DNA of 64,000 nucleotides from Parelaphostrongylus tenuis (lineage: Eukaryota > Nematoda > Chromadorea > Rhabditida > Metastrongylidae): the NCBI GenBank assembly GCA_019055375.1, contig JAHQIW010007187.1, forward strand, positions 124,001-188,000, in the 5' to 3' direction. Every line of letters starts with the position of its first letter. The first letter of the stretch is position 1. Positions 1 to 64,000 of this stretch are shown here, one piece after another. A program made the position numbers and the translations under genes. Under the pieces are notes generated by a model. The model did no database searches. It was given only the letters and a program-made list of their open reading frames with translations, and had not been told where the DNA came from.

Positions 1-26
1 TCAACTGATTTTTCAATACTGCTCCT
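1..26 (-). CDS. pezo-1: pezo-1 exon 36, first residues of the beam helix (cut by the window edge)
   Basis: A TTTTTTTCAG acceptor follows a T-run and the exon starts at base 26 in phase 2, completing AGA from exon 35 (AG) and then reading GAVLKNQL. This corresponds to the 'ASRGFALYNAANL' start of the intracellular beam of Piezo1. The remaining half of the protein, with cap and pore, lies to the left of the window. Confidence 0.85.
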
Positions 27-3000
27 CTGAAAAAAAAAAAAACTAAACTTCTCTTTCTCATTGTGCATGGGCGAACAAAGAAGGAAAAATCCAAATTGAA
101 GTTCTATGGAATCCCTTATGTAGTGTTTTTATCGCCAATTCTGCTATTATAGATCACAGTACCGATCTTAAATTATCTTTGGCATTAGACAATGAGCTAC
201 TGTTCTTCGCTTGGAGCAAGACACGAGGTTGCTAATCCACAATCTATTTTACAGCTAACATTCCAAGCACCCCTTCTTCATCAGAATCTAGACAAGTCAA
301 GCTGACTATAGCTAGACAGCCAAATACTACCATAACACTAATAGGGAAATCTTGAGAGCTACTATCAATGGCACTGGAAATCGAATAAATTCTGCACACT
401 CCTATCGCACTCTGTGGAATTCACCGAATATTTCACGCACAGGTTAATAGAACAGAATCGCACAGATTCGTACTGCACCTCTCTGACACTATAAAATCAG
501 AGTGAAGAATTGTGTGAGCTTATGAGGGATGAGGAGACCTCCTACCTGCAGCACATTTTTCCATTCTTAGAATTTATCCAGAATCTTTTGACACTTTAAA
601 GCGCTTCTGTTTTATGTTCTTGTAGGTAGACGGCAACTTCTATCTCAGGATCTTCTACGTTATGCCTTTGTGCTCTAAGCGCGTTAAAGCTAACGTTTTC
701 GTCAATGCTATCTTGTAGCTACTGAAAAAAAAACTAACTCGAAGGTAAACCAAATACCCCACAAGGAGCACAGAGGACACAGAGACATAACAAAGAAGAT
801 TCTGAAGTAGAAGTCACCATCTTCGCTCACAAATTTGACCTTCAGCACGTAGAACAGTTGAAGCAAACTAGATAAACTAAAAGAATCCAAAAATGAACCA
901 CAAGTAAGTGTTACACTATCATGCACGATCTCACATGATAAACCTTTTGATATTTTTCTGTGCCCTATGTAAACTCTGCGCTGATCTCACGTGATATATG
1001 CAGTAGAAAACTCAAAGAAGCGAAAAAAGCTTAGAAAAGTTCCTTTGTTACAAATGAAATCAAAATTTAGGCTCAGTGATTTTTCCGCTAGAGTCATCGA
1101 GTGGTAGTGATGCTTGTTGCGGCGCACGTGGTGCCTACCACCATCCCACGACATTCTCAGCGAGTCAACAAGAACGCCCTATGGACCCCCCACAGTTACT
1201 GTCCTCAAGATTATGAGAAGACATGCTCGACCAGTCTTCTACGTCATTCATGAGGAAAACGAAAAACGAGTTGAATGCTAGAGATACTGGGACCCGCACA
1301 ATGAAAAATGTGATGATGGGTGATGTAAATGAATGAATAAAAAATCGCTGATTAAACAGCAGCCAACCTAATCCTATCAGGCTCTTAAAAAGACCAAATT
1401 CGCTAAATTGTTATTTTGCATAGATTAAAGAATGAAAATCTCGTGTTTGCCTAACATGAAGAACAGTGCATCACTAAAGGCAACTTTTGTACGGTACTAA
1501 AGTTTTGTCTCGTCAGCTTTTCAAGGGAGGTGCATCATTAACATACAGACGATGAAGTCTCGTTTATAAAAATAAGCCATTTTTCGGCGGTCAACTTTGG
1601 TGCACAAAATCTTCTCCTGGAGTGATTGTAAAAAATTAGTAGTCTGACTCATACAGATGCTTCCACAAAGTTTACCTCGTTCTTCTTTGTAGTGAGGTAT
1701 ACTGCAAAAATGAAGTGATCTGTCCTTAACCAAATGGAGTTCTTCATACTATTGATAAGTTATCGACTGACTAAAGTAAGTTCAGCAAAAACGCTTTCGT
1801 GCACAAAAAAAAACTATCAGTGTAGCAGCTCATTTGCCCAGGGTTGAGTTGCAACGGTTTCGGTATGGCGATAATATATATATATATATATATATAATAT
1901 ATATGCGCATACATAGATGAACATATGTATGTATGTTTATGTACATGTGCATACACATGTATACATATATATATATATATATATATAATATATATATATC
2001 CGTATATGCATGCACATATATATGCAAGATATAAATTAGTATCTTCATAAAATGTGATGTAAAGTGCAACTGTGGTACATATGTATATGCACATGCATAT
2101 ATGCATACATATACGTGGATGTGCACGCATATTCATGCCCTAGTTGTGCATATATATAAACATTATATAATATATATATATATGTATGTTTACATATATA
2201 TTTATAAATCAACCACGAAACCTCAATAGCGTGCAGGAAAACACCTTTACGTAGAAACTGTACGACTGCGGATGTGTGTTTTCTCCGAATTTGAAGCAAG
2301 CCTTGACATTCTGGATTTCTTCCGTTCAAATATCAAAATCAAACGCTTCGGTTGAAGTGTGAGGTACGTGCATAGGCTTTTTTATTCGCACATAAAAGTT
2401 ATTCAAGCATCAAAAGCATATCAGCGTTCAGAAGAGATCATAGTGCACAAGTGTGGTAAGACGAACAAGAAAATTCTCCACAAAGTTGAGAAAAATAGAT
2501 TGACTGAGTGGAATTTTCACAAAAATCCTTTGTGTAGCAAAAATAAACCATCGGATACAAAGTGAGGCTCTTATGCGAACAGTTTCATCGTCATTGGATT
2601 GAAACACTACCACTACTGTCTGAGTGTGATACTAGTACATAATATTAATATCAAGACATGATTTCGCACACTTGTGGAGGATAGGAGGGCAGGCTAAGCT
2701 AAGAACAAGAAATGCTGGATTTTTCATCTTGTCATAAAAAAAGCAATGACGACGATCAAAAATAAGTCATACCTGTTTGCTAGAATAATTTCTGATCGAT
2801 ATTCAACCATACAATGCTGGAAGAACCATGTGTGGAATATGCGAATTTGAAAAAACGAGGAACGCAAGAGCTATTGCGTCGAAGCCAATTTGTGCTTCAT
2901 GTGGAACAACTGAGCACATGCGATCCAATTCGATCTCTACAAAACCAGATATTAAAAAAAAAACAGAAGACAGCTTGAGAAAGAGTTGGAGGAAATTAAC

Positions 3001-6000
3001 ATGACAGAACATCTGAACGCACCTTCAGGAAAAAGAGGCCCTGCTCCTGCTTCTTTCCGAGCTTGCATTACAGAGTTCACACAGGCAACACTAGGAGAAA
3101 CAAGGATTGGAGCATTATTGAGATTTCACTTCCCAAACAGCCATTCTGGCACATTCCCTATTTCAATATAATCTGGTAACTTATTTCAAGCCTTTCATGA
3201 AGTCTAATATGGCCACATATAGTGCTAGACGCGCGTCTAAATTTTCGCGTTAAGACTAATCACAGCAGCATATGTCTTTGGATTCAGTCGAGCCCCTGTA
3301 AATAAGGGTTTCGGCTCCGAACATCTTGAACTAACGCCTGGTGAAAAGTTCACGCGACATTGCACTGACAGTCAATTGCTCAAAAAGCCGTCGATTAGTA
3401 GAAAGGTATTGCTATTTTTGTTATACCAGTTATTGAACCTGTATGTAGGGGCACAAATGAACCGAAAGCCGTGTGCTACTGATGAGGCATGACACGAAAG
3501 CCGAAACGTACGTCTAGAATTATAAGTGTTATATTAGACCTCATGAAAGGCTTGAAATATGCTATCAGATTATGTTTTGAGTGAGGTTCAAAGAAAAGTC
3601 GAATAGAAAAGTATTCATTAGTTCGCTCAAATCTTACCTAAACAGCTGTCGAACTGTACACCTCATCGACTTATTTATACTACTTTCATCATAGAACCAC
3701 TCCAAAAAGACACATCCAACAAGCTGGAATTTGAAAGTGACTAATAAGAACAACTGACTGATCAAATATTGGAATATGCGAAAAGAGAATTTACCTGAAG
3801 TGCCACCTTACAAAACATTGTAAATATAGTGTAAGAAAGCAAAGTTTTCCATTTGGCTAATGTGCTTTTGAAACTGTTTGACAAAGGGTTCATAACATAC
3901 AGATTATTGCCTTTCCATAAGATCCAGAAAGTGATCATAATATATCCTGTAATTACCAAATAGTAGACCCATACTCGATAACGAAGGAAATCGAATACTT
4001 CAAAAAAATAAAAAAATTGCAAGAACTGCCTGTTCATTGAAGCTTTCTTGTGCGAGGTTGGCATATCATTTTCTGAGTGATGATCGACGTTTCGAATACT
4101 CTCACAAAATTCTACATTCGACAAAACAGCTCTATAGAAAACGAAGGCGCGAAGATTCCAATCATGGATTTTGACAAAAATATGCTGACCTCGCGTAAGC
4201 TTTAGATAAAAAGAAATAGTAAGATGTTTTTCATGTTTCACGCCAAAATTCCATAAAAGAAGCTCGTTTAATCTGCTGAAGAATATAGACAGGTAGCCAA
4301 AAAAAAAAACTTGAAACGTGATGAAATCACGCGCAAGTGTTGTGTGTGCATCACAATATTTCAACCGAAATGTATCATTATGTAAAAACATCAATACTAG
4401 AAGAGAAGATTAAGTATTCTAGGTGAAATCAATGAAGCTCACCCAGAGCGAAAAGAGAAGTGCCTCCTATGCCTGCGATAAGCACCATAATTAGAGTTAC
4501 CCAGTGGCCGTAGTGAAATACACCAATTTTTATGAAGTCAACAAAACTCCTAGAAAGGTTAGTTGTCAAAGAATACGTGGGCTTTGAAAGTAAACAACAG
4601 AGTCATAAAACATGAGAGATGTGCATTTACCTTTGAGATTCCATAAAGTCATAACGAGGATTGTTTTGGTTTGAGGTCGTAGTCGTCATTATCGAAGATA
4701 CTGTCATTTTCCGTGCCTTCACAACGAAATACACTCAACTACAAAAAGACAAGTTTTGTGAGAAAGTATAGAGAGAAGTCTCACATCTAGATGTGAACTT
4801 TGATGATTAAATGGGATGTGTGATATGCAGCAAAGATGTACCTGACAAGATGCTAAAAGTAATACAAAGAAGTCAGCGATGAGATTTCCTGCAGGCCAAC
4901 TGACGGAGTAATTCGATAGCCCCATCCATATATCAAAATTGACATTCTTCGTCGAGCTGCTAGGTTCACCGAACACGTGATCCCATGGATAAGCTAGAGA
5001 AAAAGCGGAACTCGTCAAAAATAGATAAATATTAGGTTGTTCCGTTAGTTTTGGCACTAGAGCAATAAACACTAGATTTATTAAACGGAAGTGATTAAAA
5101 CTACATGACTTCGGTATATTCAATTGCGCATGTTTTTGCGAACACATTGATGTACACCTAAACTCGCTTCAAGATGGAGCTTATAGCAGTCATCAAGCCG
5201 AATAACTGCTACTTTTTCAAAAATCTCTTATGCTCTTGACTATCAATGTATCTACTTGAAGATTTGGTCTATTCTTCTATGCTTATTCGTTGCACAGTGA
5301 GTCATAACAGCCGAGCCGTGCTTCTCACACCAGCTGGCGGTTGCATTCGCGCAACAATAGCCAGCTTCTGTTTTCAAACACCAGCTGACCGTGTGTCCAT
5401 GCAACACAAAGACTTGTGCCTTTCAATTGGCAACTCAAGAGATGCTTCTCATAGAATTTGGGCAGTGCTGTGCTTGACAGCTATTCACAGTCTAAACCGG
5501 AACAGAATCTTGGGATAGAGTCACGCCCACAGCAGATCCATCCGTCTGTAGACGCTACTTGGAGCTCGGCTGCAACTTCCACCTTTCTTGGCTGTAGATT
5601 ATCTTGGTCATAGCTTACTATGGTTCATGTCGTTGTATATTGTCTATTGCATAGTCACTGCTCTTTACAATGTGTTTCTACTCTCATTCATCCCGCGATC
5701 TGGAGTTCGGGGCATCTTACACTTAGGCTCACATCTAATGCATCATCATCTTGAACTTAACATTGCGTTAAATGTCGCGATTAATTTCCTCAACTGCACT
5801 TATGTTGTAATTACTATTTATTATAGGCTGTTCGTTACGGCGATGAATACTATTCGTTTGCCCCAGGATCAACACTGGTTGCCATCGAATAAATTATAGG
5901 AGACCCGCGTGGCAGGAAAAAATCAATGCAATCGAGTGACAACGGAACGCAACAGAACATTCATTCTCAATAGACTCCAAAGCCTGTGTACTCTAGTACA

Positions 6001-9000
6001 ATCCACCAATAAAACCAAACAATCCATGGCACACTTCACGGAAAAAGCCAATAAAGAGCTGTTATGGGAACAGAGTCGCTTGCTACTCATGCACAAATGG
6101 AGTGTAGAAGAAAATGCTTGTGTAGCGACGCGCAAGATTAATGGAGCTTGGGGCGATGATACGGCTGAAGAAATGTCGGCTAGGAAGTGGTTCGTGAAAT
6201 TTGAATCTGCAGAGAACAGACTAACGATCAGTCGCGCTCGTGCGATTTACAGAAAATTCCATTAATCGTATGCACCGCTCCACTAGCATTTTCTCCTACG
6301 CGCCATTATTTCCTACGCGCAATTTGTACACCAAAATGTTCGCAAAAAATGCTCAATTGAACAATACCAAAATTATGCAGCTTCAACTACACGTGGCTAA
6401 TGAATTTGATGTTTATGCCCAAGTGTCAAAACTTATAGAAGGACCTATTAGTAATAAAACAGACAGAATAACCAACCCAGGCAGGTGTCCTTGGGAAGTC
6501 CAACGTATAAGATATACTGCAGCGGAAAAAGAATACCAAGGTAAATCACAAAGATATACCAAAGTTTGCGAGAAACACATCTTTAAGTGAAGATTATTAG
6601 GTGATACAGTAGCGATGCATGCATGTAATACTATGAGACTAACCTTTTGTTCAACGCAAACAGTCCTATCCAGATACACATCACAGCACCTAGCATATCC
6701 ATGCGTACCCATGCGTTTATAGCCATCATAATCATACTCAACTAAATCATTTTTTACATCGAATAGTTTAAAACTTGACCCTTTCGGTACCACACGCATT
6801 CTTCGCCTAGCACGCGGCGCGATCAACCGGTTAGCGCTAGCGGGGCGCGCCCAAATGACGTTGTTGTGGTACAATGAATTGAATTTTTACAGCTATTAAA
6901 GGAAGTTTTATGATTAGCAAAAAACACAAAATGATTGAAGAGACTTTTATAAGGCTATCCGTACTAAAAACAACGTCAAGACTCCTCAATGTTGAATAAA
7001 ATGATAAATTGATGTCAAGAATGATGTTGCACACTGTGCCGAATTTACACGCTACTATGCGATTGTATAATGTGAACTCTTTCACAGAAGCGTTCTAAAT
7101 ACTATCGTAAGTTGTCATAAATTGCATGCTGACAGTAAATACAAATTTTCTCTAGATTAATTGCGGTTGCTAGTTGTAGATGTTGTAGAAGTAACTAGAT
7201 AGATACAACAAGAATGAGAATAGTCGATCAAATCTGCAAAGTAGTACAAAATTTGTATCGCGGCGCGCACCCATTACGATACGCTTCAGTAAGCCAAGAC
7301 GCGGCGGCAATCAGCGTATCCCATAAATGGGGCATGCGGTATCGAAAGGGCTAACCACAGTGTTTAGATTGTGGTGGAAGACTTTTGATGAGTCAGAGCT
7401 CTTCTAGTCCTCAAAAAAAAAAAAAAAAAAAGAAAAAAAAGTAGACAAAAACGCAACCAACCTCGAGACCAAATTTAAAAAATCCAAAATCAACGAGGAA
7501 TTGCATGGCATGATTCAAATCACGATCGAAATCGTCCTTGATTAATGAGGGAAACACACGATTCTAAAGTAATTACAAACCTTTTATGAGAAAGGCATAA
7601 CTCATTAGGCAGCGATCCAAATAAGCTAATCGCAAAGAGGACTTCACGTTCCAGATGGCATGAACGCTATAGTGTCTATGCAAGATTAAACAGTCCTTTG
7701 AATGCGCCTATCAACTGAACTCCTTTTCTAACCTCTAGATTCCTTTCCTCTTTCGTTCTTCGAAATAAAAGAATGACTATCTCAATAAACCATTTCATCG
7801 CGTTTTTTTTGAAGGGTTCGATGAAAATTTTCCACACACGGGTATCCACAGATATCGCGCTTCAGTTTGACAGAAAACCGCGGCGGCGGGAATAGTAATA
7901 CGAATGTGAAGCTCAGAGAGCAATTTCTACTCACTGACGCATACCGCCGAACACTTTTTCCGATAGATTGTAGTGGATATCTGTATGGTCCCTCTTTCAA
8001 CGTATATTTGGTGTGAACTCGAGAAAGATGGGCTTTCAAAGTCGCCCTATTATCGAGTTCCCAAAAAGGAAAGAAGAAAATTAATTCACAGGCTAACCAT
8101 CCAGAACGATTCTGGTCAACGCTTCAATAGCAGTGTTACGACGTCATTATAACTATATATCCATGAATGTTGAAAGATATGTGGAATTTTAGACCTCATT
8201 CAGGGTAGTTTAACCCATCGTCTTAACTGCTCTGGAGGCACGTTCTTTCTACTGCACAACCGCGATTCCTGTTCTGCTATCGCTCCTCGTATTGCGAAAA
8301 TTAGAAAGAGTGATAGCAGAATGAAGTCTCATTAGCAAGCGCTCTAGAATTGGAGAGACAAGAGTTCAACTCCCGCCTGAAGTTTAAAGTTTTGCACGCC
8401 AGAATTACTTATAGTACTGACGCAATGTCGGCCGAAACATATTAGAAATAAGTCAAAATCATGTGATGAGTAGATAAGAAACTCGCTATTCAACACAAAA
8501 GAGAACAGCTTTTTTATCATTACCGATGAATATTCCGGCAATCCTTGCATCCGTCTGGAATGTCGTTGTCGGTAAATAACTACAGACTGGAGTGCTAGAG
8601 CGATTATGGTGATAACCATGCCCTAAAAGCAGATATTAATTATGAAATGATCCACTTCAACACCAACTTTTATCGATAAACAAGACCAAATAAATGAGAT
8701 ATAAACGTGATCATAAAAGAGTAATTCGCTACCCCTAGTAGTTGCCATGTGTTGGATTCCTTTTCTATACCTATCCATTCCGGTAATGTTCCTGTAGCAT
8801 TGCACGACTCACCTCTATTCACAAAACTCAGATCAGGGAAGTGACTTAGCTAAATCAAAAGCGATAAATAACCTGTACAAAAATCTAAAAACTCCAAAAA
8901 GTGACAATGACTGAAGTAAGTTTACCTGATAGATCATTTTTACAGCCGCAATAGCGCATAGATATACGCACATTAACAAACTGATCACATCCGTTAATAA

Positions 9001-12000
9001 TGAAGGAAGCAGTAGTGCCAGTGTAACGGCAATAACTAAGGGAATATATAGAGCACATATCTAAAAACAACCTAACTACTCAGCTAGGTACACTGGTTAT
9101 GATGAAAAACCTCCCAAGGCAAAAACAAGTAATTTTGTCCCATAAACGAAGAAAAAATCTCACACATTAATTATCGCTTCTGCTTTGGAATAACAAATAT
9201 CGTAAACAGGCTAGTTCAGTAAGATTCATACATAATATTCAATTCTTTTACTTTTTACCACTCCTAGCAAAAAAAAAATGCATAAAAGTGGATTTGACAT
9301 ACGAAATTAACTCACATTATTTGCAGCAAATATGGTAACAACAATAAATACAATCTTGGTTATATGAATTTCCGTTATTCGCCAAATCAATTCGACTGCT
9401 CGATTTATAAATTCACTTGTTCGTGCTGACAGAGAACCCTCTGAAAAAATCATTGACAAAAAATGACCGGCTATAGGAAAAATGCTGTGAAAAAGAAAAA
9501 CAGTTGGAAGTGGCACTGGTCACCACTGTTACCTCATTTATGTTATTCTCATTGTCTAAACTAAACAGATTAGTTCATATAAAATATTTATTTACAATGA
9601 AATATTGTGGTGCCCGCTAAAAGGACCACTTAAGTGTTCATTAATACCTATTTATTCAGTAGTAGTATGAAGCAATATTATAAAAACTATAAACTTGATG
9701 CATATATAAACATTCTAGAAAAAAAAGCATTCGAAGAAAACCTCACCACTTCTTTTAGTTGTTGGCATAAACTACATTCGTTGGTTAGGCAATGAAAACT
9801 TGCAGTTATCGTTCATAACGCTGTCATCGCAATTATTTCAACCAGTTCGGGAAATTTACACAGCTGTATAAGTAGGTATACATTGATGGTTAAATCGAAT
9901 GACTTCATCAATGGATTTCACAGACTGCTTCAAGCATTTAAGCTCGTTGCCATTGAAATAACATTTTTTGAAAAGATTTTCGCATAGAAAAACGATGCAA
10001 TTCGCGATTTTTCCTTGAAAATTCGATAACCTATTTTCATGTACTGTTGAGCTGATATAGGGTTTTTCAGATTTTCCAATGTGGCTAACGGTTTGCTACC
10101 TTCTTCGTCTGGAAAAACCTCAGAATCGAATCAGATTTTTCATATAACTATTCGTTGCAATGTTTTATAGCTTCGTAGCCGCTTCAATTCGAAACCAGTA
10201 AAATAGGATACTGCACGAATTATTCAAAAAGTTATTTTATTAGTTCGAAGAAGTCGTAACTATTCCTAGTGAGATTAAAAGAAAGCCGATTTTCGGAAAA
10301 ATAACTTTGAAATAGATTCAACTCAAAAACAATTCCCACTCATAACAAAAGGGATCGCGGTCCGTCAACTCGCAATCCTTGACAGCTGTCTAACTATTAG
10401 GACAAATACGTGATGACACCAATAACGAACTTGAGATAGTTCGAAATCTCCAGACTATTCTAACAAACCCGAAGCCTCTTTCATATCGTACAGTCAACAA
10501 CTCACCCCAAGGTTTCTGGCGCCTCTCATTATTTACAAACGGTCTCGCTGTGATGATAGGCGTTGTCATATCATCCTGATCAAGGTATGGAAAACTGTCG
10601 ATTTCTGAATTTATCCAGCTCACCACTGTAGACCTCATCTCAAGTGGTGCCGTCTTTTTTGTTTTGATCACTAATTTTGGTTCTCGGCCTCTTCTTCTTT
10701 CAACGGAAGATGTCAAGCGATTGAAATAATAGTCAAGAATATGAACAAGTTCGGCGTACATAATCAGAACAAATGAATGTGAAGAGCACACACGTAGTAA
10801 AGTGTAGTCAGATTTGTAAATGAATCATGTATACGACATGTACTCCTCGAGTATTTATAGCGAATAAATAATGTCTTTACACTACATTACAGTGGAATTG
10901 CGTGCATAACACCTGTGAGTCTTATCTAAAACAACAGTGAAACCATACATCCATAAGCAGAGGCTGCCTCTCCCTTGGGAATAGACCCCAAATGATCTCA
11001 AGGAACAAAATCTTCTCCTCCACGACTTCCCCATAATTTCCCATATATACATTCGGTAACAACAAATTGATTTTTCATAGTGCGATCAAATCTAGTAAAG
11101 CAACTAGACAGCAATAAGAAGATCTCAGTACACTCCTTTTTCTTTTACACTAGAAGTTTTGTGAGAACCAGGATTATACTGAAATGATAAAATCCAAGTA
11201 TACTCTTTGCTCTTACAAAACTTCTTCTTTTATTAGGTGGACAAATCGACCAAATACCGGCGTGAAATCAGCTTCAGACAAAACCAAATTTGAAAAAACG
11301 TAACAACTGTTTCAAGACGTGGAAACTATTGATTTTCAACTCAAAATTTGGTTTCGAGGATGAATGTCAGATTTGAAATTTAATCTTTGTATTAACTGTT
11401 TTAGCAATCTTTCGTGCTATTCATGTCATGGCATAGCACATTTTGTGCACTTTCGCTCCGTAGTACTGGACACTAATGTAAATTAAGCTGTTAGCAGATT
11501 TTTAAAGTGGCATTCTGAATACAAAAACGGCAACTTCAACAAATCTATTTCTACGAGCTCAAAGTCGGTGGCAATAATCTCGAAACGCCAAAGAGCTATA
11601 AGGCCAAAGAAGCATTAGCGAAGGCACAGTTATCGTCGTTTCAAAAATATTCGCCGTCACGAATTTGAATTAGGGAATTCGAGGACATCTACACCCATTG
11701 ACGACAATGAATTGAAGAGTTTTTTGGGACGAAATACACGCACAACTACTCAAAAGTGGGAAGAAATTCCACAAATGAATGTCGCACGAACTGAATAACA
11801 ATGAATGAAATCGCTGGTTTGAGGCAATATCAGCGCTTCTCCTGTGCACAAACGACCTGTTTCCCGATCGTATTGTAAAGTTCGACGAGAAATGGATAGT
11901 TTATAATTGTCGGTGACGATCTGTTCAGTGACTGGATGGCGATAAAGCCCCCGCAGAACTTTCTAGAACCGAAATTGCGTCAACAGAAGGCCATATCGAG

Positions 12001-14544
12001 AGTGTGATGGTCTACAGCTGAGTTCATAAATCATGGTGTCTTCAATCTTAGCGAGACGATTACGGTGAAGTGCATCTACAAAATTGACGAATCATACCAC
12101 GAACTACAGCAGCTGCGCCCTGTTTGATCAAAACAAAGGTAGCAATGCTTCATGATAAAATTGGGCCACACGCCACACTATCGGTGCTGAAAAAGTTCAT
12201 CGAGCCGGGCCACAGAGCTCTTTTCAATTCACTATATTTGACAGCCTCTACATCTTATAACACAATTTTTTTAGAAATCTCGAAAATTTATCGTGTGAGA
12301 AATCCTCCAAAACCAATCTTAGGCGGAAAGTGCCTCAAACGACTTCATCGCTTCCAGACCGAGATTTCGTGCATGGTATCAATAAGCTGATTTCGTAGCT
12401 CATAGCAGTGTAGACATCCTGATGGTTTCCATTCCAACTAATAAAATTTATTAAGAGTATGAATTATGTCATATTGAAAATGAAGGTTGAAACCCGACAC
12501 TGATTTCCAGAATACCTGATTATGGCGTGCTTTTTTCAACTCAGATACCTCCGATAGCTTACCGCCTCATCGTGGCTGGGATGTTCACGATGTCAAACTG
12601 CAAAGTACAACAGAATGTATCACATCCGCCCATTCGGCGAGATGAAAGTACACCTATGCAGCTGCAAAGCCAGTGAAGATAACCTTAGATGAGTTCCCAA
12701 CAAAGCGGTGTGAACGCTGTGTCCCGTACGAAAAGCATGATGGTAGTCCTCGTGAACCAAGAAGGGGACTCTTTAGGCAGACAGCTCTTATGCGCGACAA
12801 TGATGAATGGTTATGTCACTGTCACTCATTTGAATTCTCCAGAGATTGGAAAAATTACAAGCAAAAGGTCAATATCGAACAGAGTAAGACTGGTACCAAA
12901 GAACGCTTGCTCAAAAAGCAGCACTGTTTTTCGGAAAGTGGTGGAGCAAAAAAGGAAGCAGGAAGCAAGTCCTAATGCACCCCTATAACGAAAGATGTTG
13001 TTCAGAAAAAAAGAAGCTAGGAATGAAGGCACAAGAAAAGACGAAAGGAATTCAGTTTAGAACAGTATGTCTCACAAAATTTGTAGCAGATTCTATAGTA
13101 GGTAAAGGTGAATCGCTCAACAGCGATACAGAACTGAATCGGACGACGGCGCTGATGATGACATTGCGAACGGGTGACACATCAAAGCGAACTTACAGAG
13201 ATCGATTGTTATTGAAAAAGTGACTATCAAGATAACAAGAATTACATAAAACTGACTAAAAGTTGAACATGTAAACAGTATGAATTTTCTCCTACAGACC
13301 GTAAATTATTGCATTGTGAACTTTTTACGGAACAAATGAAAACGGAAACTATTGCACAGATTAGCACCGTAAGTGCAAGTACGGCACAATTTCTATAGGA
13401 AAAAAAAGTTATGTCTATCTGAAAATTAGTTAATATCATAGCAACCGTATTGATAAGATTTGTAAAGCACAAACAAGAAGTGATTAATTGTAAAATTTGG
13501 TAGTATCATCAGAAACTGTTTTGAAAAAAAAAAACTAGATTTAACATCGATTGAAAATCCAGTGTGTCCGCACAAAACTGCGTGCGAATACATGACGCTG
13601 GTTTGGAATACTATAAGGTCTCGTAAACTTTGAATTCAATTCAAGAATAAAGAGAAAGGAAAAGGATCACATAAGCGAGATTCTGTTAGTGTGTGTTGCG
13701 ATCCTTTTGCTATGCATGAGGAACAGAAAGACTTCTTAGAAAAAAAGAAGTACTCAGGAGAGTAACATCGAAATAAAATTCATCAGAAAATGAGAAATTT
13801 ATCATTGATTGAGCTATGGTTTGTTACGATCACTTAATATTCTGCAAGCTTTAAAATTCACCAAAACCACCAGAGATACTTAGTCAAAAAAGTTTTATGG
13901 TGAACTTTTCGATGACATCGTGTTGACTTTGCTGATTAAGTGTACCAAAGAACCATGCGATTCGAATATATAGTACTTTCGAAAGAACTGCTACTATAAA
14001 TCCAGACAAACACGTCTAACTTTGGTATACAATATTAATTCTTCTTCGTTTCAAACTATCCAGTTCCTTTAAGAAAGAAAAGATTTGCAGCAGCATTACT
14101 GACAATATAACGCAACAAGTACTATCAATATATGAAATACTGTGAAAACTGTAAATTGTAGGAAACGGCAGAAAATTATTGACATATTGTCCAAAGTTAC
14201 GCGAAATCTTACGAAAAATATTAAATAGACTAAATGCTTGAGCAAATATTGTTTTCTGTTTTGTATTCAAAAAATATTCTATAGATGTTTGCCACTGTTT
14301 GATGTACGGTTAGCAAAAACACCTTTATCAGTGATTCGGTCTTAGATTTCAAACATTGGACAGAGAGACAGAGGCGTTGAAGCCTAATGAGGGACTGGGA
14401 GAGAGGTGCAGTAGGAGAGGAAAGAGGGGAAGGAGAAGAGAAGGATGAATAGGGGGACAGGGAGGGACAAAAGAAACAAAGGAGAGAAACAACAACAGAG
14501 AGGAAGGAGGAGGGATTGAGAAAGAGAGAGTGAGAGAGGGAGAA

Positions 14545-14591
<47 letters not shown>

Positions 14592-17500
14592 TATGGGAAA
14601 ATAGACAGTGATTAGCACTTCAAATTGTCCAAGAAAAAAATCAATGCAGCAAAGATTGAAAAGACCGTATGAAGCAGACTGCTACACAAGATCCGCGAAA
14701 AATGGACAATAAGATCAGTAATAATTACTCAAATCTTCAATTTCTCTGTTAAGTCGTCATATTTACTGTGCCGATCCTACCACTTCTCGTATTCGTTTCG
14801 TTTCCTCGCATTCGTTCTCTCAAAAGTCTTCATACACTTGGTATGTTGTTTCAAGGCCTGCTAGCGGATTATCTCTTCTTCGAAAATGTTATGAGATACC
14901 GGTGGGAAAGACTCTCAACCTTAAAAGTGGTTGGGCTAAGGCAATCCCCACCACTACCAGAGAGCGTGTGGGATGGGTTCGAACAAAGCATTACTTCTTG
15001 ATAACTTGCATCATATACCACTCCGCTGTCCTCTCAGTGAAACTTTGAAAAAACATTTCCATATTTTCTGAACTTGGTGAAAACCGGTGATAGTCGGTGA
15101 AAACTGGGAAGGGAATAAAAGATAAATTCCCTAAAAACGCCATAAAAACAATCAAATAAAAGCAGAAATTCAAGAATCTCCTGATGCCTTTTGAAGGGCA
15201 CAAATTTAAGGCAATGGAAGATAAAATCCGTGGAAATGTCAGCTGCTGGAATTTAATAAACATTAATTATAAAATGCAAATAAAGGAAAACAATGAACAC
15301 AAATTAGTTGCATAACTATATAGATACTGAATGATTCTCTAAAATGGGTACGGGTATTAGGAAAATAAACGAGAAAGCTATTTCCAAACATTTTGTGAGA
15401 CTTACAAAGTATTTTTATACAAAAAAGCTGTTTTTATACATAAAAACAACTATAAATCATTTTTCATGACTAGTGCCAAAAGAACGTAAAATTCGTGTTC
15501 TTTTAGCAACTTCATAACTAATAATGAGGTCAAATTACTAACCACCAACGCAGCTGTGACAAAGCGGCGAAGACTAAATCAAAAAGTAAATAGTGAATAA
15601 GCGGTACCTCTAACTCTCACGAGTTCGCCTCGATCTTGTGAAGTTCGTCTCATCATTGTTATCCATGGATCATGGAAGAATTTCAGTTGAAGCATAGTAA
15701 CAACAAACAAAGAGATCGGCGTGAATAATCGTGCAAACAGTGCTCTTAAAGAACAACAGTTACAAATTCGCTAACACAAAAGCGTGCTAGGCCTAATTTT
15801 ATTTGACAACTGCTTGTCACAACACTTTTCGTTGCGCACGGTGTTTAGTGAAAATTCGCTCGGACAGAAAGAGGTTTACATGAAATACTAATTGCAGAGA
15901 AATTCCACAAACCACTCTCGGCAAAATTTCTTTGTATAAACTAACGATCAAGCACAAAAAGTAGAGCAAATGAACTATTGTAGTTAAAAGGCGATGAAGA
16001 TATGAATAAAATATGAAAATAGAAAAAAAATATATAGACCAGTTGTTCATGCGATTCTGCCCACAAACGTATGAATTGACAGCAATGCACATACTAATTC
16101 CATGTATCAATATCTGATAAATTGAACTAAGTCTATATTCACTATGCATCTATTCACATTACAAATTTCTACAACTGCACTTTTATTGAGATGCGAGATG
16201 ACCTCAATAAACGAGAGATGAGATACTTGGTTATCTGCTGTACATGAATAAACAATGTAAAGAACAAAAAAAAATACCCCGATTCGCCAATATTGCTATA
16301 GTTGATCAAACCAATATCGTCATTCCACTTCTTGTCCAACCCGGTCCACTTGGTCCACACCTCAGGGAACTGAAATTTCGAATTTCACAAAACCATTAGA
16401 TAACTCGAAGACTGTCATAAAAACAGTGCTCAATTTAACCCGTTGAGTCTCATAATGACTCTTCACAAGGCAGGAGGTGCGTCACAATGACAATGTGGTA
16501 TTTTTCTGATGAAATTTAGATTTTATAACCACTATAGGCGTTTGATTGCCAGTAAATGGCTGAATATGCTAGGGGCACGGAGCGTTAGAAGGGCAAAATG
16601 GTAATTCTCTAATGAAAATTGAATCTTTATTATCATTAAAAGTGGTTTGATCGTCAGTAAATGGTTGAATATGAAATAAGAGACTGCAATGAGGCCACTT
16701 TTAGCAGAAATATTCCAAAACAATTACAAAAAAAAAAACAAACTGTTTCGCAAAACTGCTTCTGCGTATTGCGATGTAGTGCTATACCACTTTGATAAAT
16801 CTTCCCAATTTATCAAGATTCGTGCACTTTGAAAGATTATTTGGGAGACTTAGTTCTACGTCATCATAGACAGAAACTTGCTACATTATCCATTTATCCT
16901 GCTATGAACACTGTTCAACGCTGCAACCTTTGTCACTGGTTATGCAAACTAATTTTACGTGCTCCACTTATTTCTCTCGCTTAAAAATGTCTAGAGACGA
17001 CTTCCTATACCTCACCACTTATCACCTCTCCGGATGTCTTCAATATATTTTGAGCAAAACGAATAATTGGCCTAGATCAAGAATATACATCGTTTCAGAG
17101 AGTTACTTCTCAAATACAAGAATGAGAACTCTATCAAAACTACTTCAGTTACATACTAAAAAACCTCTTCATAATTCTTCTAGAAGTCCCACATTTTAGA
17201 TGAAAGTTTTTTTGATAACAATTTCACAACATTGTTGGAAAAGATGTGAAAAAAGTGGAAATGCGTAGTCCTTCCTAGGATATATGTTTCTTAATGAAAA
17301 GCAGGGAATTAGGACGAATGGGCGTGCTTCCACATAAAAAAGGCTTATTGCTTTGAATCAAATTTCTTTAATATAATGCCGAAACATCAGGTTTGCCATT
17401 TTTTCAGTAATAAAACATAGCATGGAGATCATTTTACAAAAAAAAGAAAGAAATCTTATATAACGATTGAAAATATGTTACTCGCCGCAGCGATGTTTTT

Positions 17501-20500
17501 TCGTTAAAACAAGGAAAATTTCTTGTCACAAAGACGCTCTTTGTGCCGAAAAGAAAAACTCAGAAAACTTTTTTTCTTTGGAACTTCATCGTTTGATGAT
17601 GACAATGTCCTCTTAGAACATCCATATACTAAGTAAACCCCATTTTTTCCATTCAGTGCGCAAAAATACAAAATTTCCACAACACGCGGCGCGCGACGTG
17701 GCGAACAGTGGCAAATGTATGTGCCATTTGGATCTCAGTGGACTGATGAAGCAACGAACGATACTCGATTTTTGAATAGAAATATTAATAACTCATATTA
17801 CGTTGTTATAATAACCTCACTTCATTACTTATAAGAAAATCAATACCTCTAACTGCAATAATGTTTTGAAGTAAACTTTAACTACCCATGTCCATCGCAG
17901 TCGTTGATATAGATTGATGCGTGTTTTTGCGATTTTCCAATGTCATATTGTAACAAAACTATTCGTAGTGGTGCCCACCCCGAGAAAAACTTCATCATAT
18001 CAATCCGGATTGTCAAACAAATTCCAAAAATTATTATTCCATCCCCGTCTTTTCATCATCAAGTATTTTTCAAAGAATTTTCAGAATTTCTTGGCGATAA
18101 CGTGCCTAGTAACTACCAGATTACGTTTTCGATTCACAGATGGTGCGAAAGTGTTCCGTTTTCTTTTTTGTAAATCCTGCACACATATTGCTGGCTAAGA
18201 TGGAGTGACGCCCACATTGCAGCGACGATCGCCTTCAAATGTCGTGAAGTACACGTCATCAGCTTGTAAAATCACCCATGCCCTCTTTCTTCATCTTTTT
18301 CGTTTACTACACTCTTGATTCTCAGAAACTTGACTGGTCTTTGATGTGCGTACTTATCCAGCATTACGCATTGGATTACTCAACATCTGAACTACCACTG
18401 GAGATTTACCATATTTTTTATGTTACCATCTTTCCGTTGGAAATTCACTTGCTCAAATTCGAGGTTCAAACAACAAATGCAACAATGCAACGACCAATAT
18501 GGCAGGATACTGAAGATAAATGTTTACCTACTATTTGAAAAATGATCGCACGACATTAGAGCGTGTACGTGTTGTGAAAAGCTACCGTCCTAACCTTAGA
18601 GACAATAGTTTTAGTGACGAGGACGTGTGAAAGTTTGCAAGCCTCTCGTAATGACACATCCAAAGGGAAATTTTGCGGAGCAAAAAATTCCCTATAGATT
18701 GAAAAGGGTGCGGGAGTGCTCGCTCATTTGTTCGTAATTCGTGAAGACATGTTATCGAGTACTTAGAAAACTAAGTATTTTCACTAAAAAACCATAAATA
18801 ACGATGACTCACTTTTGGAAACTGATACACATATAATGAAATAATAATCACTGATGTATAGATGATGAGTCCTAACCAGAATGGGTACGCGATACGACAG
18901 AAAAATCCAAAGCTTATCTAAATGTTCTATTTGAAGGTATCAAGGTGTTCTTCAACGAAAATAAAAACTTCTTGTTGCAGAGATCTTCAGTCCTAAAAAA
19001 CCACAAAAATTAAACGCCTACCTTGAAATAGATCACGAGCAAACACCATATGCAGAAAAAGCCGATGGTATAAAGTACGGGGTTCGGTTGGCAAGCGACA
19101 ATAAGAAGCACTAGAGCCACAAAGAATATTGAACACTTGGTAAACTGTAATGACAGCCAGTGCACAAACCCGGCAGCTCTATCTCTCTGGAAAAAAGTGC
19201 ATCTACACCGTTGTCAAGTGCGTCTCAAAACTTATGCATAATCGATTCGTCGGACATAATGAGCAAAACGTTCCATTACAGTACTCACTCTTCCTTGTCT
19301 TCTACCAAACGGTAGAGCCGGATCTCTGTCGTTGAATGTTCCGTAGTTCTGAATACGACGCACACGTTCGTGCTCGCTCAACGCGTCGTAAAAGCTAAAC
19401 AAAAAAAAGTAGCTATTATGTGTAGTGAAGAGGAAAATCTATAAGGTAAGAATAGTTTCGATACAAGAGAGAAAAAAACAAGAGAGAAGAACGGAGAAAA
19501 AACTGACCTCTCCCGGACACTCAAGCGAAGCAGTAGAAAGACGGGAAGGCTAAGAAGTAGCTGAAAAACTTAGAAAACATTCGATTGAAAAATGATTTTG
19601 AAAAAAGGGAAACTGATCTGCAAATAAGAATATATGGCAACATAACCTCGATTATTTTGCTATAAAAGACCAATATGACACGCAGAGGATTATAATATAG
19701 ATGTGTTCGGCAAAAAAAAAAATTGTTGAATCAACCTAAGCGCATGAGTTCAGCAAATCTGCACTACAACCGGTTATCAAATCATTTGTTTTCTCATCAT
19801 CGCACCCTCTAATAATTCAAAATCAACATTGAAACAATCGAAAGGAAAACAACGTATGTTAATTTAAATGATGTAAGCTACATACAACATGACTACATGG
19901 TCCCAATATGCATATCTTGCTCAAAACAAAAAAATTTAACTCCCCTGACCCGTCTATACCAAATAAAAATTATGCCAGCTAAAGGCACTTTAGATCAAAA
20001 ATCTTTCTTTATGGAGAGTATATGTGAAATTGGCTCATTTGAAGCAAAAAGAAGCAACTATCAAAAAACAGGAGAAACTAGCGAACAACCATCAAATCAT
20101 TGTCGCATGAAAGCAAGCATATGCGATTCCACATGACATTCCGGCTCTATCATTAATGAAATCATAATATATAAGATTTAAATTCAGTAGGATTCTCAAC
20201 AGCATGCTATAATATGTCCAAATTTCACCAGAAGATATATATATTCTTACATAAGTAATGACAGTGATAACTAGCTTTCTCTTCGAAATTCAAGCATATT
20301 CTGGGTGAGTGGGAATTCTATGTTCGAAATGAGATGGGTTACGGCGCGAACTCACAGTCCAGGTTATTCACATCAAGAAGGAATTCATTTAGAGAATCGA
20401 AAAGCTCAGATGATTCAAACTGAGTAGACTTTTTTGACAGAACTCTTTTTACTGGTAAATGAGAGGAAGCAATCAACTTTATCACAGCGAAACCATTCGG

Positions 20501-23500
20501 AAACTTTGAAATGTTCTTTTTTTCAATTCTATTTCCTTTTACATGAGCAGCATATGTACATAATGTGTAAATCTTAACACTTGTTATATTCGATTCCGCT
20601 CCTTACTCCATCATAACGAAAAAGTTCCGAATCCCACGTGTGTTTGCTTTTTGTTTGCTGATTCTTGAATCCCGCTGACTAAATGCCGGTCGAAATGATT
20701 CTGCTTAAAATCAACTATGGACTTGTTAGGATGCTCCTACGTCGATTAGCAGTGGGATAAGTCTGGTACCAATCTCTCGATTCTGGAGGAATCGAAGGCT
20801 CCAAATTTGTTGCTCATGTCGATTTCAACGTAGCCAAACAAAAAAAAACTAACACAGAGGAATCTTCCATTAGTTCTATACAATGGTAATAAACAACATA
20901 ACTGAGAATCAGTTGCAGTTCCATGTCGCGTGTATCACTTAAAGCATTACAACAACTGTTGAATAAGGGTGACTCCACCAACTGCGATATATCATTTTAT
21001 AATATCTTCAGTTGTGTTTGTCGTGTTCAAGTGGTGTTTACCATGATCCGTCATCTGCAGAATCAAAGAATATGCAACGTCAGGATCTTCAAATAATTTT
21101 TCTTGATAAATAATCTCCGTTAGCGAATGCTTTGCTGTTCCCTCCATGTCACACGTAATTCATTTCCACATGGCCTGGTAGATATTCTTGAGTCAAATGA
21201 ATGGCTTATTGGAAACTGATATTGCAGGCAAGGCAATAGCACTTATTTCAGTGATTTTGGGCAAGTTGGTTCTCTAAATGCTGACTTTCCGAACTACACA
21301 AACATCACTCAGCGCTGGTTAATCTGCGGAATTGTGATGTAGAACCAATCGCCCAGTGCAGAGGAATCAGTCAACAATATTCTCTTAGATTGTAGCGAAC
21401 TTATAGCACGGACGACATACGTTGTTTTTGAGCTTAGTGAAAGGTTTTATAAGCACTACGCTATCAGTGAAGCAATATTGTTGTTAAGCATTCCTATTCC
21501 TTTACTGCATTCGTCATATTTCACACAGAGGAATGCATTCGGGCAAAACAACAGAAAGACTGCATGGATGTAGTAACATTCCGTGGGATTCTCTTCACTT
21601 CTTTTACTTATTTACTTTACTCCAATGACGATTTTTCAATAATTGTAATTTTTACAGTGAATGAATGATTTTGTACACTAAGTACATAGCCTTCTCATGA
21701 GTACCTCTCACTGAATGTTGTGATTTAAGAAGACAGAAGTAGCCAACTTATGGATTACAAACTGATAGAAAAATAATGTACTCTGAAAATCCTTAGATAA
21801 GGGCGGGCGCGGGCAAACGCACGTGCGTACACTTTTTTTCTGGAATTTCGTTATACCTATTTTTTCCTTACTTTTGAATTTTGTTGTTTTTGTTCACTTT
21901 AGTTGAATACTTTTTTCTTTAGAAATCTTAAAAAAGTATCTCATTACCAAAACATGACACAGCAAACCTATACAGTCGATTGTGCATGTAGCTGACAAAG
22001 ACTTAGTGATTGGATGAAAGCTGTACAGTTCAATGGTAACATTGAACAGTACCGAAAAGTTCAATGTGGCGACAACGATAGTGATAGATAGAAAAGTGGT
22101 TTATAGGAAACAATTTTTAAGAAATATGTATTACAAAATAGTTTACAGTACCAGGAATGACCGCTATCTCGATAGCTACTAGTGGCAAGGTGGTAATCTC
22201 CTCTTGATCCATAAGGGTCGGTGACTGCTCCAATGTGATGACGACCTGAGGGAGCACCCGGCTAGGCTTAGTTCGGGACTCCAGGGAACAGAACAGCTAA
22301 ATCAGCACAGTTTACCTGTGTTGGGGCCCGCACTATTAGTGAACCCAGGCCATAGAATTTTCAAGTATTGAGACTACACTATGACTAGAAAACCACTAGG
22401 ACGACGAGATAGGCAGTTTGGAAAGGAAAAAAAAAAGTGGAAACGTCTTGAATATTTGTTCACGTCGTTGATTTTTTAAGTAAAATCGAGAGAAAAGATC
22501 ATTGCCGCTAAAAAATTTCTGTTTTCATGATCCATATTCACTTTGCCCACGTTTCCATAAACAAGGAAACTGATAAGTCATTCCAGTTACACGAAATAAT
22601 TATAGCAAAACTTAAAATAATATTACCGCCATCTCATTATAATGGGAAACAATAAGGAACATTTGACGAAGTCATGGCTAGTGGAGGTAGTAAACTCACA
22701 GAAGACCACGATGTCTAAGTGTCAAAAATATCCCAATAAACATGGAAAAGCGAGCGGTCAACAAAGACCTTCGAATGAACTGTCCAAGATGTTTGTTGAC
22801 AGCAGTTATTCACAGATTCTTCAAAACGATAGACAACCTTTGCGTATAGGACTTCAAATAACCTCCAACTCAAAGATTCTACTACATCACCGATGTCCAG
22901 TGTCACTAAGATCATAGTAAACTGCCATTAATAACAACCACCTCGTTTGCATGACATTTGCCGATTACATAAAAGCGTGAAAACAACTACGACAGGTGAA
23001 CCATGGCTTATCTAAAGCTTGCTGTGGAAATGACGCAAATTTAAGGACAAATTCTGCAGAAGAAAAGAAGGTACGCCATGTCTTTGTTAAGTAGCCAAAT
23101 GTATCACCTACACATACAAAGAATATCACCACAATGATAAAAATAACGACTGAGCTCCTAGAATGTGTACTGAACAAAACGAAAAGGCTGTGGAAGAGAG
23201 CTACGCATAGTTGCAAAACATGGACGAGACAAATTCAAACGAACTTATAATCCTGCATCCCAAATAATCTGCACTATCAAGATCGTCCGATTGATTACCA
23301 TGCGAATAACTCAATAGTTCAAACGAATGAAATTCAATGCACCCATTTCGAAGGCAGATTTTATCAAACTGTCATACACACTGAGTGAAACAAAGTTTAA
23401 GGAAAACTAAGAGATTAGGATAGTGCAGATGCAAATGAAAGTATCGGTTGAATGGAGTCGAAGTCAATAAAAAGTAATCTTTTGCATTGTTATCACACAT

Positions 23501-26500
23501 TTTAAAATAAAGCTTCTATAGCAGCGCATGATAGGCATACATCCTTAATCTGACTAGACTTCAAGCTCCTCTCCCCGGGTTTCCCTTGAAGTCATATTAC
23601 ATCACGGAAATTGCTCTATGAAGGATCCTCACTCGGACAGTTGCTTAGCAAGTGGAACACCCAAGATAGTGGATAGCGAGCTAGACATGGACAAAGACGA
23701 CCTTATATATATATCCACTATGTAGGAAGACACTATGATGAAAGATAACTTGGTGGTACTGAACGTACATTCGGTTTGTTGATAGCTAGGAGTATCCTCT
23801 AGCAAGATAGTGAGCACCCGATCCATGTCAGCGATCATGAAACAAAGACGCCGTTCTATTATACGCCAGGCTAGCGAAGATAGAGCGGACCGGACACGTA
23901 TTATGCTTAACGATAACCGATGGACGACAGTCGTTACCAACTGGATTCCGTTGAAATATCAAACTACAGCATAAACACCACAGACTCATAGTCGGTACTT
24001 CAGAAAATCAACTAGGGAAAATATATCACGCTCAACGGATCTCTAGAACCTTCTAGGCGACTCTTGCATGCGATAGGGAAAAATGGAAGTTTCACCGGTC
24101 TCGCTCAAGTCACTCAACGATCAACGAGAAGACAGATCATACAGGAAATGAAAGAAGATTTGGTGGGTAGATTGCGCATTTTTTATGAGGTGCAATGAGA
24201 TAAATGATTAGCTCGTAGTTCAAACTTGAACTCATTGGCGTACTCATACTTTCGTGCGTAGACGGGTCGGTGTGTATGTGAATTCAACTAATCAACTAAA
24301 TGTTGATCACCTTGTATTGCTATTCAGTGGTGTTGACCCCAGCTGAAAGTCCCATTTGCCGATATGCCTGTCACAGGAATATCTAATTTGAACATTTTGG
24401 CATCCATCAACATCAAGGCAAGTCCTACGACAATACCGCAGTGTGCAGGAAGAAATCACCCTGTACATTCGCTTTCTTTTTGATATCCTAGTCAGGAGGA
24501 AAAAGTAAAAAAGGAGTAAAGGAATAAAGGAATTCTGTTACAGCAGACAAATCAGTAAACCTCATTATAAGCTAAGCTACGCTTGCTTGTAGCGTAAAGG
24601 ATTCGATTACCTATACATCGTCCACTGCGCGTTGACTTCACAAAAATACTAAATGAAAATTAGCATATATGCGGAAATAAAAATAAGTAAAAGAACACAT
24701 GATAATGGTGTAGCGATCCTCATAGTTAATGTGTGCAAGAGTCATTTTCATGAAAAAGGCTTGGACAGCTTGGCACGGAGGTGTTCATAGATGTTATACT
24801 ACGATGTACACCGTGTGATTCACTTCATAGGCACAGTTATTTAAGTGGAAGACTTTTGACACTTTCTTCTAAAGAGCAAATTAATAGTGGACATAATTCT
24901 GAGGAGAAACTGTCAATCTACATAAGAGTTTCGCCCACTTCGTATCTCCCAAATGAGCCGAGTCCAATTAACGAATCTAGTATACAATAGAAAAAAAAAC
25001 AAGAACATCATTGAATACACAGGAGAAAGCGAAACTGACAAACCGAAATTAAGCTAACACATAAATCAGAATCTATTACATAAGTCTCAATATGCGTAAG
25101 TAGAAAAAGGTATAATTGAAGAAACTGATGCTTGAATTTTCAATCTTTCATCGAAATCCTTTGATAGGCCAACAACAATACTACATTCTCACGGTTACAG
25201 AAGACTTGATGCGGTTGGACTACCACCTCATATTCTATTAGTAACTCTCCTTCTTGAAAAAAAGCTTGATATAATCAAGTGATTGAATGTTATGCTTTAT
25301 GGCAAATTTATTGAGCGATGAAGTCAAAAATAACCCTTTCACATACCTTCACTGAGAGAGTAACAAAGGCACTCCACATATTAGAGGCAATCACGAAGCC
25401 AACCATTTTCAACCAATCCGGTATTTGAAGTTCCGAAGACGTCACGTTCATGCTGCACACATACTGTACCAGTAGAAGGAACTATAAAAAGTCGACTAAT
25501 TTGAGGCACATTGAATAGCTAACAATTTGTCTAGAACTTAAGCATACTGCAAACGTAAGATACGGGTGAAAAAGTAGGAATCTCAAAAACTTGGCTTACG
25601 TTTGAAATATGAACCCTTCATTCGCTTCGTTGCTCAAGGTAATTTCACAAAACAATAGAATTGGAACACATTAACGCTGAAGTTAGTATTCAAAAAAGTA
25701 AAACACGCAAAGCAGATTGATAGGATACATCAATGTGATCGCGTGGGGATAAGCGCAGTGGTTAGAGGTGCCACGCGACATACCGTGGTCAATGAATCGT
25801 ACATCCCTGCTCGGTCTCACCAAACCTTGGGTCTCTCTTGATTGAGCAATTTGATACGAGACTTGAAACACTGGCAAGCTACCATAATCAGATGTAAAAA
25901 CCAGGTAGCGTTTAACCCCTGCCAAAACGCTCAATGAAGACGGCGTAATCTTGGGATTGATCACCGCCAAGATGCTTTTGTAGAACCTTATTGTTACTGT
26001 ATATATCAATCTCAATAATGACAACGTAAGCTCCTTAAAACATGTCTCTCTTCCTTGGAACGTATTATGGTATATGATATGGAAGAAGAATAGGAAGAAA
26101 ACAGGAAATGGATCACCTCGACATAAATTGTAATTGTAGGTGCCATCGCAAAAGAGGCTCCACGCGAATCCTTGAACATCCATAACGCGCACGTCAACAC
26201 TAGTAAAAGAAGGCCGAAGATTGAGTGATACAACAAAGCCCATGTCTAAAAATTTTTCTAGCTTACGTATGAGGACAAATGTGAAAAAGTCTCTTCCCAA
26301 TTAAATTACATTGAAATCTAACACTCATACACTTTTCAAATCAGATTTTCCTACAAAATATTGGAACGCCTATGATTGTTTGATACTAACCATCATGGCA
26401 AGCAATGAAAACGTATAGGCATGGTATAAGACGAACGAAAAGATTGCCACCATTCCTTTTGAAGCAGCATTAGCAGTCGGATTCTCAGCATTTCCTTAAA

Positions 26501-29500
26501 ATAGAAATGTTATGAAAATCGCATGGGTATCACACTTTTTTAAATGACCACTAGTTACCACCAAAAATCTGTCCAATTCTATGGCGATCGGCAATCTGAG
26601 AGGTCATTTTCTTGAGAGGGATCACTTGTCCTGCTTCTCCTAGATGCGCATCGTCCCCATCAGGAGGAAGCAGCTGTAATAATTATAATCTATAAACGAT
26701 TATTCTTATTTCATCACTTTGAAATGATACACGGACATTGACAAGCGAGCTGAACGATTCCAATCAAACCAAACATAATCCAGCACTTTCACACATGAAC
26801 ACAAGACTTAACACTTAGAATTCGCAGACACTTTTTTGACTTCACTTATGATTTTTGAATAATTAGAGATTTTAGGAGCTATGTATCTGGATGTACCTAA
26901 AACAAAATCTTTTCTTCATCATCCCAAAGCTAGATATGACGTTTTCAGAGATGTTTTTATTTTTGAACCTGTTAGGAATGAGATTTCCGAAAGACTTAGA
27001 ATGGAGTCTAAGTTTCCTAGAGTTGAAAAAAACTTATTTCCAAATGCCGCAATTTTCTCAAGTAAAAACGTCACCATGAGCTAAGATACATTAGCCCATA
27101 GTCGACAAGTGCAAAAATTTACGAGCAATTATGAGTGAAATCAAATCACATCGGATTTTCAATTGTTAGTGTCGCACACAGTCTCACGCACTCAACACTC
27201 TACAATGTAGATCCGATGAGATCTGTGATATTGTGCACTTTTTCCTACTCGTCTGTTTCACTGGCAGGTAGGAAGATATGTTCAAAATTACCGGCCGGCT
27301 CCCTTGCGGACTAGGGGCAGCATTGTCATCGGCACGATCATTTCCAGCAGTTAGTCTCTGAAGTTAGTTGAAAATTTCGTTTGTAAACAACTAAACAGCG
27401 ACAGTTTTACGCGTCATAGCTGATATTTGACACTATCTGCACAAATCACACAGAACTGAAATGTCGAGAACAGTCTAGAAGTCCAATATAACGACATCTT
27501 CCTTTCGTTTAGAGCCTCAAAAGGTTGAAGACACCTTGAGTCTTGATATACAAGTCTGGAGGTAAGGGTTTTTATATCTCAGGTGGAGCCTCTGAGGCTA
27601 TGGTTTAAATTCAGCATTTCCACCTGCAAGTCGAACCATGAGAATATCAATGACAGGAATCGACACCGTCGTGTTAAGAAATGAATTTGGCCGCCTGATG
27701 AGAACAGTCAGCAACAGATAGGAGAAAGGAACTGATTAGTGGATTCAAAGACGATGCAAATTTTTTTCTAAAACGATCACCTGGAAGATAAACGAACCTA
27801 TTAGCAGTTCTCGTTTACCGACATTGAAGGCTGGGTTCATCACTCAAGGAAATGGTCATGCGGATATCAATATTCCCAGAAGCAAGACAAACCTAATGAG
27901 ACGGCCAGGGTTTATCATGAGAGCAGATTACCTAAGCTTTTGAGTATGCAAGCTATGATGAAGATGTCGAAATATTTTTCCGGAATATAAATTTGACGGA
28001 GAAAAGCTTCAACTGCCTTGTGAGGAACTACAGGGAAGGTAAGCGTTGTGTGCCCGCGGATTCTCGGAGAGGAAACGAACGACGGTATAAACTAGTGATG
28101 GTTTGAAAGGGATCGAAAAAGGAACTAAACTAAGAGCGGTATAAAATACATGGAACGAGGACATAAACTGAGGATAGAAGGGTTTTAAAGAGAATATAAA
28201 CTAAAGATGACATGCTCTAAGAAGACTATGATTAGTGTGAAATAAGATCGAACAAGAACACAGCCAGGGATGGCGTGGAAAGGCTCAAAAGAGAACATAA
28301 ACTAATTACGGCAAGCCCTGAAACTTGATAGGATCGAACGCGTGAATAGATTCCATATCTTCAAATCTGTCAACTCATTTTTTGTAGCGAAATGGACACG
28401 CCGTTAATGAAAAGCAAATACTTCTTTAACCATTTGAGGACAGAGCCCTTCGCTTTTCCCTAAGACTTTTAGTGATCATTAGATAGTTTCAACAAAGGCG
28501 ATTTCGATACTGTACTTGGTCTACAAAAGGTCTTCTTGGCAAGCTATAACAGCGAAAAGAAAACTATGTTTCACGTCCCGCGCATAATCTCTGTTCTGTT
28601 GCAGTTTGTAGATGGCTCTCCAAGGTTTTGAAACTTTTAGAAAGGTTTTCATACATTGAAAAAGTTACGCTCTACACTTAGAGATATACAGATCGAAAGT
28701 ATTTGATCGTATAGAGGAAATCGGGCCATATCGGAATGTCAAGGAAAATGTAGAAAGATCTTTGAAATGAAAAGATTTCTAAATGAAGATCGAAAATCGC
28801 GTAACTATCATTTACCGCTGCGCCCAGTGATTATCAGTGGCATCGAAAACAGCTTTTCACTATATATTTGGAATATTTTTCTGCGCTTGCGAAAAACACT
28901 AGGCTTCCAGGATTAGAATTCTAGGAGAAACTTTATTCAGTCGTTCCATAGGTACCAGATTTTATATTCAATTTATACTGCCAAACAACTCCCTATGAAG
29001 CTCAAGTGACGCGCAACTACTTCAGATGTGAAAGATAATCTTCTTTCCAATTTCGCGGTGCTCTGTGATAAATTTTTCGAAAATCAAATTAAATTTCGGA
29101 ATCATCAAGAATTAACCCATCAGATGGTTATTGCAAGTCTTAAGAAAAGTCATCTATAGATCCTAGCCGAACAAAATGAGTACCGAATGAGACAGGTAAT
29201 CTTATTTCTTGCTGAAGCATACTGAGGCCTTTTCAAGAACCAAGACTCTACTGAAATCACCATTCATCAAGTTATCGTATGATTACCAAAAGTCTGATGG
29301 AAAAGCTTTCTGCGACCAGAAAATCAAAGTACGAGTGCATTCAAGTGAATGCATGCCATCCTCAATGTGCTGATTACTACACCTTGCTCTAAACAGCTTA
29401 GTTAAAGTTAAACTGAGATGGAAGTGTAAAGTGTAAATGGCATTGTTTAATTACGACTAGGAGGATGAAGTATGAAGTTACTACATTTTGCATGAGTTAA

Positions 29501-32500
29501 TGATAAAATTCAAAGTACCAAAAAGCACCGACGGTCATAAAACATCGTCGAGACCAGATTGAATCGCACAGCTCATGAACGAAGATTGATTGCCAAACAA
29601 AAGTTGTAGCTCAAGGTTGTTAGCGCGTCAGGAAAAACACTATGACGAGCAAAATATAATTCAATTCAAGAAGCATCACGTTTTCATTTGACTCAGATGG
29701 TTCACTTCGAACTCAGTGAATATAGTTTACAACAGAGAGAATGTCCAAGAAGAACACCTAGGATTGGCGAGCTTCAGATATTGATCTAACCATGCACATA
29801 ACCGACGAGATGAGCATGCAACGAATTCAAGCATTACAAAGAAAACATATAGGCCATAAGGCAATCTAACGCTATGTGTTAGAATGCAAAGGCAAACTCT
29901 GTTTTGATCTAGGAAAACTAGTAAGTAAGAAAATTGGCAAACCTCTTCATGAATTGAAGATCCAGCATCGTTCTCGTCAACATAATTTCGACTTCCGTGA
30001 TAAGTCCAAATCAATTGTAGCATGAGAACATGATAGAAAACCTGAATAATGAACTACAGTCCGGAGTGATAATGCTCCTGTTTCCGACAGCTATCATGAG
30101 TGAATAAAATTTTATAGATCTAACTATCGAATATAATGAGCAACAAATGCGATAATAGCATTGAAGATCAACTTCTGAAGAGAATGATTCTCAACATCTA
30201 GAACTGTTAGAGTTGGTTGAAAGCTCAAGCAATTGAAGCAGCACAACCGTTCTGATGAACATGCCAGAGCAAAGCTCATGATTTCTCTCAAAAACACTTT
30301 GAAAGTACAACGAACGCTCTCTATGCTGAGCACATAGTAAGGGTTAGAGGTGCCCTGCATTATACATGTACTCGTTAGTTCGCTGCCACGTCCCTAGCTC
30401 AACAAACCCTCCATTTTTCCGGGGTCAGCAAATAGGTGCCATGTTTGTCTCGTAAACAGCAACACTGACTTCACACGTCGGTAGCTCGCCTCAAGCCACT
30501 GTATTGTTCAGTTACGTATTCAGTTACCTCTTGAAATGCTGAATTAAGTCGAAAGTAAGACGTATCCTACGACGACTATCCAATGTCGAGTAACCGCTTC
30601 ATCGTTAATTTACGCATTCCCCATTCAAATATAAGTCAGTGCAATTCCAACGTTGACTGGGCCGCCGTTTTCTCATCTGTTATGAAGTGGTTTGTCAGTG
30701 CTAGTTGGACTGTGCGAGGTATTGAGTGAGAGATGCATTTTGAATAGCGCTGATGCACTTTTTGTAAAAACTATGCATTTAAATTGTAATTCAAGGATAA
30801 TCGTACTATCTCCTCAATGATTTAGAATCCAATTGTAAAGCTCTCTTACTTATATGAACACTTAATCTCAGTCGTACGCATGCTCCACTCTCATGAACGA
30901 TGCACTAAAGCTATTCTCCATTCTCATATTGCACTTGTTATCCTCGATATACTACCGTATTGTTCAGATGTTTAATCATTCAAAATTGAGGTAGTCGCTA
31001 CAGAGATGAACAACGCATGAAAATTCGAGTGCTGTTAGCGACAAATGCAATCAATGTAACACAATTCTTCCAAACGATGAGTTGAATTTCATCATTCCCC
31101 TTCGTGAACCGCTGTTGCGGGTTCAGCAAAGAGATGTATTACCACTTCTGATGCAACATTGGTACTATTTCGAGCTCAAGTTTGTTCTAAAATCCAGCGG
31201 ATTCTCAAACTGTTAGCTTTTTCTGAACAACTAGCCAGTAAATCTCTATACTAGTCCACTAAGGTATTCGACTAATCAACCACAGACCAATCACTAAAAT
31301 GATATATCGCACTATAAAATGTTAAATTTAACAGAAATCTTTAAACTCACCAATAAAAATAGAGGATTAATCAGTGCTGGCATTTGAAGACTATCATTGA
31401 ACCAAAACATCCACCAGATTTCACAAGTAGTTAGTAAAATCGGAGATAGACCAACAATCCTGAATGAAGTTTATCAAAGACTCTAATATTCCTATATTTC
31501 ATTTCCGAAATTCCAGTCATTACGAAAGTTCCATACCTAGCCAAAATTGATTTCCCAGGTAGAATTTCTTGTATAATCGGAATTTGGTACACGTAGATTG
31601 CGAGTATGTGAAAAGCAGCAAAAAAGAGAAGAATCTGAAAGATTAAAAACGAATAGCTTGCAAAAACTTTTCAAATATACGCTTAGTCTTCAACGAAACC
31701 TTCTTGATTCGATTATATATCCCGTGTCGCAGTGGATTGTACAGTGCCCACCAGCTGGCAACAAAAAGAAATACTAGGAAATATACGAAGTTCAGAATAG
31801 ATGGCTGCAATACGTTGCAAAATGTTGAAATACTTGAAAAAACCGCTTCTGACAGTATTAACCCTTTCGACATGAAGTGTCCGTAAATGTGACGCTGGAT
31901 AACGCACCGCTTCCCGGCTTTCTATGGGTTACTATAATAGGTGCCCGCCCCGGCACGAATCTGGCACTTATTTGATAGACTTAATGAGTAGTATTATTCC
32001 AAGCGAACAATCATTTGCTTAATTCTTCATTAGGAAGCATTGGCGCTGTTCCTACTATCAACAGCCTCGATGAAGTCTTTTCGATATTCTATCTCTCACT
32101 GGTCGCAAACCTGATTGAGTGACGATAAAAAATCTAATCTTCATCATAAAACTACAACTTGTCATTTGAGCGTCCTGTCAGTCGGTCAACCGCGCCGCGT
32201 ACCGGGCGAAAAATCAACGTTGTACCGAAAGGGTTAAATATTAGTGATAAAGACAAATTTTACCTGCACACATCCAGCAACAGCTGCAAGAACAATAATA
32301 GCAAAATTCGAAAAGCGTTTTAATGCTATCGTAAATGATCGTGCACCGATCCAAACATTTTCATTGGTTGGACTAAATCATGTCAAAATCACTACGATAA
32401 AAGTTACAACACAAAACCTTTGCAAGAAACTTTACCCATTATTGTCCATGCGAACGGGTCTAACTGTTCCTACTACGTCAACTTCCTGACTTCGATGAGA

Positions 32501-35481
32501 GAATACTACAACCACAACGAACGAGGTTAGTGAAGCAACAAAAGCGATTATCTCAGGGAGAATAGTCAACGCGGAACGAAGTCCAGCCATCGGGTGAAAT
32601 CTTAAAATATTGTACGATCAGATATAACGTTTCGAATGTAATCGAAATGAATGAAAAGCAGCGACGTTAAATATTTTACAGTTCTTTTGAAGATTCACAG
32701 AGACATATCGTACATCTAGTCTGTACAAAAGCGTTGCTGGAAGCAGGACGAATATAGTTATTCAAACACACATTTCCTGGACTTCTCGTAACACATTCCA
32801 GCTCTACTGTGACATTTCAATTTCCAGAACTTTTCAAAGAACTATGAGAGGCGAAGATTACTCAATCCTTTGACGACGGCAGCTGAATCGTTGCGCGCAG
32901 CGTGATCTTCGCTGGTTAGGGTCTATTTCTTATAAAGGGAAAGCTCTCAGTATTGATCAATTTCTAGGAGAAACACCTTGCATTCGACTTCAAAAATTGC
33001 TTCGTTTGAGGTGATTGTGTGCATATCTGGCCTACACACCAAAAATATATCGAGTCAGTGTTGCTTATCCATTCAAACAAGTTTGATATCAATTTACCGA
33101 CTCCAGAGGTATTGATGGTATGAAGAGCCATGGGCACGAAATCGAACCATCGACCTTGTGCCTGACTCGTAGCATTCGACACGCGCTTGTGAGCGCCATG
33201 GCCGAGAAGTTGCAATATTCGCCACTGCGCGTGTGAACCAAGCCCCAGCCCCCCCCCCCCCCCCCTCATGCCCTCCGGCAGTCGACAACGAACGTCCTTA
33301 CGGAACGTCACAGCCAGGCTATCCTCGAGATTACAAGGAGACGTGCTCAACCAGTATTCTACGACGTTCAAGAAAACGAAAAACGAACTGAGCGCTAGAA
33401 GTACTGGGTCCGCACAGTGAAAAAAAAGCACTGCGAAGACGGATCAATAAAATGTCAAAAGGGTTTTTTTCGCCGTTTTGTGAAATTCTCAAGTTTCGTA
33501 TATAACTTCGATGTTCCACGATCTACTTTATACAATCATATATTTTTGGTGCATATATCACTCTTAGACGCGGAGAAAAATGCCTGGGTGAAACTTAATC
33601 TTCTTTCCGTTATTACAGAGTACTCTGAAAGCCTTTTTAAAAAACTAAACTCGGTTTCGAATTGCCACTTTTCAAGCAATTGAATAACTGTTATAAGTAT
33701 CGAATCTTTTCCAATCTCGCAATAAACATTCACTACAATTCTCAAGAATGTTTACACCCTTACCGATATTGTTACGCCAGAGCCATAAACGTGTTTCGGA
33801 GATTTCACCCTCTTCGTCAGTGGCGCACACCCCACATTAAGCCCTGCACTGAAGCAAGGAGGGAGGCGTATGTCGCGACAGTACGCCGAAACACGTGTAT
33901 GGCTCTGGCGTAACAACCTCGTTAAGGCTTTAAACATTCTTAAGAATTATGTTGATTGTTATGACTATGATCGAGAAGCTTTATCCGGCGGGAATCCAGG
34001 TAAGCAGAATACACGAAGTGAATCCACGTAACACACGCCGTCCACAAAAAGTTAAGAAATCAATTTGCATTTGAAATGTCTTACTCATAACAAAATGAAA
34101 TGATAACCTCACAAATCCAGCGTATCGAAGCCACTTCACACTAGTATCATTACACCTTGCAATATACTCTTCTTCACTTGGAACCGTCACAGCTTCAAAT
34201 ATCTGGTAGATTATCATTCCAGTGGTAGTTAGAAGACAGTAAAACGCGCATGCCACTGAGTGCAGTCGTATACTTACTGGAAAAATGGAAATTTACATTG
34301 ATTTTCGAATTACACTGCATTGCTAACGATCCACATCGTCAGCTAAAGAAGCATACTGAATACTGATAATTGATATAGGATAAAAATTGTTCGAAAAAGA
34401 GCCCAAACACTAAGGAATCTAATAAAAAAAAAAACAGTCAGATGTAACGCGAGCTGACGACCGTTAGCATGGAAAACTTAAGGCTAAAGAACATGCCAAT
34501 AAAGTTATTCAGATGTTAGGAACATACGAAGTAGCCAAACTTGGGAAGAAAACTTTTGATATGGTACCTGGCAGGGGAAGGGCCGGATGGATGGTTGGAA
34601 GTACAGGACTCAGCAGAGCGAAGCACACGTAGATCACAGAGATGAAACATGGCCGTATAAATGCAGCTGAAAATTTGTTCAATATATTACCTAATGGATG
34701 TAGAATTTTTGTTTCATGTATTGTAGATATACTAGGAAATCCGAACATTCATTGGTGACTCTTAACCCTCTCGGGAGCGTATGTAATCAATTGGTAACAC
34801 TATTTATAGAGAACTTTTTCGCTGGGAACATATTTTTCTCACTAGACTTTTTGTAATCACTCGAGAGCTTGAATCTCGGTGATTTGAATACTGTGCTTGG
34901 TTTCTGAGCAGGCCTTCTTAGCGTGATTTAACAGCCAAGAGAAAATTTGTGTCGCCTTTGGCGCGTATTTTTTCCATGGCCGGCGTCTGAGTTCCAATTT
35001 TCACTTAACTTTTAGGTCTCATTAGATAGCTTAGATCTTGCTTATTCCGAAACCCGTTTCAGATATTGAACTGGTATTCGATGAGCGCTGTAAAAGCAAA
35101 AAAGAATACTATGTTTCACAATTTGAGTTCCATACGCACATATGAATTATGTACGAATGGAGACGTATGTAGAAAATCATTGGCATCAAAATAACACGGA
35201 AACCTCAGGATATTGTATCCAAAATGGACAAAAAAAAACTTCCAATTGAATAACGAAAATCGCGCGCTGAAAGTGATCAGTCGCAGTCTCCACAAAAATC
35301 AACAAAGTACTCTGACTGACCTCTCCAGACTAAACAGATAATGAGCAGCTGACGACTCAATAACCATACTAGCTCCTAGATCAATTAATCAATGGAAATA
35401 GTCCGAGAACTCACCAAAAAGTAACGACAGAGGCAAAATACCACGATAGAAGAGGCATTTGACAAACGGCGCCACCATCAT
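1..35481 (-). CDS. pezo-1: Piezo-type mechanosensitive ion channel, 5' half (36 exons, 3' end outside the window)
   Basis: Piezo proteins form trimeric, stretch-gated cation channels in the plasma membrane. Exons, 5' to 3': 35481-35415, 34666-34568, 34276-34108, 32600-32436, 32372-32264, 31804-31700, 31634-31537, 31459-31351, 30041-29943, 27357-27292, 26673-26559, 26494-26391, 26245-26117, 25481-25347, 19560-19508, 19394-19289, 19144-19022, 18917-18813, 16369-16278, 15744-15608, 10625-10506 (start unsure), 9440-9316, 9060-8926, 8849-8733, 8622-8524, 7563-7462, 6741-6644, 6580-6477, 4993-4842, 4738-4631, 4549-4443, 3946-3795, 3723-3638, 3090-3023, 2936-2773, 26-<1. All junctions are GT-AG and phases match throughout, apart from the linker at exons 20-21 and single extra bases in exons 30 and 35. 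About 1,307 codons are present; the family is usually about 2,400-2,550 residues. Family signatures include [34 protein letters not shown] and [11 protein letters not shown]. The pore and C-terminal domain are missing because they lie beyond base 1. Confidence 0.95.
1096..1345 (+). repeat. tRNA-derived SINE family A, copy 1
   Basis: This copy shares a body of about 150 bases with copies at 33190, 51236 and 63150. The shared order is CAACAAGAACGCC, an 'AAGATTAYRAGRAGAC' block, 'CTCRACCAGT.TTCTACG', GAAAAACGA and a tail of the ATAAAGTG type. The head (GAGTGGTAGTGATGC) resembles the A box of a tRNA. It is the most diverged of the four. Confidence 0.7.
1867..2200. repeat. TA/TATG microsatellite
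   Basis: Long runs of TA alternate with ATGTATGT and CATACATA stretches. Open frames on both strands here are artefacts of the repeat. Confidence 0.9.
2773..4549 (-). CDS. pezo-1: pezo-1 exons 31-35, exon 35 frameshifted
   Basis: Exon 31: [18 protein letters not shown]. Exon 32: [18 protein letters not shown] and a long helix ending KVALQ; its acceptor is TTACAG at 3946, since the longer upstream open frame would duplicate residues. Exon 33: [15 protein letters not shown]. Exon 34 (3090-3023): [15 protein letters not shown]. Exon 35 (2936-2773): [20 protein letters not shown] in one frame, then [19 protein letters not shown] in the next. Exon 35 has 164 bases where 163 are needed. The coding strand has six T in GTTTTTTCAAATTCG where five would keep frame (about 2848-2855), and the unshifted frame stops at TGA close by. 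Vertebrate Piezo1 has the same order (AGIIWDSVCFFFLLLQRRVF). Confidence 0.88.
3169..3573. mobile_element. palindromic MITE in pezo-1 intron 33 carrying a hammerhead motif
   Basis: Terminal inverted repeats of about 45 bases: TAATCTGGTAACTTATTTCAAG on the left against TAATCTGATAGCATATTTCAAG on the reversed right end, then GCCTTTCATGARGTCTAATAT in both. TA flanks both ends. It makes up 405 of the 547 bases of the intron. The right arm holds an intact-core hammerhead (3471-3517). The left arm holds a decayed reverse copy with GACGCGCGTC followed by TAGCAC. Confidence 0.85.
3471..3517 (+). ncRNA. hammerhead ribozyme motif, type I, intact core
   Basis: In order: GTGTGCTA (stem I, 5' strand), CTGATGA, stem II GGC/GCC around an 11-base loop, GAAA, a tiny stem III ACG/CGT with a two-base loop, then GTC as the cleavage triplet (cut expected after 3514) and TAG. 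Only CTA/TAG pairs directly in stem I of this copy. The opposite arm of the element still has TAGCAC, which would pair with GTGCTA perfectly, so the ancestor had a full stem I. The small stem III with GAAAC and CGUC resembles the Schistosoma satellite hammerhead. Confidence 0.75.
4631..4738 (-). CDS. pezo-1: pezo-1 exon 30, with an apparent +1 frameshift
   Basis: The exon enters in phase 0 ([13 protein letters not shown] follows LLLASCQ, like 'QVFSAER' in Piezo1) but must leave in phase 2 ([11 protein letters not shown] joined to SFVDFIKIG, like 'NPIPNFIHCRSYLDMLK'). Its length of 108 is one base too long. The entry frame hits TGA at about 4645. The shift must lie between, in an A-rich stretch (coding strand CTCAAACCAAAACAATCC, about 4650-4667). 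Removing one A would restore the frame. No internal intron is possible there. Confidence 0.8.
4842..7563 (-). CDS. pezo-1: pezo-1 exons 26-29: most conserved blade block
   Basis: Exon 26 (7563-7462) encodes [18 protein letters not shown] and FGFFKFGLE. Exon 27 (6741-6644) encodes [20 protein letters not shown]. Exon 28 (6580-6477) encodes [19 protein letters not shown] then [10 protein letters not shown]. Exon 29 (4993-4842) completes [12 protein letters not shown] and runs to [12 protein letters not shown]. Together these match the vertebrate order FFYKFGLE, MNFLVTLHG, LYQYLLCLG, YPW and DFLLLLCASQ, which makes the family call secure. Intron 26 carries a TTAA-type MITE and intron 28 an internally deleted mariner. 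Confidence 0.95.
5033..6410 (+). mobile_element. internally deleted mariner-like element in pezo-1 intron 28
   Basis: The left end (GTTCCGTTAGTTTTGGCACT, then a run including GTGATTAAAACTACATGACT to about 5150) is an inverted match to the right part (about 6330-6400, TTCGCAAAAAATGCTCAATTG and AATTATGCAGCTTCA). Between them a plus-strand fragment at 6057-6240 reads [20 protein letters not shown] and [14 protein letters not shown], the N-terminal helix-turn-helix of a mariner transposase. The catalytic domain is absent. The same family recurs at 48.55-49.39 kb. Confidence 0.75.
6775..7354. mobile_element. TTAA-type MITE with CCCTTTCGGTA termini, copy 1 (pezo-1 intron 26)
   Basis: The left end is ACCCTTTCGGTACCACACGC and the right end is the inverse of GCGGTATCGAAAGGG. 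The inner left sequence (TTCGCC, then CACGCGGCGCGATCAACC) matches the inner right end of the copy at 31858-32237, so the two are one family. The flanks TTGA and CTAA look like decayed TTAA target sites, as in piggyBac-related elements. No transposase was seen. Confidence 0.7.
7564..8523. other. pezo-1 intron 25: tRNA-like fragment, otherwise nothing recognised
   Basis: At about 8334-8385 a fragment (GCAAGCGCTCTAGAATTGG, AAGAGTTCAACTCCCGCC) resembles A and B boxes of a tRNA-derived repeat. TCCTGTTCTGCTATCGCT just before it recurs at 47.57 kb. Nothing else is recognised. Confidence 0.4.
8524..10625 (-). CDS. pezo-1: pezo-1 exons 21-25
   Basis: Exon 21 (ending at 10506 with a GTGAGT donor) encodes a hydrophilic linker ([18 protein letters not shown]). 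Its 5' end is uncertain: a CTACAG acceptor at 10625 fits the phase, but the frame stays open upstream to about 10800 without a good acceptor. Exon 22 gives [19 protein letters not shown], equivalent to the 'LLWRFVEIH' helix of vertebrate Piezo1. Exon 23 is a long helix pair ending KMIYQ, a conserved Piezo motif. Exon 24 is extracellular-like, with a CNATG sequon and [10 protein letters not shown], the counterpart of 'WFGV'. Exon 25 is a helix followed by the RQRHSRRMQ basic stretch. Phases at exons 22-25 are 0-0-0-0. Confidence 0.9.
9441..10505. other. pezo-1 intron 21: dispersed intronic repeat
   Basis: The intron holds no gene. The part at about 9950-10330 resembles the dispersed A/T-rich family seen at 28.4, 34.8, 40.8, 52.4, 56.6 and 60.7 kb. 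Confidence 0.4.
11330..12450 (+). pseudogene. degenerate mariner transposase
   Basis: Across several frames the plus strand reads fragments in transposase order. They include a FYELKVGG start at about 11548, [15 protein letters not shown], a [19 protein letters not shown] block, and near the end [10 protein letters not shown] then [11 protein letters not shown], like the RPH and HP.YSPDL regions. There are many stops and shifts. It lies antisense in a pezo-1 intron and cannot make a transposase. Confidence 0.65.
12480..13230 (+). pseudogene. possible dead retrocopy of an unrecognised host gene
   Basis: Between 12540 and 13222 the plus strand reads protein-like sequence in two frames: [57 protein letters not shown], then (shifted) a low-complexity acidic and basic part around 13100-13220. 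There are no introns, and stop codons sit between blocks. The family is unknown. It could be a processed pseudogene or an old transposon protein. It is antisense to pezo-1. Confidence 0.35.
14360..14590. repeat. purine-rich tract with GA microsatellite
   Basis: Almost pure G/A on the plus strand, ending in an uninterrupted GA run at about 14551-14585. The serine/leucine-rich open frame on the minus strand is a by-product. Confidence 0.9.
15543..15573 (-). CDS. pezo-1: possible 31-base pezo-1 micro-exon (uncertain)
   Basis: The stretch is bounded by a TTTTTGATTTAG acceptor and a GTTAGT donor. In phase 1 it reads [11 protein letters not shown]; in phase 0 it reads SSPLCHSC plus two residues. 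Phase 0 is compatible with the upstream GTGAGA donor inside exon 20 and with the CTACAG acceptor of exon 21. It could be a cassette exon or chance; transcripts would decide. Confidence 0.35.
15608..19560 (-). CDS. pezo-1: pezo-1 exons 15-20
   Basis: Exon 15 (19560-19508) finishes a helix ([17 protein letters not shown]) and joins in phase 2 to exon 16, whose product [20 protein letters not shown] is a typical amphipathic blade segment. Exons 17 and 18 are membrane segments ([40 protein letters not shown]). Exon 19 is extracellular-like ([18 protein letters not shown]). Exon 20 is membrane plus linker ([19 protein letters not shown]). A 5.8-kb intron (19561-25346) separates this group from exon 14. 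Exon 20 may end at 15608 (GTACCG, phase 1) or earlier at a better GTGAGA donor within it. A possible 31-base exon at 15573-15543 has good splice sites and could be used with that earlier donor. The linker is therefore unsettled. Confidence 0.88.
16370..18812. other. pezo-1 intron 18: no feature recognised
   Basis: 2.4 kb of AT-rich sequence. Open frames on the plus strand at 17914-18538 were read and show no domain, no splice pattern and no similarity I recognise. A short GC-rich patch at 17690-17710 resembles the inner part of the TTAA MITE. Confidence 0.4.
22170..22360. other. GC-rich patch of unknown origin
   Basis: About 190 bases (GCACCCGGCTAGGCTTAG, GGACTCCAGGGAACAGAAC, TGTTGGGGCCCGCAC) contrast sharply with the AT-rich surroundings. 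No open frame or tRNA fold is evident. It may be a transposon UTR or a structured RNA relic. Confidence 0.4.
23825..24135 (+). pseudogene. RTE-type LINE 3' end, degenerate
   Basis: Read across frames the plus strand gives [35 protein letters not shown], then after a shift the tail equivalent to ATLARDREKWK and ESLNDQRED. This is the C-terminal end of an RTE reverse transcriptase, also present at 42.5, 43.1, 46.0, 46.4 and 58.5 kb. It has stops and frameshifts. Confidence 0.7.
25347..30041 (-). CDS. pezo-1: pezo-1 exons 9-14: cytoplasmic linker and next blade repeat
   Basis: Exon 9 (30041-29943) ends a helix ([17 protein letters not shown]) and begins an acidic, soluble stretch. Exons 10 and 11 (27357-27292, 26673-26559) encode a hydrophilic linker rich in D, P and G ([18 protein letters not shown]) and a basic segment ([17 protein letters not shown]). 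This is a likely cytosolic loop and the most divergent part of the blade. Exon 12 returns to membrane ([20 protein letters not shown]) and exon 13 gives [17 protein letters not shown]. Exon 14 holds QYVCSMNV and [16 protein letters not shown], matching the 'QY' loop plus re-entrant pattern of a Piezo repeat. All junctions keep phase. An open frame at 29727-29915 downstream of exon 9 was not used. Confidence 0.9.
25745..25850 (+). repeat. SINE family B head fragment
   Basis: AAGCGCAGTGGTTAGAGGTG followed by CGTACATCCCTGCTCGGTC resembles the A and B boxes of the SINE family that is fuller at 48050 and 50327. Confidence 0.5.
27358..29942. other. pezo-1 intron 9: degenerate tandem repeats and dispersed repeat
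   Basis: At 28060-28330 a degenerate repeat of roughly 60 bases recurs, with variants of GAACATAAACTAAGGATGG. At 28380-29100 lies a copy of the dispersed family with 'GTGTTTCACACTCCGCGCG'-like blocks. An open frame at 29727-29915 minus ([16 protein letters not shown]) follows a TTTCCTAG acceptor but does not fit Piezo or the phase. Confidence 0.45.
30330..30540 (+). repeat. SINE family B, partial copy
   Basis: GGTTAGAGGTGCCCTGCAT, then TTTTTCCGGGGTCAGCAAATA and AACAGCAACACTGACTTCACA match the order found in the copies at 48050 and 50327. The tail is missing. Confidence 0.6.
31351..35481 (-). CDS. pezo-1: pezo-1 exons 1-8: start codon and first blade helices
   Basis: The start is ATG at 35481-35479, with a second in-frame ATG next to it. 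An in-frame TGA lies 12 bases upstream, so no longer N-terminus is possible without another exon. Exon 1 gives [23 protein letters not shown], the usual first Piezo transmembrane helix. Exon 2 continues with [16 protein letters not shown]. Exon 3 to 4 joins as AGFVR/FHPMAG using a GTTATC donor at 34107; the nearby GTGAGG would break the frame. Exon 6 carries [19 protein letters not shown], exon 7 a YVYQIP motif and exon 8 CEIWWMFW. Intron 5 is almost filled by a MITE. Phases run 1-1-2-2-0-0-2-0. The first exon might be preceded by untranslated exons, which could not be seen. Confidence 0.93.
31858..32237. mobile_element. TTAA-type MITE, copy 2 (fills pezo-1 intron 5)
   Basis: Begins TTAACCCTTTCGACATGAAG and ends CGTTGTACCGAAAGGGTTAA, that is, inverted CCCTTTCG ends flanked by TTAA on both sides, as in piggyBac-type insertion. 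It is 380 bases with the target sites and lies inside an intron of 459 bases. Without it the intron would be about 83 bases, a normal size for the short introns of this gene. Confidence 0.8.
33190..33460 (+). repeat. tRNA-derived SINE family A, copy 2, with C17 tract
   Basis: The head reads GCCATGGCCGAGAAGTTGC, like GTGGCCGAGTGGGTGTGATG at 63158. A run of 17 C (33249-33265) interrupts it, and the body CTATCCTCGAGATTACAAGG follows. The tail is ATCAATAAAATGTC. Just upstream on the minus strand (33110-33200) a tRNA-like stretch ends GGTTCGATTTC. Confidence 0.7.
33739..33949. mobile_element. foldback element with hammerhead-derived arms
   Basis: Arms of about 62 bases are inverted copies: ATTCTCAAGAATGTTTACACC on the left against ATTCTTAAGAATGTTTAAAGC on the reversed right, then GTTGTTACGCCAGAGCC-type sequence in both. 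Each arm contains a decayed hammerhead with CGAAACACGT. It lies in pezo-1 intron 3. Confidence 0.75.
33782..33826 (-). ncRNA. decayed hammerhead motif (left arm)
   Basis: Minus strand order: GCGCCA, CTGACGA, stem II with GAG/CTC (an A/C mismatch next to the core), GAAA, CACGTTTA, TGGCTC. The core bases are present and four stem I pairs remain, but stem III has lost its second pair (G to T). The plus-strand partner at about 33855-33909 keeps GGCGTA/TACGCC, GAAA and CACGTGTA but has lost the CTGANGA box. Neither is likely to cleave. Confidence 0.5.
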
Positions 35482-36300
35482 AATTGATTCCTCTCAGACG
35501 CGTTTAATTGGTGAATACAAAGACTTCGTGCATTCCTTAATTCCTTCAAATTTAGAGAAGGATCTAGTAAATCTACCAAATGTGGATTCTTTAGCGAATT
35601 TTTTCATTACGAGAAAACAGTCGTGGAACAAAATTGGTTAGGATATAAAGATCACATTCTGATATACGCATAATATACAATTTCAAAGGGATAGATAGAA
35701 AAGTAGCAAGGGAAAAGATTACAAACCATCAAGAACATGTAAAACTCCAAGTTCCAGCCTACTTTGAAGAGCATTTATTTTTGAGATTAACGGAAGAAAA
35801 TTTTACGACAATGAAGTGTCAGGGGGTTTCCATAGAAACCACTCACTATGTTTACAAGAAAAGTCGCAAGATCAACAGTCAAAGAAGCAATTCAGATAAA
35901 TTAATCAATTATAACCAAACCCACCAGTCCTTTGAAATGTTAACATCAACTGCGTAGCTATGTCAAAACTTGTTTTACACAATCTCATGATAAGTATAAC
36001 AATATCTTCAAGGTCTAGTCAGATTGAATGATATAGCTCAATAATGATATCTATAATGACGAAGAAAATCGACTTTATCGAAGAGTCTCATCTAAAACTC
36101 TACAACGACCAGCTGCACAAAGAAAATCACTGAGAAAAGCCGATTAGAATTCTCACATGATGCAACATGAATAAAAAGTAAACATGCTTTCACCAAATTG
36201 AATTATGCAGGTCTCTTCTTGAATAATGAAGACCTAAGGAAATGTCGCTTAGCTATGAGGAAAATATTGACCAACCACATCAAAATTAATGAAAATAGAT
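35482..36300. other. region upstream of pezo-1: no recognised promoter or gene
   Basis: This should contain the pezo-1 5' UTR and proximal promoter. No TATA box, spliced-leader acceptor or clear motif could be assigned. Dispersed repeat of the 34.8-kb type lies just inside the gene. Confidence 0.3.
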
Positions 36301-36600
36301 ATTCGAAGTATTTCATTTTGTACAAGTCAGCTAATGCTAGGCCGACCGCTGCAAGTTGGATTGCGACCGAAAGAGCAAATATTATCGCTTGACAATCGCC
36401 TTAAAATCGTGCTGTCTCCTAAGGAACTGCCGGATCATGCTAGGTCATCTCAACATGGCTGAAGCCCTCCATAAAAATGTAATAGGACGATACTTCTTCC
36501 ATGTGGCAATCCTTCTATCCTATTCTTCACAATGCGACGATTCGGAAAGCCTTCACTGAAGGAACAGGAACTGCTTCGCACACTCGACTGGAATAATAGC

Positions 36601-38028
36601 GGCTCTAATGAAGACGAATTCATCGATACGCTAGTCATTGAGATAAGTATAAAAACCTCGTGCTAGCTCATCAACAAAAGCAGGTCATCATCAAACGCCG
36701 ACGTTCAAGAAAAGTCGGAAATGAGGCCTGCTTTCGTATATGTTAGCCAGTGCTGATCCGACCACTACAGGATGCATTGTGATCGAAACAGCAAACATTT
36801 ACGGTCAACAATGGCTCGAGAATCGTGCTGTATCCTGGGGAACTACCAAACGTTATGCATGTCACTTCAGTATGACTAGAGTTCTGTATAAAAGTGCGAC
36901 GCTGAGAAAGCTAGTTCATTCGTGTGATTCCATTCTATTAGATTCGTCTCAATGGTCTAGCTACGAAGATCAGAATCGCAAGAAGAACAACTGCTTCGCA
37001 TACTCGCCTCGAATCATCGTCGCTCTGATTGAGGTGAAACCGCCAAAACGTTAAACACTATGACAAAGATACATAAGAACTTCGTGTCAGCTGACCTGCA
37101 AGAGGAGAATATTGATCACCCTTCAACACTAATTCGACTGCTGCAGGATGCATTATGATCGGAAGGGCAAATGTTACAGGTCGACAATCGCCCTGGGATC
37201 GTGCTGCATCCTATAAAACTGCCGAATTATGCTAGGTCATTCCAACATGTGCTGAAGTCCTCTATAAATAAGCAATCTAAAAATTCTACTCTATTCGTGT
37301 AATGATCCACTCTGCTCAATTACTCTCGATGATCTGGCCATGAAGATCAAAATGACAAGAAAAACAACTGTGTGGACACTCGATTCGAGTGAACGTGGCT
37401 CCGATGAAGGTGAAGCCGTCGCAATGTTAGCCATCAAAGCAAATATTTATCAGAACCTCGAATTAGCTCATGAATAAAAGCAAATTTTTGATCATGTCCA
37501 CCAAGCCGATGAAAGTCTGAATTAAAAGTCTGCTCATGTAATGTCAGCTTAAATTGATTCCACTGCCACAGGATGGATTGTGACTGGAGGAGCAAATAAT
37601 AAAATAAAAAATAGTTGATGAATTGATCTCTTCTCTAGTTGGAGCTTATGCGAGGGTGGTACCTCTTCTTCAAAACAACGGTTGACATTTCAGCGACTTC
37701 GCCATCATCAGAGCCGTGTTGTCAGGTGTAAGACGTCATTATAGAGCTGACGTTTAGTGGAAGTTGGTCTCTAACTTATTGCGAAATAAGGCAATTGAAA
37801 TCGGATGACAATCGTCAACGGATCGCCCTGCATTCTGTAGAAGAGCCGAGTGATACTGGGTCACTTCAGCAGTGCTGAGGTCTTCTATAAACAACTCTGC
37901 GGACGATACTTCACTCAATTCGCCTTGATGCTACGATTACGAGAATCGATATTGAAGCACGGTTACTTTGGACATTCGACTCAAGTCATCGTGACCCCAA
38001 TGAAAGCGAAACAGCCGAAACGTTCGCC
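36601..38028 (+). ncRNA. four decayed hammerhead motifs at regular spacing
   Basis: At 36601, 37021, 37396 and 37991 the units show variants of GGCT, CTGATGA, a stem-loop near AGGTGAAGCCGTC, GAAA, CGTT and AGCC. The majority sequence has a paired stem I (GGCT/AGCC), both core boxes and a GTT cleavage triplet. Each copy has at least one core change: CTAATGA with GATA; CTGATTGA with AAAA; CCGATGA with GCAA; CCAATGA. An extra A lies between the first box and stem II, so the fit is less exact than in the 43.9-kb family. Confidence 0.5.
37675..37722 (-). ncRNA. hammerhead motif on the minus strand
   Basis: Minus strand order: ACAACACGGCT, CTGATGA, a stem-loop with GCGA/TCGC, GAAA, TGTC, AACCGTTGT. 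Both core boxes are intact. Stem I pairs through GG/CC and ACAAC/GTTGT. Stem III is reduced to one pair, and GTC is the cleavage triplet. Stem II is offset by a small bulge. It lies in the insertion that splits the fourth array unit. Confidence 0.55.
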
Positions 38029-38099
38029 AAAACATTGATTCATAAAAACTACGCGTCAGTTCATCAATGAAATCGCAACATCACATCATAAACTACTGA

Positions 38100-39630
38100 T
38101 AAGATGTCCTCCTATGGATGAGGCCCAGCACAGCTTCTACCTTGAATAAGCTACCGACTGCTAACAAAAATTCTAGAAAAATGCCGACCAAAATCCTTAC
38201 ATAATCTTTTTCTAACTACATAAGCCATGAGAAATTCGTCTTTTCTCATTTTATTTATATGATACAGTAACACAGAATATTGTTGTTGATGATGAAAATA
38301 ATTGATATCTTTTTTGTGGGGGTCAATAACAGGGCCAAAAATTGAGTCTGGCCCTATGTCGAAAATTTAGAAAGGTAGTCAAAGAGAAAAAGGTCCACAT
38401 ACAAACGGGAAAGATTAAAAAGAAGGAAGATATTGCAGCTAAAAACAGCAGCACAGAACAATATCCGATTGCGGTGAGCCCATCAGTCTCCGTCGTGACT
38501 ACGACAGTGTCTTACAAGATCTTTAAAATACTGGTAACTTAGCAGTAAGATAGCTTGGTAGATCAATTTTTACCAGGAAGATTTCCGAAACAACACCTAT
38601 GCCGTGGGCTGAAGAGCGAACAAAGAGTGATAGCACAAAGTGTGGTGGCCCCGGGGGTATTGTGGTAGCTCACGCCCTCGGTGTGGGTGAAACGCGGGTT
38701 TAACTACTGTTTGGGGTCGAAAGTTCTGCATACCACTTAGTAGCATCCTTGTATGCATGATAACAACATCTAACGCCGCTATAACGGCAGAAAAATATAA
38801 AATTCTCCTGAAGAATAGTGGTACTTTGTTCAATAATTGCGAAATGAAAGCAAGAAAAAACATAGAATTAAAGTTCATAGTGGTCAATAACGAACAAATT
38901 CTGCTATACACTTAGAATTCAGGCTATTAATACTTCATATAGCGCCTCTCTGTGTCACACTTTACACATAATCTAATGGGCTCTCAAATGAAAAATGAGA
39001 GAATATGAGTTCCGTCAGGTGAGTGAAGTTCTACAAAGACAAGACTTTGAAAGAGACTTCTCTAAAAAAACTCGTTAAAACTGACATTCTAAACTGAATT
39101 ATTGAAATAATATTCGAAATGATAGGAGCGCGCCCAGCTTAGTGACCTCTGCCTGATCTGGTGGGTGTCGTAGGATCCCAGATAGTCTTGGCTCGATTTC
39201 GCATTCTTGGCTCACCCGACCTCCCATTACATCATGGGTACTCGCCTGGTACCAGACTCGCCTGGTCGATATGTAAACTGATCAGAGATCTCTTTCGCTC
39301 AACGAGCATAGGCTACTCCACCAATTCAACATCGCTGCGAATAGAATCGAATGTATAATGCATCTTAAAGGAACTGATTGATCTTAAGGGAAACTTGAGG
39401 CGAAAAATCAAATTAAAACAATGGATACAGCAGTCCGAACAGATGTGGGACTAGTGCAGAAACAGCAAACAAAAAACAAATCGATGGTGAGGATGTTTGC
39501 GTCACTGCTCATCCACAAACTCTAGCTTATAATTGCACTGACGACGATAGACTTCTAGAGGCATATGCTTCTCCCTGGTAAAAAAATAATAAAAAAAAAA
39601 ACTATAACTTCGCGCTGATAATTCAAGCAA
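38100..39630. other. no gene recognised
   Basis: AT-rich. An open frame at 38342-38542 plus (KKVHIQTGKIKKKEDIAAKN) has protein-like composition but no context. GC-rich bits at 38640-38700 and 39120-39260 look like repeat ends. Confidence 0.3.
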
Positions 39631-39916
39631 CAAGGACTATATGGTATATTTGATGGTAATGCCGAAGAAAAGTTTGCTATTATCCTCTCTACTAGCCAAT
39701 AATGATAGCGACCAACATAGGATGGATTGTCCAGTGAAAACGAGACAAATCACTGTCAACGGGTAATTAGCATCCAAATAATCTTCCATATGGAAGCATC
39801 GCCGAGTAAGCTTCCTCATGAGAGCGGTGTCCCTACGAGAATGATTCGACTCGTTCGACAACGAAGACGAAAACCCACAACGATGACGAACGATTGAGGG
39901 CAATAAACTCGAATAA

Positions 39917-39956
39917 TCGGCTTTGAAGAAGGTGAAGGCAGGGAGACGTTAGCCGA
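39917..39956 (+). ncRNA. decayed hammerhead with perfect stem I
   Basis: TCGGCT and AGCCGA pair fully. The core has changed (TTGAAGA for CTGANGA, GAGA for GAAA). It ends a lone copy of the array unit at about 39640-39990. Confidence 0.5.
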
Positions 39957-40234
39957 ATAAATTTATTTCCATCAACTTCGTGATATTGGCTCAATCAACA
40001 AGAAATATAAGACTGTCTGGTAAGAAAGTCGACGATCGCGAAACCCTTGAAGACTGGCGATCAAGAATGCATAGCAAAAGATGACAAGATGATGATGATG
40101 CACTCTATCGTCGATTCGATTCTCATTGATCAGGAAAAACATTACACCGATGACTCAAGAATGATTGATAGCAATACATAAAATTACACTGAAGAAGTTG
40201 CAGATTCAGACAAGTTATAAATCATTCACTAAGT

Positions 40235-40330
40235 CGTATGTGACGCAGTGATTAGGAGTGTCTTGCAACACACACATGGTCGTTCGCTCGACTCCGTGTA
40301 CGACGTTCACAAAACTTTCCATTCCACCGA
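40235..40330 (+). repeat. SINE family B head fragment
   Basis: GTGACGCAGTGATTAGGAGTG followed by GTTCGCTCGACTCCGTG gives A- and B-box-like blocks. Confidence 0.45.
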
Positions 40331-40439
40331 ATTCGAGAAGCCGATGACACATTTGTCTGGGTATACAGCAGTACCGACTTGATCCTCCAGTAGGCCACCA
40401 ATGGCCGTTCTAAAGATCAACTACTAAAGTACAACTTCA

Positions 40440-40520
40440 TCAATATATTTATATATACATATATGCACACAAGTATGTATGCATACATATGCACGTGTAT
40501 GTACATGCAGATACACACAT
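40440..40520. repeat. TATG/CATA microsatellite
   Basis: ATATATACATATATGCACAC and related alternating purine-pyrimidine sequence. Confidence 0.8.
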
Positions 40521-40991
40521 GCTTTTTCAAATGATGGTTCCACAAACATCTCCGATAGCTCACAATGACTGCGATTGTTATGAAATGATTTCAATGAGAA
40601 AGAATCGTCCCTTCATTCGTGGCAATTCACATAAAGTCACAATCGTTGACAAAACAAATGCTACACAGGCTTAAATTTAGCATCCTCACCAAGCATATAC
40701 TATATGCTAGTTCTTAAAACTCGAAAACAACCCGCTCAGACGGCGTGCACTTCTGCACCTCTCCAGGTAGACAATTATTTGACACCTTTTTCGCTGGATA
40801 GAGCGATTTTTTTTACTTCTAGTAATTACTCAACAGCTTAAATCACAGCAACGCTGAGCTTGTTCTGAAAACACCTTACTGCGTTGTAGCAGTGAAAAAA
40901 GATTGCGTTTCACACTCCGCACGCATTTTTCGTCAAGCTAGGGTCTGTGGATGGCTTTGTATCAAAATTGTTGATTAAATGTGCAAAATGG

Positions 40992-41060
40992 GCGTCAGCA
41001 GTGTAACGGATAGAGCACGCTTCCAGAAAGACTGAGGTGCAAGTTCTAGTCTAGCCCGGC
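40992..41060 (+). repeat. tRNA-like fragment
   Basis: AGTGTAACGGATAGAGCACG is A-box-like and GCAAGTTCTAGTCTAGCC is B-box-like, 35 bases apart. No acceptor stem closes, so it is a SINE head or tRNA relic rather than a tRNA gene. Confidence 0.45.
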
Positions 41061-42449
41061 GCTAAAATTTGCCATCACTCTGTAACACTGGGTTTGTTAA
41101 ATAATTGACAGTATAAATCCTAGTGATTTTGAAGCTAGATATTTTGAAAATGTCTTCATAAGTAAGAGCGTTGCAAGAGCAAACAGAAAATCACGTTTCA
41201 CCTTCATAGTTTTACCTATGAGATGCAATGCTTTTTTGCTAGTTCCCCGCGCTAGGCACCAGGAATGTGGGTGCTTTCTTGCTAGTTCCCCGCTGTATTG
41301 TGCCAGGCGTGTAGAGAAAAATATGAAGCACCGGAGCACACCGAAAGTCTTGAAATCTTTCAGAACGAAAAAAAGCTCTGATTGAGTAACAAAAATTACG
41401 CACCACTTGCGAATCGCGCTGCGTGACCGAGCAACTGCCGTCCCGACCCGGTGGGTTAATCGAAAGTCCTATTCTCGCTCTAGAGCCACAAAAATCGTTA
41501 GTTCTCAAAGAAGCTTGTGCGGTACTTCAACAGACAAATCGGACATATCCATAGTCATAAAAAGCCTCCAGATCGCTCTGATTAGATAGAACGACGACGT
41601 GATGAGGCCCTCCAATAGGCCGGCGTTTTCAAAAAGGATGCCCACTAGAGCTATGCATGAGTTGTGAGAGCTACAACTAGTTGAGGCTAGTTCTGAGGCT
41701 GAGTCAAATGACAGGTTATTTGAATAATCATAGTCAGGCAGAGCGAGATTCAAACCAGAACCAATAACATTTCCAACTTTTCATGCAGTCAAATGACCGA
41801 ATAACTACTAACAGGCAGCAAAAACCGGTTCTAGATCATAAATATTACGCAAATGAACTCAAATGATGAGGCATGGCTTTCAACAGACGAGCTGAAACGT
41901 TGAAAAACTCGAGTTATTGTTGACGATGACTAATAACGCATTCACACACTTAGACACACTTAGATGGTCCGTCTTCACTAGTTGTGCAGACCCCAGCACA
42001 TATTCCAAACGGTATAGTGCTGCTCGTGCATATGATATTCCTTGGTTTCCTGAAATGACCTTGTGAAGGCGTTTTCAGGTCTTCACGATGTCGTTTCCAA
42101 GGAAAGGATTTCGGCAATGGATCCTTGGTTGGGCTTCCTACTTGTTGATTCAGAGATGGTGTTAGGCCGAAACCAGAAGCAGAAGTATGGAAGACAATCA
42201 ACCGCCCGCTCACGGATGATGTCAAATACGAAATATTGTATACAGAGGGGAAAAGAAGGAAAAAGCTCTCAGCGTTCACCCTGGAAAGATGAAAGGCTTG
42301 TGAGCTTCGGAAGCGGTATCAAACTATCAACCGCGTATGGGTGTGGCAGGACATCTCTGACCACTGCAGAAGACCTCCTTATTTGATGTTATGAATAGAA
42401 AATCTGTGGAATCTCCTAGATGAATCTCATCTACACGACTGTTGGTGGT

Positions 42450-43170
42450 CTTCCACCGACCCGTTGGCCAGATTTCTTCACGAAAGCTGTAGAAGAGAGA
42501 TATGATGCTCAGCGAATCCCCATAGAGAGGAGGACCCACTGGGCTACTCTTGCACGCGATAAGGAAAAATGGAAGTGTTGCTGGTACCAGTTCGAGTCAC
42601 TCAACGATCAACGGGACGACAGGTGACAGGTGGCACGACTGTTTCGCATGAAACAGAGAAATCAGCCCGCGATTGCTCATAAAGGAAAAGCCGAACAGAA
42701 GCACCCCACGTCCAGGCGTTGCCTCATCGCGGCGCCAGTCAGAAAATATCTGCATCCATAAAATTCGATCCGGAAAGCTTTTTGTGCACATCTGAAGCAC
42801 CGAAAAGGTTGGATCAGTTCTAGGTATCTTGAAGAACTTAGAGTCAGATGCGAAACTTTCCTCAAGAAAAAAAAGAGGCTTTGAAATCAATCATGCCATT
42901 CTACGATGTTATCTGATAGAGCGGGATTTTGCTTGCCATAATGAGTCTCCAGAAAGAAAGCTGGGTAATCAAATACGTACTTATTAGGGGGGAATCATCT
43001 GTATCACTTGTCGTCCCGTTGATCGTCGAGTGACTCGAGCGGGTACCAGCAACACTTCCCTTTTTCCCTATCGCGTGCAAGAGTAGCCCAATGGGTCCTC
43101 CTCGCTATAGGGATTCGCTGAGCGTCATATCTTTCTTCTGATCTTTTCGTGAAGAAATCGGACCAAGGGG
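42450..43170. mobile_element. foldback made of two RTE 3' ends
   Basis: The plus strand at 42450-42626 reads LPPTRWPDFFTKAVEERYDA, IERRTHWATLARDKEKWKCC and FESLNDQRDDR with a stop: the C-terminus of an RTE protein in one open frame. An inverted copy of the same segment lies at about 43005-43165. The roughly 400-base spacer reads nothing clear. Next to the inverted copy, minus-strand 43165-43325 has a protein-like frame (NKILTVDELVNLFPFEEIRS) of unknown origin. Confidence 0.75.
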
Positions 43171-43673
43171 TCGGTGGTCTTCATGCAGAATCTCAGAACT
43201 CCCTCTTTGAGGGATCTCGCCCGAGTAATCGCGAGGGCACCTGGCGCGTCCCCAGGTGGTTTCATTGATCTTATCTCCTCAAAGGGGAATAGGTTGACTA
43301 ATTCATCTACAGTCAAAATCTTATTCAATCCACTGAGGAACCCATGATTATAGAACTATTTTGATGGTCTAAACTGCCATCAAAAATGGAAAAAGCTAAT
43401 AAGATACGAAAGACCTATGGGAGAGGGTTGAAGACATAACGATAGCGATTGGCCATTAGATAACGGGATTCACAAAGAATATTATGAATCGATTAATAAA
43501 TAGAGATGAACGATAAAAATGTAGATCGAGATGAATTAATAAGGACCGTTGAAGATTAGTGAATAGAGAGATCAAAACAGACCATTAAAGAGAGAAGAAC
43601 GATTGAAGATGCCTGATAATCATTTTTTGAGCCACGCATGTCAATGGCCTAACAATGAGGGCTGACTCATAAA

Positions 43674-43716
43674 GCCCGATACACATGTTTCGATCTTGCA
43701 ACCTCGTCACTCGGGC
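43674..43716 (-). ncRNA. hammerhead ribozyme, core mutated (C3 to G)
   Basis: Minus strand order: GCCCGA, GTGACGA, GGTT-GCAA-GATC, GAAA, CATGTGTA, TCGGGC. All stems pair (two G-T wobbles in stem II), but the first core base is G instead of C, a change expected to abolish cleavage. Confidence 0.75.
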
Positions 43717-43928
43717 AGTCACCCTTCCTCGTCTTTTGCCAATCCTGTGTGGGTGCTTCAGTCCCCTCACTAAGAGTTAGCGACACGAACGTTTTACACT
43801 CTATGTCCAGTGAGAATCTCACCAAATACAGCGTGTTGTGCACTCGATTGCTTGTGGCTAGTCGCTAACTCTTAGTGTGGGGACTGGAGCACCCACACAG
43901 GATTGGCAAAAGACGAGGAAGGGTAACT

Positions 43929-43971
43929 GCCCGACTGACGAGATCGCAAGATCGAAACACGTGTATCGGGC
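43929..43971 (+). ncRNA. hammerhead ribozyme, type I, complete
   Basis: Order: GCCCGA (stem I), CTGACGA (matches the CUGANGA core), GATC-GCAA-GATC (stem II closed by a GNRA tetraloop), GAAA (core), CACGTGTA, TCGGGC (stem I). After GAA, the A of the core pairs with the U of GUA and C with G around an ACGU loop, giving a minimal stem III. The cleavage triplet is GUA, so the cut is expected after 43965. Stem I has six Watson-Crick pairs. Nothing in the consensus is violated. Confidence 0.85.
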
Positions 43972-44950
43972 TCTATAATAAGTCAGCCCTCTTTGGTAGA
44001 TCACTGACATGAGTGGCTCAAAAATGATTACCAGGCATATTGAAATTTGAGCTGTGGTCTCAAGAAAGCACTCGAAACGAAAGAAAAGATTGAAGATTAA
44101 AGAGGCAAGAGATCAAAGAAGATTAGTAGAGAACAACTAGTAGATAAGAAGGGAGATCAAAATAAATCGATTGAGAGCGCGAAAAAATTATCGATCAAAT
44201 AGGAAACGGAACAAAGCAGGTCGATAAAGAGGGGAAAGATTAGTGATTAGGGAAAAGAAAGAAGATCACAGTATATCAGTAAAACGAGGAGAAATCGGTA
44301 GAGAGAGAGATCAAAGCAAATCGATAGAGAGGAGAAAGATTAGCAATAGAAAAAAAGATCAAAGTAGATCGATAAAGGGGGGAAAAAACTTAGTGAATAA
44401 GGACGTAGATCAAAGCGGATCAGCATGGAGCGTGGAGAGACTAACGAATAAAGAGAGCAGGGACTGGACTAGTTAAATTAGAAGACGAAAACAACTAGTA
44501 TACAAAAAAGGAGATCAAAATAAATCGATCAACGGAAGAAACTGTGTTAAACGGAGAGGTAAGCCAGAGCAGATCAAAGTGTATCAATATAGAGAGAGGA
44601 TAGATTGGTAGGGAGAGGGGACGTCAAAGAAAGTCAATGAAAAGCGTGGGAAAATCAAAGCAAATCAATAAAAAGCGTGGGAAAATTCGTAAACAGAGAG
44701 GGAAGAGATCAAAGCAGATCGACAAAAAGGAGAAAGAGTTCAAAAATAGAGAGAGAAAAGATCACGGTAGATCACTGAAAGAAGAACAGCAGGTGGTGGA
44801 TGAGGAGGGAGATCATAGCAAATCAATCAATGCTATCGATGAGAAAATCAATCGATGAGGAGAGAAATAGTGTTAAGTAGAAGGAGGGGCGAAAGCAGAT
44901 CAAAGTGGGATCGATAAAAAACCACAGGACACTCTTTACAGTAGAGTGAG

Positions 44951-45520
44951 AGCAACAATCAGTGATACGAGTAATGAACCGACCAACGCCGCCCACTCAT
45001 GTGCAAGGATGCTTTCAGAAAGCTAAAGCTGCGCGTTTGTTCTGGTGTGTTGACCGCAGTTGCGGATAGCCACGTTACAGTATGCGGGAGTGGCCTACGC
45101 TCTTCGAATATTTATTCAGTACTTTTATTCGTACAGTGTGATATTGATCGGTTCACGTGCGATTTATTGATTTTCACACCGATATTGATTGATATCGATT
45201 GAGTTCTACGCGATGCGATCCTCTATACTGGTCAAGAAGGGTGTTTTGGTGCCGAAATTTACATTTATTGGTAGAAATTTTTTCATTCCATTTCGATTAT
45301 TTTCATTTTTTTGGGTTATTTTTCTCCTTCCTTTTCTTTTTCTTCCACTTCTCTTTCTTTGCCGTTATATCCGTTCTGATCATAGTATTGAAATCAGTCC
45401 TTAAAAGCCTAATAGCTTTTGAATAGTGTTTTGAAGGCCATTATGAGTTGGCGGGAATTCTCCGGACTCTCTCGTTTTTGTTGACTATTTTCCATCCAAT
45501 AATCGGTTTCATCTCTTCTA
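44951..45520. other. no gene recognised
   Basis: Two short overlapping open frames at 44999-45426 plus show no recognisable domain. Confidence 0.3.
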
Positions 45521-45527
45521 AAAGAAC

Positions 45528-45690
45528 TGAGTGGTGAGCAAAAATACGACCTCAGGCGGGAGTCGAACTCGCGAACCCCGTGGTGGCACAAATGTACCTC
45601 GGTGGTGTAGTGGTAGCACGCGTCCCCGGTATGTATGGATGAAACGTGGGTTCGACTCCCGCCTGAGGTCGTGTTTTTGCTCACCACTCA
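45528..45690. mobile_element. tRNA-cored palindromic element, copy 1
   Basis: Arms of about 46 bases: TGAGTGGTGAGCAAAAATACG and ACCTCAGGCGGGAGTCGAAC on the left, inverted on the right (45645-45690). The right arm is also the 3' half of a tRNA-like sequence at 45596-45669, with acceptor ACCTCGG/CTGAGGT, D-arm, T-arm GTGGG/CCCGC and B box GGTTCGACTCC. The anticodon loop is 11 bases, so it is not a working tRNA. Confidence 0.75.
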
Positions 45691-45937
45691 ATTCTCTTAG
45701 GAATGTATTTTCCATGTATTTAAGCTTTTGTTTTTACTATTGTTTAGAGCAGCTTCTTGCGGTTGTTTTCGTATATAACACTTATACATTTGTTTTGAGA
45801 TGGAACTGTCACGAAGGCAAAAACGATTGTTGACGTAACATTAGTAACGTTGATTGCTAAACCAGCACTTGGACCCAAACGGTACTTGTGTGGCATCAAC
45901 AATCGCTTTTGCCCTCGGGATAATTAAATCTTAAAAC

Positions 45938-46520
45938 AATTGTATCACCTGTCGTCCCGATGATCGTCGAGTGACTCGAGCGGGTACCAGCAACTCTTCC
46001 ATTTTTCCCTATCGCGTGCAAGAGTAGCCCAGTGGGTCCTCCTCGCTCTAGGGATTCGCTGCGCATCATATCTTTCTTCTAACTTTCGTGAAGAAATCGG
46101 ACCAACGGGTCAGTGGTCTTCCTTTAGAGCGCTTGATGTCCCGAGGAATTCAGTCGGTAACGGCTCTCGTTTATCGGTTTTCGTTGAAGCGCACCACGTG
46201 TCCGGCCCCACCTTAATTTGGTTGGCCTGATATGTAGAAAAAACATTCATAAATTTAGCATATCAGACGACAGCGATGGACGAGAGCCGTTACCGACTGG
46301 ATTCCGCGGGACATCAAGCGCTCTACAGGAAAGACCACCGACCCGTTGGTCCGATTTCTTCACGAAAGCGATAGAAGAAAGATATGATGCTCAGCGAATC
46401 CCCCAGAGCGAGGAGGACCCACTGGGCTACTCTTGCACGCGATAGGGAAAAATGGAAGGGTTGCTGGTACCCGCTCGAGTCACTCGACGATCAACGGGGC
46501 GACAGGTGATACAGGTGATC
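45938..46520. mobile_element. second RTE 3'-end foldback
   Basis: Inverted copies of about 230 bases at 45938-46175 (minus) and 46270-46520 (plus). The plus copy encodes, across a shift, the end of an RTE protein (RPPTRWSDFFTKAIEERYDA). The spacer is about 90 bases. It is the same type as 42450-43170 but an independent event, since the copies differ. Confidence 0.8.
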
Positions 46521-46891
46521 ATGTCAAAATAACCGCAAGAAGCTGCTCTAAGAGCTAGTAAAATGGAAACTAATGCATGAAATATAATCAAGACGAGAAC
46601 ATCGGGAAAATTTCTTGTCAGCTCAGTAAATACCGTTCCGTTTGTATCGAGTTTGTACGCGTGGTCGTGAAATGCTCAGCGAAAATTGAATAGTGCAAGT
46701 TTTTTATAAGTTTTCTTAACAAAATAGTCGAGTCGAAATTAAAAGTATAAGGGGATAAAACTCTCGGTTGTAATTGATCCATGAGATGTGCCATATGCAA
46801 TCAACTCCATAGGTTTTGGAGTGATTGGATGCCTATCTGACCTTTATAATGATCCTGGTGACTGATCGATGAATTCAGTCAATGCCGCTAA

Positions 46892-47110
46892 CGTCACAGA
46901 TCAATCGGATCCCAATTTAATAACCCCGGAGGGATGACAGATTGGGTGAGCTATCAGCATGGATATTCTAGCACGTCAATCGGGTCCCAATCTAATGAAC
47001 CCGGAGGGATGAAAGATTGGGTGAGCTATCTGCATGGATATCCTCGCAGGTCAGTCGGGTCCCAATTTAATGACCCCGGAGGGATGAACGGTTGGTGAGC
47101 CATCAACATC
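46892..47110 (+). repeat. 75-bp satellite, three copies
   Basis: TCAATCGGRTCCCAATYTAAT, then CCCGGAGGGATGA and GATTGGGTGAGCTATC recur with starts near 46901, 46977 and 47051. Spacers are not unique, so it is not CRISPR. Confidence 0.9.
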
Positions 47111-47504
47111 GGTCAAACCATTGACCACCTATGCGTCGCTAGGCACCTCTAACTACTGCGCCACTCGCGCAGATTCAATTAGCTTAACTTATCTGTTCCT
47201 GTTTTTTTGCGTATCTTTAACTCTTGAAAAATTGTATTGTTCGTGGAGTTATAGTTCATACCTGATCATTTACCTTTTATCGGCAGTTTTGAGAATCACC
47301 AGACGAGGGCTCTTAAAAAGTCGAACGAAATAAATCGACTAACGCATGTTTTGTGTAAGCGTAAGCCTAAGAAGCTAGCCGATAAGAATCAATCGATATC
47401 ACCTACAAGATTCTTTTTATCTAACTGTTTTTATAGCAGTACTACCACGTCACGACTATCTATCTAGGAATGTTGAGTGAGAGGTGAACTTTGAGGACCT
47501 TAGA

Positions 47505-47860
47505 CGAGAGTTGAACCACGTCTAACCTTTCCAGGGATCGCGTGCTAACCACTGCACTATGGGGGCTCCTGTTCTGCTATCGCTTCCAGAAAAGGTGGGA
47601 CGCAGGTTCGAGTCCAGCCCGAAGTTCAAAGCTTTCAAAATCACTAAATCGATTTCGTTTGCTTTTGTTTTTCTTTCCAAAGTAAGATCTGAGGTCAGTT
47701 GTAGTGGGTTCGAAGTTTATCGAGACTGTCTTGGAGCCAGTTATTTCTTAATATCTAGAGTGATGAGTGATTTGTAAAACCTTTGACCCCTGGCGGGAGT
47801 TGAACCCGCGTCGAACCCCAGAACGGGAACCTGTGACCACTATGCAAGTGGAACCATCTC
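47505..47860. repeat. cluster of three tRNA-like fragments
   Basis: Minus 47508-47565 (GTGCAGTGGTTAGCACGCG, then GGTTCAACTC), plus 47572-47625 (TTCTGCTATCGCTTCC, GCAGGTTCGAGTCCAGCC) and minus 47787-47857 (TGCATAGTGGTCACAGG, GCGGGTTCAACTCCCGCC). All have A and B boxes. None closes a proper anticodon arm. Confidence 0.55.
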
Positions 47861-48049
47861 TCCTCTACCACCCTTTCTTCGTCTCCTGATAGTCTGAAAA
47901 TACTGAATTTTTGAAAACGGTGATGCAGCACAGTTTTTTATGTGATCCATCGGAACATCGGTGTTCAAAGGAGACAACTTTGAAATTATGAAAACTGTAT
48001 ACATAGAAGTTGCTTAAGTCGAATTATACACTTTTGAAGATGAAGGGTG

Positions 48050-48325
48050 TGAAGCAGTGGTTAGATGTGCTCTGCGCGAACATGTAGACGGTTCGATCCC
48101 TTGCGCCATGGCTCGCGAACACCATACCATCCCTCCGAGGTCGGCGAATAAGTACCAGAGTTCTCTGGGAAGATAGCAACACTGACTTGGTACGTCACTA
48201 GGCCACTGCGAGTCATTATAGAGACCAGATATGCATTCGATAGCCTCAAACGATGCTGTGATGAAATCGAATGCATGGCGCATCCCTAAGGGCTTGATCA
48301 ACGCCGAGAGCTTTATCCTTCATTG
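48050..48325 (+). repeat. SINE family B, near-complete copy
   Basis: The head AAGCAGTGGTTAGATGTGCT and GGTTCGATCCCTTGCGCC form tRNA A and B boxes. The body includes GGTCGGCGAATAAGTACCAG and GATGAAATCGAATGCATGGC; the tail is GATCAACGCCGAGAGCTTTA. Confidence 0.7.
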
Positions 48326-48364
48326 ATTCCAAAAAAAACGCGTTCAATGATTATCAATGTTAAG

Positions 48365-48530
48365 CTGGGGATTGGAGCACCCACACAGGATTGACAAAAG
48401 ACGAGAAAGGGTAACTGCCCGACTGACGAGATCGCAAGATCGAAACAGTGTATCGGGCTCTATAAGTCAGCCCTCTTTGATAGACCACTGACATGCGTGG
48501 CTCAAAAAATAATTGCCACGCATATTGGAA
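48365..48530 (+). mobile_element. half copy of the 430-bp palindromic element
   Basis: Corresponds to the right arm of 43609-44038, from GGGGATTGGAGCACCCACAC to TGCCACGCATATTGG, without its inverted partner. It contains a complete hammerhead. Confidence 0.8.
48418..48459 (+). ncRNA. hammerhead ribozyme, type I, complete
   Basis: Order: GCCCGA, CTGACGA, GATC-GCAA-GATC, GAAA, CAGTGTA, TCGGGC. It differs from the 43929 copy only in the stem III loop (AGU for ACGU). All core bases and stems are kept, and the cut is expected after the GTA at 48453. Confidence 0.82.
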
Positions 48531-48546
48531 AATGTTGAAGCTATTA

Positions 48547-49392
48547 AGTGATTCTATGAGTTTTGGCGCCAGAGCAGTAAGCACCAGATTAAAATTGCAT
48601 GACTTTAGTATGATCAAATTGTACATTTTCTCAACCTTAATAGTATTTTTTTACTCGATAATGATAGTATTTTTAGTGCATTTCGCACTTTCATGATGTT
48701 TTAAATATTACTGAGAGGATTGAGTGGTGAGCAAAAACGCTGCCTCAGGCGGGAATCGAACCCACGTTTCACATTGAGATGTTGAAGAATGAGTGGTCGG
48801 GCGAATGTGCCTCAGTGGTGTAGTGGTAGAGCACGCGTCCCCGGATAGAATGAAACGTGGGTTCGACTCCCGCCTAAGGCCGCGTTTTTGTACATTTTCT
48901 TGCAAACATTTTGGTATATAACTTGCCTATACTTGTTCCATGATGGAGCTGTCTTGGAAACAAATCCGTTTGCTACTCATGCACGATTGTTGCGTAGGGG
49001 AAAATGCTAGTGAAGCGGCGCGCAGGATTTAAGAACTTGGACGATGAAACGGTTGCAAAACGAACGGCTAGAAAGTGGTTTGCGAACTTCATGCTGGAGA
49101 GAACAATCAGGAGGATCAGTTGCGTTCGGACCGTCTCATCTCACAGGAAGCTCATCAGTCTTCCGCGCCGCTTCTTAAGCCTTTTCCCCCTACGCGCCAT
49201 TAGTACATGAGTAGGAAGGGAACTTGTTCCCACGACAGCTTCATCGTGGAACAATTGTAGGCTATAGTATACTAAGATGTTCGCAAGAAAATGTGCAATT
49301 GGACGATAGCGAAACATGCAATTTTAATCACTTTTGGTTGATAAATTTGGTGTTCATTGTTCTAGTGCCAGAACCTCTGGAACGACGTAATG
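48547..49392 (+). mobile_element. short mariner-like element with a tRNA-cored palindrome inside
   Basis: Inverted ends of about 100 bases: GAGTTTTGGCGCCAGAGCAG on the left, TTGTTCTAGTGCCAGAACC on the right. A start of transposase at 48942 reads MELSWKQIRLLLMHDCC and, after a stop, KRTARKWFANF. The catalytic part is deleted. A palindrome (48722-48890) has inserted near the left end. Same family as 5033-6410. Confidence 0.75.
48722..48890. mobile_element. tRNA-cored palindromic element, copy 2
   Basis: Inverted arms CTCAGGCGGGAATCGAACCC and GGGTTCGACTCCCGCCTAAG. The tRNA-like core at 48809-48880 is exactly 72 bases: acceptor GCCTCAG/CTAAGGC with one mismatch, and T-arm GTGGG/CCCGC. The seven-base anticodon loop CCGGATA lacks U33. 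The same GAGTGGTGAGCAAAAA flank occurs in copy 1. Confidence 0.75.
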
Positions 49393-49470
49393 TATTCAAT
49401 TGTTCGTTGTGATAAGAGTATGACTCTGTGATCTTCGGGAGAACAGAAGTGGATGGTCGTCTTTTTTCAG

Positions 49471-49474
49471 GCTT
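49471..49474 (+). promoter_or_regulatory. probable spliced-leader trans-splice acceptor
   Basis: TCTTTTTTCAG ends at 49470, four bases before the ATG at 49475, and no upstream exon is apparent. This is the usual layout for a trans-spliced nematode mRNA with a very short 5' UTR. Confidence 0.65.
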
Positions 49475-52400
49475 ATGTCAGATGAATTCTCTTCATTATC
49501 TGGCTTCGACTATACAATTGATAAGACATGGGATGGACTACCAGTGGATCATGATCCGATTCACGTGAAAATGAAATGGCATTTTGCTAAACAAAGAGGA
49601 AAACCTCACAAAAGGGTGATTAAGATCAACTTTGAGGTAATCTTCTTACAGTTATCTTCACTTCCGATTATAGAGTTATGCGTAGAATGTGTTGTTTAGG
49701 CTCCCTTATTTGATGATCCTGAAGCTCCTCCCGATCCTCCAGGGATCCTTCCAGGGGTACGTATTGCGACACTCAAAGTAGATCATATTTCTCTCTTGTA
49801 ATTTTATGAAGCACTGAATTTCTCATCTAATTCAGCTTTTTATATACTGAAACTTTAAGCTATGGGAATACGAAGTGGTCGAGTTCTTTTTTGCAAATAA
49901 TCGCGACCAGTACATTGAAGTCGAAGTTGGACCGCACGGTCACTGGCTGTGTATGCTTTTTGATGGGATTCGGAAACCATTTAATTCAGGCAAATTTTTT
50001 ATTTTCATTTGTTCTCGTCTTGAAGATAAGCACTTCAAAGTCGGTCACAGGTCCGACTTGATTTCAGTCTTTTCAATATTCACTGTTTTTTCGATGGACA
50101 ACCATGAGGCTGTTATTACAGCAATTATCAATCTAACGCTGTCGTTCCGGTACATTAGCCTTTTTCAGATCTTGTAAAACGTGCAACATAGTACACAATT
50201 TGATAGCCCGAAAGATCGACTTTCTGTTAACCTCGGCATCGAAGTCAATTTTTCAAGTGTGAAAAACCCAGCTGTTTCAGCTGGCACGAGGTTGGTAGGC
50301 GGCGGTATTGTAGGTCAAACGCATTGTGCCTCATTGGCTAGAGGAGTCTTGCGGCACACAAGTGGTTGACACTGCGATCCTCGCGTCCAGGGCTCACTAA
50401 ACCTATTTTTCCGGGGTCGCTAAATTTATTACTGAGTTGCCTGGGTGGAAAGCAGCACTGATTTGACACACCCGGTAGGCCACGTCGAGTCATTGTGTGG
50501 CCGTATATGCTTTCAACTGCCTCAAACGATGCTTGATGATGTCGAATGCATGGCGCATCCTTCAGCGATTGGTCAACACTCAGTGCTTTAGAGCTTCAGC
50601 TTGTCACATAGGACAACCTTCTCTGAAACGCTCACCGTTACTGGAAACCGGCCGCACAGACTTCAACATGGCTGAGGAGTATATATGAATCAGATCACAT
50701 TTAGTCTGAGGTATGGCGCCAAGTTACGCATGGCTACAAGAGGCTCCTCTTTCCTTTAATTTTTAGTTTTTGCAGTTTACCTGAAACCCATTGGAATTTT
50801 CACGTTCTCATGCTCTAGATTTTGTCAGATGATAGTGGCTTTCACTTCAAAAGATTCTCCATTTTTCTTCGTGTTGTTCTGTCCAGATTTTTGTGCCAAC
50901 TATAGCGGGTTCTTTCGAATGGATTCATCCGGCGAGGTCAGTGGAGCACATCACCAGCTAGGATAATGGACACTCAGGCTAGCCTACGTATTTTGGACAC
51001 ACCTTCTTCCAGTTTTTGGACTTTATCCTTTTTCTTTTTATGCCTTATACGGCCTAGTGGATTGTTTTGCTTGGCTTTGACTTTGTCAACAGTACGCTTT
51101 TTTGAGGACACAAGGTGGTCTAATCATTTCGCCAATCTTTCCATCCCATATGCCTTACAAGAGACTAGACAAATCGTACCAGGTCCCAAGCAGTCATATT
51201 CTATACCGTTTGGGCAAATAAAGCAGTTCGTCTTGTATGGAAGCACCGTGGCAGAGTGGTTGTAAGCTAGTCACGGGGCTTGTGGAGCTGAGCTCCATCC
51301 AACTCTCTTCGACAGTCAACAACAACGCCCTGTGGAACGCCACATTAAGTTTATCCTCGAGATTACAAGGAGACTCGCTCAACCAGTATTCTACGCCGTT
51401 CAAGAAGACGAACAACGTATTTAATGCCAGAAGTATTAGGATCCGCTCAGTGGAAAAAAATAACACTATGAAGACGGACCAAATAAAGTGTAAAAGATAA
51501 AGTGTTCGTCTTGTATAGACGGTCACGAACTAGCTGATGTCTTAGGTGTTTGGTGGTATCTGGATCACTGGTGCAGATTTTTCTGAACCGGCCTTTCCTA
51601 AGCAACGTTAAATTGCTTCACCTAATTTGGTGGAAATGAAAGGCACAATGAATGGCACTATACTCTGACTCTCTTGATGTGTTGGGTGAAGCTATTATCA
51701 TTCATTGTCGCATTATGGTGTAGACGGCCTGAAGTAGTTGTAATCAGGGATGGGCTGCTCAATAAATCATTCAAAACTGGTGTCCTAGTGAAAAGAATAT
51801 TTTGAGATGTTCGATATATCTGAAAATATCACGCATAGTCCATCGGATCACTTTTTATCTTGCTTTATTTATAACTTCGTTTCTTTAGTTTTAATATCTT
51901 GCCTTAGTTACATCCTATCTGACTATTCAGGAGAGGAGCTGGAACTTGAAATAACCAACAAATTTGTTGGAAATGTGTGGAATTGTGAACTTGAGATACC
52001 GCTTGCTTATCTACCTGGTAGTAAGTTTTATCATTACTTGCTTCTGGTGTTATAAACTTAACCATTTGCCGATTGAATTGCTTATGTAAATGTAGACCTA
52101 AGTTTTATATTACTACTTCACATCCGACTCCTAATTCCGCGAGATATATTCTATTTGTTTCTCCCAATAGACAACTACTAATTTCGAAATTATTTAAGAT
52201 ATAACGAAGTTCAATTCTTTTGCAATACATGGCACTGGAAGCGAGCGAGTCTACGAAGCATTGAGTCCTGTGACTGATGGAAACTATGAGGTCAGTGAGA
52301 ATCTCTTTCTTTGTACCATTGTGAATTAGTTTGCAAAATAATCGCTCCTCACTCTGTCAATCTACCTCTGGTGCGTTCATGCCTTTTTCGCTTCTCTCAG

Positions 52401-54457
52401 AAACTTTTGCTCATCGTTCAGTAGCTCAAATCTCAGCAGTTTACTACAATATTTGTTTTTTGGCGAGGTCTTGTTAGTGCGTTTTAGCAGAAAAGAGAAA
52501 ATTGCGTTTTACCACTGGCGCGCATCATTCAAGTGGCTGCTGTCTGGGCACGGCTTTTCGGTCAATTTTCAATTTCATTTGATGCTTAAATCTTATTGAT
52601 TCTGAAATCGGATTTAGTTTCAGAAAAGATCTTCATAGAGTGCTGTAAGAGCAAAAAGAAAATAACGGTTCACACTCGGAGATATATACGTATCAAAAGT
52701 CTATGAACACGAATAGGAGGCCTTTTTTTTATCAGAATTTGGAAAAAAAAACTAAGAATACTGTTCTAAGCGGAGTAAAAGTGTTAAAATAATGACGACA
52801 CCTCATGTGTCCTCCCGAATCGCGCTGTGTGCTCCGATTTTAGCTGCTACTTCGAAAGGGCACGATGCCCGTTATCTACTTTGTATTTTCCTTTGTTTCG
52901 GGAAAGTTTGTAGATACTCCGTATTAGAGCTGTAGAAGAGACTTTGTTCTATGTCCTTTCTGTATCTGATTTCTTTTTAACTTTATACTGACAAATAATT
53001 TCGCTATGATGCAAGCAACGGGCTAGCTGTTGCGAGACGAAATCTAGCCTTCTTTTCGCTCTCATATCGTTCTGTACAGAGTTTTTCAAAAACAAAGTTA
53101 GTTCCAAAATAAACGAGATCTAAGCTATCGAATTAATTCAAAAAAAAGGAAAACGAAGCACTAACGAGGGCCGTGAAAAAATTGCGTCGAAAGTGAAACC
53201 AATTTTGGAATCGATGTGATTCGAGCTTTCGCGCGATTACTATAAGTCTAGTTTAAAAAATGTGTGTCCAGCAAAAAACGACTCTTTTGTTGTACAAAAA
53301 CTTTCCATTGCACTTTTAGTAATTATTTGAAAACTAAAATCTCAGGCTTCTGTACTACATGCTCGATGTTTGCAAAGGCCTTTTATAGCGATGTAGCATT
53401 CAAATAGAATTATGTTTCTCACTCGTCTCGTGCTTTTACTACTATAACTTCGCTCGATGCACAAAAATCAGATGAACCTCCAGAAGAAATTTTGTAGTAT
53501 CAGAGTCCTAAGTTTTATCCAGAGTTTCTTTCAAAGCGAAGAAAAGTTCCCAAATTCAATTACAAAAATCGCACTGCACATGTGAATCATGCCAGCGCCT
53601 CGATTGGTCGCGTATTGATCTACCGCCAATGCAAACTCAACCGACAAGCAAATGCGCCGCGTAGTGGAGCTCAGTCTTGTTTTCCTCGCTACACTGCAGT
53701 GAAACGGTCTTCTTGGAAGATAAGCACAGTGTTCGAATTGTCGATACGTACACTGTCAAATGGTTACCTATGATTTTAGGAAAGAGTTTATCCTGCGAGA
53801 GATATGCGTGTGTGGAACACAAATGTTCACTTTTGGCAGAGTGTTTTGGAAAGTACAAAAATCGAGCATGTAGCGCAATGGCCACAGATTTAAGCTTTCG
53901 AACGGTTTTCAACACTCTTGTGAAGAGTTGTTGTTTAACGAATTGTTTCCGTCCAGTAGAAAAGAACTGGCGTCTTCAAAATCATTTCATCAAAAGAGCA
54001 TACGTGGTCACCAACAACGATATTTATTGTGTGAGAGTTTCAACGTTCTCGCTGGATCATTTTCAAAGAGCATAGTGAATTGATACTTTTTACTTTCATT
54101 CTCTATGGCTTGCTATTGTAGAGGATATATATCAAATTTTGTGTTCATATTAAGCTTATCTAACAACGAAAAAGGACTTTCAAATTATTGAGGGAAAATC
54201 AGTTACGCGGTGCAATGACATAATCTATTCTTTAGTATTTACTTTTGAATATCACTTAAATTGATCTCAATGTTTTTTCTTTGCTTCATGGGTACAATGG
54301 TGACTGATCAGCTGTAAAGTATTTTTTTAAGGAGCCTGACTTTCATCGCTTACAATTTTATGGAAAGATTAATATGCGGCGGTTATTACCGGACGGTTAT
54401 GGTACAAAACCTTTTATTGATTATAAATACGGGGATATTTGGAAAGATCACTATTGA
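49475..54457 (+). CDS. UPF0462 family protein (C4orf33-like), complete, six exons
   Basis: Function unknown; UPF0462 is a conserved small soluble family. Exons: 49475-49636, 49700-49756, 49860-49989, 51931-52020, 52199-52290, 54332-54457. The product is 218 residues (human C4orf33 is about 200). Family blocks in order: IDKTWDGLPVDHDPIHVKM, APLFDDPEAPPDPPG, LWEYEVVEFFF with YIEVEVGPHGHW, NITKFNSFAIHG, EPDFHRLQFYGKI. The end TGA is at 54455. The third intron must start GCAAAT (49990) to keep phase, a GC-AG intron; the other introns are GT-AG. The exon 4 donor A|GTAAGT (52020) gives NITK; a donor three bases earlier would give DITK. Intron 3 is filled with SINE copies. No signal peptide or membrane segment. 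The long open frame running past exon 3 is intronic. Confidence 0.92.
50327..50610 (+). repeat. SINE family B, copy in intron 3
   Basis: Body TTTTTCCGGGGTCGCTAAAT, GGTAGGCCACGTCGAGTCAT and ATGATGTCGAATGCATGGCG. The order matches the copy at 48050; the head is eroded. Confidence 0.65.
51236..51505 (+). repeat. tRNA-derived SINE family A, copy 3
   Basis: Head CACCGTGGCAGAGTGGTTG; body ATCCTCGAGATTACAAGGAG and CTCAACCAGTATTCTACG; tail GGACCAAATAAAGTGTAAAAG. The best preserved with copy 4. Confidence 0.75.
52291..54331. other. intron 5 of the UPF0462 gene, dispersed repeats
   Basis: 2 kb of the dispersed intronic family (GTGTTTCACACTCG-like and 'AGTAATTACTCA' blocks at 52400-53600) and a sequence at 53600-54070 related to 57.1 and 62.0 kb. 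The open frame at 53677-54075 is not conserved in style and was rejected as a gene. Confidence 0.45.
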
Positions 54458-54509
54458 CGTTTATATTGTGATTTATGTTTTGAAAGCGTTGTTACTACTT
54501 CGGTCTATA

Positions 54510-54515
54510 AATAAA
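54510..54515 (+). terminator. polyadenylation signal of the UPF0462 gene
   Basis: AATAAA 53 bases after the stop codon. Confidence 0.7.
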
Positions 54516-54559
54516 TGTTTTGGGGGTTTTTTGGTACAGGAAGAGCAACGCAAGTTTAA

Positions 54560-55570
54560 GGATTGAGTGACATCAGGACCTCTATCTAAACTCAGTTTGC
54601 AGTTTTAGAGATTCTGAAAGAGAGAGGGAACAAAGTTTTTTTTCTGAATACCTATCAAATACAACTCAATAGTATCATACTGTGCGCTGGATGAGTTTTA
54701 TATGGGCCATCGTTCAAAACATACAATACTCCATGAGCATGTTTGCTGTGATGCGGAGTTTAGCTCTTTATTGATATTGGGTCTCAAGTAGAATGTGTCT
54801 AAGAGATTTATTCTAGAAGTACATAGGATAAATAAAGAATCAACTGTCATAGTCCACAAATGCTTTTTCCTGTCAGTATTGTCAGTACGGAACAAGGCTT
54901 CTTAGCAATAAGAGGTCATTCATCGATGCTTAGTCCAGCACACAAATTACTAGTGACAAGACTATAAATAGTAGAAATTGAAGAATTGTTTTACCGATTT
55001 TTCGATTCGTAACTTACTATTGATTTTGTTAATGTAAAAGAATAATTGGCAATCCCAACTACATAAATTTTGCATAAGCAAATGGAAATTTTAATATTCG
55101 CTTTTCTGTGTGTCCACTTCACGCTCTAGGCCAAACAAACGACAACTGACAACAGTCACTCTGAAAGAACTTCATGATGTGTGATCTTCCTACCCTGCGT
55201 ATAGTCTTACATGTTCGGCGTCGATTCCCTATTATAGAGGGCGAGTAGCCGAATGACACAACCTACTGATGAGGCTTGCTGGAAAGTCGGAACGCATGTT
55301 TAGCATTAGAAATGCCATCTTGTTCTCAACACATATCCTACAGTGTAGATTTTTTGAAACTACTATGAAGTTGTTTTTAATAGAAGCTGGAGTTAGCTTA
55401 AAGAGATCGCCCATTCATTGTGCAGAGTAGTTCTTTGAAAAAAGGCAAATGCTGTTTCACATCTTACTGATGTTTCAAACGTTCTACATAGAATATTCAT
55501 TCAACAACGCAGTATATAAAAGAACTGACGATGAACAATAATATATTATTGTACGAACAGCACAGGAGCT
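54560..55570. other. no gene; decayed hammerhead at 55262
   Basis: AT-rich spacer. A decayed hammerhead lies at 55262-55313. A TATA-like box (TATATAAAAG, about 55510) precedes a short open frame at 55574. Confidence 0.3.
55262..55313 (+). ncRNA. decayed hammerhead motif
   Basis: CCTA, CTGATGA, GGCT...AGTC, GGAA in place of GAAA, CGCATGTT, TAG. It is a relative of the 3471 copy (CTACTGATGAGGC shared) with a changed second core box. Confidence 0.5.
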
Positions 55571-55735
55571 GAGATGCAGCTGACAGTGAAGCTCGCTGAG
55601 TTGATTCTCCTCAAACCGTTGTTGAAGATTTTCCAGGCGTTCATCGAGCATACATACGTGACAAAATGGAATAACATTCGTAGAGGTAAATTATGAAATC
55701 AGATACTGTAAAACAAAGAAGGAAAACGTACTTAC

Positions 55736-56440
55736 CATCTACATGGCTTCTCAATATATGGGGAATAGCGACCATTTGGTCGTTAAAATCCGTGAACGAC
55801 TTGCGGTTGATGTAACTGTGAGAAACTTTGAATAATCCCGTCTGCGAATCGGCGATCGAGTCCTGTGCTGTGGAAATCATCATAACATCTCTATTTTTTA
55901 ATTAGTGCCAATATTGCGCCATTCCTGTTTCGCATGGCCGTCCATAGCTGCCGGGAAGTTGTTCACTGAATGACTTATTATGTCAATCCGATCCACTTCT
56001 TTCTGCATGTTTCGACGAACTAATAACTGTTTCAGTAACCTTTTATCGTTGTAAAAGAATTGAAAGCACCTAACTAGGCTATTAAAGTGAAGTCCGTTGA
56101 ATCAAGGTTTTCTTATTTTCATCATTCGGACGTCGGTCAGCGTGGCCGGGTTTCGGAATCCATTTCAATGATTATCTTCGTCTCTGTGACGGTCCTCTTT
56201 ACACACACAGCTGTGACATATTCTCGAAGTCTATCTGTATGCTCTATCAAATCGCAGTTTATAAACAATAGCGAGCTGGTTGTCCTTCATCGCCCGAATC
56301 ACAAATCTCAAGGCGTTGATCTGCGACGAATAAGTTGTTGGCATGGTGTCATGTGACTCGTCATTAACTTTCTCATCTGCGCTGTTCAGAATCAAGCGGC
56401 TGAAATAAGCTTCAAGACGATGCCTTGTGACATGATGTCT
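55736..56440 (-). CDS. possible exons of an unrecognised gene
   Basis: Three protein-like minus-strand stretches have splice-like edges. 56440-56231, after a CTTTCAG acceptor, reads HRLEAYFSRLILNSADEK and INALRFVIRAMKDNQLA. 56026-55898 reads NMQKEVDRIDIISHSVNNF. 55867 or 55862 to 55736 reads SQTGLFKVSHSYINRKSF and DQMVAIPHILRSHVDG and ends at a strong GTAAGT donor. Each frame meets a stop if read through, and a consistent gene could not be assembled. It may be a decayed gene or an incomplete model. The family is unknown. Confidence 0.3.
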
Positions 56441-56569
56441 CTGAAAGTTCAGCTCACAAATAAATGCACACAAACGACGAAGTTATAGTGAAGCAATGGT
56501 ACTAATCGGTTAGACGGCAAAAGATGTAAAACCGCTCTCATTCGCTGAACGGGAACTTTACATGTTCCC

Positions 56570-57640
56570 GGATTTTCAAGACACCCCTTTATAATGCTGT
56601 AGCATCTAGTCAAAAATTATGTTTCACACTCGCCTTTCGCCTTCATTTTCATCATGCGTTTAATTCACTGGAAGTCGAAATGCATATTAGATGTGAAGGA
56701 AAATTTTCGTAGTATCTTAGTCAGTCGTTTTATCTATAGTTTCTTTCAGAGCGGAGGAAGAAGTCCCAATTGAATAACAACATATCGATTGTCTCGCCTC
56801 ATCCCGCTCCTGCCACGCCCCCTGCTACGCTCTTCGCCGTGTGAATAGCCTGTAAATAACCTTAGCAAAGGTGTAAAACTCGATCATATTTTCCCTGCTA
56901 AACCGTATTTTCAGAAGATAAGCACATTGCTAGAATCAGGAAATATTATGCTCTCCGATGATTACTGATAGTCTGCAGAAAGAGCTTTGTTCGGCCAGAT
57001 TCAAACCACAAATCTGAAGACCGAAGGAGATAAAATCAAAAGAGATTTCTCAGAGAGCAAGCACATTTTGAGTTCTTCGAAACTTGTTCTATAAAATGGG
57101 TAATGGCAATCTAAGGAAGGAGTTTTGCTCAGCGAAATATAAGCGGCATAAGATGAAAAAAGTTCTTGTGTGAAACACGATTTATCTTAGATTTTACAGA
57201 GCTACAAAAGGTTTTTTGAAAAACTGACTACGCAGGACTCTAGCTAGGGATTCAGTCTTTCAAATGATTACTGACACTCTTATGAAAAAATCCTGACCAG
57301 CGAATGAGATCGTTTTATAAGATTTGTCGCCGTCAAACCGATCTGTACCGAGACAATAAACTCACAGCCAAAACGACATTGTCAAAAATAAACGAAAAGA
57401 GCTTTAAAGAAAATAGAAATAATTTGGACCATGCTATAGCGCTTCTCGACTGCGCGCATTCCCATCTTTTCCAGAAAATCGAATTGTATTGGATAAACAT
57501 GCTTCGCTTTAATGTAATCACTTTGATGGACCTTAGTTTTCACTTCCAAATATCCTTGTTAACCGCACTTTTGATCATCGCACCTGACAGAACACTTGAC
57601 ATCATGTTTTTAGGACGTGACGCGTCCCCAGTTGCTGGAT
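56570..57640. repeat. dispersed intronic-type repeat
   Basis: Contains the same blocks as 52.4-53.6 and 60.7-62.1 kb (GTTTCACACTCG, 'GAAGTCCCAATTGAATAAC', 'GGTTTTTTGAAAAACTGACTA'). No gene. Confidence 0.5.
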
Positions 57641-58040
57641 GAGTGAGTTAAACACGAACTAAAAGCGACGGCGTGCTTCCTAGAGACGCAAGTGGATTTG
57701 CGTGATGAGCTCCCTGTCTCTGCAGTGTCGAACTCACAGACCTCTGGTACTACGAGTCAAATTGGCCAAAAGCCTGGAATCAGGCGGCTGAGAAGTATAT
57801 GGCGAGTGAACAGGAGTGGCGTTTAACAAATAGGCTCCTTGTTCTCCTGTGAAAGAGATTGGAAAGCTACGCGTAAGTACCCAGTACCCACGTTTGAAGC
57901 TTAGCAAGCTAGACAGTGGGTATTAAAAACGCTAGAAATACCAGTAGAGATGGGCCTCATTCCCCTGACTCCGAAAGAGCCCACGTACGGCAGTGTCGGC
58001 TAGGACGAGTTCGGAGAGGCTGCTGAAATCTCAGGACCAA
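57640..58040. other. GC-richer stretch, probably upstream RTE sequence
   Basis: Not readable as protein. It directly precedes the reverse transcriptase relic and shares its base composition. Confidence 0.35.
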
Positions 58041-58044
58041 ACTA

Positions 58045-58515
58045 GGCTGTCAAAATTGAAGCGGACCGAAGCGATGATTCTTTCCATGCCAATATTAGAA
58101 TCGGGCCATGGAGTGAAAATCGACGACCGACAATTAAGCAATCTTCATACGCTGGTGATATCGTCCTTACAACACGAAGCATCAGCCAGACAGATCAATG
58201 TATGTTGATCGATTTCGATGACGCCTGTGGAAAGACTGGTTTCCTATTAAACTTAACGATAGGAAGTTTATGAGGAACGGATGAGTTTTGAATGCTCAAC
58301 GAATGAATGCCATCCACGCTCAACGAAACGAATATTTTCGAATGCTCCAGTTACGTCTATCTAGGTTGTGATGTAAATATGATGAACGACTCAGCTCTAG
58401 AGTTGAGTAGGAGGAAATCAGAAATGATAAATGGGGAAAAAGGGAAAAATGTAAGTGATGCTGGTGCCCGCTCGAATCACTTGACCATCAACGGGACGAC
58501 AGTTGACGGGTGATA
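58045..58515 (+). pseudogene. RTE reverse transcriptase relic, internally deleted
   Basis: Reads, with shifts, VKIDDRQLSNL, YAGDIVL (58148-58168; the catalytic box with its first Asp changed to Gly), FDDACGKTGFLLNLT, then 58307-58420 LNETNIFECSSYVYLGCDVN and NDSALELSRRKSE. It jumps to the RTE tail at about 58430. Most of the C-terminal domain between is deleted. It cannot be active. Confidence 0.75.
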
Positions 58516-58554
58516 CTGGTGAATGTTGAGATCAATAGAAATTGCTTTTCCAAA

Positions 58555-58810
58555 TGTTGTTATACTACAGAATAGATCGTCCATAGAAATAGAATTACTA
58601 TTAGCAGGTAATTAGCATAACAACCATTTTGCCTATGAGGACATCACCGAATATATTTTTCATTTGATTTGAGACTCGCGAACGATTTGACTTGAACGAC
58701 AACGACGACAAAGCGGCTGTGGCTGACCCACTTGAATCATCCGCTCTGAAGAAGAAGAAGACGCTGGAAAATTCCCGTGAAAAGTTGATTCATCAATCTC
58801 ACAGTATTAC
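58555..58810 (+). repeat. stray copy of the array unit
   Basis: AATAGATCGTCCATAGAAAT, ACGACAACGACGACAAAGCG and a terminal GCTCTGAAGAAG resemble the unit at 39640-39990. A further decayed hammerhead (GGCT, CTGAAGA, GACG/CGTC, TAAA, CGTT) lies on the minus strand at 58849-58884. Confidence 0.5.
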
Positions 58811-58884
58811 CTAGGTTTCAAAAATAGGTTGATAAACAATCTTTATTCGATCAACGTTTAGACGTCTTCGTCCTCTTCAGAGCC

Positions 58885-61800
58885 GGTGATTCGAGTCAAT
58901 TGTCCACAGTCGTTCATCCTCGTTGTCTATCTTTGTCTTGGTTTTGTTAGAGTTAAATCTTTTGCTTTAGAGGACCCTTTCAATGAAAAATCTCACTCGG
59001 CAATGTTTTTGAACATAGGATGATTCTTATGCTGATCACCAGAAGATATTTGCTGAAATCTCTTTCAAACTTTTCGAGTTGCATTTCTGATTTCCGGTTA
59101 TATAGTGAAATGATGACTTATGTGCGCCAATAGCACCTTCTCCTTTTAAACCTTGTAAAGTTGTTATTATTAGTGTCGGCCTTTTTCAAATGAAACAATA
59201 TGGAGAGCGATGGGAAGCCGTGAGAGTGAGGAAAATAAAATTTTTACCTACATACCTGTCTTGCAAATCATAGATCCACCCTACTTCATTTCTTTGCTGC
59301 ACTACTTATCCCAAACTTTCATTGCACTTGGGATAAAGTTTTTGAATTCTGTTTCTATTCGGAAAAAAATCCTTCATTTCAGACACTTGAAATTTAGTCA
59401 TTGTCACCAAATTTTGACACTGCATCATCTCAGCTATCTACATAACTGCTGTTGATGTGGTCTCGCTTTTATAGACGAATAAATCAGTTCAAATCACCTT
59501 TTGTCTGAAGCAGCATCGCAGCATATCCCTCAATCGAGCATATCCAAGCTGTCTTGGAAGATATAATAACTGAAATCAGCTTCGTTATCGCATATAAACA
59601 ACATCCAGAAAGATAAATGACGGTAGCGAAGTCAGAAAACAATTGTAAACTGAATACCTTTTCAGTTATCTAGTTCAGGAGATATTACTCAATATGCAAG
59701 TGATGGAAATAGCGACGGTCACGACTAGCGAAACGTAAAGTTTAGAAGACGGAAGAATTAGGACATTCCCGTTACTCAGTTTATCTTCACTTGACCCTCA
59801 TTTATTGGCTTCTGCAGTTATTAGATTCAGATGCTAATGTCAATCACGATCAATCGGTGCTGTTCATACGAGTGGCATCTGCCATTACAAGAATCTCTGG
59901 ACCACGTCGGGAACAAAGAACTCTACTCGTAGATTAGTATACATTTCTGCGAACTCAAAGACATTCGATGTCACTGCGAATTCTCGCTGATTACTAGGCC
60001 TTCATTGTCAGTGAGGAAAAAGGCGATTTTCAGGCTATATTCAAAGTGAGGCATAAACCTGAACACTATAACCGACAAAAAGAGTTGATCTAAGCAAGAA
60101 TTGGTGCGTACGATATGTGAACATCGACTGTTTAACTACCCGGTTAGATTTTTCAATTGCGCTGGTGTACACCTTACTCCACTTTCAACTAGGGAGCAAC
60201 TTTCCAAGCTGTGATTTTGAATAGAAACTTCTACTTCTGAAACGGGTAGCGCAATAGAAGTGGTGTGCCTCATCATAATCACGGTGAACTCCTCTCTCAC
60301 TTTACTGAGTATCCTGTCCTTCGCAAGATGATAAATTGTTGTCAAACTTGTTCAGGTTCAACCCCCCTCCCCCTTCCCGCCCGTACAATCGAAGTGAAGA
60401 TGGTTGATATAAAACGAAAATAAAAAGATTTTTTGCGGAATACAAAAATGAATGCTTTTTCCCTATCCGCACCCATATTAATAGAACATATAAGACGTCT
60501 TTTTTGAATGGATTTCATATTACAGTATAATATTAGAGATAAAATTTCAATTCACAGCCAAGCATCACTCTTCAAACACACCTTTTCATTCACGCTTTCA
60601 ATAATCATTCGATACACATATCTTAGCGTTGTCAATGATATGCTTGGATTCTAAAAGGAACTTTTTAGTGGGCGATTAAAATGATACTAAGTTTCGCACT
60701 CAGCTCCGTGTCGATCGCAGAGCACAATTCACATGTAGCGTGTGATGCGCGCGAGTGGGAATCCCAGCGCTTTTTCTAGCTGTACAACGCCCCAAAAAGT
60801 TTTTTTTTTTAAGGCTAGCATGTCATTGGAATTGTAGAGATTTGTGCTATCGAGCAGCACTGGAAGTTTGAGAGGAAAGCTGCGTCCAGCGAAACTGCGT
60901 AGATGTGCAACAACTATAATCTTACTTCTACAGCGCGATTAGATATTTCTTTCTGAAAAGCAAGCATACCAATGAAATCCACAAGATTCAAGCTATCGAC
61001 TGTTTATTGGAAGGCTATGGCTTGATGGCATGTTGCGAAATTCGTTCACATACCGGTTCAAGGTTTGCGCGCTGCATGTGAAATCAATCTTAATTTCAGT
61101 GTTGCAGGGCAATAAAAACTAATTTGAAAGACCAAAAATACTACTAAATTCGTTAAAATTTGTGCTATCGTATATTCAATAAGTTTCTCAAAGAACAGCT
61201 TTGCTCAACGAAAAATGCTTGAGTATGAAATAATATTTTATTTTCATTGTTACACTCTAATATAAAGGTCACTCAAAAAGTAAATTATAGCGTTCAAGTT
61301 CACCAGAACTAAGCTGTAGAATAAGTACTGAAATATTTAAAAAAAGCAAAAGATTCGTTTTTCCGAATATCGGTGCGGATAGGGTAAAAGTACCAATAAT
61401 TGTCTGTGACAACAGTGTTCGATACAATCGTCCACACTGAACAGACATACCTACATCTCAACAATTCGTCATACGATTCGGCTCATCAATTATTTAATAA
61501 AGAAAGCTGCTACTTCTATGTTAGTCCAACAAGGAGCAGTCTCAGAATGAGCTCTTACATGATTTTCGGTATTCAAATCGTCCTTTCATGTTTTAATATA
61601 GTTGTTCCTCCTCTTCAGGCGATCCTGGCGCGGGAATTTGCGACTCAATATAATCGTTTGCTTGTGATGCACTACATTCAGTGACAACTTCTCCATGCCA
61701 TCTAAACGATTTCTCTGGAGTCTCTGATAATTATGGTCGACGCTTAATACTAATATAAAGAATGTCAAATTATCTTTTCGTTTTTTTCGTCCACTTTGCC

Positions 61801-62740
61801 GCCTCACACAGGGTCCGTTAATTTACCAAAGACCACTTGCTCGCGCACGTGGATCCAAATTCTTTTTCATGCTGCGTTAGAGAGAAACGGTCTTTTCAGA
61901 ATAAAAGCGCAGCGTTGAAACAAGCGAACATTATGCTGTTGACTGACCACTAATAGTCTAAGGAAAAAGCTCTGCCCGGCGAGGAAACGCGCGTGTGATA
62001 CGTAAAGGATCTCGTTCTGTAACGACGTCAAAAAATGGCTTTTTCGAAAACCGGCCAAGTAAGGCTGTAGCCACAGATTAAAGCTTTTGAGGAAGTGCTA
62101 ACACTCCTAGAAAAAGTTTCTGTCCACCAAACAAGGTCGAATATTTGTTTGTCCTCTTATAACCCGGTAAAAGCGAGATACAATCCAACGCGTGGTCTCT
62201 AGATGTCAGTTTTTAGTCGGCGTGCAAGAACACATTCATGCACCTACGCTGTGGGTGAAACTTTGATAATTCGCTTGTCAAATCAATGAACAAATGAGAA
62301 ATTTTGACTGCTTAATTCACACTTCCGAAGTTTATTCGTGTCACAATGTTTTTCTTACTGCGCCGATCTCACCACTTCCAGCATCTAAGTCATCTTATAG
62401 TCTCCTTAAACGTCGTAGGCTACTGGTTGAATACGCTTTCTTGAAACTTCAAGAACAGTTTGGCTGTCTCGCTCCACAAGACGCCCATTGTTGACTGCTA
62501 AACAGTGTTAGGAGGGGGGAGTGAGAGTTACTCCCGCACATAGCTGCGGCAAGCTTCACAGCCACTCAGGAATGACTGCTTCTTCCCTAGACTTTTGCAA
62601 TAACCACTAGTTCTCCTAAGATACGATATGCCTTTTTGTCACAGAGTTCATCCGTGAAACATGAGCATCTAAGACACTTTCGCATACATGGCTTATAAAT
62701 AATTCGTAATGAACATCGAGAAGAGACTCTTTGCATTGGT
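58885..62740. other. no gene firmly recognised; dispersed repeats
   Basis: A weak run of protein-like plus-strand sequence with stops lies at 59860-60090. Dispersed repeats occupy 60660-61360 and 61860-62130. Open frames at 59210, 61400 and 62294 were read and show no domain. Confidence 0.35.
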
Positions 62741-62744
62741 TTAA

Positions 62745-62921
62745 TTGGAGGGGGAACGCATCGGATTCAGTTCGAAGGACGAGGAAGTCTCTGATCTACT
62801 GACGGACCTCGAAGGCCGCCCACTTGTGGTGGCGCCTAAGTCACTTGAAGAGGTGGAAACGGACCGAGATACCGTGGCTTTTCCTGAGAATTGTAAACAC
62901 TTAATTAAAAAGTCAAGTTAG
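62745..62921 (+). CDS. possible 3'-terminal exon of an unrecognised gene
   Basis: An open frame without Met reads GERIGFSSKDEEVSDLLTDL, EGRPLVVAPKSLEEVETDRD and FPENCKHLIKKSS, then TAG at 62919. It is charged, soluble and codon-like. A possible weak acceptor (TTAATTGGAG) ends at 62750. AATAAA follows at 62931, ten bases after the stop. No matching upstream exons were found in the window, and the family is unknown. It could be an old retrocopy end. Confidence 0.4.
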   Translation: MEGERIGFSSKDEEVSDLLTDLEGRPLVVAPKSLEEVETDRDTVAFPENCKHLIKKSS

Positions 62922-62930
62922 GGCACGGGA

Positions 62931-62936
62931 AATAAA
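62931..62936 (+). terminator. possible polyadenylation signal
   Basis: AATAAA ten bases after the stop of the 62745-62921 frame. Confidence 0.4.
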
Positions 62937-63149
62937 TGTGCATGTCCAATTACAGAGGTAGCCACGATGAACTGTGCTTACACTGCAGTAGAGGTAAATA
63001 TATAGAGTTAATGCACATGTAACAAGTAAACAAAGTCTGCTCCTAAGACCGGCTATCGCCTAACCTCAACAGTGGTTGAATAATTCCGTATATCTCTTAT
63101 TGAGCAAATACGAAGTTGTTGAGAGTCGACTTATTGAGACAGTGCAGAC

Positions 63150-63415
63150 GTGAAGCGTTGTGGCCGAGTGGGTGTGATGCTCGCAGCAGCGCGCGTGGAA
63201 ACGAGCTCCACCTTTGAATCTTTTGCGGCGGTCAATAAAAACGCCTTATGGAGCGCCAGAGCAAGGCTATCCTCGAGATTACAAGGTGACTCGCTTAATC
63301 AGTATTCTACGACGTTCAAGAAGAAGACGAAAAAGCGAGTTGAACGCTATAATTACAGGGATAGTCACAGAGGAAAAAAAAACACTATGAAAATGGGTCA
63401 ATAAAGTGTCTAAAG
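63150..63415 (+). repeat. tRNA-derived SINE family A, copy 4
   Basis: Head GTTGTGGCCGAGTGGGTGTG; body CTATCCTCGAGATTACAAGG, CAGTATTCTACGACGTTC; tail GGGTCAATAAAGTGTC. Confidence 0.75.
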
Positions 63416-63479
63416 TGTTTAAAATTAGACATTGAAATGCAAGACCTTAGCTGACTAACGCTTGAGCGATTTGTTCACG

Positions 63480-64000
63480 CAAAGTGTTCATCAAACATAA
63501 CAACACCGCCCATCACCAGCGCATGTTTTCACAAAATAGAAAGAGAAAACCAAAGGACACAATGGTACTCTAACTCACCTGATCTTGCCATAGCGGAATA
63601 CTTTCGAACTGCTTCTAACTAGCATCAAGATGTGAAAATGCTTTGTGCATATCCTTGACGGCGATCGTCAGCGATTTTTGAATTCGCCAAAATCTATCGA
63701 CGAGCTAAAAAGGCGATTCGTGATCATACATGCTTCGTCCTTCCCAAATATAATCGTTGTGTATTCAATGCTGCTTGTATTTGATGAAACAGATTTGTTT
63801 AAAAGACTAAATTCTTCAAAGTCGAAGTATGTTTTCGCAGAGCTTACTTATGCAAAACTTTCTCGTAAAACCTGTGCACTAATTGATTTCAGGCCAATAT
63901 TCGTTGGAAATTTGCCATTGAAGGGCAGACATCAGTAATAAGAGTTTTCTTGAGCTACACATAAATGTCGATCGTCCTCGAGTTATATCATGGATATCTC
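63480..64000 (+). other. faint mariner-like remnant
   Basis: Plus strand 63490-63620 reads, with stops, a HHQRMFSQNRKRK start and YSNSPDLAIAEYF, resembling the 'YSPDLAPSDYHLF' end of mariner transposases. Very decayed; could be chance. Confidence 0.3.

Follow-up and report, generated by a model that had tools for sequence, protein, structure and literature searches.

A type I hammerhead ribozyme motif in a nematode palindrome and its probable origin in retrozymes mobilised by Penelope-like elements

The hammerhead motif and element A

Within a 64,000-nucleotide stretch of the genome of the nematode Parelaphostrongylus tenuis (called the window), a short sequence at positions 43929–43971 of the plus strand has the appearance of a complete hammerhead ribozyme. 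An earlier reading made from the letters alone (the sequence-only reading) described it as a type I hammerhead inside a nematode palindromic repeat, and inferred that the repeat family spreads or is processed as self-cleaving RNA. The locus raises three questions: whether the motif is a genuine hammerhead, what type of element carries it, and how such elements come to be arranged as palindromes.

As read from the sequence, the core is complete, with CUGACGA (C3–A9) and GAAA (G12–A15.1). Stem I consists of six base pairs (GCCCGA/UCGGGC), stem II is GAUC-GCAA-GAUC and carries the usual G10.1-C11.1 pair, and stem III is formed by A15.1-U16.1 and C15.2-G16.2 enclosing ACGU. The cleavage site is GUA (H17 = A), placing the predicted cut at 43965/43966. 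The proposed complete hammerhead, with its core, six-pair stem I, GATC/GATC stem II closed by GCAA and GUA site, is thus what the sequence contains, and the features of the type I class (CUGANGA/GAAA core, NUH site, three stems, open stem I) are all present in it. When 461 bases (43600–44060) were searched with RF00163, the Rfam model of the type I hammerhead, the match spanned the full 45-position model with a score of 27.7 bits (E 9.5e-5 for 461 bases and 4227 families), which lies below the curated gathering cut-off of 34 bits. Whole-window Rfam scans, at the gathering cut-off and at a permissive setting, did not return the hammerhead at 43929–43971, and speed filters are the presumed cause in the permissive scan. 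In RNAfold predictions, stems I and II appear in the best fold; stem III is absent, three core bases pairing with its loop, and the z score is −2.46, with 5 of 200 shuffles folding equally well. An internal loop is predicted in the extended stem I. Judged by its sequence, 43929–43971 is a genuine type I hammerhead motif, for which self-cleavage is predicted.

The palindrome around the motif is real, with 79% identity over 459 bp at 43603–44044, and the element to which it belongs, element A, probably extends over 43611–44087. Its left arm (43611–43784, minus strand) ends at a site designated P2 and has no tail. A centre (43785–43860) separates it from the right arm (43861–44087, plus strand), which contains the motif, passes P2 (∼44044) and reaches a second site, P1 (∼44084). 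The resulting P2-to-P1 tail (44045–44087, plus strand) is homologous to that of family M, the best-preserved hammerhead family in this genome; the score of the family M tail on the right arm was reached by 0 of 300 shuffles, and that on the left arm by 123 of 300. The candidate target duplication GATTGAAGAT, with copies at 43601–43610 and 44088–44097 (both plus strand), is weak, because the flanks are AG-rich and other 10-mers match too.

When the element A right arm is used as query, copies at several other genomic loci (denoted by L numbers: L035, L043, L021, L008, L046 and L038) stop at 221–224, corresponding to P1. The remaining copies stop at 170–190, corresponding to P2, as do the left arm (184) and a second copy in the window at 48366–48530 (185). 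The query first ended at 227, and the stops were unchanged when 213 further flank bases were added, so they are not an artefact of the query end; furthermore, the alignment of the family A copy in L035, taken with its own flank, also stops at 44084 of element A. Against the rule of a tail on one side, both arms of the family A matches in L044 end at P2-side positions (190 and 188). The only sign of a tandem arrangement in family A is a 319-bp spacing of tail pieces, again in L044.

It is also conceivable that the motif is a chance resemblance or a dead fossil, functionless at this locus. The two arms of element A differ from each other by ∼12%, and the hammerhead motif of the left arm (43674–43716, minus strand) has C3 changed to G and is expected to be inactive. 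In addition, a transcript of the whole palindrome is predicted to form a long hairpin (−301 kcal/mol) in which the motif is buried, which on this folding model makes the element A locus an unlikely source of cleaved RNA. As an account of the motif this remains highly unlikely. Chance is very hard to reconcile with copies above the Rfam cut-off, covariation and the counts described below, and a fossil state of the element A locus alone is compatible with our preferred explanation, that the motif derives from a retrozyme. The sequence-only reading made no mention of the left-arm motif, or of further motifs in the window at 48417–48458 and 3473–3520, nor of those at 55260–55306, 33780–33826 and 33846–33905 that look decayed.

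Related hammerheads in the window

A descriptor scan of both strands of the window identified six hammerhead-like sites, three of them with a perfect core, compared with means of 1.45 and 0.075 in 40 Markov-1 random windows. Five of the six belong to families A, C and D; the sixth, at 41863, is weak (RF00163 8.8 bits, E 4.7). The second copy of family A (48366–48530, plus strand) is a single arm, 5′-truncated and ending at P2. Its motif (48417–48458, plus strand) has an intact core and a stem III loop one base shorter, and matches RF00163 with 17.3 bits (E 0.12 for 221 bases). The copy sits between imperfect duplications of 10/11 bp (48356–48365 and 48531–48541), which 5 of 3000 random pairs equal in score. 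A SINE or tRNA origin of the sequence upstream of this copy was considered and dropped, since the probable target duplication bounds the copy itself.

Element C (3165–3613) is an older inverted pair whose right arm has a tail at ∼3569–3613 and whose left arm ends at P2. Its motif (3473–3520, plus strand) has an intact core, a GUC cleavage site and an RF00163 score of 24.9 bits. Compared with the family M tail, its right arm beats 300 of 300 shuffles, while its left arm is equalled by 85 of 300. The right arms of elements A and C thus match the family M tail and the left arms do not, so both elements obey the one-sided-tail rule. Element B (33725–33960) is a palindrome with decayed hammerheads at 33780–33826 (minus strand) and 33846–33905 (plus strand), the former of which failed the descriptor and was found by a plain pattern search. 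No tail was found in element B by comparison with that of family M (204 and 250 of 300 shuffles score as well), and the flanks of elements B and C lack a clear target duplication. Family D is represented at 55260–55306 (plus strand) by a hammerhead-like motif that has one core mismatch and looks decayed; it has neither an inverted partner nor an Rfam match, and its score against the family M tail is equalled by 32 of 300 shuffles.

In an alignment of six rows from families A, B, C and D, the hammerhead core is nearly invariant and 7 of the 12 pairs change on both sides. Paired cells amount to 87.5%, compared with 75.2% after shuffling and no more than 38.9% in slid controls, a covariation result that is favoured by the partial selection of the rows on structure. 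Compensatory changes are also seen among 41 distinct stem I arm pairs, where 4.98 of 6 positions are paired, compared with 3.79 after swapping. Together with the perfect core and the end-to-end RF00163 match, these covarying stems bear out the earlier assignment to the type I hammerheads.

Hammerheads across the genome

The genome assembly comprises 481.5 Mb in 5105 contigs. Scoring 74 of 119 811 candidates with RF00163 gave at least 31 matches at E ≤ 1e-3, at least 20 of them above the cut-off; none of the 74 lies on the window's own contig, and 14 control genomes gave 0 matches. The covariance search that had been suggested as a check thus yields a sub-cut-off match in the window and copies above the cut-off in the genome. 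Fixed-pattern scans of viral and prokaryote collections gave 0 hammerhead matches, none being expected for an animal element, and a protein search with one window open reading frame (ORF) returned nothing at E ≤ 0.001.

The abundance of these motifs was estimated in 20 stretches (L031–L050; 183 318 bases), which were picked by contig number, unweighted for length. A model built from the window gave 24 matches at E ≤ 0.002, and removal of two mirrored matches in L044 and one already known leaves 21, or ∼1 per 9 kb. This suggests that hammerhead-like copies in the genome are of the order of 5 × 10⁴, a rough figure from a 183-kb sample. Both CTGANGA and GAAA are intact in 13 of the 21. Stretch L044 is mirrored about its middle, with the same motifs at 1117–1699 and 9394–9976 on opposite strands, as would result from an assembly artefact or from inverted duplication on a large scale.

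The sample also allows the association with palindromes to be assessed. Inverted-repeat arms within 1.2 kb of each other occupy 13 832 of 173 318 bases (L031–L050 without L036), making this a strikingly palindrome-rich genome. Among 21 hammerhead matches in the same stretches (here including the two mirrored L044 matches, neither of which is in a palindrome), four lie in palindromes, against 8% of bases, and 777 of 10 000 random draws reach four. The description of the motif as lying inside a palindromic repeat therefore holds for element A and is not general: palindromes are common among the best-scoring copies and are not a rule.

The nematode origin proposed from the sequence agrees with the presence of exact SL1 22-mers. 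Stretch L051 contains three exact copies of GGTTTAATTACCCAAGTTTGAG, which we take to be the nematode SL1 leader, and 36 SL1-like matches occur on one contig, all below Rfam's cut-off. A tandem array of 568-bp repeats with an SL1-like RNA is found in L051 (G000:C3131), where 5S rRNA is absent at the Rfam curated cut-off.

The repeating unit

Family M (GTGCTACTGATGAGTCC...) occurs in tandem at ∼285-bp spacing in L016, and also in L019 and L021. Its monomer, from predicted cut to predicted cut, is 285 nt, with a GC content of 0.44 in one unit. These properties resemble those described for metazoan non-LTR retrozymes (PMC7229834): small, non-coding tandem units (285 nt is within the published 170–400 nt) that carry a type I hammerhead, have low GC (below 45–50%), are flanked by target duplications of more than 4 bp and share their genomes with Penelope-like elements (PLEs). 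The arms of inverted elements reach 1.87 units (L010) and single-strand runs exceed three units (L016), which implies that the template was circular or multimeric. On the strength of its sequence, the moving unit is a metazoan-type retrozyme, in family M the 285-nt monomer and not the palindrome.

Of 63 motifs with an intact core, 41 have a stem III segment that, loop included, is perfectly self-complementary; seven different sequences are represented, and many of these motifs are from family M. Self-complementarity of this kind is what a dimeric hammerhead requires (PMC3088659). A further hammerhead family (L016 920–1230, L037 695–742, L048 173–220 and L033 7335–7383) has GGGTCA/TGACCC as stem I and ACACCGGTGT as stem III. 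Its inverted pair in L016 is flanked by an exact 13-bp repeat at distances of 97 and 54, so that here too one end is long and the other short.

Inverted insertions with a one-sided tail

The arrangement of inverted copies was analysed at 30 loci, those with the best RF00163 matches; L003 and L004 duplicate one another, as do L005 and L006. Where neighbouring motifs lay within 1 kb, their 3′ ends pointed outward in 20 pairs and inward in 6, and both motifs shared a strand in 10. The spacing of outward-facing family M motifs varies from 139 to 520 bp, and so they do not descend from one amplified palindrome. Mapped onto the family M monomer, the arm ends fall into a P2 zone ∼18–58 nt past the cut and a P1 zone at ∼74–100 nt. 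Among the distinct inverted elements at these best RF00163 loci, 18 of 19 have one P2 end and one P1 end (L003, L005, L007, L008, L010, L012, L013, L014, L017, L019, L020, L022, L023, L025, L026, L027, L028 and L029); the exception is L002 (ends at 42 and 56). When these ends were paired at random, at least 18 of 19 was obtained in 34 of 200 000 trials. The tailed arm runs ∼45 nt further along the RNA than the tailless one, the P2–P1 tail being ∼40–50 nt.

Exact direct repeats of at least 12 bp flank 7 of 18 inverted pairs (L004 and L006 omitted), compared with 0 of 304 mismatched pairs; at a threshold of 11 bp the counts are 9 of 18, including one in L027 that lies inside the element, and 5 of 304. 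Exact repeats were used in place of a gapped-scoring test, which was inflated by the self-complementary element sequence (47 of 420 mismatched pairs scored at least 10). The duplications are often 11–14 bp, with lengths that vary between copies. Repeats of at least 11 bp outside the element lie at unequal distances from the two motifs, 10–54 nt on one side and 82–97 nt on the other, which ties both arms to a single insertion event. The palindrome is best read as the trace of an insertion in which both target strands served as primers. Whole-genome-amplification chimaeras were considered as another source of the palindromes and are unlikely, since most arms differ by several to 30%.

Target duplications, 5′ truncation and arms longer than one monomer support an RNA intermediate in the spread of these elements. 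The part of the sequence-only reading that had the repeat spreading through RNA is strengthened accordingly; the replicating unit that it envisaged, the palindrome, is replaced by the monomer.

Spread as DNA would be expected of a palindromic, MITE-like DNA transposon in which the hammerhead-like stretch is incidental. Inverted-repeat arms do make up 8% of sampled bases, and the window contains palindromic pieces that are apparently mariner-derived (naming them partly by eye). Such a transposon should have one shared palindrome centre and equal termini; here the centre varies, with 139–520 bp between family M motifs, and the ends are unequal. Single-arm copies and tandem copies exceeding one unit exist, duplication length is variable, and the core and pairing of the motif are kept across families. 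We regard a DNA transposon as extremely improbable, and an RNA-templated retrozyme insertion as the better account.

Penelope-like elements as the probable mobilising agent

PLEs provide a precedent for insertion from both target strands. A PLE protein is described as cutting and extending both strands and as starting reverse transcription at two neighbouring sites inside the RNA, the 30–40 bp between which form a genomic 'tail' unique to PLEs (PMC11167929). The tails described here are somewhat longer (∼40–50 nt). For Penelope of Adineta, inverted pLTRs arranged head-to-head have been reported, flanked by duplications of 8–10 bp and with one of the two carrying a 31-bp tail (PMC3846280).

Fragments of PLEs are common in this genome, the window included. 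One, at 51513–51685 (minus strand), was detected by tblastn (E 1.2e-8), and a lone 28-base piece at 50212–50239 (minus strand) matches a PLE 3′ end. An ORF of 303 amino acids in L049 matches GIY-YIG (E 2.9e-4; 21.5 bits, below the Pfam cut-off of 22.6) and has relatives in 6 of the 20 sample stretches, L049 included. One of these relatives, in L045, is directly preceded on its own strand by an RVT_1 fragment (E 6.6e-5; 23.1 bits, below the cut-off of 29.6). The two domain matches belong to different PLE copies. A conserved minimal hammerhead occurs in four PLE-bearing stretches, downstream of the PLE coding match on the same strand in L038, L040 and L049, and separate from it in L045. In L035, the one PLE copy examined to the depth of a full insertion signature, the arms are head-to-head (93% over 834 bp) and end 48 nt apart, with an exact 13-bp repeat directly bordering each end. 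The pattern TATCAG-N32-CAGTCG, common to PLE and family M ends, has 38 matches, mostly in family M, against 5–12 in random sequence; as a link between PLEs and retrozymes it is suggestive only.

The retrozymes share with PLEs their inverted arms and two 3′ ends separated by a tail. They lack the ORF for reverse transcriptase and GIY-YIG, and a 285-nt unit is too small for one, so that the insertion is PLE-like and the element is not a PLE. Since the one-sided tail has been described as PLE-specific, finding it on hammerhead elements that lack coding capacity provides direct genomic evidence of a PLE–retrozyme link. The motif is therefore probably best explained by a metazoan-type retrozyme that is mobilised by PLEs in a nematode.

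In the mechanism that we propose, tandem genomic units would be transcribed and the hammerhead, possibly dimeric through its self-complementary stem III, would cleave the transcripts to monomers (285 nt for family M), which would circularise or remain multimeric. A PLE protein would then cut both target strands, and reverse transcription would start on the retrozyme RNA at the internal sites P2 and P1, ∼40–50 nt apart, normally with one site used per strand. Joining of the two outward-facing cDNAs at their 5′ ends would leave a palindrome whose arms are head-to-head, bounded by target duplications and tailed at one end only. A more specific version, which we hold to be about evenly balanced between right and wrong, is that retrozymes, in tens of thousands of copies, parasitise PLEs by means of a PLE-like tail, ribozyme-made circles or multimers, and a different start site for each cut strand.

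A LINE, such as a resident RTE, could instead move a retrozyme-type element by twin priming, or the arms could be joined by self-priming. The RTE-type LINE at 45941–46513 is itself palindromic with its 3′ ends outward, so head-to-head copies are not confined to PLEs in this genome. Duplications of 11–14 bp would fit LINE integration too, 15-bp duplications have been noted for Nematostella repeats (PMC4918200), and self-priming has been proposed for the head-to-head Penelope copies of Adineta (PMC3846280). However, the RTE 3′ end is, by eye, unlike the element ends. Published work assigns the fixed two-site tail to PLEs alone (PMC11167929), and the resident PLE copy in L035 combines two-site ends with a 13-bp duplication. 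Self-priming alone gives no expectation of one tailed and one tailless end. We consider these routes unlikely, and mobilisation by PLEs remains the preferred explanation.

Relationship to known systems

Earlier work has described retrozymes, the hammerheads of PLEs and their tail, and PLEs have been named as strong candidate movers of retrozymes, partly from co-occurrence (Cervera and de la Pena 2020; PMC7229834). The elements described here differ from the retrozymes of that paper in their nematode host ('nematod' is absent from its main text) and in that the best-scoring copies are mostly head-to-head with a one-sided tail (its main text uses 'inverted' 0 times). Like PLEs (PMC11167929, PMC3846280), they occur as head-to-head copies between short target duplications, may be extended at one of the inverted ends and have a hammerhead close by; they differ in being non-coding and in having a stem III of two to four pairs, where PLE hammerheads have a minimal one. 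As in the hammerheads of Schistosoma Sm-alpha and newt satellites (PMC6155905, PMC3088659), the ribozyme is of type I, lies in repeats and has a self-complementary stem III through which a dimer could form; unlike in those satellites, a tRNA head and a large satellite array are absent from the stretches examined.

The published work on an anole PLE counts against the proposal on two points (PMC11167929). Hammerhead mutations left its in vitro insertion unchanged and no reads ended at the cut site. Furthermore, no difference in start sites was seen between its two strands, in contrast to the nearly constant use of a different site at each end in the present elements. As far as a search of titles and abstract openings in the open literature reaches, the occurrence in a nematode and a tail of the PLE type at retrozyme insertions, together with the regular use of one site per strand, are new; that search yielded nothing on nematode retrozymes or on retrozymes with PLE tails. 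The one-sided tail bears directly on which element moves animal retrozymes, and the present analysis adds a nematode with very many retrozyme copies and a nearly strict one-site-per-strand pattern unseen in vitro.

Other repeats in the window

Several other types of repeat occur alongside the hammerhead elements. The 3′ ends of LINEs, presumably of the RTE family as judged from C-terminal residues and the tail, form one head-to-head pair and one tail-to-tail pair (∼370 bp spacer) at 45941–46513 and 42453–43181. Mariner-like fragments lie at 48888–49298, 45784–45945 and 5900–6262; two are palindromic, and the first two were recognised by repeat similarity and by eye. A Pfam search with ten window ORFs gave a single match below 0.001, to the mariner domain HTH_48 (5900–6262), just under the cut-off. 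Predicted tRNA-Thr and tRNA-Ser genes at 45518–45700 and 48707–48890 lie in or beside inverted repeats, which consist of tRNA 3′ halves plus shared flank. A dispersed repeat of ∼200 bp is present in four copies in direct orientation (1098–1308, 33273–33466, 51240–51495 and 63152–63420), and the copy at 51240 lies next to a PLE fragment.
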